From: Sphingobium boeckii
GTDB taxonomy: Bacteria; Pseudomonadota; Alphaproteobacteria; Sphingomonadales; Sphingomonadaceae
Length of the DNA stretch: 64,000 nucleotides
Reading direction: 5' to 3'
Assembly: GCF_014199215.1 (NCBI RefSeq)
Contig: NZ_JACIJC010000001.1
Location: 994,001 to 1,058,000 of the forward strand
Within the stretch, counting starts at the first letter, position 1, and the number at the start of each line of letters is the position of its first letter. The position numbers were made by a program, and so were the translations under genes. The notes under the pieces were generated by a model that had not been told where the DNA came from, made no database searches, and saw only the letters and a program-made list of their open reading frames with translations. Below, piece by piece: positions 1 to 64,000 of this stretch.

Positions 1-1136
1 TCGCAACCGCGGAGAGGCTTGCTGCGGGCGTTGCGACCGTCAACGAAGCCATCGTAGCCCACAACCAGGCAGTCACCGATTTCGCGAAGCGCAAGGATGC
101 CGCCGAGAACTCGATACGGCGGCACTTCATCGTCGACTGCCGCGATGACTACGCGAAGGCCGCTAAGGACCTCGACGAAGCGACAGACAAGCTGAAAATC
201 GAGACCGACAACGCGGCGGCGTTGCGAGAGAAGGCGCGCGAGTTGCGCCTGCGGATAAGGACCCATGGACCTGCCGCCGGCGTGATCAACAAGCTGATCG
301 CGGCTTACCTCGGACACGGCGAGCTGACGATCAATCCCGTAGACGAGGGCTACGAGCTCCAGCGGCACGGCGCGCCGATCACCGGCGCCCCGAGCGAAGG
401 TGAGAAGACCGCTATCGCGATCTCCTACTTCTTGTCATCCATCGAGGCAGACAATCGGAAACTAAAGGACGTAATCGTGGTCGTCGACGATCCGGTGTCG
501 AGCCTGGACACAAAGGCTCTTAATTTCGCGTGCTCTCTAGTGAAAACCCGGCTGGAGAAGGCCGCTCAAGTGTTTATCCTCACCCACAACCTTCAGTGCA
601 TGAATGAGTTCAGGAAGGCTTGGAAAGGCAGGGTGCGTCCCCCTGAAGGCAAGGAGCCGACCGGCACCTTCCTATTCATTGACGTTACTATTCCAGAAGG
701 ACAGCATCGGCGCTCGTCGATCATCATCGAGATGTCGAAGCTGCTCAGGGAGTATGACTCAGAGTATCATTTCCTGTTCAGCCATATACTCCGGTTTGTG
801 GAGCAGCCGGATGCCTACGACGATCACGGCTACATGATTCCCAACGTGATCCGACGGGTGCTAGACGTGTTCTTGGCGTTCAAGTGCCCGGGTGGCGGTG
901 GACTGCCCAGTCAGCTCGACAAGCTGTGCACCGACTATTCGGTCCTCGACCGCGAGAGGCTAGCCGCACTCGATCGCCTTGCCCAGGTCGAATCCCACTC
1001 TGACAACATCGACGACTTACTGTCTTTCTCGACCATGACCTTGGAGGAAACGAAGGGAGCGGCGGCCACGCTGTTCGACATGATCGAAAAAGTCGATTCC
1101 AAGCATCTTGAGCGCCTGAAGAACCTTTGTCGTTAA
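1..1136 (+). CDS. AAA_13-type ATPase, C-terminal part (5' end outside window)
   Basis: The reading frame is open from base 3 to the stop at 1136, so the gene starts left of the window; the TTG at 222 is not a real start. The visible part begins with a charged, probably coiled-coil stretch. It then has an ABC-type signature (GAPSEGEKTAIAISYFL) and a Walker B/D-loop segment (VIVVVDDPVSSLD), then a switch histidine region (FILTHN). This order is typical of the head domain of AAA_13 ATPases, the family that includes RloC/PrrC-like proteins. The C-terminal 150 residues have no motif I recognise. The YhaO/YhaN-like pair follows after 89 bp, so this may be part of a nucleic-acid-processing or defence island. 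Whether it carries a nuclease domain upstream cannot be seen. Confidence 0.8.
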   Translation, partial: ATAERLAAGVATVNEAIVAHNQAVTDFAKRKDAAENSIRRHFIVDCRDDYAKAAKDLDEATDKLKIETDNAAALREKARELRLRIRTHGPAAGVINKLIAAYLGHGELTINPVDEGYELQRHGAPITGAPSEGEKTAIAISYFLSSIEADNRKLKDVIVVVDDPVSSLDTKALNFACSLVKTRLEKAAQVFILTHNLQCMNEFRKAWKGRVRPPEGKEPTGTFLFIDVTIPEGQHRRSSIIIEMSKLLREYDSEYHFLFSHILRFVEQPDAYDDHGYMIPNVIRRVLDVFLAFKCPGGGGLPSQLDKLCTDYSVLDRERLAALDRLAQVESHSDNIDDLLSFSTMTLEETKGAAATLFDMIEKVDSKHLERLKNLCR

Positions 1137-1225
1137 CTGCTTAACGGCGGCAATTGCTGTTGCATGATGCTTGTAAAAGTACACTGGATGGGGCCTCATT
1201 GTCGGTACCCCGGGGATAAGTATTG

Positions 1226-2491
1226 ATGAACGACTTTCGTTTTCTACACGCCGCCGATATCCATCTCGACAGCCCGCTCCGTGGCCTGTCGCGATACGAG
1301 GGGATGCCGGAGGACGAAATCCGCAGCGCGACCCGGGCTGCCTTCGACAATCTCATCCAGCGGGCCGTCGACGAGGCCGTCGACTTCGTATTGATCGCCG
1401 GAGACATTTTCGACGGCGATTGGAAGGATATGGGTACTGGGCTCTACTTCGCCCGCGCCATGGGGCGACTCAACCAAGCTGACATCCCGGTCTTCCTCCT
1501 CTCGGGCAACCACGACGCGGAGTCGGTGCTAACCCGCAGCATACCTTGGCCGCCGAATGTGAGGCTTTTCGGGACGAAGCGGCCCGAGACCCACACGCTT
1601 CCTGACCTCGCGGTCGCGGTGCACGGACAGAGCTTCGCGACGCCTGCTGTGACAGACAACCTCGTGCTCGCTTACCCCGACGCGACCGACTACCACTTCA
1701 ACATCGGGATGCTCCACACCGCCCTGGCAGGCCGGCAGGGGCACGCCGCGTACGCCCCGTGCAGCCTCGAAGATCTCAAGTCTAAGCACTACGACTACTG
1801 GGCGCTCGGCCATGTCCACGAGCACGAGATCGTCTGCGAGGACCCGCACGTCGTGTTCCCCGGCAACACGCAGGGACGCACGATCCGCGAGACCGGTCCG
1901 AAGGGTGCCGTGATCGTGACGGTCGGGGATGCGCAGGTCGTCACCATCGAGCGCGTCGAGCTCGACGTGCTGCGTTGGGCGCGCGTCGAGGTGGACTGTA
2001 CCGACGCGACGGCAGACGCCGTCCCATCCCTCATGCGCGCATCGCTCCTATCGGCCTGGCAGAGCAACGCGGCTGGCCTGCCGCTGATCGCGCGAGTCTC
2101 GCTGACGGGACAGACCGCGGACGCTGGTCTGCTCCACGATGGTGTGACGTCCCTCCGCGATGATGCCCGCGCGGTCTCCGCGTCAATATCGCCAGATCTG
2201 TTCATCGAGAGGGTAAAGGTGCTGGTCGCGCCGTTGGCGCAGACGCAGGAGATGGTGATCGGGGACGACTTCGCGTCCCTCATCGGACAGGCGTCGACCG
2301 ACCCGACCCTAGCCGCCCTGCTGGCTGAGGACCTCGCTCCGTTCCTCCTCGCTGCCCAAACCGCGCTCGGCCAATCGCCGGAGGACGCGGATGACGAGGG
2401 TTTGCGGCGGTCCGCGAGCGACAGCAACTGGACGGAGGTATTGGAGACGGCGACGCTCGCGCTCCGATCCCGTCTGACCGGGGAGGCGTAG
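1226..2491 (+). CDS. SbcD/YhaO-like DNA repair exonuclease (metallophosphoesterase)
   Basis: Predicted Mn-dependent DNA exonuclease of the calcineurin-like phosphoesterase fold, 421 aa. The metal-binding signatures are in order: HAADIHLDSPL near residue 8, GDIFDG near 59, SGNHD near 92 and GHVHEHE near 194. This matches SbcD, Mre11 and YhaO proteins. The ATG at 1226 is preferred to the in-frame TTG at 1223. The C-terminal half lacks clear motifs and probably binds the partner ATPase. The stop is followed 2 bp later by the ATG of the SMC-like ATPase gene, so the two form a nuclease-ATPase pair like Bacillus YhaO-YhaN. The family is known for DNA end processing; a defence role here is an inference from context. 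Confidence 0.88.
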   Translation: MNDFRFLHAADIHLDSPLRGLSRYEGMPEDEIRSATRAAFDNLIQRAVDEAVDFVLIAGDIFDGDWKDMGTGLYFARAMGRLNQADIPVFLLSGNHDAESVLTRSIPWPPNVRLFGTKRPETHTLPDLAVAVHGQSFATPAVTDNLVLAYPDATDYHFNIGMLHTALAGRQGHAAYAPCSLEDLKSKHYDYWALGHVHEHEIVCEDPHVVFPGNTQGRTIRETGPKGAVIVTVGDAQVVTIERVELDVLRWARVEVDCTDATADAVPSLMRASLLSAWQSNAAGLPLIARVSLTGQTADAGLLHDGVTSLRDDARAVSASISPDLFIERVKVLVAPLAQTQEMVIGDDFASLIGQASTDPTLAALLAEDLAPFLLAAQTALGQSPEDADDEGLRRSASDSNWTEVLETATLALRSRLTGEA

Positions 2492-2493
2492 AG

Positions 2494-5400
2494 ATGCGCT
2501 TCGTCGACCTCGCACTCGAGCGCTACGGCCACTTCGACAACTGCACGCTCTCCTTCCGCGCCGGCGAACCCGACCTCCACGTGATCTACGGCGCGAACGA
2601 GGCCGGCAAGACCACGTCGATGGCGGCCGTATCGGACCTGTTGTTCGGCTTCCCCGGCCGTTCGCCCTACAACTTCATCTATGACTATTCACTACTAAGG
2701 GTCGGAGCCGTACTTGAAGACGAGGGCCGGACGATGGCCTGCCGCCGCAAGAAGGCCGCCAGCGGAACGCTCCTCGGCCCTGACGACAAACCCATCGACG
2801 AGGGGCCACTGCTCGCCATGCTCCGAGGCCAGACGCGGGAGACATTCGGCCTGTCGTTCAGCCTAGATCAGGAGGGCTTGCGCGCCGGCGGGAAGGCGAT
2901 GGTCGAGGCGCGCAACGATCTCGGGAGGGCGCTGTTCGCCGCCGGATCGGGCCTGACCGGTGTTTCCGACGAGCTGGCGCGCCTCGAGGAAGAGGCCGAC
3001 GCCATCTGGGGGCCACGCGCGTCGAACAAGAGGTCGTTCACTGTCGCGCAACGAGAGCTCGAGACTAACGCGCGGGCCATCCGTGAGCGGTCGCTGAGGC
3101 CGAAGACCTGGCTCGATGCGAAGGCGGCGGTGGCGACGGCGCAGGGTGCGCTGGACGACGCGCGGGGACGGCGGGACGAGCTGCTTGCCGAGATCAGCCG
3201 AGCGGAGCGGATACGGCGGATCGCTCCTTCGGCACGTCTTCGGGCGGATCATCTGGCGGCGCTCGCGGAGTACAGCGCGACCGTCGACATCCCAGCGCAG
3301 CGCGAGGACATGGCCGAGGCCGCGATGGCCGACGTCGCTCTCGCAACGAGGGCGAAGGCCGCTGCCGCGAAGCTTGCCGATGAGGCGACCGAGCGCATGA
3401 AGGCGCTCGTGGCCGACGCGGAGATTCTCGCCCAGGCAGATCTCATCGACGAACTGGTGACGACTTCGGGCGCAGTCGTGAAGGCAGGCAGCGACATGGT
3501 CCGGCTGACGACTGAGCAGGCCACGCGCGCCGGCCGTATCGAGATCCTCCGGGAAGAGGCCGGCGCACTGGCAGCGGACCCACCGTCCCGGATCGCGAGT
3601 GCAAAGCTGCGCGAACTTGCGCTCGCGCACGTCGAGGACAAGTCGGCGCTCAGTCAGATAGCCGAGAGCGAGCAGGAGCTTGAGGAACGACGGCGGATTG
3701 CACCAAACACCTCGCTGACGGTCGACGACGGCTCGCCGGACGAGTTGAAGAGGGTGGTCGCCGCCGTCGATGCAGCACGCGCGCTCGGCGCCGACAGCGA
3801 CGCCCGATGCCTGACACTGCGGAGGATCGCCGACTCGACCGCCGCCTCGCTCTCCCAGGCGCTCGTCCGGCTTGCACCATGGAACGGCGACGCCTCGTCG
3901 CTCCTCGAACTCCCGAGGATCGGCCAGGTCGAGGTCGATGAAGTGCGCACGACGCTCTCCGATCTGACCACCGAGGTCGACCGCGAGCTGGCGACCGCGG
4001 CTCGCTCCAGGGAAGAGGCCGCAGCCCTCTCCCTCCAAATGGACCAACTAGCGTCAGGCAAGGCAGTATCGGCCGACGAAATCGAGAGCGCGCGGACTGA
4101 ACGCGACGGACGCTGGCGTCCGATACGCGATCATGTGCTCTCCGAAACTCGACTCGATGCCCCTACGGAAGTTGTCTCCGCATTCGAAATCGCCCTCGCT
4201 CAAGCCGACGAGCGCAGCGATCTCAGGTTCGCGGCAGCCGACGAGTCCAGCCGACTGACCGACATGGGCAACCGCGCCGCGAAGCTGCTGTTGGATGCTG
4301 ATCAGGCGGACATCCGCACCGCGACCTTCACCCGGCGCCGGGAGGCAGCGCGCACCGCGTGGGGTGAGAAGCTCATCGCCGCGGGCCATCTCGATATGGA
4401 GCCGACCCGCTTCGTTGGCTGGAGCGCCGAGAGAGCCGCCGCGGAAATGGCGCACGCTGCTTCCGTCGCTGCCGCCGAGGAGGCCGATGCAGCCATTGCC
4501 CGAAGGGTGACGGTTCTTGAGGGACTCGCCTCATGCTTGCCTGAAGGCGATGCTGCACGTGAGGGCGTCGAGATCGCTCCCGTCCTGACCTCCGCCGAGC
4601 GCTTGAGGACCGACCTCGAGATGCTCCAGCAGCAGCGGCGGCTCGACGAAGCCGCAGCGGCACGGATCGAGCAGGATGCCGAAGCGCTGGGGAGGCGGAG
4701 GAAGCGGCTTGAAGATGCCGCATTCACCCGTAGCGACCAGTGGCGCCAGCAGCTTGAGCAGACCGGGCTGAGCCTCGAGATCGAGAGCGCGATCGCCACT
4801 CTAGACGTGCTCGACGAGCTGCGCGTCGAGATTGCGGCCCAGTCGGACCTGAAGGGACGGCTGGACGGCATGGTCAGGGACTCTGGCGAGCACAACAGCA
4901 GGGTCGTCGCGGTGGCCGATGCGCTTGGCATCCCAGCAGCGAAGGAAACCGGTGATCGACTGGCCTTGATGCGCACCAGGCTCACAGCCGCGCGGTCCAC
5001 CGCCACCGTCCTCGACACCCTGCAGGCGACGGTCAGCAGCCGCGACGACGAGATAGCCGCGGAGGGCGCCAAGTTGACCGCGGCGCTGGATTCGCTGGCG
5101 GCTCTGATGAAGGAGACGGGAGCCGCGGACATCGACGCGCTGACCGGCGCGATCGAGCGCTCGCGGGCGGCACGGGCCCTTCGCGCTTCGGTCGCCGAGA
5201 CCGAAACTGCGATCAAGTCGGCCGGCGACGGCAAGGGTCTGGAGGAACTGCTCGATTCACTCGAGGGCGTCGACCCAGACGGTCTGGCGGCTAGGACGCA
5301 AGCCCTCTCGTCCGAGCTCGCCGACCTCAACGCGGGAGTAGACGCGGCTGCGGCGGCCCACGGGGACGCGCGAAGGGCCTTCGCGAGCCTCGAGAAGGAA

Positions 5401-5952
5401 GGGAACAGCGCAGTGGACGCGGCGACTGACGCGGATCATGCCCGCGCGGAACTGGCCGTTCTCTCCGAGCAGTACATCCTGAAGCGAGCCGAGGCGGTGA
5501 CGCTGCGCTGGGCCATCGAGCAATACCGCGAACGCCATCAGGATCCGATGCTGCTGCGTGCCTCTGAACTGTTCTCCACCCTCACGATCGGACGCTACGC
5601 AGCGCTGCGGATCGACAACGACGCTAGCACGCCGCGGCTGCTTGGGATGCGGGACGACGGCAGGACGGTGGTCGAAGTCGGCGCCATGAGCGAGGGCACG
5701 ACGGATCAGCTTTTCCTGGCGTTGCGCCTCGCCGCCGTCGAGCAGTCCGTTGCTTCCGGCATCCGCCTACCGTTCCTCGCCGATGACCTCTTCGTCAACT
5801 TCGACGACGAGCGATCGCAGGCCGGGTTTCGCGTTCTCGCGGAACTTGCCAGGTCCACCCAGGTCCTGTTCTTCACCCACCATCCCCACCTCGCGTCGAT
5901 CGCACGTTCGGTGGTCGGGGTCGACGTCCACTCGGAGTGCTCGCTGGCTTGA
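2494..5952 (+). CDS. YhaN/SbcC-like SMC-type AAA ATPase
   Basis: Large (1152 aa) SMC/Rad50-type ATPase, the expected partner of the preceding nuclease. The N-terminus has Walker A (YGANEAGKTT, about residues 31-40). The middle about 800 residues are Ala/Glu/Arg-rich and heptad-like, as in long antiparallel coiled coils. The C-terminus has a signature-like segment (GAMSEGTTDQLFLALRLA) and Walker B (LPFLADDLFVNFDDE), then an FFTHH switch. No CxxC zinc hook is obvious in the coil middle, which fits YhaN better than canonical SbcC/Rad50. It likely controls access of DNA ends to the nuclease. Start and stop are unambiguous. The length is in the usual YhaN/SbcC range. Confidence 0.88.
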   Translation: MRFVDLALERYGHFDNCTLSFRAGEPDLHVIYGANEAGKTTSMAAVSDLLFGFPGRSPYNFIYDYSLLRVGAVLEDEGRTMACRRKKAASGTLLGPDDKPIDEGPLLAMLRGQTRETFGLSFSLDQEGLRAGGKAMVEARNDLGRALFAAGSGLTGVSDELARLEEEADAIWGPRASNKRSFTVAQRELETNARAIRERSLRPKTWLDAKAAVATAQGALDDARGRRDELLAEISRAERIRRIAPSARLRADHLAALAEYSATVDIPAQREDMAEAAMADVALATRAKAAAAKLADEATERMKALVADAEILAQADLIDELVTTSGAVVKAGSDMVRLTTEQATRAGRIEILREEAGALAADPPSRIASAKLRELALAHVEDKSALSQIAESEQELEERRRIAPNTSLTVDDGSPDELKRVVAAVDAARALGADSDARCLTLRRIADSTAASLSQALVRLAPWNGDASSLLELPRIGQVEVDEVRTTLSDLTTEVDRELATAARSREEAAALSLQMDQLASGKAVSADEIESARTERDGRWRPIRDHVLSETRLDAPTEVVSAFEIALAQADERSDLRFAAADESSRLTDMGNRAAKLLLDADQADIRTATFTRRREAARTAWGEKLIAAGHLDMEPTRFVGWSAERAAAEMAHAASVAAAEEADAAIARRVTVLEGLASCLPEGDAAREGVEIAPVLTSAERLRTDLEMLQQQRRLDEAAAARIEQDAEALGRRRKRLEDAAFTRSDQWRQQLEQTGLSLEIESAIATLDVLDELRVEIAAQSDLKGRLDGMVRDSGEHNSRVVAVADALGIPAAKETGDRLALMRTRLTAARSTATVLDTLQATVSSRDDEIAAEGAKLTAALDSLAALMKETGAADIDALTGAIERSRAARALRASVAETETAIKSAGDGKGLEELLDSLEGVDPDGLAARTQALSSELADLNAGVDAAAAAHGDARRAFASLEKEGNSAVDAATDADHARAELAVLSEQYILKRAEAVTLRWAIEQYRERHQDPMLLRASELFSTLTIGRYAALRIDNDASTPRLLGMRDDGRTVVEVGAMSEGTTDQLFLALRLAAVEQSVASGIRLPFLADDLFVNFDDERSQAGFRVLAELARSTQVLFFTHHPHLASIARSVVGVDVHSECSLA

Positions 5953-5957
5953 GACCG

Positions 5958-6149
5958 GTGCCGCCCGAACTGCTTCCGGCGTTCAAGCCGAACTGGCTGG
6001 CCGCCAGTGCATTGACGGAGCGGCTGCGTTTCGTGGATGCGACCGCGCTCATGCACCTATCCCGCGGCCTGACCTTCGATCCGCTGCGATCGGCCGAGGT
6101 GTTGGACGACGCGCTGTGCGCCCTCGACGAGAAGACCTTCAAGCCATGA
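5958..6149 (+). CDS. Small hypothetical protein, coupled to next gene
   Basis: A 63-residue frame that starts with GTG at 5958, 6 bp after the ATPase stop; an upstream start at 5937 is also possible. It ends at 6149, where its TGA overlaps the ATG of the next gene as ATGA. The protein begins VPPELLPAFKPNWLAA and is mildly hydrophobic, with no transmembrane segment and no motif I know. The only support is its tight packing and the ATGA overlap, which is typical of translationally coupled genes. It could also be chance open frame in GC-rich DNA. Confidence 0.4.
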   Translation: MPPELLPAFKPNWLAASALTERLRFVDATALMHLSRGLTFDPLRSAEVLDDALCALDEKTFKP

Positions 6150-6616
6150 CCGACGGCCGAGTTCACGACAATAAAGCCCGTACTCGTCTCTATCCCCAAT
6201 TAGCGCATGGCTATTTGTCGTGGTGGAACGAAAAGCGGCGTTGGATCAATGAGCCAATTGAAGTCATCCCCCAAGGAGTTAAGGCACCTTATTCGTTTGC
6301 TGAAATAGGAGGAACCGTAAAGGTCGAAAATCTGTTGGCTCTAAATATTGGTGGTAATAGAAAAAGACTGGTTTATCCATATTTTAGCGAAAAGCCCGTC
6401 ATGCAAGATGACGTTGCTCGCCTGGGATTGTGGCTTATGGGACAAGCACTTCCGAAATATCAGATTGAGGATATGAGAATTTTGGATGTTCTTAGGGGAG
6501 TAACATTTTCAATCGACAAGAGCCATCTGCTTGGAAACGAGGGCGCGATTTTTGTTGAGCGATACGCAAAAATGTTATCGGACTGGCGGGGGTTTCTCAG
6601 GGACTTTGCTGACTAG
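6146..6616 (+). CDS. Hypothetical protein in an AT-rich patch
   Basis: Encodes 156 aa beginning MTDGRVHDNKARTRLYPQLAH. From about 6175 the DNA is clearly richer in A and T than the genes on both sides, and it uses AT-rich codons (aaa, att, tta) that are rare nearby, which suggests separate acquisition. The protein is soluble and rich in aromatic residues (LSWWNEKRRW) with no motif I recognise. Its ATG overlaps the stop of the preceding small frame. It is followed by a likely terminator, so it ends the left transcription unit. Function unknown; its place next to a nuclease-ATPase pair suggests an accessory or specificity role, but that is a guess. Confidence 0.65.
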   Translation: MTDGRVHDNKARTRLYPQLAHGYLSWWNEKRRWINEPIEVIPQGVKAPYSFAEIGGTVKVENLLALNIGGNRKRLVYPYFSEKPVMQDDVARLGLWLMGQALPKYQIEDMRILDVLRGVTFSIDKSHLLGNEGAIFVERYAKMLSDWRGFLRDFAD

Positions 6617-6653
6617 ATCGGAGATCGTTCCGATCTGGAGCAGGTTTTTTTGC

Positions 6654-6676
6654 GGAGCCGTTCCGGTTCTTTTTTC
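6654..6676 (+). terminator. Candidate intrinsic terminator
   Basis: GAGCCG and CGGTTC (6655-6669) form a 6-bp stem with one G-T pair and a 3-nt loop, followed at once by a run of T (6669-6676). It lies between the stop at 6616 and the start near 6733, so it would separate the left genes from the ubiquitin-like operon. Confidence 0.5.
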
Positions 6677-6732
6677 CGTGGCGATTATCCGAATATAGAA
6701 GCTATGCACGAATGCGGATCGGGGAGGATAAG

Positions 6733-7512
6733 TTGATTGTTCCGCTAACTAAGCGAAAGAAGGACGGTACGCTCTACCTCCGTCCCGACAACGTCGAACC
6801 GCTGTTGAAGTCCCTTTCCGATCTACCGCGCGATGTCCTGCTCGAACGGGCGCGCATCCGCGATCGCAAGCATCCGGACTACGTTCCCAGCGAGTGCCTG
6901 CTGCATTTCATCCGGGCCAGCCGTCGCGACAACTCCGATGCCTGGTTCGAACGGTTGTACAAGGTGCTCGTCGAACGGGTCCTGAGGGCGGTCCCGCGAG
7001 TGGAGGCTTCCGGGAACAGCGCGTCGCTTGCCAACGAGCGCATCCGCAACTCGGTGTTCGACCGCTTCGTTGAACTGCTCGCGAAAGATCGCAAGGAGCT
7101 GGACGACAAGCTCGACTTCTTCGAGGTGCGGTTCGACCTCGCCATCAAGCGCCTTCGCCTCGACGCGCAGGAGCGGGTGTGGCGCGAGGAGAACCGCAGC
7201 GATTCCATTGACGACGAATCCGGCGGCGCTGGCGACGACGCGGCCGAAGCCACCTCGGCCAGCCCGTTCGACGCGGATAATTTTTCCGATCCGCTTTTCC
7301 GGGAGCGCCTCTATGTGGCGATTGACGCCCTGTCACCGGAACAAAGCAGGACCATGCACCTGCTGCTTCTCGGGTGGCAGACCCATTCGAACGATCCGGC
7401 CGTCATGACGATCGCGAAGGCGCTGGGCTGCTCGGATCGGTCAGTTCGCAACTATCGGGACCGGGCGATGAAGACGCTCGGCGCCCTATTCAATCTTGGG
7501 GACGACCAATGA
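6733..7512 (+). CDS. Sigma-70 region-4-like HTH protein (first gene of operon)
   Basis: About 259 aa. The C-terminal 60 residues (ALSPEQSRTMHLLLLGWQTH, then AKALGCSDRSVRNYRDRAM) look like a sigma-70 region 4 helix-turn-helix. The rest has charged helices and an acidic Ser/Asp/Gly linker near residues 155-185; no clear region 2 is visible. The TTG at 6733 has a strong Shine-Dalgarno (GGGGAGG, 6721-6727) five bases upstream, while the in-frame ATG at 6712 has none, so I prefer TTG. The stop overlaps the next ATG (ATGA). It heads the operon with the HTH, peptidase-helicase and ubiquitin-like genes and may be its regulator; that role is inferred. Confidence 0.75.
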   Translation: MIVPLTKRKKDGTLYLRPDNVEPLLKSLSDLPRDVLLERARIRDRKHPDYVPSECLLHFIRASRRDNSDAWFERLYKVLVERVLRAVPRVEASGNSASLANERIRNSVFDRFVELLAKDRKELDDKLDFFEVRFDLAIKRLRLDAQERVWREENRSDSIDDESGGAGDDAAEATSASPFDADNFSDPLFRERLYVAIDALSPEQSRTMHLLLLGWQTHSNDPAVMTIAKALGCSDRSVRNYRDRAMKTLGALFNLGDDQ

Positions 7513-8096
7513 CCTCCAATACTCCGCCCCTCACGCTCGAGGCTGTGCTTGACCACTTCCAGATGGAGGAGATCCACGATGGTGACGTGCTCGCACGCTA
7601 CGTCCAGGCGCATCCACAGTTCGCCCTCCAACTCATCGACCTCTCCAGGCTGATCGCGACGTCCGGCGTGGAGGACGAGAGCCCGCTGTCCGCCACCGAG
7701 CAGTCGCGCATCGATACGGCATGGATCGCGCACAAGGCTGCTGGCCCGGAAGTGCCCCCGGCCGGCGATCCGCTCGCCGCGCTGGTCGGAGAACCCAGCA
7801 AGGCTCTTGCGCGCAAACTCGGCGTGCCGCGCCAAGTGATCACCTGCTTTCGCGAACACAAAGTGAAGGCATCGAGCGTGCCTGGCCACGTCCTCCAAGA
7901 CTTCGCCGACGCGCTGAATGTTCCCGCGGCGCACGTGATCGCGGCCATGCAGCAGCCTCCTTCAATGGCGATGGGCAGAAGTTACAAGTCGGACGGCAAA
8001 CCCGGCTCGGGCGAACAGGATACCTTCGAGCAGGTACTCATAGATGCCGGCGTATCCGAGACGGATCGCGCGCGGCTGCTCGCCGGCGTCGCCTGA
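7509..8096 (+). CDS. XRE-like HTH protein, probable partner of the ImmA/IrrE peptidase
   Basis: 195 aa, with ATG overlapping the previous stop (ATGA). Residues about 95-140 (KALARKLGVPRQVITCFREH, then VPGHVLQDFADALNVPAAHVIAAM) resemble a divergent XRE-type helix-turn-helix. The N-terminal part (LEAVLDHFQMEEIHDGDVLARYVQAHP) is helical and unassigned. The next gene begins with an ImmA/IrrE metallopeptidase domain 3 bp downstream. In known ImmR-ImmA and DdrO-IrrE pairs the peptidase cleaves an XRE repressor encoded beside it, so this protein is a good candidate substrate and repressor. The HTH call rests on pattern only. Confidence 0.72.
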   Translation: MTSNTPPLTLEAVLDHFQMEEIHDGDVLARYVQAHPQFALQLIDLSRLIATSGVEDESPLSATEQSRIDTAWIAHKAAGPEVPPAGDPLAALVGEPSKALARKLGVPRQVITCFREHKVKASSVPGHVLQDFADALNVPAAHVIAAMQQPPSMAMGRSYKSDGKPGSGEQDTFEQVLIDAGVSETDRARLLAGVA

Positions 8097-8099
8097 CGC

Positions 8100-11000
8100 A
8101 TGGACGCAATCGAGCTAGGTCGCCAACGCGCTGCGGAACTGCACTCCGACGCCATCGCGCGCGAGCTCGATCCGACCGATCCATACGCGTTCGCCGTCGC
8201 CGTAGCAAAGGCTCGCGGCCTAGACGTCGAGGCGACGAATCCCGGCGGCGCCAGCCTGGACAATGGCCGCGCGACGCTGGTGCCCGCGGACGACCTGATC
8301 ATCCACGAGAACATCGGCTCCCGTTTCGAACAGGCCTTCCTGGTCGCCCACGAGATCGGCCACCACGTGCTGGGCGACGCCACTGCGTCTCCCACCGTGC
8401 TCCGCGCCGACATCGCACGGCCATCCGAGCCCTCACCGACAGGCATTGACCGGGTCGTCGACTATGGCCGGCGCCAGCGGCGCGAGGTGCAGATGGATCT
8501 CTTCGCGCGCGAGCTCCTCCTTCCGCGCGAACTGATGTGCCGCCTTCATCTCGAGGACGGTCTGACCGCCTCCCAGATCGCCGCGCGCATGAACGCCCCC
8601 TTCGACGCCGTCGCGCAGCAGCTGCTCGACGCGCTGATGCTCCCGGTAATCGAACCAGGTGAAAAGGTGCGCCAGGAGCATCCGCTGAACGAGGCCCAGG
8701 TGAAGGGGGCCGGACATCGCGGGCGCGCCTACCTGCTCGAGGCTGGCCCTGGCACCGGGAAGACCCAGACGCTCACCGCGCGAGTCGTCCAGCTGCTCGA
8801 CGAGGGCGTCGATCCGCGCAGGCTGCTCGTCCTCACCTACTCGAACAAGGCCGCCGGCGAGATGGCCGAGCGCATCGCGGCGAAGAAGCCGGACCAGACC
8901 GCGGCAATGTGGATTGGCACCTTTCATGCCTTCGGGCTCGACCTCATCCGGCGCCTGAGTTCCGAATTCTCTCTCCCCGACGATCCTCGAATGATGGACC
9001 GGGTCGAGGCGGTCGAACTGCTCGAGGCGGAGTTCCCCAAGCTCGCGCTCGACCACTATCAGGACCTCTACGATCCGACCCGCCTCATCGGCGACATCCT
9101 CGCCGCCATATCGCGGGCTAAGGATGAGGTTGTCGGCGCCGATGAATACGCACGCCACGCGGAGGAGATGCGGATTGCGGCGCAAGGCGCGGAGCCGCGC
9201 AACACCGACGCCCTGAAGGCCGCCGAGATCGCCCGCGTCTATACCCTCTACGAGAAGCTCAAGCGCGACCGGCGGGCGATCGACTTCGGCGATCTGGTCT
9301 CGCTCCCCGTCGAACTGCTCGAGGCGCGACCCGAGATCGCCACCCAGCTGGGAAAGCTGTATGATCATGTGCTCGTCGACGAGTACCAAGACGTCAACCG
9401 GGCGAGCGTGCGTCTACTCAAAGCGCTACGTCCGACCGGCGAGAACCTCTGGGTGGTCGGAGACGCACGGCAGTCGATCTATCGGTTCCGAGGCGCTTCC
9501 CCGATCAGCACGTCCAAGTTCACGTCGGAGGACTTTCCGGATGCAGCGTCGGGCAGGCTGGAGATCAACTACCGTTCAGCCGACGAGATCGTCACCGCCT
9601 ATTCCGCTTTCGCCGCCGAGATGACGGCGAGTTCGACGAGTTCCCAGCTGAAGGCCCATCGCGGCGCCAGCGGCAACCCGATCGAACTCAGGCTGCGCGC
9701 GGCAAAGGATGAACAGTCCATAGCGATCGCCGACGGCATCAGCGAGATGCTCGCCGCGGGCGTCGCCTATCGGGACCAGGCCGTGCTGTGCACAGGAAAC
9801 GAGCGCCTTGGCGAGATCGCGCGGAACCTCGAGCGGATGGACATCCCCGTCCTCTTCCTGGGCAGCCTGTTCGAGCGCGGTGAGGTGAAGGATCTGCTCT
9901 CGCTCCTTTCACTGCTCACCGACCGTCGTGCGATGGGACTCGTCCGCACCGGCTGCATGCCCGATTTCGCCATGTCGCTCGGCGACGTCGGCGCCGTGCT
10001 GGACTCGTTGCGCAACGAGGAGCGCGAACCGCTGGACTGGCTCGTCGAGCGTCACGGCCTGCCCATTTCAGCCGAAGGACATGCCGCGCTCGACAGGCTC
10101 GCCTTTGTGCTCGACGGCTTCGATGCCGACGCGCCGCCCTGGCGGGCGCTGGCCGTCATCCTTCTCGACCGTACCCGCATCGCGGCGCGTGTCGCGGAGG
10201 CGGGTTCAGTCGCCGAGCGCAGCCAGGGCATCGCGCTATGGCAGCTGATGAACTTTCTCCGGGTCCAGCCGCGCGAGCAGGGCCGTGCCGTGCCGCGTCT
10301 GCTCGACCGCATCCGGCGGCTGGTGGCGATCGGCGACGATCGCGATCTCCGCCAGCTACCGTTGGCGACGCAGGGGCTGGACGCCGTTCGCCTGATGACC
10401 ATCCACGGTGCCAAAGGCCTCGAGTTCCGATGCGTCCATCTCCCCGGCCTCAACCAGGACACGCTTCCGAGCTACCCGAAGGCGCCGGCCTGCCTGCCGC
10501 CGGAAGGCATCATCGCCGGCGTGACCGGCGACGTGAAGGCGACGTTGTGCGCCGGCGACGCGGAGGAGCGTGAATGCTTGTTCTACGTCGCCACCTCGCG
10601 CGCGCGGGACCGCCTCTTCCTCTATGCCGCGACGGAGAAAACGGACGGTAAGAAACGTCCTCTGTCCGACTTCCTTCCTCGGCTGGGGCCGGCCGTAATC
10701 CGACGCACGCCGGTTCTCATCCACGCCCTCCCGCCCGCACCCGAGGCCGAGCCGATTCTGCTTTCAATCGGCGGGCCAATCCGCCTGCGGGACTCGCAGG
10801 TCGCTATGCTGGATAAGGACAAGTGCAAGCGGCGCTTCTTCTACACCCACGTGCTCGGCATCGGTGGCCGTCGGACCGAGACCGACTACATGCGGATGCA
10901 CGAGGCGGCGCGGTCGGTCGTGCGCGCCATTGTCCGCGACGGGCTCGACGTCTCGAACGACGCCCATCTTCGCGCAGCCGTCGAACAGGCCTGCGACGAT

Positions 11001-11504
11001 CACGGCCTCGACACGCCGGGCAGCTTCGCGGAACTGCGCGCGGCGGCGATCGCGCTCGTGACCAGGTTCCGGCGATCGCGCGACGTGCATCAAGCCGAGA
11101 TGCCAGCCGCGCTTTCGCTGCAGATCGGAAACGATCAGATCGCGTTCAGCGCCGATGACGTCCTCATCAACGCGCAGGGTGCCCGGATCTACCGTCGCGT
11201 TCGCACTGGCGTGTTTCGCAAGTCGGACACCGAGAACCTCGGCGTGGCGACCGCGCTGCTCGCCCTAGCGGACAACGCCCCCGGTGCGGTCGCGCAGGTC
11301 GTCCATCTGACCAGCGACAAAGTCACACCGCTCAGTCTCTCCGCGCTGGTTCTCGGCCGGCGCCGCGATGCTTTGGGTGCGGCGCTGACGGGCATCCGCG
11401 CCGGCAGCTTCCCGACCGCCCCCTCGCAACGGGTTTGCCCCGGCTGCCCCGCCTTTTTCATCTGCGGTCCGGTGCCTGCTGGAACGCTGCAGAAAGATTT
11501 CTAA
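8100..11504 (+). CDS. ImmA/IrrE metallopeptidase fused to UvrD-family helicase
   Basis: 1134 aa fusion. Residues about 60-150 are an ImmA/IrrE zinc peptidase with HEIGH at 84-88 and a downstream FARELLLPRE segment typical of the family. A superfamily 1A helicase follows: Walker A GPGTGKT (216-222), motif II DEYQD (about 426), VVGDARQSIYRFRGA, and the C-terminal motif MTIHGAKGLEF near residue 765, then YVATSRARDRLF. The last 25 residues hold a Cys cluster (CPGCPAFFIC), reminiscent of the Fe-S cluster of AddB/Cas4-type nucleases, so a divergent C-terminal nuclease is possible. Length suits one intact polypeptide. It sits between the HTH gene and the ubiquitin-like genes, suggesting a damage- or phage-sensing helicase tied to modification. 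Confidence 0.88.
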   Translation: MDAIELGRQRAAELHSDAIARELDPTDPYAFAVAVAKARGLDVEATNPGGASLDNGRATLVPADDLIIHENIGSRFEQAFLVAHEIGHHVLGDATASPTVLRADIARPSEPSPTGIDRVVDYGRRQRREVQMDLFARELLLPRELMCRLHLEDGLTASQIAARMNAPFDAVAQQLLDALMLPVIEPGEKVRQEHPLNEAQVKGAGHRGRAYLLEAGPGTGKTQTLTARVVQLLDEGVDPRRLLVLTYSNKAAGEMAERIAAKKPDQTAAMWIGTFHAFGLDLIRRLSSEFSLPDDPRMMDRVEAVELLEAEFPKLALDHYQDLYDPTRLIGDILAAISRAKDEVVGADEYARHAEEMRIAAQGAEPRNTDALKAAEIARVYTLYEKLKRDRRAIDFGDLVSLPVELLEARPEIATQLGKLYDHVLVDEYQDVNRASVRLLKALRPTGENLWVVGDARQSIYRFRGASPISTSKFTSEDFPDAASGRLEINYRSADEIVTAYSAFAAEMTASSTSSQLKAHRGASGNPIELRLRAAKDEQSIAIADGISEMLAAGVAYRDQAVLCTGNERLGEIARNLERMDIPVLFLGSLFERGEVKDLLSLLSLLTDRRAMGLVRTGCMPDFAMSLGDVGAVLDSLRNEEREPLDWLVERHGLPISAEGHAALDRLAFVLDGFDADAPPWRALAVILLDRTRIAARVAEAGSVAERSQGIALWQLMNFLRVQPREQGRAVPRLLDRIRRLVAIGDDRDLRQLPLATQGLDAVRLMTIHGAKGLEFRCVHLPGLNQDTLPSYPKAPACLPPEGIIAGVTGDVKATLCAGDAEERECLFYVATSRARDRLFLYAATEKTDGKKRPLSDFLPRLGPAVIRRTPVLIHALPPAPEAEPILLSIGGPIRLRDSQVAMLDKDKCKRRFFYTHVLGIGGRRTETDYMRMHEAARSVVRAIVRDGLDVSNDAHLRAAVEQACDDHGLDTPGSFAELRAAAIALVTRFRRSRDVHQAEMPAALSLQIGNDQIAFSADDVLINAQGARIYRRVRTGVFRKSDTENLGVATALLALADNAPGAVAQVVHLTSDKVTPLSLSALVLGRRRDALGAALTGIRAGSFPTAPSQRVCPGCPAFFICGPVPAGTLQKDF

Positions 11505-11587
11505 CCGTCTTTCCGGTCGGTCGCCACTGTCCCGATTGTCCTTCCATAGCCGGGCTGACCCGGCAGAGCACGAAGGACAAACGCAAA

Positions 11588-12340
11588 ATGAACTCCCCCG
11601 AACTCCCCGAATACGACGACGTCGGCGAAGCGGTCCGCGAGGGTCGCGCCCTGCTGCCGGCAAATGCATACCGCATCCAGTTCGCCCTCGAGAACCTCGA
11701 CTTCCGTCCGCTCAGCGTCGCCGACCCGATCCCGCTGGGCCGCCAGGTCCTTGAGGCGGCGGGGCTCGAGCCCGACCGCGGCTATAGTCTGTTCGCGATC
11801 CTCGACACGGGCGACTTCGAGGACATCCGTCTCAACGAGCCGTTCGACCTGCGCGGGGTGGCCGCGGAACGTTTCGTCGCCTTCCTCACGGACCGCGAAT
11901 TCAAGTTCGAGGTCAACTCGCACGAGGAGCGTTGGGGCAAGCCCGCGATCAGCGGCCAGATCCTCAAGCAGCTCGCCAAGCCCGGTCCGGACGAGGCGGT
12001 CTTCCTCGAAGTGCGCGGCGGAACCGACGTCTTGATCGAGCCGACCATGCTGGTCGATCTGAACGCACCGGGCATCGAGCGCTTCTACAACGCGCCGCGT
12101 CCCCCGGTTGAGATCGAGGTCATCGTCAACACCCGCCCGCGCCTGGTCCGCGGCGCGACGGTGACCTTCGAGCAGATCGTCGAGCTGGCATTCCCCGGTC
12201 TGCACGATGCCAACGTCGTCTTCTCGATGACTTATCGCAAGGCGGCCTCGACGCCGCACGCCGGTGAGCTGGGCGCCCACGGTTCAGTCACCATCAAGCA
12301 GGGGACGGTCTTCAATGTCACGCGCACTGTTCAGTCGTAA
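11588..12340 (+). CDS. Multiubiquitin-domain protein (three ubiquitin-like folds)
   Basis: 250 aa from ATG 11588, 83 bp after the helicase stop; the frame is open further upstream, but residues before this Met do not look coding. Three similar segments of about 70-80 residues start near YRIQFALEN (27), EFKFEVNSH (100) and IEVIVNTRP (177). Each has the beta-strand, helix, beta-strand pattern of the Multi_ubiq family. The protein ends NVTRTVQS without a C-terminal diglycine, which appears usual for this family. It would be the modifier acted on by the ThiF/E1-like product. Its 3' end overlaps that gene by 26 bp, so the genes are co-expressed. Confidence 0.85.
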   Translation: MNSPELPEYDDVGEAVREGRALLPANAYRIQFALENLDFRPLSVADPIPLGRQVLEAAGLEPDRGYSLFAILDTGDFEDIRLNEPFDLRGVAAERFVAFLTDREFKFEVNSHEERWGKPAISGQILKQLAKPGPDEAVFLEVRGGTDVLIEPTMLVDLNAPGIERFYNAPRPPVEIEVIVNTRPRLVRGATVTFEQIVELAFPGLHDANVVFSMTYRKAASTPHAGELGAHGSVTIKQGTVFNVTRTVQS

Positions 12341-13499
12341 CGCCGACCTCGCAAAGCTTCGCGAGGAAGGCTATTTCGTCCAGGTCGTCGGAGGGTTCCT
12401 CGTCATGCGCGAGGTTCCCTACGTCGATGCGAACCGCAAGGTCCGCAAAGGCACCCTGATCTCGAGTCTCGCGCTGGCCGGCGACCAGACCCGGCCGCCG
12501 GACACCCACGTCCTGCATTTCGATGGCGACTACCCGTGCTTCGCGGACGGAATCCGAATCGCGGCGATCGCAAACCAGACGACGCACTTCGATCTGGGAC
12601 ACGGGCTGACAGCCGAGCATGCCTTTTCGAGCAAGCCCGACGGCGGCTATCGCGACTATCACCACAAGATGAGCACCTACGCGTCGATCATCGCGGGCCC
12701 GGCCGCGGTGCTCGACAGCACCTCGACACCCCGGCCCTACCGCGCGCTCGATGAGGAGGAGGACGCTGACAGCGTGTTCAACTACGTCGAGACAGCGTCG
12801 GACCGCGTCGGCATCGGTGCGCTCACGGCGAAGCTCGCGGGACACCGTGTCGCGATCATCGGCCTCGGCGGGTCCGGCAGCTACATTCTCGACATGCTCG
12901 CGAAGACTCCTGTCGCCGAGATCCGGATGTTCGACGCCGACGAGTTCCTTCAGCATAACGCATTCCGAGCGCCAGGCGCGCCGAGCCTCGAAGAACTGCG
13001 CGAGGCCCCCCTTAAAGTGAACCACTTCAAGGCGATCTACGAGCGCATGCACCGCGGCATCACCGCGGTACCCCAGGCGATCGCGGCGGATAACCTCGAT
13101 CTGCTAGACGGCATCGACTTCGCGTTCCTGAGCCTCGACGCGGGTGAGGCCAAAGCGCCACTCGTCGAACGGCTCCATGCACGCGGTGTCGGGTTCATCG
13201 ACATCGGCATGGGCCTGGAACTAGGCGATCATGGGCTGAGCGGAATCCTGCGGGTGACGACCAGCACGCCGGCAACCCGGGAGCAAGTCAGCTCGCACGA
13301 GCGCATTCCCCTGGCCGGCGGTGGGGATGGCGACGTGTACGCGTCCAACATCCAAGTCGCAGACCTCAATGCGCTAAACGCGGTGCTCGCGGTGATCAAA
13401 TGGAAGAAGCTGTGCGGGTTTTACTGTGATCTCGAGAACGAACATCACTCGACCTATACGCTCGACGGAAACATGCTCCTCAACGAGGACCAGTCGTGA
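12315..13499 (+). CDS. ThiF/E1-like adenylyltransferase with N-terminal DUF6791-type domain
   Basis: 394 aa, with ATG inside the end of the ubiquitin-like gene. The N-terminal 165 residues (GYFVQVVGGFLVMREVPYVD, a DYPC segment, then GGYRDYHHKMSTYASIIAGP) match what I recall of DUF6791, found in front of ThiF domains. The C-terminal part is a Rossmann E1-like fold with the nucleotide motif IIGLGGSGSY (about 181-190), then RMFDADEFLQHNAFRAPG, where Asp and Arg contact ATP in E1 enzymes. It should adenylate the C-terminus of the ubiquitin-like protein. Several Cys residues lie near the C-terminus (KKLCGFYCDLENEH). No separate E2 or JAB gene is visible. Confidence 0.87.
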   Translation: MSRALFSRNADLAKLREEGYFVQVVGGFLVMREVPYVDANRKVRKGTLISSLALAGDQTRPPDTHVLHFDGDYPCFADGIRIAAIANQTTHFDLGHGLTAEHAFSSKPDGGYRDYHHKMSTYASIIAGPAAVLDSTSTPRPYRALDEEEDADSVFNYVETASDRVGIGALTAKLAGHRVAIIGLGGSGSYILDMLAKTPVAEIRMFDADEFLQHNAFRAPGAPSLEELREAPLKVNHFKAIYERMHRGITAVPQAIAADNLDLLDGIDFAFLSLDAGEAKAPLVERLHARGVGFIDIGMGLELGDHGLSGILRVTTSTPATREQVSSHERIPLAGGGDGDVYASNIQVADLNALNAVLAVIKWKKLCGFYCDLENEHHSTYTLDGNMLLNEDQS

Positions 13500-13966
13500 T
13501 GCAGCACACGGTCCTCGAGCATCGCTTCGTCGAGCACTTTCCCGAAACCCTCGAGCCGGGGGTGCTCTATGTGTCCCTCGAATTCGGCAGCGCCGCCCAC
13601 AGCTGTTGCTGCGGCTGCGGTGAGGAGGTCGTGACGCCGCTCACCCCAACGGATTGGGACATCACATACGACGGCGAAACGATCACGCTGCATCCTTCGG
13701 TCGGCAGTTGGACACTGCCCTGCAGGTCGCACTACGTGATCCGTCGAGGGCGCGTGATCGAGGCACCGCCGTGGACAGACGCCGAGATCGCGGCAGAACG
13801 ACGGCGTGACGGCCGTGCCAAGGCGAGTCACTTCGGGCAGAATGAATTTAACCCCGCGCCTTCCTCATTGCCTGAGGTAACCGTCGGAGCCGCCCGTGCG
13901 CCCGAACCGCCAGTCGGACACTGGTGGCAGCGTCTTCTGGCATGGTGGTGCAGCGTGCGGAACTGA
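13499..13966 (+). CDS. DUF6527 family protein (ubiquitin-like pathway component)
   Basis: 155 aa. Its ATG overlaps the E1-like stop (TGATG), which implies translational coupling. The family features are present: a Cys cluster HSCCCGCGEE (Cys36, 37, 38 and 40), a PSVGSW segment and the CRSHY motif (75-79). These look like metal-binding plus possible catalytic Ser/His residues. DUF6527 proteins recur next to multiubiquitin and ThiF genes; from memory a processing-protease role has been proposed under the name BubE, but I cannot verify that here. The C-terminal 50 residues are Pro/Trp-rich and less conserved-looking. It ends the operon, 33 bp before the convergent dGTPase gene. Confidence 0.83.
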   Translation: MQHTVLEHRFVEHFPETLEPGVLYVSLEFGSAAHSCCCGCGEEVVTPLTPTDWDITYDGETITLHPSVGSWTLPCRSHYVIRRGRVIEAPPWTDAEIAAERRRDGRAKASHFGQNEFNPAPSSLPEVTVGAARAPEPPVGHWWQRLLAWWCSVRN

Positions 13967-13999
13967 CGCAAAGTCGCTGGGAAGAGGCAGCCCCTCGCC

Positions 14000-15367
14000 T
14001 CAGCGGCCAATCATTTCAGCTACTTTGACGGCGTAGCGATCAGTCATCCCGGAAACGAAGTCCGTCATGGCGTGCAATGCGTTGTAGGCGTTTGTTGCCG
14101 TCGTGACAGGGAACTTGAGCGCACGCGCCAACTGCACATGGTAGGAGCTAAGTTTGCTCCTATCCCACCCGTGGCTGCGGAGGTCATCAAGCAACGGAAC
14201 GATGCCGTCTAATGCCCGGTAGATAACGTTACGGCCTGACACCTCAAGTTCGGTCTTGCGCGGCGCACTGAATATCCGCTGTTTGGCAACCTTCTTGATG
14301 GCTCCAAATTCCTGCGAAAGCCGCGATGCCTCAACAAGCGACACCGCGAAGGAGCCGCTCATGATCTCAGCATAATTGTCCTTGAAAGCGTCGGCACACG
14401 CATCAATCGCTCCCTTTATGGCGAGGGCACGATGACGCGATACGGTGCCGGATTCCTCGTCATCGACATAGATCTTGTTGGTTTTGGACATAACCGGCGT
14501 GAGCAATTCGCATACAAGATCGAAACTGATATCACCGGCGAGGTAGGCATCCTCCAAGTCCATGACATTGTAGCAAATGTCGTCCGCGGCCTCCATTAGG
14601 AATGCTAGCGGGTGACGGCGCCACCACGACCCTACGGGCGTGCCGTCTTCACGAATGACGTCGGTTTTCAGCAGACCAAGTTCTTCCGCTACGCTCGCAA
14701 ACGTCTCAATGTCGTTGTCGAAAAAACCGAATTTCTTCAGACCGATATAACGGTTCCCGTTGATCTCTCCCTCCGTGCCTACCTGTTGCCGAACGCTTGC
14801 TGCCACGGGATATTTCGCGAAGGCGCCGAGCGAACCAACCGCAAGCCGCAGTCCGCCCTCGTTCTTATACATTTCGGTTCGGGTCAGGATGCGAAAGCCC
14901 TGAGCATTACCTTCGAATGCGATGAACTCTTCGCGCTGGTGTGTATCAATTTCAGCCAATACGCCGTGTGACTTGGAGAAGCGATCGGCAAACCAAGATC
15001 CGATCGCACTCTCGCCCGAATGACCGAAAGGCGGATTGCCAATATCGTGCGCCATGCACGCAGCTTGTACGAGGCCTGCAATGATCTCAACGTCCGACGC
15101 TTTCACCTCTTTCTCGTCGGCTAGCCAGGAACCAACAGAAACGCCGAGATCATGACCGACTGTCGCAACCTCTAAGCTATGAATAAGCCGGTGATGGATA
15201 TGATCGTTGTCGTAGAGTGGATGGACCTGCGTCTTATTCGCTAGGCGACGAAAGGGCTGTGAGAATAGAATACGATCGATATCCTGCCGGTAAGCCGGGC
15301 GATATGGATGTTGAACATATTTCGGGTCGTTAAGCCGATCGAGCTTGAGAAGCTGGTGCCACTCCAT
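14000..15367 (-). CDS. dgt: dGTPase (HD-domain deoxynucleotide triphosphohydrolase)
   Basis: Predicted to hydrolyse dGTP to deoxyguanosine and triphosphate; 455 aa from the ATG at 15367. That start has GGGGAAA about seven bases upstream, and translation upstream of it lacks family features. HD-superfamily residues are visible: a conserved FRRLANKTQVHP opening, HRLIHSLEVATVG, the AHDIGNPPFGHSGE signature (about residue 100) and EAADDICY. The length suits dGTPase-like proteins. It is transcribed towards the ubiquitin-like operon. dGTPases are known both from nucleotide housekeeping and as anti-phage proteins that deplete dGTP; its island setting makes the second use plausible, but that is inference. 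Confidence 0.9.
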   Translation of the reverse strand: MEWHQLLKLDRLNDPKYVQHPYRPAYRQDIDRILFSQPFRRLANKTQVHPLYDNDHIHHRLIHSLEVATVGHDLGVSVGSWLADEKEVKASDVEIIAGLVQAACMAHDIGNPPFGHSGESAIGSWFADRFSKSHGVLAEIDTHQREEFIAFEGNAQGFRILTRTEMYKNEGGLRLAVGSLGAFAKYPVAASVRQQVGTEGEINGNRYIGLKKFGFFDNDIETFASVAEELGLLKTDVIREDGTPVGSWWRRHPLAFLMEAADDICYNVMDLEDAYLAGDISFDLVCELLTPVMSKTNKIYVDDEESGTVSRHRALAIKGAIDACADAFKDNYAEIMSGSFAVSLVEASRLSQEFGAIKKVAKQRIFSAPRKTELEVSGRNVIYRALDGIVPLLDDLRSHGWDRSKLSSYHVQLARALKFPVTTATNAYNALHAMTDFVSGMTDRYAVKVAEMIGR

Positions 15368-15839
15368 TATGTTGTTTCCCCACATTGAGATGGCTCGATC
15401 AAAGTGCCTCAAGACACAGACCCGTAGTGATGGAAGCCTCGCATATAAGCAATGATGTCTTACGGAGGTCCAACCCTCAATTTGAATTAATGTCGGCTTT
15501 CTGGATCAGCCGCATCGAGCCTGAATGACCGCATTGCGGCGCAAAGCACAAACACGGCGCAGCGCCGCCGATATTCGCTATTCGCATAGTGACGCTCCAG
15601 CGGACCGATCATAAAGTTCCAGCCAAGGGAGCTTCGGCGCGTTTCATCCGGTTCATGAACGTACGACTACTTCCTCCGAATTCCGCTCCAAACCGGACTG
15701 TCGCGAATGTCCCATTTGTAGCCGTAAAAGGACTGACGGATTGCCCAGAAGTCGATGTCACCAGGCGAGCGCTGGCTAAATCGTCTGAGTGAGTACGGCA
15801 TCTTCTGACACTGCGGCTTCTAACCAAAATTATGGGACA
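15368..15839. other. Intergenic region upstream of the dGTPase gene, no gene seen
   Basis: A 472-bp stretch between the dGTPase start and the exonuclease stop. A 67-codon frame at 15589-15792 has no family resemblance and no good ribosome binding site. The region must hold the dGTPase promoter near 15400-15480, which is AT-richer, but no consensus is convincing. Confidence 0.5.
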
Positions 15840-16742
15840 TTACGCAGACTCGATGCGGGTGAGGCGCGCCCTGAGCGCGTCTTCCGTTACGATTTCGACG
15901 GAAGCGCCGCCGTTCAGGAGCTCCTTGGCACGCCGATATTCATGGCTTGCGTGAACGAAACGCCCAAAAGGTTGTGTATTGGCAATCACGAGCATCGTCG
16001 TGGTGATACCCACCGAGGCAACGATCCGAGCGCCTGCGCCAGCAATCCAATGGGCAACGGTGCCATCGCGCGGCGCGCCGAGGATGGCGACCCGCTCTCC
16101 TTTCAGCGGACCCGAAGATGCGGGTTTAGGAGCAATTCCTCCGCGCTTTTTCACCGGCGTCAGCCAACCGGCGAGATCTATTCCGGTGTGATCGATGGCC
16201 CTGACCACCACCATCCCCGCTGCGCGAGCGTCGCTCAAAGCGTCGTGGTGCTTGTGCTTCACGCCCAGGAAGCGCGTCAAAACGTTCAGCCGATGGCTTG
16301 GTAATTCGGGCCATGCGCGCTTGGCGACGCGAACGCTGTCGAGCCATGTCGTCTCGATCGGAGCGCAATCGGTGAGACGACAGGCCGCCGCGAGGGCACC
16401 CTTGTCGAAATAGGAATGCGCGACAGTGATCCGCCCAGAGAGATGCGCATCTACAATCGGGTGGACTTGCAAGAAGGACGGTTGTCCGACCACGTGATTG
16501 GCGCAAATTCCGTGGATCCGCGTGTTGAATGACGAAAACTCGTCCCGCGGATCAACCAGCGTTTCATAAGCGAAGGTCTCGACCCCGTCTCGGAAACCGA
16601 CGATACCGACCTGGCAGATACTGCTTACCCGAGAGCAGGCCGTCTCCACATCGATGACTACGAAATCGAGCGGCGCCGGCTGATTTTCCGGGACAGAAAT
16701 ATTATCAACAATGGACGATGCGCTGCTCACTGAATTGGACAT
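15840..16742 (-). CDS. DnaQ-like 3'-5' exonuclease with C-terminal BRCT-like domain
   Basis: 300 aa. Residues about 30-190 are a DEDD exonuclease of the DNA polymerase III epsilon type: motif I VVIDVETAC, motif II with HSYFDKGAL, and motif III KHKHHDALSDARAAG. The C-terminal 100 residues (PLKGERVAILGAPRDGTVAHWIAGAG) have the shape of a BRCT domain, as in DnaQ-BRCT and ligase proteins. The start lies 4 bp after the dinB stop, so the two are one operon, and the LexA box upstream of dinB probably controls both. It may trim or proofread ends during error-prone synthesis. Confidence 0.82.
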   Translation of the reverse strand: MSNSVSSASSIVDNISVPENQPAPLDFVVIDVETACSRVSSICQVGIVGFRDGVETFAYETLVDPRDEFSSFNTRIHGICANHVVGQPSFLQVHPIVDAHLSGRITVAHSYFDKGALAAACRLTDCAPIETTWLDSVRVAKRAWPELPSHRLNVLTRFLGVKHKHHDALSDARAAGMVVVRAIDHTGIDLAGWLTPVKKRGGIAPKPASSGPLKGERVAILGAPRDGTVAHWIAGAGARIVASVGITTTMLVIANTQPFGRFVHASHEYRRAKELLNGGASVEIVTEDALRARLTRIESA

Positions 16743-16746
16743 AATG

Positions 16747-17850
16747 TCAGGCGGCCTCTCTCGCAATCTGCGCGCCTTCAAACAGCGGAAGCGCGCCATC
16801 CTCGACAACAGCTCGATCGAAGTTTGAGACGGTCACTCCCACCAGCCGAATGCCTTTTTCGGTCGGAAGCACCGATCGAATCAAGGCCATGCTCGCGTCG
16901 CGCAGGTCGGCCTGAGTGGTGACAGGCGTTCCATGCGTGCGGCTCCGCGAAATGTTATGAAAGTCGGCATATTTCACCTTTACGGTGACTGTCCGACCAT
17001 AAGCGTCGGCTTTCTGGCACCAGGCCCAGACGTCGTCAGCCTGACCGAGCACGCCAGCGACGATTTCGTCATCTCCCATCAGATCGCGGTCGAACGTTGT
17101 CTCTGAGCCAGAGGATTTGCGTTCCCGATTGGGATTGACCGGCCGATCATCGATGCCTCGCGCGATGTCGTGATACCAGTCGGCCGAACTGCCGAAATGC
17201 TCCTGCAGGAAGGCCATCGGCTTGGCGCGCAGGTCGGCGCCCGTCTCGATCCCGAGCCTTGCCATTTTCGCGGCCGTCACCGGACCCACACCGTGAAACC
17301 GGGATACGGGCAACGTCTCGACCCAATCGGCACCCATGCCCGGCGTGACGGCGAACTGTCCATTCGGCTTACGCTGGTCGGAGGCGAGTTTCGCCAGAAA
17401 CTTGTTATAGGAGATGCCGGCAGAGGCGGTAAGTCCGGTGACTTCGAATATCCGTTTCCGGATCGCCTTGGCCGTCAGCCAAGCCGTCGGGAGGCCCTGA
17501 CGGTTGTTGGTCACATCGAGATAGGCCTCATCCAGCGAGAGCGGTTGGATCAGATCCGTGAACTCTTCAAAAATCGCGTGGATCTGCCGAGACACCGTCT
17601 TGTAGACATCGAACCGCGGCGGCACGAATATGAGCTGGGGACAGCGCCGCATCGCAGTGACAGACGGGAGTGCCGAGCGTACACCATGCACACGGGCTTC
17701 GTAGCTGGCAGCAGCGACCACACCCCGCGCGGCTGCATAGCCCACGGCAACGGGTCGACCTCGAAGGCCGGGATCGTCACGCTGCTCCACAGACGCGAAA
17801 AAGGCGTCCATGTCGACGTGGATAATCTTGCGGTGCTCGGATTCCGCCAT
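16747..17850 (-). CDS. dinB: DNA polymerase IV (Y-family, DinB)
   Basis: Translesion DNA polymerase, 367 aa, close to the family norm of about 350-400. It begins MAESEHRKIIHVDMDAFFAS with metal ligands in HVDMDAFFASVE, then the steric-gate region, and the SLDEAYLDVT motif with the second carboxylates near residue 108. A helix-hairpin-helix part (LPVSRFHGVGPVTAAKMARLG) and the little-finger domain follow. The ATG at 17850 is chosen because homology starts there; the upstream part of the open frame overlaps a LexA box. It is followed by the exonuclease gene. Extra DinB copies are common on plasmids and integrative elements. Confidence 0.92.
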   Translation of the reverse strand: MAESEHRKIIHVDMDAFFASVEQRDDPGLRGRPVAVGYAAARGVVAAASYEARVHGVRSALPSVTAMRRCPQLIFVPPRFDVYKTVSRQIHAIFEEFTDLIQPLSLDEAYLDVTNNRQGLPTAWLTAKAIRKRIFEVTGLTASAGISYNKFLAKLASDQRKPNGQFAVTPGMGADWVETLPVSRFHGVGPVTAAKMARLGIETGADLRAKPMAFLQEHFGSSADWYHDIARGIDDRPVNPNRERKSSGSETTFDRDLMGDDEIVAGVLGQADDVWAWCQKADAYGRTVTVKVKYADFHNISRSRTHGTPVTTQADLRDASMALIRSVLPTEKGIRLVGVTVSNFDRAVVEDGALPLFEGAQIAREAA

Positions 17851-17871
17851 GGTCTCGCCATAACCGATCTC

Positions 17872-17886
17872 GAACAAAAAGAGAAC
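17872..17886 (-). promoter_or_regulatory. LexA (SOS) box upstream of dinB
   Basis: GAAC-N7-GAAC on the plus strand, read as GTTCTCTTTTTGTTC on the minus strand. This is the exact alphaproteobacterial LexA consensus GTTCN7GTTC, 21 bp before the dinB start. It predicts DNA-damage induction of dinB and the exonuclease gene. Confidence 0.75.
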
Positions 17887-17953
17887 GAATAGTTTTGGTA
17901 ACTGGGGCTTAGCACAGGGCGAACATCGGCACGCCACCGACCAACGCTGCTTA

Positions 17954-17971
17954 TTGGCGCCACGGCGCCAA
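17954..17971. repeat. Inverted repeat between dinB and the MNT-HEPN gene
   Basis: Perfect 8-bp arms TTGGCGCC and GGCGCCAA with a 2-bp spacer. A second imperfect one, CCGCCAA-T-TTGGTGG, lies at 18013-18027. Both sit in the divergent intergenic space and may be operators; no binding protein is known. Confidence 0.35.
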
Positions 17972-18079
17972 AAAGTGTGTCGCCAGGGCGGCGTCTACCT
18001 GCCGAAAAATAACCGCCAATTTGGTGGATTGCTTTGATGATGGGTTGCGTTGCCAATCCGTTCCGGCAAGAATCATTCC

Positions 18080-18985
18080 ATGGCCGAACTTAAATCCAGC
18101 ATTGAACATTTGCCCGAACGCGCGCGGGGTGATTTGGCGCGGCTTGTCGAAATCCTGCACGAAGAATTTGCTTCGGCCATCGCCGACCGCAAAGCACCGC
18201 GGCTGCGGGACGGGAAAATCCTGAAGATCGTGCTGTTCGGCTCATATGCCCGTGGCACGCAGGTGGTGGATCCCGTGGGCCGTTATTTCTCGGATTACGA
18301 TCTGCTCGTGGTGGTCGATCACGAGGATCTGACTGACACCTTTGAGTATTGGGCCATGGCAGAGGAGCGGATGCTTAAGGAAATGGCTCAAGGGGAGTGG
18401 CCTCAGCCCTTCAACTTGATCGTCCACTCGCTTGATGATGTGAACTATAAGCTCCGTCTAGGTCGATACTTTTTCATAGATATGATCAAGGATGGGATCG
18501 CACTTTTTGAGTTGCCGGGTTTCCCGCTTGATGAATCGCTGGTGCTAGAAGAGGCCGAGGCGAAGTCAGAAGCCCAAGATTTCTTCGATGATTATTTTAC
18601 TGCTGCTGTAGATGCTCGAAAGGGTGTCGACGCGTTTCGCAGCATCGGAAATCCGAAATGGGCAGCATTCATGCTGCACCAGTCTGCAGAGGCTGCCTAT
18701 TACTGCCTCCTTCTGGTCATCAAACTTTATATGCCCAAATCTCACAATCTCAATTTCCTTTCCGGGCAGTGCGAGCAGATCGACAGCCGGCTGATCGGGA
18801 TATGGCAGAAAGACAGCAAATTCGGGCAGCGTTGCTACGAACTGCTCCGCGCCGCCTATATCAAGGCGCGCTATTCCAAACATTATAAGATCACCGATGA
18901 AGAGCTGGATTGGCTGAGCGCGCGGATCGATGAGCTGCACGCGCTGACCAAGGTGATCTGCGAGGAAAGACTGGCCAAGATCTGA
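18080..18985 (+). CDS. Fused nucleotidyltransferase (MNT) and HEPN domain protein
   Basis: 301 aa. The N-terminal domain has the minimal nucleotidyltransferase motif GSYARGTQ (about 53-60), then SDYDLLVVVD with catalytic acids. The C-terminal part from about residue 175 is HEPN-like (AFMLHQSAEAAYYCLLLVIK) and ends with ARYSKHYKIT. In two-gene MntA-HepT toxin-antitoxin systems the MNT partner adenylylates a Tyr in the HEPN motif RX4HXY. Here both are on one chain and the spacing is R-YSK-HY, one residue shorter. It starts at ATG 18080; an upstream ATG at 18050 lacks support. It lies between dinB and the conjugation genes. Confidence 0.82.
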   Translation: MAELKSSIEHLPERARGDLARLVEILHEEFASAIADRKAPRLRDGKILKIVLFGSYARGTQVVDPVGRYFSDYDLLVVVDHEDLTDTFEYWAMAEERMLKEMAQGEWPQPFNLIVHSLDDVNYKLRLGRYFFIDMIKDGIALFELPGFPLDESLVLEEAEAKSEAQDFFDDYFTAAVDARKGVDAFRSIGNPKWAAFMLHQSAEAAYYCLLLVIKLYMPKSHNLNFLSGQCEQIDSRLIGIWQKDSKFGQRCYELLRAAYIKARYSKHYKITDEELDWLSARIDELHALTKVICEERLAKI

Positions 18986-19004
18986 TCCGGCGTGCAGCGC
19001 GGCT

Positions 19005-19020
19005 GGCGATTCTGATCGCC
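19005..19020 (+). repeat. Small hairpin downstream of the MNT-HEPN gene
   Basis: GGCGAT-TCTG-ATCGCC, 20 bp after the stop. A stable short stem without a T run; it could be a weak terminator or an RNA end. Confidence 0.3.
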
Positions 19021-19170
19021 GACCCGCTATTATGGCGCGCGCCAGGAAAACCGGGTCCAATTTGCATCATGATCGCACGTGAGCGCACACCAGCGTAATT
19101 TCCAAATGCGCGAATTGAGCCGATTTTAAGCGCCTGACCGGATGCACCCCTGCACCGGGGGAGGCGTTCG

Positions 19171-21216
19171 ATGACACCCACCAAATTGCTCATTGGCCAG
19201 ATCTTGACCGTGTTCGCGATCGTGATCCTCGGCGTCTGGTTCGCGACGCAATGGGCGGCTTCCATGCTGGCCTATCAGCCCGAACTGGGCGCTCCATCCT
19301 TCCTGATCGGCGATATGCCAGTGTATCAGCCCTGGGCGCTATTTGCCTGGTGGTATCATTTCGACGCTTATGCGCCCCATGTGTTCGACAAGGCTGGGGC
19401 CCTGGCCGGCGCGAGCGGGTTCATCGGCTGCGGTGCCGCGATCGCCGGGTCGCTCTGGCGTGCACGCCAGTCCTGCATGGTCACGACCTATGGCTCGGCG
19501 CGCTGGGCCACGTCCCGCGAGATCAAGGCCGAAGGCCTGCACGGCGACGCCGGCGTCTTTCTGGGACGTCGCGGTTCCCACTATCTTCGGCATGATGGTC
19601 CCGAGCATGTCCTGACCTTCGCGCCGACCCGGAGCGGCAAGGGCGTTGGTCTTGTCGTGCCGACCTTGCTGTCCTGGACCGGTTCGGCCGTCATCCACGA
19701 TATCAAGGGCGAGAATTGGGAGGTGACCGCCGGCTGGCGGTCGACCTTCTCGCACTGCCTGCTGTTCAATCCGACCGATCTTCTCTCGGCGCGTTACAAT
19801 CCGCTGCTCGAAGTGCGCCGCGGCGCCAACGAGGTCCGCGACGTCCAGAATATCGCCGACATTTTGGTCGATCCCGAAGGCGCGCTCGAACGCCGCAATC
19901 ACTGGGAGAAGACCAGCCACTCCCTTCTTGTCGGCGCCATCCTCCACATTCTCTATGCCGAGCAGGACAAGTCCCTCGCCCGGGTCGCGACCTTCCTGTC
20001 GGATCCCCAGCGCAGCTTCGTCGCCACGCTGCGGCGCATGATGACCACCAACCATCTGGGCGACGCCGACCATCCCGTCGTTCACCCCGTGGTGGCCTCG
20101 GCCGCGCGCGAATTGCTCAACAAGTCCGAAAATGAACGCTCGGGCGTACTGTCGACCGCCATGTCGTTCCTCGGGCTGTACCGCGATCCAACCGTAGCCG
20201 CGGTCACCTCGCGCTGCGACTGGCGGATCGCCGATCTGGTCGATGCCGCGCAGCCCGTCTCGCTCTATCTGGTCATTCCCCCGTCGGACATCTCGCGCAC
20301 CAAGCCGCTCATCCGCCTCATTCTCAACCAGATCGGCCGGCGGCTGACCGAGAAACTGGAAGCCGAACGCGCCAAGACGGGCCGCCACCAATTGCTGATG
20401 ATGCTCGATGAATTTCCGGCATTGGGACGCCTGGACTTCTTCGAGACCGCGCTCGCCTTCATGGCCGGCTATGGCATCCGCGCCTTCCTGATCGCCCAGT
20501 CGCTCAACCAGATTTCCAAGGCTTATGGCGAGAACAACGCCATTCTCGACAATTGCCATGTCCGCGTCGCGTTCAGCACCAATGACGAGCGGACCGCCAA
20601 GCGGATTTCCGATGCGCTCGGCACCGCCACCGAACAGCGCGCCATGCGCAACTATGCCGGCCACCGGCTCGCGCCCTGGCTCGCCCATGTCATGGTCAGT
20701 CGCCAGGAAACCGCCCGACCGCTGCTGACCCCAGGCGAGATCATGCGATTGCCCGCGACCGACGAGATCATATTGGTGTCGGGGCTGGCACCGATCCGCG
20801 CGAAGAAGCTCGTCTATTATAAGGACCGCAACTTCCGGGACCGGGTCCAGCTGCCGCCAGTCCTGTGCCCCGTCACCTATGCCGATTGCCCTGCGGCGCG
20901 CGCCGACGATTGGGCCGGCGTGACCGGCTTGAGCGACCCGCGTCTCGAGGCCGCGGTCGAGGCGCAGGAGGCCGCAGAAGTGCCGGCCGACGACGAGGGC
21001 GGGGCGCAACAGCAGCGTCACCCCGGTCTCGCCGAAGAGACGGTTCATCTGCTTCCAGAGCCTGATCCCGCTGGCCAGGGCGAATTTGCCGACGATCAGG
21101 ACGACCCCCAGGCCGAGCAGCGCGCGATGGCGCGCGCCCAGTCGACCGGCCTGGTCGTGCGCGCATATGCCCTCAACGAAGGCGCGGGGCCTGACGACCT
21201 CGTGCCCGATTTCTGA
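19171..21216 (+). CDS. traG: Type IV coupling protein TraG/VirD4
   Basis: Inner-membrane ATPase that hands the relaxase-DNA complex to the mating channel; 681 aa. The N-terminus has two hydrophobic segments (about residues 8-33 and 70-95). The soluble part has Walker A (APTRSGKGVGLVVP, about 150-163), then HDIKGENW and Walker B (LLMMLDEFPALGR, about 408-420). The start has a strong ribosome binding site (GGGGGAGG) seven bases upstream. It heads the conjugation cluster, 11 bp before the CopG-like gene. The C-terminal 80 residues are acidic and low-complexity. Its relaxase partner is not in the window. Confidence 0.93.
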   Translation: MTPTKLLIGQILTVFAIVILGVWFATQWAASMLAYQPELGAPSFLIGDMPVYQPWALFAWWYHFDAYAPHVFDKAGALAGASGFIGCGAAIAGSLWRARQSCMVTTYGSARWATSREIKAEGLHGDAGVFLGRRGSHYLRHDGPEHVLTFAPTRSGKGVGLVVPTLLSWTGSAVIHDIKGENWEVTAGWRSTFSHCLLFNPTDLLSARYNPLLEVRRGANEVRDVQNIADILVDPEGALERRNHWEKTSHSLLVGAILHILYAEQDKSLARVATFLSDPQRSFVATLRRMMTTNHLGDADHPVVHPVVASAARELLNKSENERSGVLSTAMSFLGLYRDPTVAAVTSRCDWRIADLVDAAQPVSLYLVIPPSDISRTKPLIRLILNQIGRRLTEKLEAERAKTGRHQLLMMLDEFPALGRLDFFETALAFMAGYGIRAFLIAQSLNQISKAYGENNAILDNCHVRVAFSTNDERTAKRISDALGTATEQRAMRNYAGHRLAPWLAHVMVSRQETARPLLTPGEIMRLPATDEIILVSGLAPIRAKKLVYYKDRNFRDRVQLPPVLCPVTYADCPAARADDWAGVTGLSDPRLEAAVEAQEAAEVPADDEGGAQQQRHPGLAEETVHLLPEPDPAGQGEFADDQDDPQAEQRAMARAQSTGLVVRAYALNEGAGPDDLVPDF

Positions 21217-21227
21217 AGGGCGCGGAC

Positions 21228-21629
21228 ATGAAACCCCGCCATCATCTCTATCTCGACGTCGCGCTGACGACCGAGCTCGAGGCACTCGTGCGCAGCCGGC
21301 CCAAGCTTACCAAATCGGCTGTCGTGGCCGATGCGCTGCGCAGCTATCTCAAATATGGCGCGCGGCACGAAGTGGACGAGCTGCTCCGCAAGCGCCTCGA
21401 CCGCATGACCGCCGAGACCGCTGGCGTGCGGCGAGACCTGCATGCCTTGTCGGAGGCCTTGGCCTTGTTCATCCGGCACGAGCTGACCGTTCAGGCACCG
21501 ATTGCCGAGGGCGACGAGGCGGCGCGTGCCATGGGTCGCGCCCGCTTCAACCAGTTTGTTCTTCAGGTGGGTCGCAATCTCGCCAATGACCGCCTTAGCC
21601 TGGGCGGCGGCGAAGGGGAGGGGGCATGA
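21228..21629 (+). CDS. CopG/ribbon-helix-helix-like protein of the trb cluster
   Basis: 133 aa. The N-terminus (LYLDVALTTELEALVRSRPK, then SAVVADALRSYL) has a beta strand followed by two helices, as in CopG-type ribbon-helix-helix DNA binders. Later residues form a long helix (RLDRMTAETAGVRRDLHALSEALALFI). A gene of this type usually lies between traG and trbB in this class of element, so it may regulate the operon or bind near oriT. Its stop overlaps the trbB start (ATGA). Confidence 0.78.
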   Translation: MKPRHHLYLDVALTTELEALVRSRPKLTKSAVVADALRSYLKYGARHEVDELLRKRLDRMTAETAGVRRDLHALSEALALFIRHELTVQAPIAEGDEAARAMGRARFNQFVLQVGRNLANDRLSLGGGEGEGA

Positions 21630-22726
21630 TGCGTCCCACCGAATCCGACGACCGGCGCCGCGTCATGCTGCAGACCGCCATGGGGTCTGCCATCGCTGCC
21701 GCCATGGCCGATCCGCTCGTCATCGAAATCATGGTCAATCCCGACGGCGCGCTCAGGATCGATCGCCTGGGCGAAGGCTGCAGCGATACCGGCGTCAGGC
21801 TGACGCCCGCCGCGGTCGAGCGCATCATCCGTCTGGTCGCAAGCCACGCCAAAAGCGAGGTGCACGGTGCGAGCCCCATCGTCAGCGCCGAGCTGCCGCC
21901 GCACGGGGCCGGGGCAGGGGAGCGGTTCGAAGGCTTGCTTCCGCCGGTGTCCACGGCACCCTGCTTTGCCATCCGAAAGCCTGCGGCGCGCATCTACCGG
22001 CTGACAGACTATGTCGCCGACGGCATGATGACCGCGCTGGATGCCGACGCGCTCGCGCGCGCCGTGCGGGAACGCCGCAATATCCTGATCGCGGGCGGCA
22101 CCAGCTCGGGCAAGACCACGCTCGCCAATGCCCTGCTCGGCGAGATGGCCGACCTTGGCGAGCGCGTGATCCTGATCGAGGATACGCGCGAGCTGCAATG
22201 CGCCGCCCCCGACACGGTCGCGCTGCGCACTCGGGCGGGGCACGTCTGCATGGCGGATCTGGTGCGTTCGACCCTGCGGCTGCGGCCCGACCGGATCATC
22301 GTCGGCGAAGTGCGCGGCGGCGAGGCCTTCGATATGCTCAAAAGCTGGAACACCGGCCATCCCGGCGGGATCGCGACCGTTCACGCCAATAGCGCGCGCG
22401 CCGCGCTCTACCGGCTCGAACAGCTGATCCAGGAAAACGGCATCGTCGGACCGCGCCGCCTGATCGCCGAGGCCATCGACAGGATCGTGTTCATCGCCGG
22501 GCGCGGGCTCGAGCGCCGGATCGACACCATCGCCCATGTCGCCGGCCTCGATCCGCAAGGCGATTTCGCGGTGATCGACGCGGTTCACCCGCCGGTCCCG
22601 CCTATTGGCGAGACGCTGGGAACACCCTCCAGATCCGTCGAGGCCAACGCCCTCGAGGTCGAGCCTTCTCACCGCCAGCCAGCTCCGTGCCAGCCCACCA
22701 GCCCCAACCAAGGAGAATTGATATGA
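21626..22726 (+). CDS. trbB: TrbB, conjugal transfer ATPase (VirB11-type)
   Basis: 366 aa hexameric secretion ATPase that powers pilus assembly and substrate transfer at the inner face of the membrane. Visible motifs are Walker A (GGTSSGKTTLAN, about 154-165), the Asp box (LIEDTRELQC), Walker B (RPDRIIVGEVRGGEAFDML) and the His box (GHPGGIATVHANS). Start ATG 21626 overlaps the upstream stop and follows GGGGAGGGGG. The TGA overlaps the trbC start. The last 60 residues are Pro-rich and variable. Confidence 0.93.
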   Translation: MMRPTESDDRRRVMLQTAMGSAIAAAMADPLVIEIMVNPDGALRIDRLGEGCSDTGVRLTPAAVERIIRLVASHAKSEVHGASPIVSAELPPHGAGAGERFEGLLPPVSTAPCFAIRKPAARIYRLTDYVADGMMTALDADALARAVRERRNILIAGGTSSGKTTLANALLGEMADLGERVILIEDTRELQCAAPDTVALRTRAGHVCMADLVRSTLRLRPDRIIVGEVRGGEAFDMLKSWNTGHPGGIATVHANSARAALYRLEQLIQENGIVGPRRLIAEAIDRIVFIAGRGLERRIDTIAHVAGLDPQGDFAVIDAVHPPVPPIGETLGTPSRSVEANALEVEPSHRQPAPCQPTSPNQGELI

Positions 22727-23058
22727 ATGTCAAAACCCTCAAGCCCCGCCGGCATCTCGCGGCCCTGGCGCTCTGCACCGCGCTCGCCATAACGATCGTC
22801 ACATCAGCCCAGGCCGCGGGCTCCGGCATGCCCTGGGAAGAGCCGCTGCAACAGGTGCTCGAGTCGGTCCAGGGGCCGGTCGCCAAGATCATCGCGGTGA
22901 TCATCATCATCGTCACCGGCCTGACGCTCGCCTTTGGCGAGAATTCCGGCGGGTTCCGCCGGTTGATCCAGATCGTCTTCGGCCTGTCCATCGCCTTTGC
23001 CGCCTCGTCCTTTTTCCTGAGCTTCTTCAGCTTTGGCGGCGGCGCGCTGATCGCATGA
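22723..23058 (+). CDS. trbC: TrbC, pilin (VirB2-type)
   Basis: 111 aa major pilin precursor. It has a signal peptide (basic start, then LAALALCTALAITIVTSAQA) and probable cleavage after AQA. Two hydrophobic segments follow (IIAVIIIIVTGLTLAFG and FGLSIAFAASSFFLSFFS) separated by a polar GENSGG loop, as in VirB2/TrbC. It overlaps trbB and trbD by 4 bp on each side. Confidence 0.88.
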   Translation: MNVKTLKPRRHLAALALCTALAITIVTSAQAAGSGMPWEEPLQQVLESVQGPVAKIIAVIIIIVTGLTLAFGENSGGFRRLIQIVFGLSIAFAASSFFLSFFSFGGGALIA

Positions 23059-23324
23059 CGGCCGGCCCCCATGTCCCCGGGTTCGAAGCCCCGATCCACC
23101 GGTCTCTCACCGAGCCGATATTGCTGGGTGGCGCGCCGCGGACGATCGCGATCATCAACGGCACGCTCGCGGCAGCCCTTGGTCTGGGTCTGCAGCAATG
23201 GATCGGCGGGCTCGTCGCATGGGCGCTCGGCCAGACGCTCGCGGTGTTCGCGGCCAGGCGCGATCCCGACTTCGCCGCCGTGCTCCTCCGCCATCTGCGC
23301 CAGAAAGGATATCTTGCATGCTAG
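23055..23324 (+). CDS. trbD: TrbD (VirB3-type membrane protein)
   Basis: 89 aa small inner-membrane protein of the mating-pair complex. The N-terminus PGFEAPIHRSLTEPILLGGAPR is typical of TrbD/VirB3. Then comes a hydrophobic hairpin (IAIINGTLAAALGLGL and GLVAWALGQTLAVFAA), then a DPDF segment. It overlaps trbC by 4 bp and trbE by 7 bp; it is known to cooperate with the VirB4 ATPase. Confidence 0.9.
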   Translation: MTAGPHVPGFEAPIHRSLTEPILLGGAPRTIAIINGTLAAALGLGLQQWIGGLVAWALGQTLAVFAARRDPDFAAVLLRHLRQKGYLAC

Positions 23325-25777
23325 CGCTTCGTGAATATCGGTCGCGCGCCGACCGGCTTGCCGATCATCTGCCCTGGGCTGCGCTCGTCGCGCCCGGGGT
23401 CATCCTGAACAAGGACGGCAGCTTCCAGACGACCGTGTCCTTTCGCGGACCCGATCTCGAAAGCGCGACCGAAGCCGAATTGGTGTCGATCTGCGCGCGG
23501 GCGAACAATGTGCTGCGTCGTTTCGGCTCGGGTTGGGCCTTGTTCTTCGAGGCCGAACGCCGCGAGGCGCTGCATTATGCGTCGAGCCATTTTCCTGATG
23601 CGGTGTCGCAGCTGGTCGACGAGGAGCGCCGCGCCGCCGTCGACGGACAGGCGGGGCGGCTTTTCGAGAGCCTGACCTGGCTGACCTTGGTCTGGATGCC
23701 GCCGGCCGATCAGGCCGACGCCGCAGGCGAAATGCTGATCGAACGCGGGCGGAGCGAGCCGGGGCGCGACTGGCGGCAGGCGCTCGCCAGCTTTGTCTCG
23801 GAAAGCGCGCGCGCGCTTGATCTGCTGGGCAGCTTCATGCCCCTGGTCCGTCCGATGAGCGACGACGAAACGCTCACCTATCTGCACGGGACGATATCAG
23901 CCCGGCAGCACGCGGTCCTGCCACCGGACATCCCGCTCTATCTCGACGCATTTCTGGCCGATACCCCGCTGGTCGGCGGTCTCGAGCCGATGCTCGGCGA
24001 CAAGCATCTGCGCACGCTGACCGTGCTCGGCTTTCCCAATATCAGCCGCCCCGGCATTTTGGACGCGCTCAATCACCTGGGCCTGTCCTACCGCTGGTGC
24101 TCACGCTTCATCGCGCTCGACAAGAGTGACGCCACGCGGGCGCTCACCAAGATGCGCCGCCAATGGTTCAACAAGCGCAAGTCGATCACGGCCCTGCTGC
24201 GCGAGGTCATGTACAATCAGCCCGCGCAATTGCTCGACAGCGACGCCGACAATAAGGTGGTGGACAGCGATCTCGCGCTCCAGGCGCTCGGCGGCGATCA
24301 TGTCGGCTTTGGCTATCTGACGACGACCATCACCGTGACGGACACCGATCGGCTTGCGGTCAATGACAAGGTCCGCGCGGTCGAGCGCGTCGTGAACGGT
24401 CTCGGCTTTACGACCATCAGCGAGAAATTGAACGCGGTCGAAGCCTGGCTCGGCTCGCTGCCGGGACAGGTCTATGCCAATGTCCGCCAGCCCCTCATCC
24501 ACACGCTGAACCTCGCGCATATCGTCCCTTTGTCTTCGGTATGGGCCGGTCCCGCGCGTAACGGACATCTGGAAGGTCCGCCCCTGCTTCATGCGGAAAC
24601 CGCCGGATCGACGCCCTTTCGGCTCTCGACCCATGTCGGCGATGTCGGCCATATGCTGATCGTCGGTCCCACCGGTGCCGGCAAATCAGTCCTTCTCGCG
24701 ATGATCGCCTTGCAGTTCCGCCGCTATCCCGGCTGCCAGATCTTCATCTTCGACAAAGGGCATTCAGCACGGGCGGCGGTCCTCGCCATGGGCGGCGCGC
24801 ATCATCCGCTCGGCAGCGATGCGGCGGGAGAGGCGATGGCGTTCCAGCCGCTGGCCCGGATTGATGACCCGGTCGAGCGCAGCTGGGCGGCAGAATGGCT
24901 GGCAGCGCTGCTGGCGCACGAATCGATGATCGTCACCCCCGAGATCAAGGAAAGCCTCTGGTCCGCGCTCACCAGCCTGGCATCGGCGCCGCCCGCCGAG
25001 CGGACGCTCACCGGGCTTGTGCTCTTGGTGCAGTCGAGCGCGCTCAAGGCAGCGCTCCAGCCCTATACGCTCGACGGCCCCTTCGGGCGCCTGCTCGACG
25101 CGGCTGAGAGCGCGCTGACGTTCAGCGACATCCAATGCTTCGAGACCGAAGCCCTGTTCCACCAGCCCGGCGTCGTGGCACCCGTGCTCACCTATTTGTT
25201 CCACCGGCTCGAGGAACGCTTCGACGGGCGGCCGACCCTGCTCATGCTCGATGAAGCCTGGGTGTTTCTCGACCATCCGCTGTTTTCCGCGCGTATCCGC
25301 GAATGGCTCAAGGTGCTGCGCAAGAAGAATGTCGCCGTGATCTTTGCGACCCAGTCGCTCGCCGACATCGCTGGCAGCAGCATCGCCCCTGCCATCATCG
25401 AAAGCTGCCCGCAGCGGATCTTCCTGCCCAATGACCGCGCCATCGAGCCCCAGTCGCGCGCAGCCTATGAGCGGTTCGGGCTGAACGATCGACAGATCGA
25501 GCTGGTCGCGCGCGCCACGCCGAAGCGCCAATATTATCTGCAATCCCATGTCGGCAACCGGCTGTTCGAGCTGGGCCTCGGGCCGATCGCACTCGCGCTG
25601 TGCGGTTCGTCCGACGCCGCCACCCAGGCGCAGATCGATTCTTTGCTCGCCGAACACGGTGTCGATGCGTTCGGCGCACGGTTCCTCAGACAAGCCGGGC
25701 TTGGCTGGACCTGGCCGCATCTCACCAGTCTTCCCAGCCCTAAAGAAGGAGAAATGCCATGCGACCCTGTTTTTTGA
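23318..25777 (+). CDS. trbE: TrbE, VirB4-type conjugation ATPase
   Basis: 819 aa. The opening MLALREYRSRADRLADHLPW is characteristic of TrbE; the frame is open upstream but that part is not conserved-looking. Motifs are Walker A (IVGPTGAGKSVLLAMI, about 448-463) and Walker B (PTLLMLDEAWVFLDHP, about 640), then FATQSLADI. It is the largest ATPase of the apparatus and energises pilus biogenesis. Its stop overlaps the trbJ start by 19 bp. Confidence 0.93.
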   Translation: MLALREYRSRADRLADHLPWAALVAPGVILNKDGSFQTTVSFRGPDLESATEAELVSICARANNVLRRFGSGWALFFEAERREALHYASSHFPDAVSQLVDEERRAAVDGQAGRLFESLTWLTLVWMPPADQADAAGEMLIERGRSEPGRDWRQALASFVSESARALDLLGSFMPLVRPMSDDETLTYLHGTISARQHAVLPPDIPLYLDAFLADTPLVGGLEPMLGDKHLRTLTVLGFPNISRPGILDALNHLGLSYRWCSRFIALDKSDATRALTKMRRQWFNKRKSITALLREVMYNQPAQLLDSDADNKVVDSDLALQALGGDHVGFGYLTTTITVTDTDRLAVNDKVRAVERVVNGLGFTTISEKLNAVEAWLGSLPGQVYANVRQPLIHTLNLAHIVPLSSVWAGPARNGHLEGPPLLHAETAGSTPFRLSTHVGDVGHMLIVGPTGAGKSVLLAMIALQFRRYPGCQIFIFDKGHSARAAVLAMGGAHHPLGSDAAGEAMAFQPLARIDDPVERSWAAEWLAALLAHESMIVTPEIKESLWSALTSLASAPPAERTLTGLVLLVQSSALKAALQPYTLDGPFGRLLDAAESALTFSDIQCFETEALFHQPGVVAPVLTYLFHRLEERFDGRPTLLMLDEAWVFLDHPLFSARIREWLKVLRKKNVAVIFATQSLADIAGSSIAPAIIESCPQRIFLPNDRAIEPQSRAAYERFGLNDRQIELVARATPKRQYYLQSHVGNRLFELGLGPIALALCGSSDAATQAQIDSLLAEHGVDAFGARFLRQAGLGWTWPHLTSLPSPKEGEMPCDPVF

Positions 25778-26493
25778 GTGCCTCGGTTCTGCGCGTCGCT
25801 GCAATCGGCGCGGCCGCGGTCACCGCTTTGGTGCCGTCATCCCCGTCGCTTGCGATCCCGGTGTTTGACACCGCCAATTACACCCAGAATCTGCTGACCG
25901 CAGCGCGCACGCTCCAGCAGATCAACCAGCAGATCCAGTCGCTGCAGAATGAAGCCGCGATGCTGACCCAGATGGGAAAGCATCTGCAGAAAATCGATTT
26001 TCCCCAGCTGCACGCCATGAGCGAGACCCTGGCGCAGGTCGATCAGCTGATGGCGCAGGCGCAGGGCATCGGCTTCCGGGTCGATGGGCTCGATACCCAA
26101 TTTCGGTCGCTTTATCCCGACACGTTCGACCAGAGTTTGCGCCTCGACCGCCGCGTGGCGGACGCCCGCGCGCGGCTCGACGCTGCCATGGCCGGTTTTC
26201 GCCAGACCATGACCGTCCAGGCCAAGGTGGCCGAAAGTGTCCAGGCCGATGGGGAGACGTTGCTCGATCTCGTCGCCAAGAGCCAGGGTGCCGTCGGATC
26301 GCTCCACGCGCAACAGGCCACCAATCAGTTGCTCGCACTGGCCGCCAAGCAGCAGTTCCAGTTGCAGAATTTGATGGCGGCGCAATATCGCAGCGAAACC
26401 AGCGAGATGGCGCGGCGGGTCCAGGCCGAGCGAGAAGCGCGCGCGGCGACCAAGACGTTTCTCGGTTCCGGCAAGGCCTATGAGCCTCGTTAG
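25759..26493 (+). CDS. trbJ: TrbJ (VirB5-type)
   Basis: 244 aa, with an N-terminal signal peptide ending near SPSLAIPVFD. The mature part is almost all helix with Gln-rich heptads (QQINQQIQSLQNEAAMLTQM), as in TrbJ/VirB5 pilus-tip proteins. The ATG has GAAGGAG eight bases upstream. In RP4 the next gene is trbK, an entry-exclusion lipoprotein; here none lies between trbJ and trbL. Confidence 0.88.
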   Translation: MRPCFLSASVLRVAAIGAAAVTALVPSSPSLAIPVFDTANYTQNLLTAARTLQQINQQIQSLQNEAAMLTQMGKHLQKIDFPQLHAMSETLAQVDQLMAQAQGIGFRVDGLDTQFRSLYPDTFDQSLRLDRRVADARARLDAAMAGFRQTMTVQAKVAESVQADGETLLDLVAKSQGAVGSLHAQQATNQLLALAAKQQFQLQNLMAAQYRSETSEMARRVQAEREARAATKTFLGSGKAYEPR

Positions 26494-26608
26494 GCCCGCC
26501 GGACGGGCTTGAGCGCACGCCATGGCGCTCGGCCCGGTCGCGGGGTTCCGTGCTCCCCTCCGGAACCCCGCGACATTCTCCCTCCTCCTTTCAGAAAGCG
26601 GAAGCCCC

Positions 26609-27949
26609 ATGGGTAATCTGAACGTGATCGATCGCTTCATGGATGCCTTTATTCGCTATATCGACAGCGGGTTCGGCCTGCTCGGCGGCGATGTCGGCTT
26701 TCTGACCAGCGTCCTCATCGGGATCGATATCACGCTCGCCGGCCTGTTCTGGGCCTTGGGCGGCGAGGACGATGTCATCGGGAAATTTCTTAAGAAAATC
26801 CTCTACGTCGGTGCCTTCGCGCTGATCATAAACAGCTTCTCGACGCTTACCGACATCGTGTTCCGCTCCTTTGCCGGTCTCGGCCTCACCGCTGGCGGCG
26901 GGACAATGAGTGCGGACGATCTGCTCAAGCCCGGCAAGCTCGCCGGCACCGGCTTCGAAGCGGCCTGGCCATTGCTCGACCAAGTGAGCGAGCTCATGGG
27001 ATTCACCAGCTTCTTCGACAATTTCCTGACCATCATCATCCTGCTGATCGCCTGGGTCGTGGTGATCGTCGCCTTCTTCGTGCTGGCCGTGCAGCTCTTC
27101 ATCACGATCCTCGAATTCAAGCTCACCAGCCTGGCGGGCTTCGTGCTCGTGCCATTCGCTTTGTGGAACCGCACCAGCTTTCTCGCCGAGCGCGTGCTCG
27201 GCAACGTCGTCTCGTCCGGCGTCAAGGTCATGGTGCTCGCCGTCATCGTCGGCATCGGCTCGGGCTTTTTCGCTGACTTCGTGGATGCCCTGAATGGACA
27301 GGAACCCGATATCGGCCAAGCCATGAGCCTGGTGCTCGCCAGCCTCGCCTTGTTCGGCCTGGGCATCTTTGGTCCGAGCATCGCCTCGGGCCTGGTCGCC
27401 GGCGCCCCTCAATTGGGGGCGGGCGCTGCGATCGGCACGGCCGCTGCCGCTGTCGGCGGTGGCGCGCTCGTCGCGGGCGGAGCCGCCGCTGCCGCCGGAT
27501 CGGTCGGCGGCGGCGCACTGAGCGCGATCCGCGCGGGCACGGCCATGGGATCGGCTGCGGCCACCTCCTATCGCCTTGGACAGGAAACCTCCGGTTCGCC
27601 GTCCGTCGGCGCGGGTCTGGGCGGCATGGCTGCAGCCGCCAAAGGTGTGGCGGCCCAAAGGATTTCGAGCGCAACCGGTTTTGGCGAAGCCGTCGAGGCA
27701 GGACAGGATGGTGCGTGGCGCGCGATGAACAGCGGGGGTGGTCCGGGCGCGGGCGGCTCACGCGCCGGTCCGCGGTCCAGCCAAGGTGCTGGCGGCGAAG
27801 GCCCGAGCGACGGCGCGCCGGCCTGGGCGCGCCAGATGCGGTCCGAACAGACCGCGCGACATCACCGACACGCCGCATTCCAGGCCATTCGCGACGGTGA
27901 TCGCGGTGGCGCTTCAGCAACCCCAGATATCAAAGAACGGGAGGATTAA
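26609..27949 (+). CDS. trbL: TrbL (VirB6-type polytopic membrane protein)
   Basis: 446 aa. It starts MGNLNVIDRFMDAFIRYIDS and has five or more hydrophobic segments between residues 25 and 275. Next is a Gly/Ala-rich low-complexity region (about 280-350) and a polar C-terminus. This is the usual TrbL layout. The 115 bp before it are GC-rich and hold no gene. The start is preferred over the longer open frame because the family begins at a GNLNVID-like sequence. Confidence 0.88.
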   Translation: MGNLNVIDRFMDAFIRYIDSGFGLLGGDVGFLTSVLIGIDITLAGLFWALGGEDDVIGKFLKKILYVGAFALIINSFSTLTDIVFRSFAGLGLTAGGGTMSADDLLKPGKLAGTGFEAAWPLLDQVSELMGFTSFFDNFLTIIILLIAWVVVIVAFFVLAVQLFITILEFKLTSLAGFVLVPFALWNRTSFLAERVLGNVVSSGVKVMVLAVIVGIGSGFFADFVDALNGQEPDIGQAMSLVLASLALFGLGIFGPSIASGLVAGAPQLGAGAAIGTAAAAVGGGALVAGGAAAAAGSVGGGALSAIRAGTAMGSAAATSYRLGQETSGSPSVGAGLGGMAAAAKGVAAQRISSATGFGEAVEAGQDGAWRAMNSGGGPGAGGSRAGPRSSQGAGGEGPSDGAPAWARQMRSEQTARHHRHAAFQAIRDGDRGGASATPDIKERED

Positions 27950-27953
27950 TGTG

Positions 27954-28748
27954 ATGATCTTCAAACGCGCGCTTCAGCGCTACGGGCGGACGCCCGAGCC
28001 CGAAACCCCCTATCAACGTGCCGGCCAGCAATGGGACGAGCGGATCGGATCGGCCCGCGTCCAGGCCCGCAACTGGCGGCTGATGGCGCTGGGGGGCCTG
28101 TTCCTGTCCTCGGGCCTGTCCGCCGGGCTGCTCTGGCAATCCCTGCAGAGCCGCGTCACGCCCTATGTGGTCGAGGTCGATCAATTGGGGGAGGCGCGCG
28201 CGGTGGCACCGGTCGGGACGGACTATGTGCCGACCGATCCGCAGATTGCATGGCATCTGGCCAAGTTCATCGAAAATGTTCGCTCCATCTCGCTCGACCC
28301 GGTTCTGATGCGCAAAAACTGGCTGTCGGCCTACGACTTTGCGACTCCGCGCGGCAGTGTATTCCTCGGCGAATACGCCCGCAGCGCCAATCCCTTTGGC
28401 GACCTCGGACGGAAGACCGTCTCGGTCCAGGTGACAAGCGTCGTGCGGGCGTCCGACACGTCCTTCCAGGTAAAATGGCGCGAGATGGCCTTCGAAAATG
28501 GAAGCGAAGCCGGCAAAGCCCATTGGACCGCCATGATCACGGTCGCGATCAAGCGCCCGGTCTCGGCCGAGATCCTGCGCAAGAATCCGCTCGGGCTTTA
28601 TGTCGATGCAATCGACTGGAGCCGTGAACTGGACGCCGCCGACGCGCCCAGGCCAACGATGCCAGGCCGCCCGCGTGACATCATCCCGCCCGAAAACGCA
28701 CCCGATCCGCTCGGCCCCCTCGCGTCGCCGCCCGCGCCCGCCCTGTAA
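27954..28748 (+). CDS. trbF: TrbF (VirB8-type)
   Basis: 264 aa bitopic inner-membrane protein. It begins with a cytoplasmic stretch (ETPYQRAGQQWDERIGSARVQ), then one transmembrane helix (LMALGGLFLSSGLSAGLLW, about 42-60) and a periplasmic NTF2-like domain ending in FQVKWREM and NPLGLYVDAIDWSREL. The ATG at 27954, or GTG at 27951, follows GGGAGG. It bridges the ATPases and the core complex. Confidence 0.92.
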   Translation: MIFKRALQRYGRTPEPETPYQRAGQQWDERIGSARVQARNWRLMALGGLFLSSGLSAGLLWQSLQSRVTPYVVEVDQLGEARAVAPVGTDYVPTDPQIAWHLAKFIENVRSISLDPVLMRKNWLSAYDFATPRGSVFLGEYARSANPFGDLGRKTVSVQVTSVVRASDTSFQVKWREMAFENGSEAGKAHWTAMITVAIKRPVSAEILRKNPLGLYVDAIDWSRELDAADAPRPTMPGRPRDIIPPENAPDPLGPLASPPAPAL

Positions 28749-28762
28749 CAGGAGAATTAGCC

Positions 28763-29728
28763 ATGACTATTCGACTCTCGATCTTGCTTTGCCTCCCCGC
28801 TCCCCTGGTGATCGCTGCGGGTGGGCCGCCGGATGCGCGCACGCCAGCACCAGGAGCGGTGGCAGCCCAGTCACGGGGCGCGGTTGCGCCCATCAGGGTC
28901 GCGCTGGCGCAGCCGATGGCCAGAAAAGTCATGTTGAAGCGCAAGCGCGCGCGTCCGTCGATCATGATCCACCCGGTCACACGCGCAAACCGGGCGGCAA
29001 CGCTCGAGCCGGCAACGCACGGGTTCATCAACGCCGTGCAGGTCTTCCCTTTTGGCGAGGGCGCCATCTACCATGTCTACACGGCCCCCGAGCGCGTCAC
29101 CGATATCGCGCTCGAGCCGGGCGAAACGCTCGGCGCGGTCGCCAGCGGCGATACGGTCCGCTGGGTGGTGGGCGATACCACTAGCGGGGCGGGCGACGGC
29201 AAGCGCACGCATATTCTGGTCAAGCCCTTTTCGTCGGGACTTTCCACCAATCTCGTCGTCACGACCGACCGGCGCACCTATCATCTGGCTCTCACCAGCA
29301 CGGGCGGCATCGCCATGACGGCGCTGTCCTGGACCTATCCGCATGACGCGCTGATCGCGCTCAAACGAAAGCAAGCCGAGACTGCGGTCTCCGCGCCGGC
29401 GGTCGCCAGCTTCGATGTCGCGCAATTGCGCTTCGATTATGCGATCAGTGGTGGAAGCCCGGCCTGGCGGCCGCTGCGCGCCTTTGACGATGGCCGTCAG
29501 ACCTTTCTCGAATTTCCTGAAAGCATCACCGTGGACGAAGCGCCGCCGCTCTTCATCGTCAATGCCAAAGGCGACGCTGAACTCGTCAATTACCGCATGC
29601 GCGGGCGGCATTATATCGTCGATCGGCTGTTCCAGGTCGCCGAACTCCGGCTTGGTACCAAGGATCAGCAAATCGTACGGATTACGCGCGGCAAGCCTGC
29701 CCAGAAGGGCGGGAGGGCGCGTTCATGA
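28763..29728 (+). CDS. trbG: TrbG (VirB9-type core complex protein)
   Basis: 321 aa exported protein with a short signal peptide (LSILLCLPAPLVIAAGG). Family segments are AIYHVYTAPERVTDIALEPG, WVVGD, ILVKPF, TNLVVTTDRRTYHL and the C-terminal LVNYRMRGRHYIVDRLF. It is preceded by ACAGGAGAA. The last codons overlap trbI by 4 bp. With TrbF and TrbI it builds the envelope-spanning core. Confidence 0.92.
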   Translation: MTIRLSILLCLPAPLVIAAGGPPDARTPAPGAVAAQSRGAVAPIRVALAQPMARKVMLKRKRARPSIMIHPVTRANRAATLEPATHGFINAVQVFPFGEGAIYHVYTAPERVTDIALEPGETLGAVASGDTVRWVVGDTTSGAGDGKRTHILVKPFSSGLSTNLVVTTDRRTYHLALTSTGGIAMTALSWTYPHDALIALKRKQAETAVSAPAVASFDVAQLRFDYAISGGSPAWRPLRAFDDGRQTFLEFPESITVDEAPPLFIVNAKGDAELVNYRMRGRHYIVDRLFQVAELRLGTKDQQIVRITRGKPAQKGGRARS

Positions 29729-31056
29729 CCCAAGCCCCGCTTTCCGGCGCGAACAGCGCCCCCATAGCGCCCGCGGCCTTGCCCGGTCCCGCTGCCCCGT
29801 CTGACGCTCCGCCCCAGTCAAACGCGCCGCCTAAGCCCGTGACGCAGACCGATCATCCGGTGGCTTCGCCACCGGCGGCCCCTGTCACCAAGCCAGCGGC
29901 CAAGGTCGATCCTGAAACCCTGACGCTGCGCGCGCATCCGGTGCGCGCAATCCGGTTCAAGCGCAGCGTCATCATCGGACTGGCGAGCGCGGCGTCTGTT
30001 GCTCTGGTCGGCACAGCCTGGCTGGCCTTCAAGCGTCCAAGCCTGCCGCAGATCAGCCAGGCCAGGGATACGGGGGAAATGGCCAAACCCTCGACCGAGG
30101 CCCTGAATGCGCTCCCGGCCAGCTATGGCGATGTGCCGAAGCTCGGCCCGCCGCTCCCCGGCGACCTTGGGCGCACGATCCTGGCACATCAACGCGCCAT
30201 GGCGGATGAAGCACCGGCCATGCCCCATGACGATGGCCTGACAAGGGCCGCGCTGGATCAGGCGATCGCCGAGCGAAAGTCAGCGCGGGAATCGGGCCTG
30301 ATGGCAAACACCGTGCGCGGCACGGCTGTGGCACCCGCTATGCTGCAGTCGGAAGGACCCGACCCGAATGCCGCCGCGCGCACGGTGTCGCTCGATCCGG
30401 AAAAAGATCCCAATGCCCAGATGCGAAAAGCGGATTTCGTTTCCACACGCGACGGGCAGGGGGATGTCAATCCGCATGAGGTCGCGCCAGCGCCGTCCCC
30501 CTTCACACTATCGGCAGGGTCGGTCATCGCCGGCAGCCTGATCAGCGGCCTTCGATCGGATCTGCCCGGGCTCGTCACGGCGCAGGTGACCGAGCGCGTC
30601 TTTGACAGCGCGACAGGCAGGATCCTGCTGATCCCGCAGGGCGCGCGGCTCATCGGAAGTTATGACAGCGTCGTGGCCTTCGGGCAAAAACGCGCTCTGG
30701 TCGTCTGGCAGCGGATCATCTTCCCTAACGGAAGCTCGCTCAGGATCGAAAATGTACCGGCCAGCGACGCCTCAGGTTATGCCGGTCTCGCCGACAAGGT
30801 GGATTTTCACAGTTGGGCTTTGCTGAAGGGCGTGGCGCTTTCGACACTGCTCGGGGTCGGCGCCAACCTCACTTTTGCCGGTGAAAGCGACCTCGTTCAG
30901 GCGATCCGCGAGTCGACGCAGCAAAATGCCTCGCGTGCGGGCGACCAGATCACCTCGAAAAACCTGCAGATCCAGCCAACGATCACGATCCGGCCCGGCG
31001 CTTCGGTGAGGCTGGTCGTTCACCGCGACCTAATTTTGTCGCCTTGGAAGGAGTAG
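29725..31056 (+). CDS. trbI: TrbI (VirB10-type core complex protein)
   Basis: 443 aa. A Pro-rich cytoplasmic N-terminus (about 1-60) leads to one transmembrane helix (SVIIGLASAASVALVGTAWLAF). Next is a periplasmic linker and the VirB10 barrel domain: LSAGSVIAGSLISGLRSDLPG, then ILIPQGARLIGSYDS, VVWQRIIFPNGSSL and a C-terminal IRPGASVRLVVHRDL. All features of the family are intact. It overlaps trbG and is followed 5 bp later by the DUF2274 gene. Confidence 0.93.
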   Translation: MTQAPLSGANSAPIAPAALPGPAAPSDAPPQSNAPPKPVTQTDHPVASPPAAPVTKPAAKVDPETLTLRAHPVRAIRFKRSVIIGLASAASVALVGTAWLAFKRPSLPQISQARDTGEMAKPSTEALNALPASYGDVPKLGPPLPGDLGRTILAHQRAMADEAPAMPHDDGLTRAALDQAIAERKSARESGLMANTVRGTAVAPAMLQSEGPDPNAAARTVSLDPEKDPNAQMRKADFVSTRDGQGDVNPHEVAPAPSPFTLSAGSVIAGSLISGLRSDLPGLVTAQVTERVFDSATGRILLIPQGARLIGSYDSVVAFGQKRALVVWQRIIFPNGSSLRIENVPASDASGYAGLADKVDFHSWALLKGVALSTLLGVGANLTFAGESDLVQAIRESTQQNASRAGDQITSKNLQIQPTITIRPGASVRLVVHRDLILSPWKE

Positions 31057-31061
31057 CGGGC

Positions 31062-31298
31062 ATGCCTGATATCAAACTCGCTCGATTGCCGGACCGGACG
31101 CCGATTAAGCTGGCGATCAGCATACCGCCCGAGCTTCACAATGCCCTGCTCGATTACGCAGCTATTTATGCCGAGGCCTACGGTGCGGCGGTATCGATCG
31201 GGGAGCTGATCCCGGCAATGCTGGCCGGTTTTCTGGAAGGGGATCGGGAATTCGGCAAATTGCGTCGCTCCCGGAACATAGATAACAGCGCAGTTTAG
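31062..31298 (+). CDS. DUF2274 protein, last gene of the trb cluster
   Basis: 78 aa from ATG 31062, preceded by AAGGAG at the trbI stop. The sequence PDIKLARLPDRTPIKLAISIPPELHNALLDYAAIYAEAYG is typical of the DUF2274 family, which I know only as the neighbour of trbI in this class of element. The middle could be a ribbon-helix-helix-like DNA binder. Function unknown. Confidence 0.82.
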   Translation: MPDIKLARLPDRTPIKLAISIPPELHNALLDYAAIYAEAYGAAVSIGELIPAMLAGFLEGDREFGKLRRSRNIDNSAV

Positions 31299-32138
31299 TC
31301 GACATGCGTTGTGCCTCGGCGCCAGGAGATCCTGTTGGCTGTTACCTTCAGGCTCCACTCTTGGTGCTCGTTTGGAGGGCCGCTTCTGATTGGAAGGAAT
31401 GAAAGTCGGATTGTCATTTGCGTAATGACGGTTTTGCGACCGCCGGTTCGCTCCCCTGAGTGGCGAGGTCAGCGTAAAAGAGGCGGGCCTTCGCATCGGC
31501 CGGCTCACGCGCCGTGCAATCGTGTTCAGGAAATGGCCACGCAGACCTTTTGTGGTGCCTGGCGCCAAATGCCTCTGCAGTGACCGCGCTCGCCAGCCTC
31601 GTCTGCTCGCGGGAGGAGCGCCTTGCGCCGCCTGCTAAAGCGTGGCCGCGCGCAATCACCTGAAGACTAACAATACATACTTGACCTGACGCGTTCTGTT
31701 TTTGTCTTGTGTCCGGCCTCAAGATCCGCCCCCTCTAAACAGAAACCGCGATACCATTTTGCGCCCGAGAGTTTATCCACAGTTCATTGCCGAATGTTGG
31801 TCAAATCGTTAGGGCTTTTGCCAGGATCACGTTTTCGATCAGAAAATTATGACACATTATCTCAACCGCTCGAGAGCACTGCGAACTCGTGAAACCTGAC
31901 ACGAGGTTAGCCGTATGCTGCTTTAGCGGTCAGTCATGCGACCGCTTCCATAGATATGACAAATCAGGTTTGTCACTGTTTACTTGGCTGCGGTTATCAG
32001 ACAATTCCAGATCAGACCGCGGGGGCGATTTGGAAGGTTGAATTGCGGAGACGAGACCGTCGCTGATGCTTTCATCATCGCGGGATGGGCAAAAAGTGGA
32101 CGTGGACCTTGAGAATCGGTGTGAAGGATTTGGCAGCA
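31299..32138. other. Non-coding stretch between the trb cluster and a TetR gene
   Basis: About 840 bp without a recognisable gene; frames on both strands are short and lack ribosome binding sites. It contains one exact DnaA-box sequence (TTATCCACA, 31773-31781), probably chance, and a palindrome at 31957-31975. It becomes AT-richer after 31660. Confidence 0.5.
31957..31975. promoter_or_regulatory. Candidate TetR-type operator
   Basis: Perfect palindrome TGACAAA-TCAGG-TTTGTCA, with 7-bp arms and a 5-bp spacer, lying 164 bp before the probable TetR start. Its size and symmetry suit autoregulation by a TetR dimer; binding is inferred. Confidence 0.45.
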
Positions 32139-32786
32139 ATGGAATTGGAAGAGCATTTGGACGAATCGTCCGCCGCTGCGCTGCCTCGACGGGAAAGCCT
32201 TCGCCTTCAGCGACGCCAAGCGATCATTACCGTGGCCACGCGATCGTTCCTTGATCACGGCTATGCGGCCACCTCAATGTCGTCGATTGCGGCGGCAGTC
32301 GGAGGTTCGAAAGGCACGCTTTGGAGCCATTTTTCTTCTAAAGACGATCTATTTTCTGCGGTTTTGGAAGACCGAACCGAAGCGTTTCGGCGAAACTTGA
32401 GCGCGCCTCTGGATCCGGACAATAATCTGCACGATGCTATTCGGAGCTTCTGCTGCCAGTTTATTGCGAAGTTGATCTCTCCCGAAGCCATTGCGCTGCA
32501 CCGCCTCGTGATATCCGAATGCGCGCGATTTCCGCAAACAGGAACGATTTTCTATGAGCGCGCGCAGCTCAAAACTTTAAGGCTCATGGCCAGTTTTCTC
32601 ACGCTTCACATGGAGAAGGGGGGTATTCGTCAATGTGACGCTATGATGGCTGCGCGCACCTTGATGAGCCTATGTTCGGGCGGATCGCAACAAGAAATTT
32701 TACGGGGCGCGTCATACGCTGTAGAACGAATTGAAACTGATGCTGACTTCATCGCGGATGTATTTATGAGAGCCTTTACGCCATGA
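32139..32786 (+). CDS. TetR/AcrR family transcriptional regulator
   Basis: 215 aa from ATG 32139; an in-frame ATG at 32085 would add 18 residues. The N-terminal HTH is clear: RQAIITVATRSFLDHGYAATSMSSIAAAVGGSKGTLWSHFSSKDDLFSAVL. The C-terminal ligand domain (ISPEAIALHRLVISECARFP) fits the AcrR C-terminal family. No adjacent transporter or enzyme gene is intact, so its target is unclear; only debris of other genes follows. Confidence 0.88.
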   Translation: MELEEHLDESSAAALPRRESLRLQRRQAIITVATRSFLDHGYAATSMSSIAAAVGGSKGTLWSHFSSKDDLFSAVLEDRTEAFRRNLSAPLDPDNNLHDAIRSFCCQFIAKLISPEAIALHRLVISECARFPQTGTIFYERAQLKTLRLMASFLTLHMEKGGIRQCDAMMAARTLMSLCSGGSQQEILRGASYAVERIETDADFIADVFMRAFTP

Positions 32787-32852
32787 ATGCCAACAGCCGG
32801 CCACAGCTACCCTGTCACGATAATTTCCCATTGCGATCATTGACCGTCAGCA

Positions 32853-32995
32853 ATGAAGCAATGTTCATCTTCGTTATTTACCTATGACGACGTCTTAGGC
32901 GATCGGGTAAAGTCCCGAAAGCAATCGGCTCAGGCTCGTGCTCGGGCAACGGTCGAGGCGATATTCGAAGCGACCATCCAGCTTTTGCTACATGG
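32853..32995 (+). pseudogene. Truncated TetR-type gene (5' fragment)
   Basis: Starting at ATG 32853 the frame contains SRKQSAQARARATVEAIFEA then TIQLLL. This is the usual first helix of a TetR regulator of the type QARAxATVEAIFEATIQLL. Resemblance stops abruptly near 32990, and the following DNA reads as a hipA start on the other strand. So the gene lost everything after its first helix. Confidence 0.6.
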
Positions 32996-33087
32996 CACTG
33001 TTCGCGCGGGCCATCGCGCGAAAAGCGCAGCTGCCCGACCGGTGCCAGCGCCTCGCCGAGCGCCACTTTTGCGCGATAGTCGGCCAT
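32993..33087 (-). pseudogene. Truncated hipA-like toxin gene (N-terminal fragment)
   Basis: Minus strand from ATG 33087: MADYRAKVALGEALAPVGQL followed by RFSRDGPREQ. HipA kinases open with this kind of sequence (VGxLxF, then GxRExx). The ATG overlaps the end of the original hipB frame (TGATG), the normal hipBA arrangement. After PREQ the homology ends at the junction with the TetR fragment, so the kinase domain is gone. Confidence 0.62.
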
Positions 33088-33460
33088 CAGAAGGCGAGGC
33101 CATCAGGATTGGAGCCGCCATTCTCTGACGAGGCCGGATCGACACCGCTTTGCTGCCGATGCCGCACGGATACGCTGCGACCGCGTTGCGGAAGCCGTTC
33201 ATTGCTGAGGGCCAGGCCAAGATCGTCGTGCCGGACATCGATCAGATCGGCAGACGCTCATTGAGGCCGAACACGACCAGCACGTCGGCGAGCATGCCGA
33301 TCCCGACTCCCGCCTCGCCTTTTTCCAGCCGGATGATGGTGCTGGTCGACGTGCCCGCGCCCACGGCAAGGTCGACGATAGCCATGCCGCGGCGAAGGCG
33401 CGCAGCCCGCAGGTCCTTGCCGAGCCGGATCAATATTGAGCGGGTTTTTGCCGACGACAT
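33087..33460 (-). pseudogene. hipB-like antitoxin gene with a one-base frameshift
   Basis: Starts MSSAKTRSILIRLGKDLRAA with an XRE helix-turn-helix (DLAVGAGTSTSTIIRLEKGE), but stops early at 33242 as GLNERLPI. Reading one base shifted from about 33250 gives DLIDVRHDDLGLALSNERLP, the expected HipB continuation, running to a TGA that overlaps the hipA ATG. One missing G (CTGGCC to CTGCC) explains it. The truncated protein keeps its whole HTH and might still bind DNA. Confidence 0.68.
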
Positions 33461-33469
33461 GATAACAAT

Positions 33470-33514
33470 CCATATATGACATGATGCAGGTGATAGTGGC
33501 CCATATATGACATG
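33470..33514. promoter_or_regulatory. Paired operators upstream of the hipB remnant
   Basis: The 14-mer CCATATATGACATG occurs at 33470-33483 and 33501-33514. The copies are 31 bp apart, three helical turns, each with a palindromic CATATATG core. The first begins 10 bp before the hipB start codon. It is a likely autoregulatory HipB site. Confidence 0.55.
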
Positions 33515-33683
33515 TTGTTGGTTAGGTGAAGGCTGACTGTCTTGGTGATCGAGCCCGCGACACTCACCAGGCGCCTCCCGTCGCCCCTGAGCGATCCGCG
33601 CGCTAAGTGAGGACTGGCCTTCGATAGCCCTGGTCATGACATCGGCCAGTTTCCCAGGATCAAGCACTTAGAAGAAAGTCACC

Positions 33684-33995
33684 ATGACGATTGAGCCTGC
33701 AACTCACAGCGACCTGAACACCATCCTCGCCTGCCTCGCAGCGGAAGCAGCGGCGGGCGAACAGACCGTTCGGGGCAACCGCAATCTGATTGCGCAGAGA
33801 CAGCAGGAGATTGAGTTTTTTGGTCTTCGCGAAGCAGGCCAGGTCGTCGCTTTCGCACTTGGCAAGTCTGGAGCGATCGCGATCCAGGAGATCCGACCGG
33901 ACTGCCGTGCCAAAGGCGATGGCCGGATCCTTGCGCAATTGGCCATCGACCGTTCTCTGGCTGCGGACACCCGAACCGGGAAAGCCGTGATGACG
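33684..33995 (+). pseudogene. GNAT acetyltransferase-like gene, 3'-truncated
   Basis: The frame starts MTIEPATHSDLNTILACLAA, a typical GNAT opening, and includes VVAFALGKSGAIAIQEIRPD then CRAKGDGRILAQLAI, which resembles motif A (acetyl-CoA binding, R-x-x-G-x-G/A). After SLAADT (about 33975) the similarity ends and IS3 transposase debris follows in the same open frame to 34286. So the full 200-codon frame is a chimera. Confidence 0.55.
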
Positions 33996-34012
33996 GAATG
34001 CCAAGCGGTTCG

Positions 34013-34321
34013 TGGTCGACTCGGGGCTGCGATAGCTATGACAACGCCTTGGCTGGAGACGATCAACGGCCTTTGCAAGCCTCTCCTGAGCTGCGCCGAA
34101 GGGGCCGAGGTGATCCATCGCAAGGCACCATGGCGATCCTTCGAGGCCGTGGAATATGCCACGCTTGAATGGGTGGACTGGTTCAACAACCGGCGACTGC
34201 TGGAGCTCCTCGGCAATGTCCCACCCGCAGAAGCCGAAGAACGCTATACGCCATGCTGGACGATCAACCCTTGGCTGCGTAACTGAAGTCAAATAGCCTC
34301 CGGCAGACCCGGGGCGGTTCA
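34013..34321 (+). mobile_element. IS3-family remnant: 3' end of transposase and right inverted repeat
   Basis: Fragments of the IS3 OrfB C-terminus appear in changing frames: CDSYDNALA, then ETINGLCK, then AEVIHRKAPWRSFEAVEYAT and LEWVDWFNNRRLLE. After EERY a one-base loss shifts the frame, and AMLDDQPLAA-stop can be read in another frame. The right terminal repeat follows (about 34296-34321, reverse complement beginning TGAACCGCCCCGGG). The 5' part of the element is missing, so it cannot move by itself. Confidence 0.75.
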
Positions 34322-34360
34322 GCTCGAGCACAAAACAATGCAATGCAACGAAAGCTTTAT

Positions 34361-35449
34361 ATGAAATCATCGACTTTCTTCGCTCTGGTTTTGGTTATCG
34401 GGAGCCCGGCGCATGAGGCTGGCGCTCAGCTTGCGGTTCCAGTGGCAGCTTCGGAATTCGCAGCTCAAAAACCTGCACCTGCGCCTGATTACGCTCTCTC
34501 AACATCATGGGCTGCGGGTTCGGCGGGTGCTGGGGCTAGCGTTGCGGTGCCAGCGGGCGCATCGCCCGCCGCTACAGATCCCGCCATCGATGTCTTTTAT
34601 ATTCATCCCACGACCTTCCAGAGCAAGACTATCTGGAATCAGGATGTCGCCGACACGGAGGTAAATGCATGGACAGACGCCAGTGTGATGGCGCGGCAGG
34701 CGAGTGCTTTCAATGGATGTTGTCGCATTTATGCGCCGCGCTATCGACAGGCATCCATGCGTGGCGACTATCGCAATTTGGCGCTCGATCTAGCATATGG
34801 TGATATCGAGCGCGCCTTTGATTATTACATCAAAAACATCAGCCATGGTCGACCTTTCATTCTCGCCGGGCATAGCCAAGGCGGTTATATGGTTGCCGAA
34901 TTGCTGGAGAAGCGGATCGACGGCACTGCGCTCCAAGGGCGTATGGTCGCCGCGTACGTGATTGGGATAAATCTGGTCGAGGGCGATTTCCCGCGTCGTT
35001 ACAAGCACATTCCAATTTGTGACACGCCTTCGCAAACAGGGTGCACCGTCCAGTGGAACTCAGTTCTGCCCACCGCTGATCTGGCTGCTATTGCCAAACA
35101 ATATGAGAAGCCGTTCGTGGACAAATACGGTGATCTGTCGACCAAGCGGACGCTCTGCATCAATCCGATAACGTTTGACCGGGCGATTCCGATTGCTGGA
35201 AAAGAACTGAGTCGGGGCGCGGCACCAGGCGATCCGGGCGAAGGCACCATCCGCCCGTTAGTACCAATGGCGGTGTCGGCGCGTTGCGATCATGGCCTGT
35301 TGGTCGTTGATCCCGATCCTGCGCTGGACCTGAAGCCGTTGCCGGGCGGCGTCATGCATTATCATGACTTCGGTCTGTTTTATGCCGATGTCCGCGATAA
35401 TGCGATACTGCGAACACTGTCGTATCTGCGCGCGCACGCTAGAGATTGA
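34361..35449 (+). CDS. DUF3089 family secreted alpha/beta-hydrolase-like protein
   Basis: 362 aa with a signal peptide (MKSSTFFALVLVIGS, to about AGAQ). An ATG at 34343 is a possible alternative start. The core has DVFYIHPTT, then the nucleophile elbow GHSQGG (about residues 174-179) and a late His (MHYHDFGLFY). This suits DUF3089, an alpha/beta-hydrolase-like family of unknown substrate. It likely acts in the periplasm on esters or lactones. It faces the minus-strand VOC, dioxygenase and hydrolase genes. Confidence 0.82.
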   Translation: MKSSTFFALVLVIGSPAHEAGAQLAVPVAASEFAAQKPAPAPDYALSTSWAAGSAGAGASVAVPAGASPAATDPAIDVFYIHPTTFQSKTIWNQDVADTEVNAWTDASVMARQASAFNGCCRIYAPRYRQASMRGDYRNLALDLAYGDIERAFDYYIKNISHGRPFILAGHSQGGYMVAELLEKRIDGTALQGRMVAAYVIGINLVEGDFPRRYKHIPICDTPSQTGCTVQWNSVLPTADLAAIAKQYEKPFVDKYGDLSTKRTLCINPITFDRAIPIAGKELSRGAAPGDPGEGTIRPLVPMAVSARCDHGLLVVDPDPALDLKPLPGGVMHYHDFGLFYADVRDNAILRTLSYLRAHARD

Positions 35450-35704
35450 CTGCAGCGGCGTCCAAACAACCTGCGATGGCTGTCTCGATGTCTACGGTCA
35501 ACACGCGTCATGCCTGATTGTGTGCATCCCCAAAATTTCGCTGTTGTATGACCAAGTGATCACGTTGGGCAGTGTCTACCGTCTTGACCTTCCAATGGAC
35601 GCGAAACCTGACGAACTGGAGTAGCTTCCCGATGCATACCACGGGTCACTTTTCAGCAGCAATCAACAAACAATCTTAAGACCCCAATCGGTCCAAAAGG
35701 CTCA

Positions 35705-36724
35705 TTATTTTGCAGCATCCTCGATCAATTCCACGCGGTTTCCATTAAGATCCAGCACCGTCGCGGCGCGGGCTTTTCCATACAGCGCGATGGGAGGTGT
35801 CAGGAACTGGACTTTCAGTAAATCCAAATTGGCAACCGCAAAGCTCGTCATCGCGTTGCCAGGTGGCAATTGTCCGTTGCCGTGCGGACGGGGCACAAGC
35901 TGCAACGGGTTTTCCTCGAACTGGATAAAGTTCGCGCGCTCATTTGCTAACAGGAGCGTGTTGGGCATTGTCGCGCCCGTCGTCGACCCCGGAACAGGCC
36001 GTTGCAGCACGTCAGTCTTCATCAATCCAAATGCCTTGGCATACCAATCGCGCAATTGCAGAATGTTTGGACCCGACACCCACACAAGATGCGGGCGTCC
36101 GACCCGGCCGCCGGGCGCAGGCAGATAGGATTTGCTGCGATCCCCCGTTTCGCAGGTTAAGAATAGCATCTCCTCCGCGGGGCCTGAAACATCCATCGAG
36201 AACACGCTCGGATACGCTTTCACCGGTGGGTGGGGCGCGTTGATCGGTCGAAACGGCGATCCCTGCAGCAGCGCGTACATCGCGTTGTCGCTGTCGACCA
36301 TGAACTCGAACCCGTTCCATCCAGCCGTTGTCGATCGTTTGAAGCTGGGGACCGGATCAATACCGACGATGCGGACGAACACGTCCGCATAACCTACCGA
36401 GCTGAGCAGAAAGAAGGGGCGTCCCGCGCTACCCGGCGCCCCCCAGCTGATGGCCAACTCGTGCGAAACCAAACCGCTTTCGCGCAGTCGATAATCCAGC
36501 CATTTCGCATAGAGGTCGGCAATGGCGCCCGGGTTGCTGGCACCGATCGTGACGATCTTAATCCGTAGCAATGCGGGCGGAACTTCGACCAGCGGCTGAC
36601 CCAGGGCATTCGTCGCACCGCTCGCAATTGCGGCGGCCAGGCCGGCTGCCCCCCACAAGACCCTGCGCCGCGTTTGGCCGAAACCTGCAGTGTCGACGGT
36701 ATCGTTGATGGAGGCTTTCATCAT
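35705..36724 (-). CDS. VOC (glyoxalase-like) family protein with Tat-type signal
   Basis: 339 aa. An N-terminal QTRRRVLWGAAGLAAA is a twin-arginine-like signal. Two VOC-like repeats follow: IKIVTIGASNPGAIADLYAK (about 52) and HLVWVSGPNILQLRDWYAKA (about 205), ending AATVLDLNGNRVELIED with a Glu ligand position. It is a clear paralogue of the VOC protein at 40478 (shared SWGAP, GWN and GSPF landmarks). Members may be metal-dependent dioxygenases, isomerases or binding proteins; the substrate is unknown. It is co-oriented with, and 50 bp downstream of, the dioxygenase gene. Confidence 0.78.
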   Translation of the reverse strand: MMKASINDTVDTAGFGQTRRRVLWGAAGLAAAIASGATNALGQPLVEVPPALLRIKIVTIGASNPGAIADLYAKWLDYRLRESGLVSHELAISWGAPGSAGRPFFLLSSVGYADVFVRIVGIDPVPSFKRSTTAGWNGFEFMVDSDNAMYALLQGSPFRPINAPHPPVKAYPSVFSMDVSGPAEEMLFLTCETGDRSKSYLPAPGGRVGRPHLVWVSGPNILQLRDWYAKAFGLMKTDVLQRPVPGSTTGATMPNTLLLANERANFIQFEENPLQLVPRPHGNGQLPPGNAMTSFAVANLDLLKVQFLTPPIALYGKARAATVLDLNGNRVELIEDAAK

Positions 36725-36774
36725 GTGTCCGTCCGATGTTTGGAGAAGAGTGTGCGGCGCGTCATCGCGGCGCA

Positions 36775-37656
36775 TCAGGGCGTCTCGGCTGCTTCCCGAA
36801 TGTCACCGGCAACAGATGCGCCCGTCCAGACGCGCGGCTCATCAGCGGGCCGCGCCCATATCACAGGCAGTTCGGCGCTCGGCGCTGGATGCACGCCGGC
36901 TGGCATGGCTTGCACATTGACCCCGGCGATCGCTGTCAGACCAATTGCCGGACACCAATAGCTGTCGTCGCCGATCGTTCGCACGGCAAGTCCGGTGCGC
37001 GGCAGATGATCCGAATCATTGCCCTTCGAATAATGCGGGATGTCGACATGAAACAGCACAGCATCGCCGGGCTGGAGATCCCAGGTGACAAACTTGAATG
37101 GGAAATCCGGATCGTCGCGCTGCGCCTCGAAGTCCGGAAAGCAGAAAGCGCCGTCGCCAGCAGGGCCGAAGCGCGATCCGGTCTCGATGCAAAACTTGTG
37201 ATAGCCTGCGACGAATTCGATGCGGCCATTTTCCTTGTTCACAGGGGTCAGCGCGATCCAAATATTGGGTATCATCGTCCCCGTAAAGGGCCAGAGGTGA
37301 TCGGCATGCCACTGCATAATGCTTGGCGATTTCGCGGGTTTGTGGAACAGATGATCGTGAAATATCTGAATGGTATCAGCCTCTATTACACGACCGACGA
37401 TCTCACCAACCGGGGAGTTCATTACGAAATCCCGGAACGGCCCGTTTTCGCGCCACAGGAAGGAAACCGAAGTCATCGCGCCGTGCGAAGGGCCAGTCTG
37501 TCCATATGCCTGCGGATCGGCGATCACATCCTGCGCGCCGGATTTCAGCGCTTCGATCCACTCTGCATCGAACATCTGGCGCAGGCAAACAACGCCGTCC
37601 TGACGATAGGTTGCTATGTGTTCGGCGGTGATCGGATTAAGGGGATACTTGTTCAA
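36775..37656 (-). CDS. Phytanoyl-CoA dioxygenase family (Fe(II)/2-oxoglutarate) enzyme
   Basis: 293 aa. The family core is visible: the iron-binding HxD in MQWHADHLWPF (about 115) and the distal His in AVLFHVDIPHYSKGN (about 206), with an Arg in RTGLAVRTIGDD for 2-oxoglutarate. ENGRIEFVAGYHK is a typical segment before the distal part. It probably hydroxylates a small molecule in the cytoplasm, since no signal peptide is present. It is the middle gene of a minus-strand trio with the alpha/beta hydrolase and VOC genes. Confidence 0.87.
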   Translation of the reverse strand: MNKYPLNPITAEHIATYRQDGVVCLRQMFDAEWIEALKSGAQDVIADPQAYGQTGPSHGAMTSVSFLWRENGPFRDFVMNSPVGEIVGRVIEADTIQIFHDHLFHKPAKSPSIMQWHADHLWPFTGTMIPNIWIALTPVNKENGRIEFVAGYHKFCIETGSRFGPAGDGAFCFPDFEAQRDDPDFPFKFVTWDLQPGDAVLFHVDIPHYSKGNDSDHLPRTGLAVRTIGDDSYWCPAIGLTAIAGVNVQAMPAGVHPAPSAELPVIWARPADEPRVWTGASVAGDIREAAETP

Positions 37657-37698
37657 AATCAGACTCCGGAAATCAAGGAAAGCTGAGTGGCTTCGCCT

Positions 37699-38619
37699 TC
37701 AGCCAGTGTCGAGAAAGCTCTTCAGCACAGCAGCGGTGGCAGACGGATTGTCCTGCATTACGAAGGCACCCGAATCGGGTACGAAGCGCGTCTGCGCGTT
37801 TTTTAAGGCACCTTCTGCGCCAGCTCGAAACGTCAGATAAGCGTTCGGTTGATCGCCATAGAGGAGCAGCGTTGGCGCACTTATGCGCGTAAGCAGATGC
37901 TTGATGTCGGTGATAAGCACCCCGCGCTCCGAAGGCTGTATCCAACGGCCCGCGCGGCGGCGGCTCGCATTCTGTTCAGCGGCGATCGGCCCGGCATGGA
38001 TCAACCCCATCATCTTGGCCGATATGCTGGCATCCACCGGCAGAGGATCCCCCTGTGGCGTGAAAATCGCCTTTTCGGGCTCGTCGATCAAAGTGGCGAT
38101 TTCTGCGAGAGTGTGCGCACGGGGCAGCGCGCACGAGACCAACGTCAGGCTGCGGACGCGATCGGGAAAAAAGGCGGTGAGCGGCACCGAGACACAGCCT
38201 CCGAGCGAGGTCCCGATCAGATCGATTTGGGAGATGCCCATCTCGTCGAGCGCGCCAACCAATAAAGCCGCAGTCTCCGACAGCGACTGGATATAGGGCG
38301 CATTACCCAGCCATCGCGAGTCGCCATGGCCGGGAAGGTCGAAAGCGATTACGCGGCGCCCCTCTGCCAGTGCCGGCGCGACGAAGCGCCAATCCGCAAC
38401 CCAGCCGCCGAGCTTATGCAACAGGACGACTGGCGGCCGGGTGGAGGCGGGGTCACCCAACGTCACATAATGCAACACGCCGCCGGCGCGTTGCAGCAGA
38501 CCGCTGCTGGTCCATGGCCCCTTGGCCGGTTCCGAAAAGGCGACCTGCGCGGCGGCACCGTGCGTGCAGACGGCGGCCGCGGCCATAGCCCCGAGACTGA
38601 AGGTGCGGCGATCAATCAT
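37699..38619 (-). CDS. Exported alpha/beta hydrolase
   Basis: 306 aa with a signal sequence (MIDRRTFSLGAMAAAAVCTH, Tat-like RR). The fold is clear: LHKLGGW oxyanion region, FDLPGHGDS, nucleophile elbow GTSLGG (about residue 138), and TLLLYGD near the acid position. At the usual C-terminal His place the sequence reads VPDSGAFVMQDNPSA, where Ser-Gly replaces the expected Gly-His, so the catalytic His may be missing or elsewhere. It is the first gene of the minus-strand trio; a broken copy lies at 40021-40368. Confidence 0.85.
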   Translation of the reverse strand: MIDRRTFSLGAMAAAAVCTHGAAAQVAFSEPAKGPWTSSGLLQRAGGVLHYVTLGDPASTRPPVVLLHKLGGWVADWRFVAPALAEGRRVIAFDLPGHGDSRWLGNAPYIQSLSETAALLVGALDEMGISQIDLIGTSLGGCVSVPLTAFFPDRVRSLTLVSCALPRAHTLAEIATLIDEPEKAIFTPQGDPLPVDASISAKMMGLIHAGPIAAEQNASRRRAGRWIQPSERGVLITDIKHLLTRISAPTLLLYGDQPNAYLTFRAGAEGALKNAQTRFVPDSGAFVMQDNPSATAAVLKSFLDTG

Positions 38620-38902
38620 GGGCTTCCTTATAGAGGCGTTGAATTCGGACCGGCGCCTAGTGACTCGGCAGTGGCGATGTGATCGCGTTGGCCGTCAACC
38701 AACAACGATATCTTGCTTTTTCACCTCGAAACGCTGCGGGCACCAAGCCCCTTGGCCGACACGCTATGGCAACGACCCCAAGCATCAAACAGCGCAATTG
38801 GAGCTGACCGAATATCGGTCGAATCTCAATCAGCGCGTGTAACGGCTCGCCACTTGGATAGTTTCAGTGTTGCCAAGGGGTTTGGTGACAGGGGGAAATT
38901 GG
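38620..38902. other. Divergent intergenic region
   Basis: Holds the promoters of the minus-strand hydrolase operon and the plus-strand PepSY gene. No clear promoter or repeat could be picked out; the 38820-38900 part is AT-richer. Confidence 0.4.
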
Positions 38903-40021
38903 ATGGCGTGGTTGCACAAAACCATAGGGCTCATCTTCGGCGCTTGGCTGATGCTGATGGGGCTCACGGGTACGATTCTCGCTTTCTATCCTGAGATCGA
39001 CAGCATGTTGAATGCCCGCGAGATGCGGGTCGCTCAGTTCGAGCAGCACCCCGACATCGACGCGATGAGTATGGTCGTCGCGGCTGCCTATCCGAGCCGC
39101 ACGATTCTCTCCATCGAGCGGTATGGGATCAGCGACCTGGAGAGCTTTCCCTTCCTGCTGACCGAACCGCACGCACCAGGCGCGATATTCAGTCCCGAGC
39201 CTCGGCTTGAAGTGTTCGTCGATCCGACCAGTCATGCGATTCTGGGGCAGCGCGCCTATTGGACTTGGTTCAGGCTGATTCGATCGTTCCATATGGAACT
39301 GCTGTTTCCAGGGCTTGGCGAACGGATCGTCGGCGTGTTGGGTATTTTCCTGTTGGTCACGGTGGTCGCCGGCACGACGATGTGGTGGCGCCAGAGCAAG
39401 AAGCGACTGGGCAAGGCGCTCAAACTGCGCCTCAAAGGCCCGCGCCCTATGATGTATCGCAACATCCATACCGTCGGCGGCATCTATGTTGCCCTGTTCC
39501 TGCTCGTGCAGGGGGTGAGCGGCGCGCTCGCGGCCAATCTGTTCCCGGCCCAAATGGCGATCGCCGCTATGTTCGCGCCGAAGCAGAGCGCACCGATATC
39601 TCCACCGCCATCGGCTGCGCCGCCCAAGCCAATGGCGGCCAACCGGGCGCGCGACATCGCGATCGCCCATCACCCTGATTCTGCGATAATCCAAGTGCAG
39701 TTCCCGGCACCGGGCTTCAATCTCTATTCGGTGCGGCTCTTTCCGCGCGATCAGCCAAAGACGCAGTTCACTAGGCAATATATGATGGATGCCACCTCTG
39801 GCACAATCGTCATGGATTTTGATCCTGCCAATCAGGGGGCGTTCCAGAAATTCTTCGGTGCATGGATGATCTGGATACACAATGGGCGCTTCTTCGGGGT
39901 CATCGGGCAAGTGATCTTGATCGCCGCAGGCACGATGCTGGCGCTGCTGTTCCCGACAGGCGCCTATATGTGGCTACGCAAGCGCAAGTTTGGGCAGAAG
40001 CGCACGAAGGTGGCGGCATGA
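38903..40021 (+). CDS. PepSY-associated transmembrane protein (PiuB-like)
   Basis: 372 aa. Start ATG 38903 follows GGGGGAAA; the open frame upstream is not family-like. It has four hydrophobic segments: IGLIFGAWLMLMGLTGTILAF near residue 8, VVGVLGIFLLVTVVAG-like near 150, TVGGIYVALFLLVQGVSGAL near 195, and FGVIGQVILIAAGTMLALLF near 330. This is the PepSY_TM arrangement of inner-membrane proteins found with TonB receptors and iron or haem uptake. Here it neighbours a TonB receptor gene and may supply reduction or transport across the inner membrane. Confidence 0.83.
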   Translation: MAWLHKTIGLIFGAWLMLMGLTGTILAFYPEIDSMLNAREMRVAQFEQHPDIDAMSMVVAAAYPSRTILSIERYGISDLESFPFLLTEPHAPGAIFSPEPRLEVFVDPTSHAILGQRAYWTWFRLIRSFHMELLFPGLGERIVGVLGIFLLVTVVAGTTMWWRQSKKRLGKALKLRLKGPRPMMYRNIHTVGGIYVALFLLVQGVSGALAANLFPAQMAIAAMFAPKQSAPISPPPSAAPPKPMAANRARDIAIAHHPDSAIIQVQFPAPGFNLYSVRLFPRDQPKTQFTRQYMMDATSGTIVMDFDPANQGAFQKFFGAWMIWIHNGRFFGVIGQVILIAAGTMLALLFPTGAYMWLRKRKFGQKRTKVAA

Positions 40022-40368
40022 TGGCGGCATTGAAAATGCTTCTCGGCCCGTGGCGCAAGACTGCCACCCTCAAACGCGCGGGCGGCGTGTACATTTCGCC
40101 GAACTGGGTCAGGACACAGCAGAGGGTCCGACTCCAGCCCTCAGAGCGTGGTGATGGTTTGGTCGACATCCAGGCACTGATGCGGCGGATCGAGGCATCG
40201 ACCTTGCTGCTCTATGGCGACCGCGACCCGACTGATAGCCACTGGGCCACGGACGTCGGTGCCGCACTGAGGCATGGTGGCACGCAATATGTTCCTCATT
40301 CCGGGAGTTTCGTTCTGCAGTAAATCCCTGTGGAGACCGCCAACATCCTGAACTTTTTCCTCAAGTGA
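40021..40368 (+). pseudogene. Alpha/beta hydrolase 3' fragment with an in-frame stop
   Basis: The frame after the PepSY stop carries VRLQPSERGDGLVDI then RRIEASTLLLYGDRDPTDS and YVPHSGSFVLQ. It closely parallels the C-terminal third of the hydrolase at 37699-38619 (IQPSERGVLITDI, PTLLLYGDQPN, FVPDSGAFVMQ). TAA at 40321 interrupts it, and the same frame continues IPVETANILNFFLK to TGA at 40366-40368, matching the paralogue's end. So this is a remnant of a second copy with no nucleophile region. Confidence 0.68.
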
Positions 40369-40438
40369 ACACTAAATCTCCAGACAGATTACTTAACCAA
40401 AACTTACTGCTCAAAAAAATAGACCGATATCAACAATT

Positions 40439-40457
40439 CTTTGGACGTCGTCCAAAG
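40439..40457. promoter_or_regulatory. Palindromic operator candidate before the VOC gene
   Basis: CTTTGGACG-T-CGTCCAAAG, a perfect palindrome with 9-bp arms, ends 20 bp before the VOC start codon. It contains TGGAC and GTCCA half-sites similar in layout to IclR-family sites; an IclR gene closes this module. Confidence 0.5.
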
Positions 40458-40477
40458 ACAAGGTGGGATTTTGCCTT

Positions 40478-41467
40478 ATGAAGCGTCGTGATTTCATCAC
40501 AACTGCAGCGGCCGCGGCCACGATCGGCGGCCTATTAACCAGGGCAGGCGCCGCGACCATGCCTGTCGCCGCCCAATCCCCCAGGCTCGGCGCATTGCGC
40601 GCGGTCACCATTCCCGCGCCCGATCTCGACTTTATCGAAAAGGCATATCGCACCTACTTGGGCTATCAAACCGTCTGGCGCGGCACCGTGCCGGCGGAGA
40701 CTGCGCGGTCGTGGGGCGCACCCGCGATCGCCGGCAAACGCGTCGTGGTCATGGCACCATCGAGCGGTGACCCAACCTATCTCCGCTTCGTCGAGCAGGC
40801 ACTCCCCTCCAGCTATCGTCCGCTTACGACATATGGCTGGAATGCCGCCGAACTCCTAGTGGCGGATGCCGATGCTCTGGGCGAACGGCTCAAGGGATCG
40901 CCATTCGATATTATCGGTGCGCCGCGCATGCTCGATGGCTGGCCCACGGCGAAAGCAATGCAAGTCGTCGGTCCGGCAAAGGAAGTGCTATACTTTACAC
41001 ATTTCGGGCCCGACCCGAAGCAGCCCGAACTCTATGTACCGCCGAAAGCGTTCGTCGACTATTGCTTTGTCGCAATTGTCGGCACTCCCGACATGGATGC
41101 CGCCGTCGCCAATTATGCGAGCAAATTCTCGACGACTTCCTACGGCACGTTCGACATTGCCAACATCATTATTTCGAATGCGAACGGCCTGCCCGCCGAC
41201 ACGCGGCACAAGCTCAACACCGTCAAGCTCGACAACGGTCGGATGATCGAAGTCGATCAATTCCCGAGCGTCGCCAAGTTTCGCGCCAAGCCCAAGGGCG
41301 GCCTCCCGCCCGGCATCGCGCTGGTGACCTTCGACTACACTGGCGGCGATGGCGATCTGAACTGGGTAGGCAAGGCACCGGCCAGCACAATGCCGCCAGT
41401 TGGTGGGCATTCGACGTCAGTCCTTCTCGGAACGGTAGGAGAAATCATCGAGGTTATTCGAGCCTAG
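40478..41467 (+). CDS. VOC family protein with Tat-type signal (paralogue)
   Basis: 329 aa from ATG 40478: MKRRDFITTAAAAATIGGLL is a twin-arginine-like signal. The body shares landmarks with the VOC protein at 35705-36724: IPAPDLDFIEKAYRTYLGY, RSWGAPAIAG, TTYGWNAAE, LKGSPFDIIG. A second repeat is VAIVGTPDMDAAVANY. It ends GTVGEIIEVIRA with the C-terminal Glu. It is probably periplasmic. It lies under a perfect palindrome and 76 bp before the TonB receptor gene, so the two may be one operon for uptake and conversion of the same compound. Confidence 0.78.
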   Translation: MKRRDFITTAAAAATIGGLLTRAGAATMPVAAQSPRLGALRAVTIPAPDLDFIEKAYRTYLGYQTVWRGTVPAETARSWGAPAIAGKRVVVMAPSSGDPTYLRFVEQALPSSYRPLTTYGWNAAELLVADADALGERLKGSPFDIIGAPRMLDGWPTAKAMQVVGPAKEVLYFTHFGPDPKQPELYVPPKAFVDYCFVAIVGTPDMDAAVANYASKFSTTSYGTFDIANIIISNANGLPADTRHKLNTVKLDNGRMIEVDQFPSVAKFRAKPKGGLPPGIALVTFDYTGGDGDLNWVGKAPASTMPPVGGHSTSVLLGTVGEIIEVIRA

Positions 41468-41470
41468 GCA

Positions 41471-41490
41471 CGGTCGACGTCTGTCGACCG
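41471..41490. repeat. Inverted repeat between the VOC and TonB genes
   Basis: CGGTCGAC-GTCT-GTCGACCG, perfect 8-bp arms and a 4-nt loop, 3 bp after the VOC stop. There is no T run, so it may be an mRNA-processing hairpin or an operator rather than a terminator. Confidence 0.4.
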
Positions 41491-41543
41491 CAAGAACCCG
41501 GGCCGAACTTACACAATAACACCAAGGATAAAGGGAAATTATA

Positions 41544-44060
41544 ATGAAATACAAATCATCTCTGCCGAGCACCCTATATATAGCAAGCGCGATCAGCGTT
41601 ATTGTGACGGCAACGTCGGCGCATGCGCAATCGACCGATGTCGGGTCCGCTGCAACGCCGGTCGCGGCGGAGGCCGCACCGTCAGGTCCTCCCGAAATCC
41701 TCGTCACGGCGCGCCGCCGCGACGAGAATATCCTTTCCACCCCGATCGCGATTTCCGCCCTGACCAGCGCCGACCTGACCGCGCGCGGCGCTGTGACGTT
41801 ACAGAATATTGCTGAGTCCATCCCGGGTCTCAATCTGATCGGCCAAGCGAGTTCGGGCGCGCGATCGGATCGTTCATTCCAAGCCGTTGTTATTCGCGGA
41901 ATCACGCCCTCCTCGACGTTCGTGCAAACCACCTCGATCTTTATCGACGGCGTGCCGGTAAGTTCATCGACTGCGCTACAGAGCATCACCGACCCGGAAC
42001 GCATTGAAGTGCTGAAAGGACCCCAGAGCGCCTATTTCGGTCGCCAGACTTTCGCTGGCGCGATCAACCTCGTGAACAAACTGCCCACGGATCATCTGAC
42101 CGCGCAGGTTGCGGCGATGGGCGGAACGCGTGGCAATTATGACTTTATGGGCCAGATCAGCGCGCCGTTGATCGACGATTTGCTTGGCGTGCGCATCACC
42201 GGGCGAACCTACGCCAAGAACGGCTCCTACAAAAATCCCGGCACGCACGGTCAGACATTGGGCGACCAATCGACCACAAGCGGCACAATTGCGCTCATCT
42301 TCACGCCCGCCAGCAATTTCACTGCAAAAGCCTTCGGTCTAATTTCGCAGAACAAAGACGGCGCGGCCGCTACCGGCTTGATACCGGCCTACACAATCAC
42401 CGGACCCAATGGCATCGTTGTGCGCGGTCAATCGAACTGTAATGTTACTGGTCTCGGCCTCTCGGGGGTAACAACCAATGCTTGGTTCTGCGGTGTCGCG
42501 CCCAGAATCCAGCCGGGCTTGCCGTCGGCCAACACGTTGAATGACGCCGCGGTCCAGAACTTCCTCTCGCAATCGACAGGACTGGTGTCGCCGTCCAACC
42601 GACCTGACGGCTACGGCCTGAAGAGCCGCTTCTACCATCTCCATCTTGGTTTGGAATGGAAGATTGGCGAGAGTGGGATTACCTTGTCTTCGCTGACGGG
42701 CGCGAATGACGAGCGCCGCGCCGAACTGGCAGATCTCGACAATACCAACGATATGACCCAGCCCAACGTCTTCGGCGGCGCAACCGCGACGCGGTCCTAT
42801 TTCGATTTTCCCGCAATGGTTGAAACCGTCGATCACGATTTTTCTCAGGAATTTCGCGCTACGTTCGAAAACGGCGGCCGACTACACGCTACCGTCGGTG
42901 CAAGTTATCTCAACGCCTTCATCCAAGGTTCGTTCGGTGGAACCTTCGGGAATTTGAGCACCGCCGTGATAAATGTTTTGGGAGCCTCTCGCGCCAAGAC
43001 GACCGCAGGATTCTTCGGCGTCGGTTTCGATTTTACGCCCCGGCTCACGTTCAACGTCGACGGCCGGTATCAGAGCGATCATCTCTATACCTATGCCGGG
43101 TCGGGCGGTGCTAATCTGACCTCTAGCGTGTTCGTTCCTGCAGGCTTCTATCCCGAAGGTGCCACGCTGTTTCAGAAGACGTACAACAATTTTCTGCCGC
43201 GGGTGATCGGCCAGTTCAAGATTACACCGGACAACATGGTCTATGCTTCATATTCGAAGGGCGTAAATCCCGGGCAATTTAACAACTTTTTTACGCAACC
43301 GGCAGAAATCCAGGCGCTCGCGCTACAACTCGGACTAAAGCTTGAGGTTCAGCCCGAGAAGCTCGATAATTTCGAGATCGGCTTCAAGGGCAAATTGTTC
43401 GACAACCATTTCCGCTACTCGGTCGCAGCATATTATGCGGTTTGGAGCAATCAGATCAATATTCAGAACCGCGTCCTGTTGGTTGGCGAGAGCAACACGC
43501 CTTACGCCCTCACCACCGCGACCAACTCCGGGCGGGTGAATTTGAAGGGTCTAGAGATAGAAACGACCACATACCTGACGCCCGAACTGACGCTCGATCT
43601 GAACGGTGCGATCAATGATTCTTCGATTGTTCGCGCCGTCAACGCACAGGTCACTGCTCAAGCAAATGTCGATTTTGCCGGAAAAATGAATCCGCAAACG
43701 TCTAAATATTCGGGCTATGCCGCGCTTGAATATGCGAAAGAGATTTCGAGCAGGTCGGGGCTCACGGCATACACCCGAGCGGATTTCTCTTACAAATCGG
43801 GACAATATGCCGACATTTCGAACACGGTGCGTTCAGCCGATTTCACCAATGCCAATTTCCGGGTGGGAATGCGAAACGAGCATGCTTCGATCGAGCTTTT
43901 CGTAACCAACGTATTAAATGACAAAGCGTATTACACAATCGGATCAGGCAGTCAGTTCGACAACACCTTTTCGATCTCCGGCGCGCACAGTTATTCGGCG
44001 TTGATCGCCTCGCTGCGCGAACTGCGGACATTCGGGATGCGCACCTCATACAAATTCTGA
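41544..44060 (+). CDS. TonB-dependent outer-membrane receptor
   Basis: 838 aa. The signal peptide ends near SAHAQ. A TonB box-like EILVTARRR (about 50-58) is followed by the plug domain (NILSTPIAISALTSADLTAR, then GLNLIGQ, VVIRGI, DGVPVSSS and RIEVLKGPQSAYFGR). The barrel then runs to a C-terminal aromatic residue (SYKF). This is the family form common in sphingomonads for uptake of plant or aromatic compounds rather than classic siderophores. It sits between the VOC and IclR genes, so its ligand is probably the substrate of this catabolic module; identity unknown. Confidence 0.9.
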   Translation: MKYKSSLPSTLYIASAISVIVTATSAHAQSTDVGSAATPVAAEAAPSGPPEILVTARRRDENILSTPIAISALTSADLTARGAVTLQNIAESIPGLNLIGQASSGARSDRSFQAVVIRGITPSSTFVQTTSIFIDGVPVSSSTALQSITDPERIEVLKGPQSAYFGRQTFAGAINLVNKLPTDHLTAQVAAMGGTRGNYDFMGQISAPLIDDLLGVRITGRTYAKNGSYKNPGTHGQTLGDQSTTSGTIALIFTPASNFTAKAFGLISQNKDGAAATGLIPAYTITGPNGIVVRGQSNCNVTGLGLSGVTTNAWFCGVAPRIQPGLPSANTLNDAAVQNFLSQSTGLVSPSNRPDGYGLKSRFYHLHLGLEWKIGESGITLSSLTGANDERRAELADLDNTNDMTQPNVFGGATATRSYFDFPAMVETVDHDFSQEFRATFENGGRLHATVGASYLNAFIQGSFGGTFGNLSTAVINVLGASRAKTTAGFFGVGFDFTPRLTFNVDGRYQSDHLYTYAGSGGANLTSSVFVPAGFYPEGATLFQKTYNNFLPRVIGQFKITPDNMVYASYSKGVNPGQFNNFFTQPAEIQALALQLGLKLEVQPEKLDNFEIGFKGKLFDNHFRYSVAAYYAVWSNQINIQNRVLLVGESNTPYALTTATNSGRVNLKGLEIETTTYLTPELTLDLNGAINDSSIVRAVNAQVTAQANVDFAGKMNPQTSKYSGYAALEYAKEISSRSGLTAYTRADFSYKSGQYADISNTVRSADFTNANFRVGMRNEHASIELFVTNVLNDKAYYTIGSGSQFDNTFSISGAHSYSALIASLRELRTFGMRTSYKF

Positions 44061-44103
44061 TTTGACTCTATTTGTCGAGAACAATGGTGCCTCGATATCC
44101 GAT

Positions 44104-44135
44104 CGATGGCCGGCGTGTTGTGGCGCTGGCCATCG
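44104..44135 (+). terminator. Hairpin downstream of the TonB receptor gene
   Basis: CGATGGCC and GGCCATCG form a perfect 8-bp stem, extended by three more pairs after one mismatch, with an 8-nt loop. A weak T-rich stretch follows at 44147-44153. It is a probable terminator 44 bp after the receptor stop. Confidence 0.45.
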
Positions 44136-44267
44136 ACTGATCTTGGGTATTTTATGACTAAATTGCGCGGATCTTGGCAGATTGCTTTCCGCTGAGTGGA
44201 TAGGTTCGCCGGATCGGCTGACGATTGTACAGGTTTCTATACTTCCCCTCACAAGGGGATTTGGAGC

Positions 44268-45062
44268 ATGGATGGCCGCGAGCACCTAACATCTCTCAAG
44301 CGTGGTCTAGCGGTCCTGTCTCTGCTGAACAGGACTGCAGCCACTGTCGCGCAAGTCGCCAAGGTCCTCGATCTGCCGCGAACGACGGCACATAGGATCG
44401 TCCATACTCTCGTACTCGAAAGTTATGTCGAGCGCATTCCCAACTCGCGCTTCTATCGGTTGACGCCCGCAATCAACACGCTGTCGGGTAATTTCACGGA
44501 CGCCAATTGGGTAAGCTACATTGCATCGCCGATGCTGTACGAGAAGACGCGGGAAATCGGCTGGCCGCTGCGGCTGGCCACACGGTTCGGTGAAAATATG
44601 CTGGTACGGGTCTCGACCGATCAATCGACCACTCTCGCCCTCGATCACTTTGAAGTCGGGTTCATGCGGCCGATCATGCGTTCCAGCGCGGGACACGTGC
44701 TCTTGGCGTTTGCGTCAGCTGCCTATCGCGCTTCCGTGCTCGACCTGTTGCGCTGCTCTGATGATCCGCTTCAGACAGACGCGTGCAGCGAGGGACATAT
44801 CAACCTTATGATAGAAAGGGTGCGCTCGGGCGGCTTCGAGCATATCGCAACCGCGCGCTCGGCAGAAGCCAACATAGGCGTGCCTGTCTTCCTTGAGGGG
44901 CATGTGGTTGCGAGCCTAGTTGTCAGTTATATCCAGCGAGCTCTGCTACCACGAGACGCCGAGGCCCGGCTCGTCCCCATTTTACAAGAACTTGCCAAGG
45001 ACGTCGAAACAGCGGTGCTTGTCGACAAGCATCGAATCCGGCGCGCTGGCACCATCAACTGA
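44268..45062 (+). CDS. IclR family transcriptional regulator
   Basis: 264 aa from ATG 44268, preceded by TTGGAG; the open frame upstream is non-coding. The HTH is in SLKRGLAVLSLLNRTAATVA and LDLPRTTAHRIVHTLVLESY. The C-terminal effector domain has GWPLRLATRFGENMLVRVST, SSAGHVLLAFAS and IGVPVFLEGHVVASLVVSY. IclR proteins usually control adjacent catabolic operons in response to an aromatic or small acid, so it likely governs the VOC-TonB genes, perhaps through the palindrome at 40439. Confidence 0.88.
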   Translation: MDGREHLTSLKRGLAVLSLLNRTAATVAQVAKVLDLPRTTAHRIVHTLVLESYVERIPNSRFYRLTPAINTLSGNFTDANWVSYIASPMLYEKTREIGWPLRLATRFGENMLVRVSTDQSTTLALDHFEVGFMRPIMRSSAGHVLLAFASAAYRASVLDLLRCSDDPLQTDACSEGHINLMIERVRSGGFEHIATARSAEANIGVPVFLEGHVVASLVVSYIQRALLPRDAEARLVPILQELAKDVETAVLVDKHRIRRAGTIN

Positions 45063-45341
45063 TGAATCGAATGCCCTCAAGCTCGCTAGACACCAATTTG
45101 AATACGTACCTCTTTTCCACCTTCGATTTGGCAACGAATCTAGACAATCGTTTCGTTGATGCAATGAACAGGGCCCTGAAATTTGGTCCGCTTCTTATGA
45201 GAAATTCTCGGCTAGGTTTGGCTCCTGGCAACCCGAGACTTTGCCATAAAGGGGTCGAGGATCACTGAGCAGCAGATCGCGTTTCTTCTTAATCAGTCTG
45301 ATGATGGCACGACGGTAGGCGTGCAGGTAAATACTGGCTGA
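45063..45341 (+). mobile_element. Intergenic debris with an IS3 orfA N-terminal remnant
   Basis: From about 45253 one frame reads KGSRITEQQIAFLLNQSDDG then TTVGVQVNTG-stop. This resembles the start of IS3-family OrfA proteins (RxTEEQIAFALxQAExGTPVxEV), with ATA in place of the start codon and decay after 25 codons. Nothing else is recognisable between 45063 and 45250. Confidence 0.42.
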
Positions 45342-45857
45342 TCAGAAAATTTCCGGCATCGGTTGTTGTTGAATTTTCCTGCCAATCTTGATGGCTGCGG
45401 CAACATTGCGGGCTGCAATCTGCACATTTTCTGCAGCTTGCGCCAAAGCCACCTCGATCGTGCAACATTCCTGTATGACGCTGAACATGGCGTCGATACC
45501 GCGCGAATAGGCCATTTCAGCGCCATATCCCAGCGCGCCGGCGACCACGATCACAGGTTTGCCGTGGCGGTTTGCAAGGGCGGCGACGCCGACAGGGGCC
45601 TTTCCGCGCATGCTCTGGCTATCAATCCGACCCTCACCGGTGATGACAAGATCAGCGCTCGCCACGATTGCATCAAGCCCCAGCGCCTTGGCGACGATAT
45701 CCAATCCCGGTCGAAGGTCAGCGGGCATGAATGCAACCAGTCCAGCGCCCAGCCCTCCTGCCGCGCCGCCGCCGGGTAGGGCGTTCACGGCGATGCCAAG
45801 ATCCGCTTCGATGATCCGGGCATAATGTGCGAGATTGTCAGACACTTTGGCTCTTGC
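45342..45857 (-). pseudogene. Glycerate kinase gene, 5'-truncated
   Basis: The C-terminal about 170 residues of a glycerate 2-kinase of the GlxK/GarK family are intact: NLAHYARIIEADLGIAVNAL, PGGGAAGGLGAGLVAFMPAD, the signature ADLVITGEGRIDSQSMRGKA and KPVIVVAGAL. The frame stays open to 46187, but upstream of about 45857 it no longer resembles the family, so roughly the first 200 residues are missing. The break lies just before the small-gene cluster starting at 45927, marking a recombination boundary. Confidence 0.7.
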
Positions 45858-45926
45858 GGAACATAATAAGAACATTCTACTCTTCATATTCGCCGAGTCG
45901 GCACCGCCACATTGCAGGAAGTCACC

Positions 45927-46124
45927 ATGCAGCACGATATTCGCATGCGGGAAGCCGCGCGCGCCATATACAATGCCGTCTATCCCGGGGACGAATGGTC
46001 GCCGGTGACATTTGAGGAGGCCGAGCAGCATCAGTCGGTTCATTATCGTAACGCCGTGGCTGCAGCGCAGGGTGTCCGGCTGCATTTTCTGTCCGACACA
46101 ACCGTCCAGCTGGCGTTGCTCTGA
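45927..46124 (+). CDS. Small hypothetical protein
   Basis: 65 aa beginning MQHDIRMREAARAIYNAVYP, with DEWSPVTFEEAEQHQSVHYR in the middle. The ATG follows GCAGGAAG eight bases upstream. Its stop overlaps the next start (TGATG), so the genes are coupled. No known family; the composition is helical and soluble. It leads a run of small genes of the kind often carried by sphingomonad conjugative elements. Confidence 0.65.
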   Translation: MQHDIRMREAARAIYNAVYPGDEWSPVTFEEAEQHQSVHYRNAVAAAQGVRLHFLSDTTVQLALL

Positions 46125-46387
46125 TGCACCGCATCGCGCGAAATGATCTCGAAGCCGCCATTTTCGTGTCGATCCAGTGCGCCCCAAAGACCATGAAGCA
46201 GCGCGTGGAAAGGGACGGCGGTCTGGCGGGCGAACGGGCGTTCAAGGAGCTTGCAAAGCACATTTGCGACCAGATCGACAATCAGAGCCATATGGTCATC
46301 CGTACCGAACTGGTTGGTTATGCGATGGGCAAATGGGACATTGATGAGCCGTCCCCCGCCGAATTGATCAAGCTGCCAATGCGATGA
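46124..46387 (+). CDS. Small hypothetical protein
   Basis: 87 aa (MHRIARNDLEAAIFVSIQCA opening, then GERAFKELAKHICDQIDNQS). Its ATG overlaps the previous stop as TGATG and its stop is 3 bp before the next ATG. It is helical and soluble with no motif known to me. The packing is the main evidence that it is real. Confidence 0.62.
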   Translation: MHRIARNDLEAAIFVSIQCAPKTMKQRVERDGGLAGERAFKELAKHICDQIDNQSHMVIRTELVGYAMGKWDIDEPSPAELIKLPMR

Positions 46388-46390
46388 ACC

Positions 46391-46711
46391 ATGAAGCGCG
46401 ATTTGGTCAATCCTGTCCGTGATCTGCTGGACGCGGCCGTCAGGCACCGTACGGTCAGGATGAGTTGCACGCGCTGCCCTCGGGTTTCAAATTACGATCC
46501 GCACGCCATGTGGTGGCTGTTCGAGCGCAAGGGGTGGGCAGACTGGATCCGTGATGTCCATCGCCATTTCTATTGTCCCGATTGCCGAAAGACAAATGGT
46601 GCGAAGGTCAGGCCAAGGGTCGAAACGCTGGATGGATTGGTGCCCGTCGATACCCATCTGGCCATGCCATCGGAGCGGGACTGGAAGAACGCGCTCGGCC
46701 GACGGCGCTGA
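46391..46711 (+). CDS. Small zinc-ribbon-like hypothetical protein
   Basis: 106 aa. Two Cys pairs, MSCTRCPRVSNYD and FYCPDCRKTNG, are spaced about 34 residues apart and suggest a zinc ribbon. Between them lies an aromatic stretch (MWWLFERKGWADWIRDVHRH). It may bind nucleic acid or protein. It is third in the small-gene run and precedes the SRAP gene by 32 bp. Confidence 0.62.
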   Translation: MKRDLVNPVRDLLDAAVRHRTVRMSCTRCPRVSNYDPHAMWWLFERKGWADWIRDVHRHFYCPDCRKTNGAKVRPRVETLDGLVPVDTHLAMPSERDWKNALGRRR

Positions 46712-46743
46712 CGGGTGTGTTCAAACAAGAGGACTTTCCCTCA

Positions 46744-47391
46744 ATGTGTAACCTTCATGCCAACAGGAAAAGCGCCGCCGAGGTGGCGCGTATCTTTCAG
46801 GCCATCATCCCGCACGCTTTCAATGCGGTGGAGGAGACCTATCCCGGGACGCCAGGCATGGTGGTGCGCGAGGTCGATGGCCAGCGCATCCTGCAATCCA
46901 TGACCTGGGGTTTTCCGCTCCTGACGCGCGCCATGAAAGAGCGTGGCTCCAAGCCCAAGCCCGCCAATCAGGCAGCAGACCTGACTCTGCCCACCTGGCG
47001 CAGCGTGGCACCCAACCCCGCGAACCGATGCCTGATCCCGCTTACGGCCTTTGCGGAACCCGAAGGCGAGAAGGGACGGATGACCCGCACCTGGTTCCGC
47101 GTAAAGGACCAGCCGCTTTTTGCCTGGGCCGGAATTTGGCGCTCGAGCATCGAATGGGGCGATGTCTATGCCGGCGTCACCTGCGATGCGAACGCTGCCG
47201 TCATGCCCGTCCAGGACCGCATGCCGATATTGCTGATGCCCGACGAGCAGGAGCGGTGGCTGCACGGAACGATCGACGACGTCATCGCCTTCCAGCATCG
47301 GCCGTTTCCCGACGAGCTGATCGAGATCGACCGCACCGCCGAACCCTGGACCCAGGTGCGGCGCGGATCGGTCCAGGAACGCTTGTTGTGA
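46744..47391 (+). CDS. SRAP/YedK-type SOS response-associated peptidase-like protein
   Basis: 215 aa. It starts MCNLHANRKS, so Cys2 is available for the abasic-site crosslink used by YedK/HMCES. Family segments follow: MTWGFPLL, NARxE-like APNPANRCLIPLTAFAEPEG with the active Glu region, and PLFAWAGIWR. At the usual catalytic His (H-x-RMP) this protein has VQDRMPILL, a Gln. So crosslink reversal or autoprocessing may be changed. The upstream part of the open frame is not used. Its stop overlaps the next GTG. Confidence 0.85.
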   Translation: MCNLHANRKSAAEVARIFQAIIPHAFNAVEETYPGTPGMVVREVDGQRILQSMTWGFPLLTRAMKERGSKPKPANQAADLTLPTWRSVAPNPANRCLIPLTAFAEPEGEKGRMTRTWFRVKDQPLFAWAGIWRSSIEWGDVYAGVTCDANAAVMPVQDRMPILLMPDEQERWLHGTIDDVIAFQHRPFPDELIEIDRTAEPWTQVRRGSVQERLL

Positions 47392-47687
47392 GCGCATTGA
47401 AAAACATGGATCCGGCCGCGCATGCCGCGACTGCTGGCCTTGTCAGCGAGGAACGCGATGCGGACGGGTTGCTTCAATATTGTCCCAGGATGACGGATCG
47501 CGTGTCGGCAGACCCCACTTTAGACAATCAGTTTCGTCATCCCGAAGATGGGGAAGGCACGGACTTGCGCGCGGTGCCCGATTGCAAAGCGCGCGCTGAA
47601 GCGCTGGAATGGTGGATCGCGACGACGGTCGTTGGCGGAGCATGGATATTTGGCATCCTTTGCGGCATCGCAACATTGTTCAGATGA
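47388..47687 (+). CDS. Small hypothetical membrane protein
   Basis: About 99 aa from GTG 47388 (GTGA overlap with the SRAP stop); ATG 47406 is an alternative start. The N-terminal 70 residues are polar (DADGLLQYCPRMTDRVSADP), and the C-terminus is one transmembrane helix (WWIATTVVGGAWIFGILCGIATLF). No family recognised. The overlap supports co-expression. Confidence 0.5.
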   Translation: MSALKNMDPAAHAATAGLVSEERDADGLLQYCPRMTDRVSADPTLDNQFRHPEDGEGTDLRAVPDCKARAEALEWWIATTVVGGAWIFGILCGIATLFR

Positions 47688-47888
47688 TATGGTGGCTCGC
47701 AGCCGCGGCAAAATATGGAACAATTTCTTGCAGTTGGCGGCGGAACACTCGGCAGAAACGATCGTCTAGCGAGGAGCCGGACTCGCAGACGGTGAGGCCG
47801 TCAGGGAGCAGATCCTGCCACTCGGCGGCCGAAATCGCCCATGCGAAGATGCATTGGCATGTTTTGAAGATCATGGCATGATCATTCC

Positions 47889-48026
47889 ATGAAAATTTGG
47901 CCTGACCCACGCTGGGATGACGACTATCCGATCAGTCGCAAGCTTATTTTTCTGGTCGCATTATTGGTCGTTGGCCCGATCGCCTGGTCCATTTGGTCGG
48001 CGCTTGTGTGGATCATGCACTTTTAA
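47889..48026 (+). CDS. 45-aa single-pass membrane peptide
   Basis: Begins MKIWPDPRWDDDYPISRK, followed by one transmembrane helix (LIFLVALLVVGPIAWSIWSA) and LVWIMHF. A short polar, Asp/Trp-rich head and one helix give a credible small membrane protein. No strong ribosome binding site is visible, so it is tentative. It ends 34 bp before the nuclease gene. Confidence 0.42.
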   Translation: MKIWPDPRWDDDYPISRKLIFLVALLVVGPIAWSIWSALVWIMHF

Positions 48027-48060
48027 CCTGCGTTCAATCAACGTCAGCTATAACAGATCG

Positions 48061-48516
48061 ATGGCAAGCAGATTTCTATTTCCGGCGCTGCTGGCTGGTG
48101 TCGTCACCGCTGGCGGCGCGATCGGTTTCGCATGGCCCATTCACACCGAGGCGCAGGCCGAAGGCCGCGCGGTACATTTCAGCCTATGCCATAGCGGCGG
48201 TGGCACCAATTGCGTGGTTGATGGCGATACTATCTGGCTCGCTGGCGTGAAAATCCGGATCATGGACATCGACGCCCCCGAAACACATCCGTCCAAATGC
48301 CCGATGGAGGCCGATCTGGGCGGCAAGGCGACAGCCCGCCTCCAGGCATTGCTGAATGCCGGGTCATTCAACGTGGAGAGCCGCGGCGCGCGTGATACCG
48401 ACAAATATGGTCGCCAGCTTCGCGTGCTGACGAGAAAAGGCCGATCCCTGGGTGCGAAACTGGTGGAAGAGGGTTTGGCGCGCGAATGGGGCGGCGCGCG
48501 GCGGCCCTGGTGTTGA
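48061..48516 (+). CDS. Exported SNase-like (thermonuclease) protein
   Basis: 151 aa from ATG 48061 with a signal peptide (FLFPALLAGVVTAGGAIGFA). The staphylococcal-nuclease core is present: VVDGDTIWLAGVKIRIMDID, APETHP, then KYGRQLRVLTRKGRSLGAKL and EEGLAREW. These hold the expected Asp/Arg/Glu active-site places. The family cuts DNA or RNA with Ca. Exported versions of this small type often ride on conjugative elements, perhaps to degrade cell-surface DNA; that is inference. Confidence 0.85.
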   Translation: MASRFLFPALLAGVVTAGGAIGFAWPIHTEAQAEGRAVHFSLCHSGGGTNCVVDGDTIWLAGVKIRIMDIDAPETHPSKCPMEADLGGKATARLQALLNAGSFNVESRGARDTDKYGRQLRVLTRKGRSLGAKLVEEGLAREWGGARRPWC

Positions 48517-48675
48517 TCAAGCCTTTTGCGTCATCTTATGGGCAGCCGAGAAAGTTAAAATGGGAACCTGCTTTCTCAAGCTGCTATAACGAATGATAGA
48601 AATTAAAAAAATAGAGTCGGTCAGTCAATTGGGAGGCCGCTGAACTTCGATCACAGCCATAGATAAGGACACAAA

Positions 48676-49125
48676 ATGTCAGACTCCAATCTTCTCACGA
48701 ACCTGACCGCTGATATCGTTGTCTCCATGGTCGCCAACAATTCTGTCAGCGTGAGCGATCTTCCCGGTCTGATTGGCAACGTACATTCTGCCCTCGCTGG
48801 CCTGGGTCAAGTCGCGGCAGCCGCGAAACCCGAATATACGGCTGCTACGACCATCCGCAAAAGCCTGTCAGATCCCACCAAGATCATCAGCATGATCGAC
48901 GGCAAACCCTATGCGATGCTCAAACGGCACCTGGGTCTAAATGGCCTGACTCCTGCCGAATATCGGATCCGTTATACCTTGCCCGCCGACTATCCGATGG
49001 TTGCGCCGGCGTATTCGGAACAGCGTAAGCAACTGGCTATAAAGATCGGTCTCGGTCGCAAGCGGGCTGTTGTGAAGCCGGTTGCAAAGGCTAAGCCTCG
49101 TGCGCCGAAAGCCCCCATCGAATAA
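48676..49125 (+). CDS. MucR/Ros-type transcriptional regulator lacking zinc Cys
   Basis: 149 aa. The N-terminal half (LTADIVVSMVANNSVSVSDL, LIGNVHSALAGLG) matches the MucR oligomerisation part. The C-terminal half has KPYAMLKRHLGLNGLTPAEY then RIRYTLPADYPMVAPAYSEQ, also typical. The Cys pair that binds zinc in Ros/MucR is replaced (ISMIDGK instead of CLEDGK-like), as in some MucR members that bind without zinc. A basic Lys/Pro tail follows. It may silence AT-rich or foreign DNA around it. Confidence 0.82.
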   Translation: MSDSNLLTNLTADIVVSMVANNSVSVSDLPGLIGNVHSALAGLGQVAAAAKPEYTAATTIRKSLSDPTKIISMIDGKPYAMLKRHLGLNGLTPAEYRIRYTLPADYPMVAPAYSEQRKQLAIKIGLGRKRAVVKPVAKAKPRAPKAPIE

Positions 49126-49140
49126 CTGAAATTTTCAGTT
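49124..49140. repeat. Palindrome at the mucR-like 3' end
   Basis: AACTGAAA-T-TTTCAGTT, a perfect palindrome that overlaps the stop codon. The stem is AT-rich; it could serve as a weak bidirectional terminator between this gene and the facing gene at 49247. Confidence 0.35.
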
Positions 49141-49246
49141 CCGGAATGCACACCCCGCACCCCTTTGCCAAAAAATGGCGCTCCGCCCCCCGCTCATATA
49201 GCCGATGCGTTCAGCTATGGGGAGCGGATTGATGTCGGCCGAAAAA

Positions 49247-49933
49247 TTAGTCCTGCGTCACCAAGGCTGGAATCTCAGCCGCGCTGTCGGTCGGTTTAAC
49301 GCTCGCAGGTATCGCAACTGGAACTGGAACCGCCATCACGGGTGACGACACCGCTGCAAACGCAACCGTGATGTCTTCGTCCAGAAAAGCCTTTATGGGC
49401 GTTCCCAGCGGGATCTCGGCACTTGTTCCAGTCATGAAAAATCCAGCGATGGGGATGACCACGAGCGCGCCGACCACGGCGGCAGTTCCCGTTTTACCCT
49501 TGTCATCAAATTGGCCGGTCAGACGGATTTGACGTCCGTTGGCGCGCGCATACAGCACGCGGGCGTTGATGCCGCCCGACTTCCCCCACATGCCCTTGTT
49601 GCGGACAGTCGTGATTTCTCCAACGGCAGGGCTGCCCGCCGGGATGACGATCTGGCCATTGAGCATGATGGATTCGGCCACCTCAAGCTGAATCCGTTGG
49701 CCGACCTTCAACTTCTTGCCTTTGGTGGTGAGCGCTTCGCTGGTCGTCAGCAGAATCGGCGCGCCCGTCCGCAATACATTGTCGCCCGCGCTTGTCAGAA
49801 TGACGGCATGCGCGGGTGCAGGCAAAATGGACGGGGGTGATGCAACGGATTCGGGAACGATGGTCTGCGCGCCTGCAGCCGAAGAACACGCAAGGAAAAA
49901 TGCGCCCGAGAGCGCACGCATTTGGATTACCAT
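49247..49933 (-). CDS. Exported hypothetical protein with Pro/Val-rich tail
   Basis: 228 aa from ATG 49933, preceded by GAGGGGAA. A signal peptide (MVIQMRALSGAFFLACSSAA) ends near AGAQ. The middle (LKVGQRIQLEVAESIMLNGQ, IVIPAGSPAVGEITTVRNKG, then YARANGRQIRLTGQFDDKGK) resembles small beta-barrel proteins that recur in sphingomonads. GLY/ALA-rich TGTAAVVGALVVIPIAGFF could touch the membrane. Function unknown; possibly a cell-envelope protein. Confidence 0.68.
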   Translation of the reverse strand: MVIQMRALSGAFFLACSSAAGAQTIVPESVASPPSILPAPAHAVILTSAGDNVLRTGAPILLTTSEALTTKGKKLKVGQRIQLEVAESIMLNGQIVIPAGSPAVGEITTVRNKGMWGKSGGINARVLYARANGRQIRLTGQFDDKGKTGTAAVVGALVVIPIAGFFMTGTSAEIPLGTPIKAFLDEDITVAFAAVSSPVMAVPVPVAIPASVKPTDSAAEIPALVTQD

Positions 49934-50425
49934 GAAATTCCCCTCAAGCCGGTCCCCCCGGACCGATAAATCAGAATGCGGCCAAGTGCCGCGCCAGTCA
50001 AGTCGTCTCTCCGCCGAAATGAAATAATATATATTGTGCCAGATTGATTTCGAACCCATCGAATTCTCATCATTTTTTCGATTGAATCCATCATCGAGAT
50101 CTTGAGCAAACGCTGCGACTGGGCATCTCCAGAGTGACGGTGATAGAATAGCGATTGATGAAACCGTGCCGACTGGTGTAACTGATCCGTGAGCGAACGG
50201 GATGCATCCCCACGCGCTGGACCATGATTGAGAGTGCTAGCGGCAAAGAGGTGCTCCGCTTGATCAGCGATTTGGGACACGTCCGGCAAGCTCCTTTGTG
50301 ATCCAAAGCAAGGAGACGCAGATCGAGAGCGAGCGGGATCGGCCTGCTTGTGTCTCAAGGCTGTGGAACCGGACCCCCCTGCAGTCTGTAGAATTTTGCC
50401 AAGCGCCATCGACAATAGGCCGCGC
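49934..50425. other. Intergenic stretch, no gene seen
   Basis: 492 bp between two minus-strand genes. A minus-strand frame covers most of it (49927-50451) but it has no family resemblance and overlaps the neighbouring gene's end. No repeat or promoter stands out; the promoter of the exported-protein gene must lie near 49960-50060, which is AT-rich. Confidence 0.45.
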
Positions 50426-50917
50426 TCATTCCGGTATCGGTTTGCGTCCAACCGCGTGAATGCGCGCTGTCCCCTGCTCCAGCCAAGTTTCGGCGAACGT
50501 GTCTCGCCGTCGCACGCGCTCCACCAATTCCTTCGAGATCCTGGTCATCGCGCCGATGATCAGGCCGGACTCGACATAGACGATGTCAGGGCCAAGTTCG
50601 TCGTTGAGTTCGCTCATCGCGATCATCATGATCTTGGCCAGCTTGTTGTCGGCGCACCGGACAGCGAACTGCGGATCCTTCATCGCGACCGCGGCTGAAA
50701 TGGCAAAAGCGTCACTGCTGGTGGCCTCAGCAAACAACAACAGCCGGTGATAGCTGATCCGCCCTTTTCCAGCTTCCAGATGCTCATAGGTCCGGACCGG
50801 AAGGCCCATGGCCGCCGCCACTTCTGCAGGGCGCATTCTGCGCAATTGCCGAACCGCGCGTATCGCCTCGCCCGTGAGGCGACTGTGTAGATCCTCCTCT
50901 GGGCTTTTTCGGCTCAA
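50426..50917 (-). CDS. XRE-like HTH regulator upstream of the lasso locus
   Basis: 163 aa from TTG 50917; a stop codon lies just upstream in frame. Residues about 15-60 (AIRAVRQLRRMRPAEVAAAM then LPVRTYEHLEAGKGRISYHR) are an XRE-type helix-turn-helix. The C-terminal half (DPQFAVRCADNKLAKIMMIA, SELNDELGPDIVYVESGLII) looks like a sensor or dimer domain. It is divergent from the lasso GntR gene with a 311-bp shared upstream region, so it may co-regulate the locus. Confidence 0.75.
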   Translation of the reverse strand: MSRKSPEEDLHSRLTGEAIRAVRQLRRMRPAEVAAAMGLPVRTYEHLEAGKGRISYHRLLLFAEATSSDAFAISAAVAMKDPQFAVRCADNKLAKIMMIAMSELNDELGPDIVYVESGLIIGAMTRISKELVERVRRRDTFAETWLEQGTARIHAVGRKPIPE

Positions 50918-51228
50918 TGGTCATGCCCTGCCAATTTGAATTGAAAGACAGGCTATAGAAGCCGCCGGTTTTTGCAAATCATTCTCTGAGCGAAACATAT
51001 CGAAAATGATGCTTAATCAAGCTTGTAGCTTTGTCTTTCTTCAATCGCGCCTAAAATTGCAGATAGGCTGCGGCAATATGCCTAGTTTGCGCACTATCGC
51101 CGTGGTCTGTGCGCTCCATTTGCATGTAGAGCGCAAAAGGCTGCGTATAGGACACACTTGACTTGCTGGGGGGTGGGTGATGGGCTCCTGCGTCTGCCTT
51201 CGGCCTCGCGTTCCTGCAAGGGAAGCAG
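50918..51228. promoter_or_regulatory. Divergent regulatory region between the XRE and GntR genes
   Basis: 311 bp without a gene. It includes an AT-rich part (50965-51060), a CAAGCTTG palindrome near 51018, and TTTGCGC and GCGCAAA half-sites near 51089 and 51132 in opposite orientation. Promoters for both regulators probably lie here, but no consensus pair is certain. Confidence 0.4.
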
Positions 51229-51846
51229 ATGGCAGACTCAAGACAGGCGCGTGATTCTTATCTTCTGGCCGAGCACTATCTGCGCGAGGCCTTGTGCCAA
51301 TCCGCCTGGAGCCCCGGCCAACTCCTCAATCTGGTGGAAATTGCGGCCTTGCTTGAGATCAGCCCCACACCCGTGCGCGAAGCAGCCAGCAGGCTGGTGG
51401 GTGCTACAGCACTCGAATTTCGTCGGGGCCAAGGCTATTTCGTGCCCGATCTTTCGTCAGAGGATGTCGTTGAACTCTATCGGATCGTCGAACGCCTTGT
51501 GGTGCTCAACATGCCACGATTTGCGGACGGAGCGCGTCTTGCGACCGACGGGCGCCCCCCCTGTGCGAGGGTGATGATGGACTGGATGGCAGATGCATTA
51601 GACCCGTCCTATGCCGCGCGCCTGATCCGCCAGATCTCAGGACGCCTGGCACCAATTCTCGGCGTCGAAGGCTTGATAATGGAGCCGTCCGACCCCGGGC
51701 GGCTCCTGCAGGCGCTTGTGTCTGGTGATCGCGCGGCCGCGACGCGCGTCGCCAGACGCTATTTCAGGGCGCGCACGCGCGCGGCGGACCTACTGATCGC
51801 GCGCTGGCGACGGATGCAAAGAATAGTCAAAAAAGATTTTGAATAG
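51229..51846 (+). CDS. GntR family (FCD-type) regulator of the lasso locus
   Basis: 205 aa from ATG 51229, preceded by GGGAAG. The winged HTH is in HYLREALCQSAWSPGQLLNL, VEIAALLEISPTPVREAASR and FRRGQGYFVPDLSSEDVVEL. A helical C-terminal FCD-like domain follows, with RLLQALVSGDRAAATRVARR near the end. It lies 69 bp before the precursor gene in the same direction. Regulation of the peptide genes by it is likely, but its ligand is unknown. Confidence 0.83.
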   Translation: MADSRQARDSYLLAEHYLREALCQSAWSPGQLLNLVEIAALLEISPTPVREAASRLVGATALEFRRGQGYFVPDLSSEDVVELYRIVERLVVLNMPRFADGARLATDGRPPCARVMMDWMADALDPSYAARLIRQISGRLAPILGVEGLIMEPSDPGRLLQALVSGDRAAATRVARRYFRARTRAADLLIARWRRMQRIVKKDFE

Positions 51847-51872
51847 AGCGGCCTCCCGTCGCTTTCTGGGAC

Positions 51873-51890
51873 TGCTGCAATGCCGCAGCA
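51873..51890 (+). promoter_or_regulatory. Inverted repeat before the lasso precursor gene
   Basis: TGCTGC-AATGCC-GCAGCA, perfect 6-bp arms, 26 bp before the precursor ATG. It could be an operator or a leader hairpin. Confidence 0.35.
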
Positions 51891-51915
51891 TTGATGCCAA
51901 TCGAAGGAGGCAAAG

Positions 51916-52032
51916 ATGAAGACCGAATTCCAATCCCGCCTGATCCGGCTCGGCAGTGTGACGCGCGATACGCGCGCCATTTACAAGGCGCCCGTCAATG
52001 AAGGCGGCCTGCCGGACTACGGCTGGTTCTGA
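51916..52032 (+). CDS. Lasso peptide precursor (A protein)
   Basis: A 38-residue peptide gene with an ideal ribosome binding site (AAGGAGG, five bases before ATG). The leader ends LIRLGSVTRDTR with the conserved Thr two residues before the cut. The core is AIYKAPVNEGGLPDYGWF (18 residues). An isopeptide bond between the Ala1 amine and Glu9 side chain would give a nine-residue ring; residues 10-18 thread it, with Tyr15, Trp17 and Phe18 as likely steric locks. Ala at position 1 is known in some alphaproteobacterial lasso peptides. The B and C genes follow directly. No mass data exist, so ring and length are predicted. Confidence 0.88.
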   Translation: MKTEFQSRLIRLGSVTRDTRAIYKAPVNEGGLPDYGWF

Positions 52033-52039
52033 GGCACGG

Positions 52040-52064
52040 AGAGGCGGTGCGTCGCACCGCCTCT
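52040..52064 (+). promoter_or_regulatory. Strong hairpin between the lasso A and B genes
   Basis: AGAGGCGGTGC-GTC-GCACCGCCTCT, a perfect 11-bp stem with a 3-nt loop, eight bases after the precursor stop. There is no proper T run. It should stabilise or partly terminate the transcript so that the precursor is made in excess of the enzymes. Confidence 0.7.
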
Positions 52065-52073
52065 TTGGCAATC

Positions 52074-52715
52074 ATGCTCATGCCCCGCGCTCACGTTCGT
52101 GTCGCCAATGTCCAGGGTGACCTGGTCCTCCTCGATCTCGCGACCGATGATTATCTCTGCCTCTCCCGGCACGATGCGGCACCGGTCTGGCCAGCGCTCC
52201 GTGCGAAGGGCAGCGATGGTCCCGTCTTGCAGGAACTGGTTGCAGCCCATCTGATGCAGCAAGTCCCGTCCACGTCTACGCCATGGGCCGCCTCACCGCC
52301 TTCCACTGCGGTCGATATGCCCGCGGGCGTCCAGGCACGCGTCCGGGCTGGAGATGTGGCGGCCATGGCGGTCGCGACACTCAAGACCCTCTGGGATCTG
52401 TCAGGACGAGGATCGCGCCGATGGCTCAAAGCCGTTGCTCGCCCGGCAAAAGAGGCCTCGGTCAGCGACGCTGCGGTGTTCGAAATTGCCACGCGGTTCC
52501 AGCACATGCGCTGCTTTTTCCCGCGCACGGGCCGGTGTTTCGTCCATTCCGCCATGCTTCGCTATGTCCTCGAAAGTCACGCCATTGGCTGCAAATGGGT
52601 CTTTGGCGTTCAGACCCATCCCTTCGAAGCCCATTGCTGGGTAGAGGCCCGCGGTGCCGTCCTCAATGATAGCGCGGAACACATCAACTGGTACACAGTC
52701 ATTGCGCGCTTCTGA
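52074..52715 (+). CDS. Lasso peptide B protein: RRE (B1) fused to leader protease (B2)
   Basis: 213 aa from ATG 52074 (MLMPRAHVRV). The N-terminal about 70 residues (VRVANVQGDLVLLDLATDDY, then WPALRAKGSDGPVLQELVAA) form a PqqD-like recognition element that holds the leader. The C-terminal half is the transglutaminase-like B2 peptidase with a Cys-His-Asp triad: Cys155 (RTGRCFVHSAM), His187 (PFEAHCWVE) and Asp199 (LNDSAEH). It removes the leader before cyclisation. The precursor gene lies upstream behind a hairpin, and the C gene follows after 22 bp. B1 and B2 are one chain, as in proteobacterial clusters. Confidence 0.92.
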   Translation: MLMPRAHVRVANVQGDLVLLDLATDDYLCLSRHDAAPVWPALRAKGSDGPVLQELVAAHLMQQVPSTSTPWAASPPSTAVDMPAGVQARVRAGDVAAMAVATLKTLWDLSGRGSRRWLKAVARPAKEASVSDAAVFEIATRFQHMRCFFPRTGRCFVHSAMLRYVLESHAIGCKWVFGVQTHPFEAHCWVEARGAVLNDSAEHINWYTVIARF

Positions 52716-52737
52716 GCCTGAGCATTTCCTGGCGGTC

Positions 52738-54489
52738 ATGTCGCCCGTCGAAAATCCGGATGCCGATGCGCAGGCTGCTGCGCTGTTCGATCGGCTCATT
52801 CGCGCGGACTCCAGGCGCCAGACTGTCTTCGAATTGCCGGGCCTTCGTCTGTGCGTGCGCAGCCACATCGCCGATTGGCCCATCCATAGGATGGAAGGCG
52901 GTCATAGCATCGTGATTGGCGACGTGTTCGAACGCAATCTCCGCTACCGGGCGCCCCCGGAGTTGGGGCCGTTCGGCCAGAATGATGGGCAGCATATCTG
53001 CCGGACTTTGAGCGCTCGCTTTTGGGGGCGTTACCTCGCTATGGGCGTGGACGCTGCGCGCGGACCGTGGTTGATGCGCGATCCATCAGGGGCTTTCCCC
53101 GTCTATCTCTGGACGCTGGGCCCCGTCGTAATCGTCTCGAACACCTTGGCCAGCGATCTGCTGGCGATTGCTGGCGGCCCGCCAGTGATCGACTGGGCAC
53201 GCATGGCAATTCTGGTCGCGGATCCGGTGCAGATGGGGATCATCAGCCCGCTCCGGCATGTCACCATGCCCGTCCCGGGGGTGTTGAAACATTGGACAGG
53301 CAAGGCCGACGAGATTGGCGACGGCTTCAAGGACGAGCCTGTCTGGTCGCCCACGGAGGCGGCGTCCCGGTGTGAAACGGAGCCAGCAAAATTGGCCGAG
53401 ATTGTTGAAAGCTGCCTGACCCTGTGGGGCAAGGGACATCAACGAGTGTCCCTCGACCTGTCGGGCGGGCTCGATTCAGCCATCGTTCTTGGGGCCTTGT
53501 CCAAAAGGCCCGATGGACCGATTGTCCACTGTCTGAACATCAACTTCTCGTCTGCTGGCGACGAACGTCCTTACGCGCGTGCCGCCGCGGCACGGTGGAG
53601 TGCCCCGGTCACCGAAGCGCTGGTCGAGCCGGAAGACCTTGATTATCTCCAGGCCCTGACCGGCCCACGCCACCCACGGCCGCTGCTTTACGGCATGGAC
53701 GTTTTGATGGACCGCCTGTCGTGCGAGGCGGCGACCGCGGCGGGTGCCTCGCTGGCGCTGACGGGGCAGGGCGGCGATGCGATGTTCATGCAACCGGCCA
53801 CGGTCTTCATCGCCGCGGACTATCTGAAATGCCGCGGGTTCGACCGGCATTTTCTCGAATTGGTCGCGGTGGCGGCCCGCAGGCTCAACCGCTCGGTCTG
53901 GTCAATTTTGCGCGATATCGCACGACCCCCAGCCAAGACGGCGCATGGCGATGCTGACCTCGCCTCGATCGCCGGACCCGCCCTGCAGCCTGTCCTAGGG
54001 ACGTCCTTCGATCACCCATGGCAAGTCGAGGCCAGGGGGTTGGCGCCTGGAAAGCGGTTCCAGATCGATATGCTGGTCAATTGCCAGATCTTTCATGCGC
54101 CGACGCGCACCGCCCAGCATTTCAGGCTCTGCCATCCCTTGCTGTCGCAGCCGATCGTCGAGGCTTGTCTGAGCCTGCCTCTGTGGGTCCTGTCGCCGGA
54201 TATTCGCGACCGCGGCCTGGCGCGCGATCTCTTCGCGCCCCTGCTTCCAGACGTCATCAGGCTGCGACGCAGCAAGGGCAATACCACGAATTTCTACAAT
54301 CGGACGATCACCGCCCATCTGGGGACACTGCGTCCCTTTCTGCTCGACGGCCAGCTCGTTGCCCACGGGCTGATCGATCGCGACACCCTTGATGCGCTGC
54401 TTGATCCGCATTGCCTTTTGCTGCGCAATGTCCACGGGCTGATCGCCCGGCTCGTCACGCTGGAAATATGGGCAGCGGGCTGGGCGTGA
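52738..54489 (+). CDS. Lasso peptide C protein (asparagine synthetase-like macrolactam cyclase)
   Basis: 583 aa from ATG 52738; the open frame begins earlier, inside the B gene. The N-terminal domain resembles the glutamine amidotransferase fold but lacks an N-terminal catalytic Cys. The synthetase domain has the PPi loop SLDLSGGLDSA (about 238-248), LTGQGGDAMF near residue 342, and RRSKGNTTNFYN near the end. The protein should adenylate Glu9 of the core with ATP and let the Ala1 amine close the ring. The stop is 12 bp from the convergent isopeptidase gene. True asparagine synthetase is excluded by context. Confidence 0.92.
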   Translation: MSPVENPDADAQAAALFDRLIRADSRRQTVFELPGLRLCVRSHIADWPIHRMEGGHSIVIGDVFERNLRYRAPPELGPFGQNDGQHICRTLSARFWGRYLAMGVDAARGPWLMRDPSGAFPVYLWTLGPVVIVSNTLASDLLAIAGGPPVIDWARMAILVADPVQMGIISPLRHVTMPVPGVLKHWTGKADEIGDGFKDEPVWSPTEAASRCETEPAKLAEIVESCLTLWGKGHQRVSLDLSGGLDSAIVLGALSKRPDGPIVHCLNINFSSAGDERPYARAAAARWSAPVTEALVEPEDLDYLQALTGPRHPRPLLYGMDVLMDRLSCEAATAAGASLALTGQGGDAMFMQPATVFIAADYLKCRGFDRHFLELVAVAARRLNRSVWSILRDIARPPAKTAHGDADLASIAGPALQPVLGTSFDHPWQVEARGLAPGKRFQIDMLVNCQIFHAPTRTAQHFRLCHPLLSQPIVEACLSLPLWVLSPDIRDRGLARDLFAPLLPDVIRLRRSKGNTTNFYNRTITAHLGTLRPFLLDGQLVAHGLIDRDTLDALLDPHCLLLRNVHGLIARLVTLEIWAAGWA

Positions 54490-54501
54490 CAGGCGCATCG
54501 G

Positions 54502-56928
54502 CTACAGGCCCCCAGCGCCTCGTTGGGGCGCTTTGCCTTCAAGGATGTGGTCAATCCAAGTTCGCACTGCAGTGTTCAGATCCCGCATATTGCCTGGGCT
54601 TCGAAAACTGTGACCCTCACCCCAATAACGAATGAGGGTAGCTGGTTTCCCCGCACGCGTCAGCGCCGCATACATCTGCTCGGCACCCCAGACCGGCACA
54701 TGGTCGAGATCATTGTGGATGAGCAGAATGGGATCCTGGATCGCATCGATCATCGTCACCGGACTGTTGCGCGCATAGCGTTCCGGTTCCCGCCAGGGTT
54801 GGGACGCCAGATGCCCCTGTCCGGTCTCGGACCAGCCATAAGCAGCCCCGAGATGGAAACCATCGGTCAGGGACACCCGGTCGTGCGGCGAGAGTCTGCC
54901 ATAGCTGGAGGCAAGGTCGGTCGGTGCGGATGCCGCGATGAAACCCTTGAAGCGCCGGGACTGCGCGGCACCCACCAGAGCGGTATATCCGCCGAAACTA
55001 TGACCGTAGACGATCATCCGGTCGGCATCCACAAGCCCGGTTGCAATGGCACCGTCTGCTGCGCGCTCAAGCAGGGCGCCCAGTCCGCGCGCGGGCTCGC
55101 TCAGAGCGCGATCGGCTGGCAGGCTCGGCTGGAGCACGGCATAGCCCTGACCGGTCAGGAGCAGAGGATTGACGATCGCCGAGATGGCGGCGGGGTCGCT
55201 CGGAGCCGGCTTGTCTGCCGGGAAGGTCTCGCCGGGATAGGGGAGGATGATCAGCGGGAGCGGCGCCTTGCCGCGCCGTTTTGGCAGGAACAGCCAGTCG
55301 ACCTTGCCCGGTACCGCACTTGCGATCTTGATCGTCTCCGGCAGTTCGACATCGTTCAAATGGCGATTGAGACGATCGAGCGCGATGGCTTGCCGGCCCG
55401 CCTGACTGAGCCAGAGCGTTGCCATCCCTTTTTCATTTGTGCCGATGGACAGGACCTCGTGCGTTTCCGGCCAACCGCCGAGCAACCGGGCAGATCGACC
55501 AGGCAGGCGCACCGCATCACCTTTTTGTTTTGGACTGACCCACAGGGCCTGATGGCCCTTGGCATCCTCCTTCTGTATGGGGACCGGCCAACGCCCGTCC
55601 GGCAGCGCGTCTGTCGATGCGCGAATGCCTATGTCACGGCTGTTTGACCCGGGTGCGGCAAATGACAGGGACATGGCTGTCAAAAGCGACTGGTCATTGC
55701 CTTTGTCATCGGACCACAACAAGGTGTTGCCGCAACGTGACAGGATTCCGTCCGTCAGCCGCATGGCGGGCGCGGATGGACAGGGCAGGCGAGAGAGCGA
55801 ACCCGTGCCGCTGATCTGCCACTGACGTTCGCCATTGCGATCCACCAGCGCGGCGGGTCGATCGCCAATCCATCCGGCGAGTGCTGTCCGGACGCCCCAG
55901 TCGCCATCCCCGAGCGATATCTGCGCACCCCCCGGCAAGGCCTGCACTGACGAAGCGCGATCGGCGTCATGAAGGACCAGACTGCCTGCCGCCCAGGGCT
56001 GGTCGCCTTGCCGCGCAAAGAAGAGCAGGCGTGCCCCATCCGGAGACCAGGACAGGAGGTTGGAGAGCATATTGCAGTGGCCGCCACAGATTTTCCGGCG
56101 TCTTCCATCCGACAGGCGCACCAGATCCACCTCGAGATCCCATGCCAGATCACTTGTCGTCACCGGGGTCGTGCTCGGGCGGGAGGGCGCGCCTTCCACC
56201 GTCAGCGCCACCCAATGCCCGTCTGCAGACAGGGCCATGTCTGCAAAACGGCCGGAGGCGAGAATGGCATCGCTGCCCTTCATCAGATCCACGAGGTGAA
56301 GTCGTCTCTCCGCCCCGGGCGGGGGCATCTGGCCTGGCGTGTTGGAAATGCGCGTGACCCCAGCCAGCTTGCCCGAGGTTGTGCGTGCCCATTGTTCATT
56401 CGCCTCGCGCTGGAAGCGCGAGCCGATGGCAAGGGGGTAGGCCAGGTCTCCAGAGACGTCTTCCAGAACCAGCAATTGATCGTCACCCCGCCATATCGGT
56501 ACCGGATTGAGCAACGGCGTCGCGGGATTGAGAGGCAACCAGCGGACGGTGCCACTGCCCATGTCGACCACGCCAATCGAAAGATGCTGTTCCTTCAGAC
56601 GGAAGACGCTCAATCTTGTCCCGGACGGGGAGGGTGCGCCGATCCAATATCCCGCATTTGCCTCCTGTTCGAACAGGGGGCGCAACAGGCCCCCTGCCTT
56701 GTCCACCCGCATCACCACGCCCAGAGCGCGGTCATTGAAAGGAAAATTGTCGTAGCTGGCCGCCTGATCATAGCGGCGATGGCGTTCGATGATCGTCCAC
56801 CGCCCCTTGGGGTCAAACGCCGCTCGGCCATAGCTTTCGAGCGCCAGGACATCGTCGATCGTATAAGGACGCGCCTGGGCAGGCGCGGTCGCAAGCAGGC
56901 ACAGCGCTGCCACGGCAGTAAAACGCAT
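54502..56928 (-). CDS. AtxE2-type lasso peptide isopeptidase
   Basis: 808 aa serine hydrolase of the prolyl-oligopeptidase fold. A signal peptide (MRFTAVAALCLLATAPAQAR) sends it to the periplasm. An N-terminal beta-propeller carries WD-like strands (LLSWSPDGARLLFF, GHWVALTVEG). The C-terminal hydrolase has the nucleophile GHSFGG (Ser about 645), an acid in ILLIHNDLDHVPVWG (about 738) and His in WGEGHSF (about 773). Enzymes of this type open the isopeptide bond of lasso peptides encoded beside them, giving linear peptide. It is last in the sigma-FecR-receptor operon, 41 bp after the receptor gene. Confidence 0.9.
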   Translation of the reverse strand: MRFTAVAALCLLATAPAQARPYTIDDVLALESYGRAAFDPKGRWTIIERHRRYDQAASYDNFPFNDRALGVVMRVDKAGGLLRPLFEQEANAGYWIGAPSPSGTRLSVFRLKEQHLSIGVVDMGSGTVRWLPLNPATPLLNPVPIWRGDDQLLVLEDVSGDLAYPLAIGSRFQREANEQWARTTSGKLAGVTRISNTPGQMPPPGAERRLHLVDLMKGSDAILASGRFADMALSADGHWVALTVEGAPSRPSTTPVTTSDLAWDLEVDLVRLSDGRRRKICGGHCNMLSNLLSWSPDGARLLFFARQGDQPWAAGSLVLHDADRASSVQALPGGAQISLGDGDWGVRTALAGWIGDRPAALVDRNGERQWQISGTGSLSRLPCPSAPAMRLTDGILSRCGNTLLWSDDKGNDQSLLTAMSLSFAAPGSNSRDIGIRASTDALPDGRWPVPIQKEDAKGHQALWVSPKQKGDAVRLPGRSARLLGGWPETHEVLSIGTNEKGMATLWLSQAGRQAIALDRLNRHLNDVELPETIKIASAVPGKVDWLFLPKRRGKAPLPLIILPYPGETFPADKPAPSDPAAISAIVNPLLLTGQGYAVLQPSLPADRALSEPARGLGALLERAADGAIATGLVDADRMIVYGHSFGGYTALVGAAQSRRFKGFIAASAPTDLASSYGRLSPHDRVSLTDGFHLGAAYGWSETGQGHLASQPWREPERYARNSPVTMIDAIQDPILLIHNDLDHVPVWGAEQMYAALTRAGKPATLIRYWGEGHSFRSPGNMRDLNTAVRTWIDHILEGKAPQRGAGGL

Positions 56929-56969
56929 TGTATTTAGTCCTTTGAAAATGGGCGGTTAGCCGGGCTGAA

Positions 56970-59900
56970 TCACCAGCGTTTTTTCACCTGCAGCGATGCG
57001 AACCGGCCAAGGACGTCGGCATTGGCCGCGTCATAGGCATAGCCCCGGTTGCGGTCGACAAAGGGTGGATCGCGGTCGAAGACATTCTGCACGTTGAGCG
57101 CAACACTCAATCCATCCCGCCAGCCAGAGGGCGTTTGAGGCTCATAGCGCAATTGCAGATCGAACCCGGCCCAATCCGATATCGGTCGCGCGGGTACGCT
57201 GATCGTGTCGGTATAGCGTCCAACATAATTGACCGTCACGCCGGCCCCGAAATCGCCATGCGTCCAATGTGCCGAGGCCCGCGCCCGCAGGTCCACCGGA
57301 TTACCAAGCGTGCCGACGCGCTCGACCACGACGGAGGTCGGCGTCACCCTGTCCCTGTAATCGAACAGCAACGAGGCATTGGCTGACAAGGCGAGGCTGT
57401 CGCCGCCCAGGCGCAGGGTGTTGCTGACGCTCACATCCATGCCTCTCACCCATACGGTGGCCGTGTTTACATAACGCGAATCGATGATAGCCCGGTAATT
57501 CTCGACCGGGAGCAGCACCGATGCGACCGCACCGGGTTCCGCCAGAAGGGCTTCCACCCGTTGGCGATCCGCCACGCTCGACACCGGATTGACGAAGGTG
57601 ACAAAGGGCGAAAAGACAGGATTGGTCAGCGCCTGCAATATCTGTTCCGTGACGGGTTGTGCGATCCGGTCGCGGAACCGGGTATCGAAATAGCTGATCT
57701 CGGTACTGAAGCCGCCCCAGTTCGGTGGCGCGATGCGCATGCCGAAATTCAGCGACCGCGCCGTTTCCGGCTTGAGCGCGGTGTTGCCGCCGGACATGAT
57801 CAGCGCCTGAAGCGTGCCGCCGCCGACATTGGGCAATTGTGTTCCCGAAACCGTGAACCGCGCGCCCAATTCCGTCAGCGCCGGCGCTCTGAACGACGTC
57901 CCGTAGCTCCCGCGAAGCGTCAGGCCGGGGATTGGCTCCCAGACCGCCCCGAATTTTGGATTGGTCGTCGATCCGAAGTCGGAATAATGCTCGTGGCGCA
58001 CCGCTGCCGACAGCGTCAGGCGTTCGAAACCGGCCGTGCGATTGCCAGCACCAAAAATAGGAATTGCCAGTTCGGCAAAGGCGGAGCGGATCGAGCGATC
58101 GTAATCCTGCGGGGCAATCGGCCGCGGTGCCACGGTGTAGAAGCGGCTTTCGCCGCCATAGGAGAAATGCTCGCCGCGTGCCTGCGCGCCAATGGCCAGC
58201 TTCACCGCACCACCGGGCAAGGTGAAGAGCGATCCGTCTGCAATGACGTTGCCCATGACGAGGCTGTTCCTCAGCCTTTCGTCCAGGAATCCGTTGGCGA
58301 TGAAGTCGGTCATGGCACGGCTGTTGACCGCTCCATCGGCAAAGGGATTGAAAAAGCCATCCCGGCTGGTGCTGAAGGCTGTCGCCGGATCATCCGGCGT
58401 AAAGCCGAGCGCTTCGAAATAGGAAGCCTGGTTGGCGATATTGCTGTTGCGCGAGACATCGATCTGGCGGGCATAAGTCGCATAGGCGTCGATCTGCCAG
58501 TCTCCGCCCGGCCTCACGATGGTACCGCCTGTGAGCGACAAGGCTTCCGCTCTGCCGCGGACCAGCGTCGGGCCGAGATCCTTGTCGAAGGAATAGGCGA
58601 TCCGCGTCAGCGGCGATCCGTCGGCCGACACGAAATAGGGATTGCTCGGCGTCACCGCGAGAAGCGCAGGCGTGCCCTGCGCGCGATAGTCGAAAACGCG
58701 GTGCGAATAGCGCGCCTCGCCATAGATTTGCAGCGCGTCCGCCGCCTCCTGCTCGATGTTGAAATAGCCCGCATGCCGGCGCTGTCTCGGCAAAAGGTCG
58801 GTATTGTTGCGCTGGTTGGACAGGCTTGGCCCAGGGATCAGGTCAGCGGCGGTCAGACCGATCCCGTTTTGCCCGGAGGGAATCGCAAAGGCGGGCGCAA
58901 AGCCACCGGTTGCCGGATCGATTAGCAGGATCGTGCCCGGGTTGGAGAAATAGAGTCGATAATCATGGCCGCCGAGTGGGCGAAGATCGGCTGATCGCGT
59001 GTAACGGCGGTCGCTGGCGCGCAAGGCACCGCGCTCCTGATATTCATAGGCCAGCAGCGCATGGCCGCTTCCCCAATGCAGGCCGCCGACCTGACCCAGC
59101 TGAACGTCCCGGCTCTTGCCTGTGGTCACCGAACCAAGGCGAAAGCGACTTTCCAGACCTTCGAAATCGCGCTTGAGGATGACGTTGACGACCCCGCCAA
59201 TGGCGTCGGAGCCATAGAGTGCCGATGCGCCATCGGCGAGAACTTCGATGCGCTGCACCGCGGCTGCCGGAATGCTCGACAGATCCGCAAAATCGCCGCT
59301 GCCGCCGGAACCAGCGACCCGCCGCCCGTTGACGAGCGTGAGCGTCGCATCGGCGCCAAGGCCGCGAAGATTGACGCTGCTCGCAAGTGCAAGGTTGTTC
59401 GTGGTCCGGTCAGCGCCCGTGACGGTCGTGTCTTCATTGGCGGTGCCGCCGAAATTCTGCGGCAGCGTTGCGATCGCCTCGGCCACGGTCCCGACGCCGG
59501 CGCGCTCCATGTCGGTAGCGGTGAGGGTGATGACCTCGGACGTGCCATTGGCCCCGCCCCGAATATGGCTGCCGGTCACCACGATGGTCGATAGGGCAAC
59601 CTCTGCTTCAGTGGATTGTGGGCCGGGCTGCGCAATTTCCTTGGGTCTTTTGCGGGAGGTCTTGGCGCGGGGCGGAGACGCGGGCCTGGCCCGGGATCTG
59701 TCGGCAACCAGCACATAGATGTTGCGGCCACGGTGGACCGCGGTGATGGGCTTGCCCGCGAGCAATTGCGCGAGCGCGCGGTCGGGATCCATCACTCCGG
59801 CAACCCCTGGTGCCGAAAGCCCGCTGACCAAAGCCGTCGGGTACAGGATCTGCCGGCCCGTGATCCGCATATAATCCTTGAGCGCGGCATCGAGCGATCC

Positions 59901-60032
59901 GGCCTCGATGCCGAACAGCGTCTGCTCGCGCGCCGCGCGAAGTTCCGGCGGCGAGGCCATGGTACCCGCTGCCAGAAGACCTGCCGCGAACCACCGCATT
60001 CGGCGCCGCCGTGAAGATTTCAAATTGCCCAT
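56970..60032 (-). CDS. TonB-dependent transducer with STN domain (lasso peptide uptake)
   Basis: 1020 aa from ATG 60032, preceded by GGGAGGG. After the signal peptide an STN domain (residues about 35-105: LDAALKDYMRITGRQILYPT, DPDRALAQLLAGKPITAVHR) can contact FecR. The plug has IVVTGSHIRG, SVNLRGLGADATLTLVNGRR, RIEVLADGASALYGSDAIGG and VVNVILKRDFEG; the barrel ends LQVKKRW. It is probably the receptor that reimports the cluster's own lasso peptide across the outer membrane and signals to the ECF sigma factor. Ligand assignment is from context. Confidence 0.9.
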   Translation of the reverse strand: MGNLKSSRRRRMRWFAAGLLAAGTMASPPELRAAREQTLFGIEAGSLDAALKDYMRITGRQILYPTALVSGLSAPGVAGVMDPDRALAQLLAGKPITAVHRGRNIYVLVADRSRARPASPPRAKTSRKRPKEIAQPGPQSTEAEVALSTIVVTGSHIRGGANGTSEVITLTATDMERAGVGTVAEAIATLPQNFGGTANEDTTVTGADRTTNNLALASSVNLRGLGADATLTLVNGRRVAGSGGSGDFADLSSIPAAAVQRIEVLADGASALYGSDAIGGVVNVILKRDFEGLESRFRLGSVTTGKSRDVQLGQVGGLHWGSGHALLAYEYQERGALRASDRRYTRSADLRPLGGHDYRLYFSNPGTILLIDPATGGFAPAFAIPSGQNGIGLTAADLIPGPSLSNQRNNTDLLPRQRRHAGYFNIEQEAADALQIYGEARYSHRVFDYRAQGTPALLAVTPSNPYFVSADGSPLTRIAYSFDKDLGPTLVRGRAEALSLTGGTIVRPGGDWQIDAYATYARQIDVSRNSNIANQASYFEALGFTPDDPATAFSTSRDGFFNPFADGAVNSRAMTDFIANGFLDERLRNSLVMGNVIADGSLFTLPGGAVKLAIGAQARGEHFSYGGESRFYTVAPRPIAPQDYDRSIRSAFAELAIPIFGAGNRTAGFERLTLSAAVRHEHYSDFGSTTNPKFGAVWEPIPGLTLRGSYGTSFRAPALTELGARFTVSGTQLPNVGGGTLQALIMSGGNTALKPETARSLNFGMRIAPPNWGGFSTEISYFDTRFRDRIAQPVTEQILQALTNPVFSPFVTFVNPVSSVADRQRVEALLAEPGAVASVLLPVENYRAIIDSRYVNTATVWVRGMDVSVSNTLRLGGDSLALSANASLLFDYRDRVTPTSVVVERVGTLGNPVDLRARASAHWTHGDFGAGVTVNYVGRYTDTISVPARPISDWAGFDLQLRYEPQTPSGWRDGLSVALNVQNVFDRDPPFVDRNRGYAYDAANADVLGRFASLQVKKRW

Positions 60033-60179
60033 CCCTTGTCCCTCCCGCTGCCGTCCGAGATATTCGGTCGCTTGTTGCGGGCGGATCGTCCTGTGTTCGA
60101 ACGTCCGCCAAGGAATAAACGAGAGCAAGGGGGGCGGACCCTGAGGGGACCGCGGAAAATTTTTGGCGGGCGTGGTCGC

Positions 60180-61121
60180 CTAGCGTGAGAGCCGGATTGT
60201 TCCATCCGCACGTCGCTCGGCCTTGAGCGGATAGAGTGCGGTCACGGCGTCGACAAAGGCGTCGACATCGCCCGTGTCGAAGCCGCCGTTCACCGTCTCG
60301 CCGGCCAGGTCGGAAGCCGAGAGCGTGATGGTTCTGCTCGTATAGCGATTGACCTCGGCAATCGCCTCGCTGAGCGGCGTCCGGTCGAACAGGATGCGGC
60401 CATTCTTCCATTGCGAGAACAACGTCGCCTTGCCTGGCATGACCCGCCCGCGGGCGTCGATGCTGACGGCCTGACCCGGTGTCAGGCGAATGTTTCCGGT
60501 TTTCCCGGCATGTGTCGGCGCGATTTCGACCGACCCTTCGGTCAGGGCGACCGAGAGTCGATCGGCGCGGGTGCGCATGTCGAACTGGGTTCCGACGGCC
60601 GTCACCGCACCCAGCGCCGCGTGGACGACAAAGGGCCGGGCGCTGTCATGGGCCACATGGAAAGAGGCTTCGCCGCGCGTGAGACGCACATCTCGCCTTG
60701 AGCGGGAGAAATCGACTGCGACGTCGCTGTCGGTATTGAGGTGCAGTCGCGTGCCGTCTTCGAGCTGAACGACGCGCTCTTCACCCACGCCCGTGGTAAA
60801 GCGCGTCTCGGAGCGGGTGAGAACGAACAGACTTGCACCCAGCGCCAGAATGACAAGGCAGGCCATGGCCAGCAGAATTTGCGGTCGCCGTGCCCAGCCA
60901 CGCGGTGCTGCTTGCAGCGCCTGCGCCAAGGCCGCCTTGATGTCGCTGTCATCGCCAAGCGCTTCGGCCTGACGCCAATGCGCGTCCGCTGTCTCATAGG
61001 CCCGGGCATGCAAGGGATCTTTGCGCCATTCGTAAAACGCTTCGAGGACGGCGGAATCGACGGCACGCGCATTCAGCCGCGCCACCCACGCAGCCGCTGC
61101 CTCGCGCACTTGCCTGTCCAT
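60180..61121 (-). CDS. FecR/PupR-type anti-sigma regulator
   Basis: About 313 aa; ATG 61121 is used, but GTG at 61130 is better spaced from GAGG and equally possible. The N-terminal cytoplasmic part (QVREAAAAWVARLNARAVDS, FYEWRKDPLHARAYE) binds the sigma factor. One transmembrane helix follows (ILLAMACLVILALGASLFVL), then the periplasmic FecR domain (TRFTTGVGEERVVQLEDGTR, FHVAHDSARPFVVHAALGAV, TAVGTQFDMRT) and a DUF4974-like C-terminus. It carries the signal from the STN receptor to the sigma factor. Confidence 0.9.
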   Translation of the reverse strand: MDRQVREAAAAWVARLNARAVDSAVLEAFYEWRKDPLHARAYETADAHWRQAEALGDDSDIKAALAQALQAAPRGWARRPQILLAMACLVILALGASLFVLTRSETRFTTGVGEERVVQLEDGTRLHLNTDSDVAVDFSRSRRDVRLTRGEASFHVAHDSARPFVVHAALGAVTAVGTQFDMRTRADRLSVALTEGSVEIAPTHAGKTGNIRLTPGQAVSIDARGRVMPGKATLFSQWKNGRILFDRTPLSEAIAEVNRYTSRTITLSASDLAGETVNGGFDTGDVDAFVDAVTALYPLKAERRADGTIRLSR

Positions 61122-61141
61122 CGCGTCCACTGCCACCAACC

Positions 61142-61672
61142 TCAATCGCGCATCCTGTCGGCACAGATCGCCAGGGCCTTGTTCATGCGCCATTCGACGG
61201 TTTTTACCGAGATGCCGTGATGCTTTGCAATCTCATCATAAGTCATAGGGGTGAAGCGGCTCAGGAGGAAGACGTCTCGCAAGGGCGGCGGGAGCGCGAG
61301 AATGATGGTCTTGAGCGCGAGCAGATATTCCTGATCGGGCGGGGTCGCATCATCGAACAGCCCGGTGTGCACGGCCCTCTGGAGCGTGCGCGCCTCGGAC
61401 GCGGACTGCCGGGCCTTGTCGCGCACGAGATTGCGCGCGATCCTGAGCAACAATGCCTTGGGTTGAAGCCTGGCGTCTTCCTTCTGATAGCGCGCGGCGC
61501 GCAGATAGGTCTCCTGGACGACATCCTCGGGCTCCATGCCCTGAGGCCGGCCCAGCAACGCCACCATTCTGCGCAGCCAGGGCGCGTGCAGCCGATAGAG
61601 TTGCGCCAAGGCCTCGCCGCTTTCAGTGTCCAGCAGCCCCTTGGTCTCCCCGGCGAACCGTGTCTCGCCCAT
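61142..61672 (-). CDS. ECF sigma-70 factor (FecI-like)
   Basis: 176 aa from ATG 61672; upstream in-frame codons are not conserved-looking. Region 2 is LAQLYRLHAPWLRRMVALLG, GMEPEDVVQETYLRAARYQK; region 4 is LPPPLRDVFLLSRFTPMTYD, EIAKHHGISVKTVEWRMNKA. It overlaps or abuts the fecR start. It probably directs transcription of the receptor-isopeptidase operon when the receptor is loaded with peptide, as FecI does for citrate uptake. Confidence 0.9.
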   Translation of the reverse strand: MGETRFAGETKGLLDTESGEALAQLYRLHAPWLRRMVALLGRPQGMEPEDVVQETYLRAARYQKEDARLQPKALLLRIARNLVRDKARQSASEARTLQRAVHTGLFDDATPPDQEYLLALKTIILALPPPLRDVFLLSRFTPMTYDEIAKHHGISVKTVEWRMNKALAICADRMRD

Positions 61673-62338
61673 GCGTCCGTCCCGTTTCCTTGTCCGGGCG
61701 CGCGGCTTCGACCGCCGGGAAATTGCCGCGACACACCTGGCCGTGCGCAGCATGCCGCGCCGGTCGAGGGAGGGACTCATCGTGAAAGGGACGCCTGCGC
61801 ATCCCGATGGTCCTGCACGGGGTTTCCACGCCCCATCACCGGCCAGTCCGGTGACCTGGGAATGATCGCTCAAATGGAATCCCGATGCAAGTGTGGCGCT
61901 AAGCCTGAGGGGAAAGGGGGTCGGGTGTTGGAAATCCCTGCAGGAGAGACCCGCTTCTTCGGCGACGGACCGCTGCCTTGATGATCTCGAAAGACCACCC
62001 CCCGGCTCAAGATCCGACCCTATCCCACGGCACCCGACGCATGATCCATAATAGATCGATCGCGATTGTCGAACGTCAGTCGCAATTCCGGGTCCATTTC
62101 TGCGTGCCGATGCGTCATATTGAGGGTTCCTGCCGGAACCGCCAATCGATCGACTGTTTTGCGCAAACAGCGGGCGGATCCCGGCACTTTACTGTGGGAT
62201 GCCCACACGACTCATAAAAGCGCGGGTCGCCCGTTGGCGCGGACGGGCATGGTGTGGCCGAACGGCCGCTTGTTGCGTGACGCTCTCCAGCGCCGCTCTC
62301 CAGCATCGCCTCTTCTCTGACGCAAGGGGGCGGAGCCT
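61673..62338. other. Non-coding stretch between the lasso locus and the element backbone
   Basis: 666 bp without a recognisable gene; frames here on both strands lack family features. It should hold the sigma operon promoter at its left end. A small hairpin, GGTTCC-TGCC-GGAACC, lies at 62125-62140. Nothing else stands out. Confidence 0.45.
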
Positions 62339-63137
62339 GTGACTGGAATGGAACCCAAGATCGATTGGCGATCCGGTCGAGATTATGCGCATCTTGGCGG
62401 ACTGCCGGGTCCATGCTTCGCCTGGGAATTCCTGCGGCGAAACCAGGCCTATCGAAGCAGCGCGCCACGATCCGACGGGCCTGAAGATCAAGCCGGAATA
62501 CGGATCATCCGGCCAAATCTGGAGGAGGCGCGCTTCTTTGCCCGATGGGGGCTCATCTTTCGCGGACGCGCCGGCATGTGATGCGTCGCGCGCCGCCTGC
62601 TTCTGGCGACCCGAATTGCTTCCCGCCCTGCTGCGGATGCACGCTCTGCCCCCGGGGGGTGGCCAGGGTGACATTACGTTCGATCATGCCGATGTCGTGC
62701 AGGTCTTCTGCGTCGCGCCCTCCGGCGCGGTTTTTCTCGAGCTGCGCGGGGCGCAGGACCGGCTCTGGATCGCGCTTATGTCCGGCGAAATCCGCGCAGG
62801 CGCTTTTCTGCCGCGCTTCACCATCCAGCATATGCCGTGGCTTGAGCCCCAGATGCAGAGCCTGAAGCGCCTGCACAGCCTGGTCCGGACCGGAGCGCTG
62901 ACTGGATCGGCCCTGCACCGGACTGGCCGTGGGGCACGGCTGAGCCTGCTACTGCGCGCTTATGACGCTCAGACAGATGGTGCCAGCCACCAGGATTTTG
63001 CCACGGTCGTCTTCGGAGCCGAAGCGGTCGGGGCGGCGTGGAACGGCGCTTCGGACTTTATGCGATCGCGCGTAAAACGCATGATGCGGACGGCGCGGCA
63101 GCTCGTTGCCGGCGGCTATCGAAGCCTCATCGGATAA
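62339..63137 (+). pseudogene. DUF6499/DUF2285 regulator gene with a frameshift
   Basis: The first frame (GTG 62339 or ATG 62348) reads MEPKIDWRSGRDYAHLGGLP, CFAWEFLRRNQAYR and RFFARWGLIF, the DUF6499 domain. It stops at 62581. Another frame picks up at ADAPACDASRAACFWRPELL and continues with PALLRMHALPPGGGQ, RLWIALMSGEIRAGA and the C-terminal DUF2285 HTH part to 63137. These are one protein in related elements, so a one- or two-base indel near 62555-62570 is likely. Sequencing error or programmed shifting cannot be excluded. It is a backbone gene of this element class. Confidence 0.68.
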
Positions 63138-63269
63138 TCCCGAAAATCGCGCACGCCGTTTTGACGCTCCAGGGTCGTTCTTGGGCCTGCCGTGAATCGA
63201 CCCTGCCGCCGGCGCACCAGACCGTGAATGCGTGGTCCGACGCTGGACCGCATTTTTCAGGAGGGACCG

Positions 63270-63482
63270 ATGCAGGAGGACGAGACGCGTGCGGACAGGG
63301 CGCGCCGGTCATGCCCCTATCTCGACAGCAAGCAGGCCGCTTATCATCTGGGTCTCTCCCATCGCACTCTGGCCAAGATGCGGCTGAACGGCCGCGGGCC
63401 GCGGGTCCGGCGACATGGCCATGTCTGCCGTTACCATATCGACGATCTCGATGCCTGGTCGCGGGACAGTGACGGTGCATAG
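63270..63482 (+). CDS. AlpA/excisionase-type HTH protein
   Basis: 70 aa from ATG 63270, preceded by CAGGAGGG. YLDSKQAAYHLGLSHRTLAK then MRLNGRGPRVRRHGHVCRYH and IDDLDAWSRD is a MerR-like winged helix of the HTH_17 type. Such proteins follow DUF2285 genes in alphaproteobacterial conjugative elements and may control excision or replication genes. The stop overlaps the next start. Confidence 0.82.
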   Translation: MQEDETRADRARRSCPYLDSKQAAYHLGLSHRTLAKMRLNGRGPRVRRHGHVCRYHIDDLDAWSRDSDGA

Positions 63483-63999
63483 GCTCCGATCCCGGGCCGG
63501 TCGGCGCGGCCTGGCCGTGATGTCCTGCGTTGCGTTGGTCTTAACGCTCGTCGCCACCGCATCCAGGCCGCCTCAGCCGCTATTTGTCTGGAACCGCAGC
63601 GCCAGCGCGCCGCGCGGACTCTATCTGGTCTCGCCCGGACAAATGCCCGAGGCCGACGGCATGGTGGCCGCCTGGCTCCCTCAAAGCCTTCGGGGTCTGG
63701 CAGCCAGGCGCCATTATCTGCCGGCGAACGTCCCGCTTGTGAAGCGCGCGGCGGCGCTCGAAGGCGATATCGTCTGCGCCCAAGGTGCTGAGATCAGGGT
63801 CAATGGCCAGTGGGTCGCAACGCGCAGGCGGGTGGACGCTGGTGGTAGATCGATGCCCGTCTGGACCGGTTGCGAGAAGCTCGGCGAGGGCGATCTCTTT
63901 CTTCTCATGGACGCATCCGGATCGTTCGACGGCCGCTATTTCGGTGTGACGCGGCGCGCTGATCTGATCGGCAAGGCGCGGCTGTTATGGCCCGATTGA
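63475..63999 (+). CDS. traF: TraF-type S26 signal peptidase
   Basis: 174 aa from GTG 63475, overlapping the HTH gene by 8 bp; ATG 63520 is an alternative. After a hydrophobic N-terminus (LAVMSCVALVLTLVATASR) come the catalytic Ser region (NRSASAPRGLYLV) and the Lys region (VPLVKRAAALEGDIVCA), then DSFDGRYFG-like ASGSFDGRYFGVTR. This is the S26C/TraF pattern; in RP4 TraF processes and cyclises the TrbC pilin. It ends at the window edge and is complete. Confidence 0.87.
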   Translation: MHRLRSRAGRRGLAVMSCVALVLTLVATASRPPQPLFVWNRSASAPRGLYLVSPGQMPEADGMVAAWLPQSLRGLAARRHYLPANVPLVKRAAALEGDIVCAQGAEIRVNGQWVATRRRVDAGGRSMPVWTGCEKLGEGDLFLLMDASGSFDGRYFGVTRRADLIGKARLLWPD

Positions 64000-64000
64000 A

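Follow-up and report, generated by a model that had tools for sequence, protein, structure and literature searches.

An operon for ubiquitin-like (Ubl) conjugation in Sphingobium boeckii begins with three genes, encoding a sigma-factor-like protein, an HTH protein and an ImmA/IrrE peptidase-UvrD-type helicase fusion (hereafter the trio), and this combination recurs in other bacteria. We judge the chance to be slightly better than even that the trio is a mobile module dedicated to the control of Ubl-conjugation operons, working by the mechanism proposed below. Common controller genes and one promoter-like signal are found with several kinds of Ubl system in distant bacteria, which points to a dedicated, testable on-switch.

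A recurrent six-gene operon

The window, i.e., the whole 64,000-nucleotide stretch of S. boeckii DNA that was analysed, carries six tightly packed open reading frames on the + strand, where the original prediction had placed them. Their successive junctions are a 4-nt overlap, a 3-nt gap, an 83-nt gap, a 26-nt overlap and a 4-nt overlap, in agreement with the predicted set of six same-direction genes that overlap or nearly touch, apart from an 83-bp gap before the multiubiquitin gene. The predicted families also stood for the ImmA/IrrE-UvrD, multiubiquitin, ThiF and DUF6527 genes; matches of the other two to sigma and XRE-like families are weak and below cut-off.

The identical order, with all genes on one strand, was found at 22 loci (the window, L004-L008, L010-L012, L060, L063, L068, L079, L100, L109, L134, L136, L147, L149-L152), which span sphingomonads, rhizobia (on plasmids), Acinetobacter and Leptolyngbya. 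In a first comparison, eight of ten loci (L004-L008, L010-L012) had the same six genes, the same order and near-identical spacing; the remaining two were L009, which is cut by a contig end, holds only the end of the trio and lies outside the 39 loci counted below, and L013 (Bacteroidales), which has only the Ubl part and no trio. This recurrence exceeds chance, in a set that contains many related loci and came in part from a Ubl search.

The trio adjoins a Ubl-type operon in 18/18 genomes matched by the HTH profile (L139-L141 over its second half only), and in all six later plasmid loci, which were picked by the sigma-like protein and of which L160 is without the peptidase-helicase; at several of these 18 and six loci the Ubl identity is based on weak matches. 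Coupling of HTH and metallopeptidase-helicase genes with a Ubl set, as originally predicted, is thus real and recurrent, and the opposite outcome, that the six genes would seldom co-occur, was not borne out, though just 10 of the 52 Multi_ubiq loci examined have the trio, i.e., Ubl genes do not need it. The counts that follow retain L146, where the peptidase-helicase is split over two reading frames, and L093 and L097, which are cut by contig ends; the Robbsia locus L061 is not counted among the 39, as it has a different sigma-like protein. Among the later six, the sigma-like gene of L162 aligns in two pieces and the helicase gene of L157 is annotated short.

An association of this kind could also arise if the HTH and ImmA genes were a toxin-antitoxin pair through which plasmids stably keep the Ubl cassette, a role suggested in Synechocystis. 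Potential toxin-antitoxin loci with a COG2856/DUF955 component are reported to adjoin 70% of Multi_ubiq proteins (PMC4963859), and the plasmid collection is rich in such cassettes (154 records with Ubl). However, a shared promoter-like element and a strict association with Ubl genes would be unexpected in a generic addiction pair, and relatives of ImmA/IrrE are known as repressor-cleaving peptidases (PMC10904395); we regard an addiction module as highly improbable.

A promoter-like element before the cargo genes

A 28-nt promoter-like element, TT[AT]CCG-N17-[ACG]GAT[TC], precedes the Ubl genes (the cargo), and in the window this copy, at 11510..11537 on the + strand, reads TTTCCGGTC-N14-CGATT. 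It was found ahead of the cargo at 34/39 loci, in 13/17 cluster representatives at 60% identity (0.003 expected by shuffling) and in five of the six later loci (0.0014 expected); since the first 39 loci supplied the pattern, the later count alone is independent of how it was chosen, and later loci L157 and L158 resemble L064 of the first set. The strict cargo element is missing at L097, L137, L138, L139 and L146, the first four of which are the representatives lacking it; L137 and L146 are near-misses, with a spacer one nt shorter and a different first letter, respectively. The later locus L161 departs from the strict pattern, with a partial likeness only in its gap. Four distant loci of the L139-L141/L138 kind make up the weak end of the element set.

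The element also precedes cargo that is not of the Multi_ubiq type (L062), as well as the cargo of L160. At L153 a single trio stands between two Ubl sets and the element lies on each set's own strand; the three copies there share CCGATC, the second-set copy beginning TTA and the other two TTT.

A second copy lies within the sigma-like gene (7296..7323, + strand, in the window) and is present in 31/39 loci. Among 16 cluster representatives, 12 use ATT for its Ile codon (5.0 expected, tail 1.3e-4) and four do not; the conservation of this copy is partly coding, since a conserved protein segment lies underneath. The third base (A/T) agrees between both strict copies in 29/29 loci. Upstream of gene 1, a further copy (6661..6687, + strand), whose spacer is shorter by one nt than in the window's other two copies, was aligned in nine sphingomonad sequences, L005 having GGATT for CGATT. 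A strict copy at this place was found in 3/45 loci, the window not among them, and a general upstream copy was therefore dropped; autoregulation from it is not general. Scanning the window's own genome for TTCCGGTY-N10-16-CGATT, a narrow pattern that by design misses the in-gene copy, gave four matches, of which only the two in the operon have a spacer of 13 or 14.

In our own reading, TT[AT]CCGGTC-N14-CGATT would comprise a -35 (TACCGG) and a -10 (CGATT) of the ECF kind, 16 nt apart. The original prediction had the peptidase release repression; the element suggests to us that the cargo is acted on by a sigma factor and not simply derepressed, although it is compatible with a repressor. The corresponding alternative, which we hold to be fairly unlikely, resembles CapH+CapP: the HTH protein would be a plain repressor, the element its operator and the sigma-like protein an accessory activator, with the HTH protein cleaved by the peptidase-helicase on DNA damage. 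CapP does cleave CapH, and CapW or CapH+CapP, which are DNA-damage-responsive repressor systems, adjoin 219/544 Bub operons, according to the available text of PMC13373217; furthermore, a stand-alone ImmA-like reading frame was found in 9/51 fetched Multi_ubiq loci, an approximate count from a regular expression applied anywhere in the stretch. Against an operator, the element is asymmetric, has a fixed spacer and is oriented with the cargo even on the opposite strand, and in one case, the Robbsia locus L061, where a different sigma-like gene is present and the HTH and peptidase-helicase genes are kept, the element is missing.

In control by a sigma factor, the reading we prefer, the factor would be the product of gene 1 (6712..7512, + strand), a 266-aa protein with putative regions 2 and 4. 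Weak-to-middling matches make it ECF-type sigma-factor-like, with a predicted sigma activity. TIGR02937 matches residues 76-256 with E 7.4e-6 and 25.7 bits (cut-off 42.9), Sigma70_r4_2 with E 0.0016 and HTH_29, slightly better, with E 0.00068; every family matched scores under its curated cut-off. Against the PDB, a profile of the sigma-like protein gave FliA (E 0.0026), GerE (0.038) and RpoE (0.079). The structure model is of middling confidence (pLDDT 66.7), and with it Foldseek returned no match at E <= 0.001, while VIA placed SigW, CnrH and sigma-E at Z 5-6 below a top row of FliS; a Z of about 6 may, per the tool, reflect a common helical arrangement, and the ECF sigma rows are no more than suggestive. 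Orthologs are variously annotated as sigma-70 family, response regulator or hypothetical.

Between element and cargo, a leader stem-loop (11538..11578, + strand, by folding) carries a Shine-Dalgarno-like GAAGGA in its 3' arm. The window's leader has dG -21.8 and z -3.5, and many leaders are foldable near the Ubl ribosome-binding site, 24/34 with a z of -2 or lower and ten above that value (L063, L068, L072, L150, L151, L062, L153, L153b, L141, L137); these statistics are for single-sequence folds against plain, not dinucleotide, shuffles, and the L010 and L012 sequences as folded lacked their final bases. The consensus structure is weak at -0.83 kcal/mol, with two-sided change in 4/7 pairs.

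The peptidase-helicase and the proposed switch

Gene 2 (7509..8096, + strand) adjoins the peptidase gene and encodes a 195-aa HTH protein, weakly XRE-like by profile match and alignment (HTH_26, E 0.086, below cut-off). It has a conserved C-terminal YKSD-x-KP-like motif, in which K160 and P165 are invariant across 14 rows, and is the predicted substrate of the peptidase or an anti-sigma-like partner.

Gene 3 (8100..11504, + strand) encodes a fusion of 1134 aa, identified by domain matches and alignment, of an ImmA/IrrE peptidase (Peptidase_M78, 1.9e-10), a UvrD-type helicase (UvrD-helicase, 1.5e-58) and a four-cysteine PD-(D/E)XK-like domain (PDDEXK_1, residues 908-1122, 3.6e-6), the last of which was absent from the original prediction. 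The peptidase motif HExxH (residues 84-88) is intact in 39/39 alignable sequences, as it is expected to be in a system like CapH+CapP, where ssDNA-activated CapP cleaves CapH and thereby forms a DNA-damage-triggered peptidase switch (PMC13373217). The predicted stress-triggered peptidase switch agrees with both of these points; its part in defence is putative.

The helicase itself could be the effector, attacking phage DNA under the regulation of Ubl tags, and the original prediction had it act on DNA, perhaps itself modified. Walker A and VDEYQD are conserved in 39-40 of 40 helicases, i.e., the ATP-binding motifs are intact, and PADLOC finds similarity to DRT and GajB helicases over the UvrD part. 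Other helicase motifs are less well kept (SRARDRL in 31-33 of 40 at three positions, TIHGAKG in 21 at one). The four cysteines of the C-terminal domain are kept in 40/40. However, the aligned D/E-x-K site, located with the nuclease motif and our own alignment, has D/E in 0/40 sequences and K in 2/40, so that the catalytic D...(D/E)xK of PD-(D/E)XK nucleases does not occur among the 40 and no active nuclease was seen. Since the partner domain lacks the nuclease D/E throughout, the protein is more suggestive of a DNA sensor than of an effector. Furthermore, we saw no signs of a Ubl acceptor and nothing pointing to modification of the helicase, and L160 has Ubl-type genes without the helicase protein. 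An effector role is accordingly one we consider improbable.

In the sigma-factor switch that we propose instead, the sigma-like protein would recognise TT[AT]CCGGTC-N14-CGATT and transcribe the downstream Ubl, E1 and DUF6527 genes, with the control genes transcribed from the in-gene or the upstream copy. Gene 2 overlaps gene 1, and its HTH product would restrain the sigma-like protein, as a repressor or an anti-sigma-like partner. The peptidase-helicase would detect DNA damage or invading DNA via its helicase and four-cysteine domain, whereupon its ImmA/IrrE peptidase would cleave the HTH protein, such that the Ubl genes would be on only in DNA-stressed or phage-infected cells; the leader hairpin at the Ubl ribosome-binding site may limit leakage. 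The E1 would then adenylate the Ubl, leading to its attachment to targets, and the DUF6527 protein may process or remove it.

For Bub operons, protection against phages has so far not been demonstrated (PMC13373217), perhaps because they stayed silent in the conditions used. Were the switch a sigma factor freed by a DNA-sensing peptidase-helicase, expression of just the sigma-like protein would be expected to activate the pathway and reveal its targets, so that the question of the switch can be tested directly. The element may furthermore serve as a sequence tag for cargo missed by annotation, e.g., cryptic Ubl-like sets.

Known systems and the Ubl cargo

As early as 2016, multiubiquitin genes were described with HTH and ImmA-type genes as neighbours (PMC4963859). 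The Synechocystis pSYSX cassette in that report (L155) likewise has Multi_ubiq, ThiF and DUF6527 genes beside HTH and ImmA/IrrE genes, but the latter are divergent and stand-alone, there is a separate E2 gene, and neither a sigma-like gene nor a helicase fusion is annotated within 12.6 kb. Bub operons under CapH+CapP, CapW or CapK+CapS also pair a Ubl-type operon with an adjoining DNA-binding protein, and in CapH+CapP a peptidase, there ssDNA-activated, stands beside the operon as well; the sigma-like gene in first place, the peptidase-UvrD-four-cysteine fusion and the shared promoter-like cargo element set the present operon apart from those described in the available text (PMC13373217). In Deinococcus, PprI (IrrE), an ssDNA-binding HExxH peptidase, cleaves the HTH repressor DdrO, but it is a stand-alone peptidase with HTH and GAF-like parts that governs the DNA-damage response (PMC10904395). 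The literature searched, whose coverage excludes Ye et al. 2026 and Gong et al. 2025, yielded no mention of the sigma-like gene, the helicase fusion or the element, nor is the six-gene combination described in the available text of PMC8195603 or PMC11354881. We put at just under even the chance that this is a previously undescribed class of Ubl-operon controller, with an ECF-like sigma factor, an HTH/anti-sigma-like substrate, a peptidase-helicase DNA sensor, a promoter code of its own and a lock in the leader RNA, common to at least three kinds of Ubl operon, including the cryptic Ubl-DUF7665-JAB-E1 set, and able to drive two Ubl sets from one controller (Rhizobium beringeri plasmid).

Three types of cargo stand beside the trio: Multi_ubiq with DUF6791-ThiF and DUF6527; Multi_ubiq fused to Prok-E2_E, with JAB-ThiF; and a Ubl-like protein of ~165 aa with DUF7665 or a relative, JAB and an E1-like protein, cryptic sets whose matches to ubiquitin, JAB and ThiF mostly score below cut-off. 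The Bradyrhizobium locus L062 had been a candidate for a trio without Ubl genes, which was dropped when comparison with L139-L141 gave its cargo as divergent Ubl-like, DUF7665, JAB-like and E1-like genes.

Conjugation by the E1, E2 and Ubl of the Bub pathway proceeds via oxyester intermediates, not thioesters. The six-gene operon has no separate E2 gene, and its E1-like adenylyltransferase (12315..13499, + strand, ATG at 12315; 394 aa, profile match) consists of an N-terminal DUF6791 domain and ThiF. None of its cysteines reaches 80% of 51 homolog rows; the commonest, C75 in DUF6791, is Cys in 37/51, so a claim that the family is without a conserved cysteine was narrowed, and a thiol at C75 is conceivable. 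The E1 model (pLDDT 40.5) is too poor to judge DUF6791, and we make no claim of an E2-like fold.

Gene 4 (11588..12340, + strand) encodes a 250-aa Ubl protein ending in FNVTRTVQS, with three Multi_ubiq (PF14452) beta-grasp repeats (E 2.5e-51) and the PDB relatives 9cd2, 8u38, 9d5b and 9d59. With the DUF6791-ThiF protein, these repeats agree with operon type 6e of Iyer et al. 2006 (PMC1779556), in which an E1 with an uncharacterised N-terminal domain replacing JAB accompanies a protein made up of between one and three beta-grasp repeats of 70-75 aa and a small metal-binding protein; unlike here, the operon-type section of that paper describes no regulatory genes, and 'UvrD' and 'helicase' have 0 occurrences in its main text. 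Gene 6 (13496..13966, + strand, GTG start) encodes a 156-aa DUF6527 protein (profile match, 4.6e-25) with CxCGC...PS...CxxH, whose residues C37, C39, C41, P67, S68, C76 and H79 are kept in 55/55 sequences. Its spacing, C37-x3-C41-x34-C76-x2-H79 in 55/55, is similar to the C-x3-C-x35-38-H-x2-C of the type 6e metal-binding protein, but with Cys before His in the last pair.

The six-gene operon and its products

The original prediction of six genes running in a single direction reflects a real layout, with all six lying on the plus strand of the window at 6712-13966, in a host genome of 4.03 Mb and 14 contigs. Family searches backed the gene labels in that prediction, with corrections for genes 1, 2, 3 and 5, and the finding is both real and richer than first described. 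On sequence grounds, gene 1 encodes a divergent member of the sigma-70/ECF-like proteins and gene 2 an only weakly XRE-like helix-turn-helix (HTH) protein. The gene 3 product is tripartite, i.e., an ImmA/IrrE peptidase is followed by a UvrD helicase and, at the C terminus, by a four-cysteine PD-(D/E)XK-like domain, and in gene 5, the E1 gene, the ThiF domain is preceded by DUF6791.

The ubiquitin-like protein (Ubl) encoded by gene 4 is related to multi-ubiquitin proteins of solved structure, and its nearest named relatives are mostly sphingomonads. Its C terminus, FNVTRTVQS, has no Gly-Gly end and is found exactly in 24 of 53 collected rows (28/53 fit FNVTxTxxS). No E1 cysteine reached 80% conservation among 51 rows, the best being C75 in DUF6791 (Cys in 37/51). 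The CxCGC...PS...CxxH pattern of DUF6527, the gene 6 product, was invariant across 55 rows. Oxyester chemistry and the involvement of a serine protease have been reported for bacterial ubiquitination-like (Bub) pathways, which is a lead only for the window genes.

A probable control module with several cargo types

The six-gene order is recurrent. It was found with near-identical spacing in 8/10 loci from a Ubl homologue search and also in annotated regions of Leptolyngbya, Acinetobacter and rhizobia, and 22 loci, including the window, were counted with all six genes on a single strand. Furthermore, 154 plasmid records had a tblastn hit to the Ubl, and 85 had one to the peptidase-helicase at a coverage of at least 80%.

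Genes 1-3, hereafter the trio, are a module. An HTH-profile search of 396, 289 and 398 genomes, drawn with overlap from the order, class and phylum respectively, matched 18 genomes, and a Ubl-type operon adjoins the trio in all 18, in three of them (L139-L141) by weak matches, i.e., ubiquitin, JAB and ThiF matches below the Pfam cut-offs together with the mutual similarity of these loci. A Bradyrhizobium locus found by helicase search (L062) shares their cryptic cargo set, which comprises a ~165-aa weakly ubiquitin-like protein, DUF7665 or a relative, a JAB/JAMM-like protein and a divergent E1-like protein, and whose genes are mostly labelled hypothetical in annotated loci. These cryptic operons lie at 2812-5640 (L139), 2285-5193 (L140), 2986-5805 (L141), 11507-14441 (L062) and 12962-15779 (L159, a further locus); as a guess, DUF7665 could be their E2-like part. 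The sigma-like gene lies 5' of the peptidase-helicase on the same strand in 39/39 loci of the main set, from which the promoter-like element described below was drawn. The arrangement of the cargo varies, with the Ubl set on the opposite strand in Robbsia and a single trio flanked by two Ubl sets in Rhizobium beringeri. Among 52 Multi_ubiq loci (51 fetched by class and order searches, plus the window), 10 carry the trio, and a stand-alone ImmA-like ORF was present in 9/51 fetched loci; the trio is therefore one among several controllers of Multi_ubiq cassettes. A Ubl set with an HTH and ImmA neighbour is already known, and our literature search, the scope of which did not extend to the likeliest source papers, found none of the sigma-like gene, the helicase fusion or the shared element.

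HExxH was kept in 39/39 peptidase-helicase sequences, Walker A and VDEYQD in 39-40/40 and the four C-terminal cysteines in 40/40, while the nuclease D/E of the PD-(D/E)XK-like domain was missing in 40/40 aligned sequences. CapP (PMC13373217) and PprI (PMC10904395) each cut an HTH protein once activated by ssDNA. By analogy, DNA damage or foreign DNA would act on the peptidase-helicase, which probably converts this signal into cleavage of the HTH protein.

The promoter-like element and its proposed reader

An alignment of sphingomonads revealed a shared bipartite motif upstream of gene 1 (6661-6687, spacer 1 nt shorter) and in the 83-bp gap before the Ubl gene (11510-11537). The gap copy is found with the exact spacer in other lineages, and the strict 28-nt element, TT[AT]CCG-N17-[ACG]GAT[TC], precedes the cargo in 34/39 loci and in 13/17 cluster representatives vs 0.003 expected. 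A further copy lies within the sigma-like gene (7296-7323 in the window) in 31/39 loci; there, 12/16 representatives use ATT as the isoleucine codon vs 5.0 expected from the same genes. The third base of both strict copies matches in 29/29 loci (19 A, 10 T), many of them related, so the cargo-side and in-gene sites vary together. In a later set of six loci, retrieved by a search with the sigma-like protein and absent from the drawing of the pattern, the strict element preceded the cargo in 5/6 vs 0.0014 expected; two of these loci (L157 and L158) resemble one of the main set (L064). A scan of the genome containing the window for TTCCGGTY-N-CGATT with a spacer of 13 or 14 gave no match beyond the two intergenic copies of the operon.

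With a slightly looser pattern, 64 of 70 matches in 703 kb of trio loci fell within the trio operon and on its strand. One of the six others precedes the second Ubl set of the R. beringeri plasmid locus (L153, position 6925, strand opposite to the trio), suggesting that a single controller serves two cargo sets.

The asymmetry, fixed spacer and direction of the element suggest a sigma factor as its reader. Family matches for a sigma identity of the gene 1 product are weak, some of its orthologs carry sigma names in databases, and a protein model of middling quality gave ECF sigma rows at Z 5-6. In Robbsia, a single case, the sigma-like gene is different and the element absent; Cupriavidus, also a single case, has no peptidase-helicase and keeps the element and the sigma-like and HTH genes.

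As a secondary finding, leaders from the element to the Ubl start reached a z of -2 or lower in 24/34 folds, with 10/34 missing that z. In the window, the 3' arm of the stem-loop at 11538-11578 contains a Shine-Dalgarno-like GAAGGA, and by our reading of the folds many such leaders carry an AAGGA- or GGAG-like Shine-Dalgarno in this arm. The outer stem varies in sequence between lineages, and 4/7 pairs of the consensus fold, which has little energy, show two-sided changes.

Genomic surroundings

Directly upstream, on the same strand, are genes for an SbcD-like metallophosphatase and an SbcC/YhaN-like ATPase (1223-5952), and R. beringeri (L153), Bradyrhizobium (L062) and Roseovarius (L161) have similar nuclease/SMC-like pairs in the vicinity of their trios. 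Convergent with the operon is a dGTP triphosphohydrolase-like gene (14000-15412, minus strand; TIGR01353 above cut-off, PADLOC dGTPase 1.7e-63), possibly a second defence gene. The adjoining exonuclease (RNase_T) and DinB-like Y-family polymerase genes (15840-17937, minus strand) are another DNA-damage link. ARAGORN found no tRNA within the 64-kb window. Further downstream are TraG/VirD4 coupling protein, TrbE-like and TrbI-like genes (19171-31056), part of a conjugation system, so the operon is probably in or beside a conjugative element. On four rhizobial plasmids (L147, L148, L149 and L152), a DUF6088 and AbiEii-type nucleotidyltransferase pair lies directly 5' of the trio, at about 1-2080.
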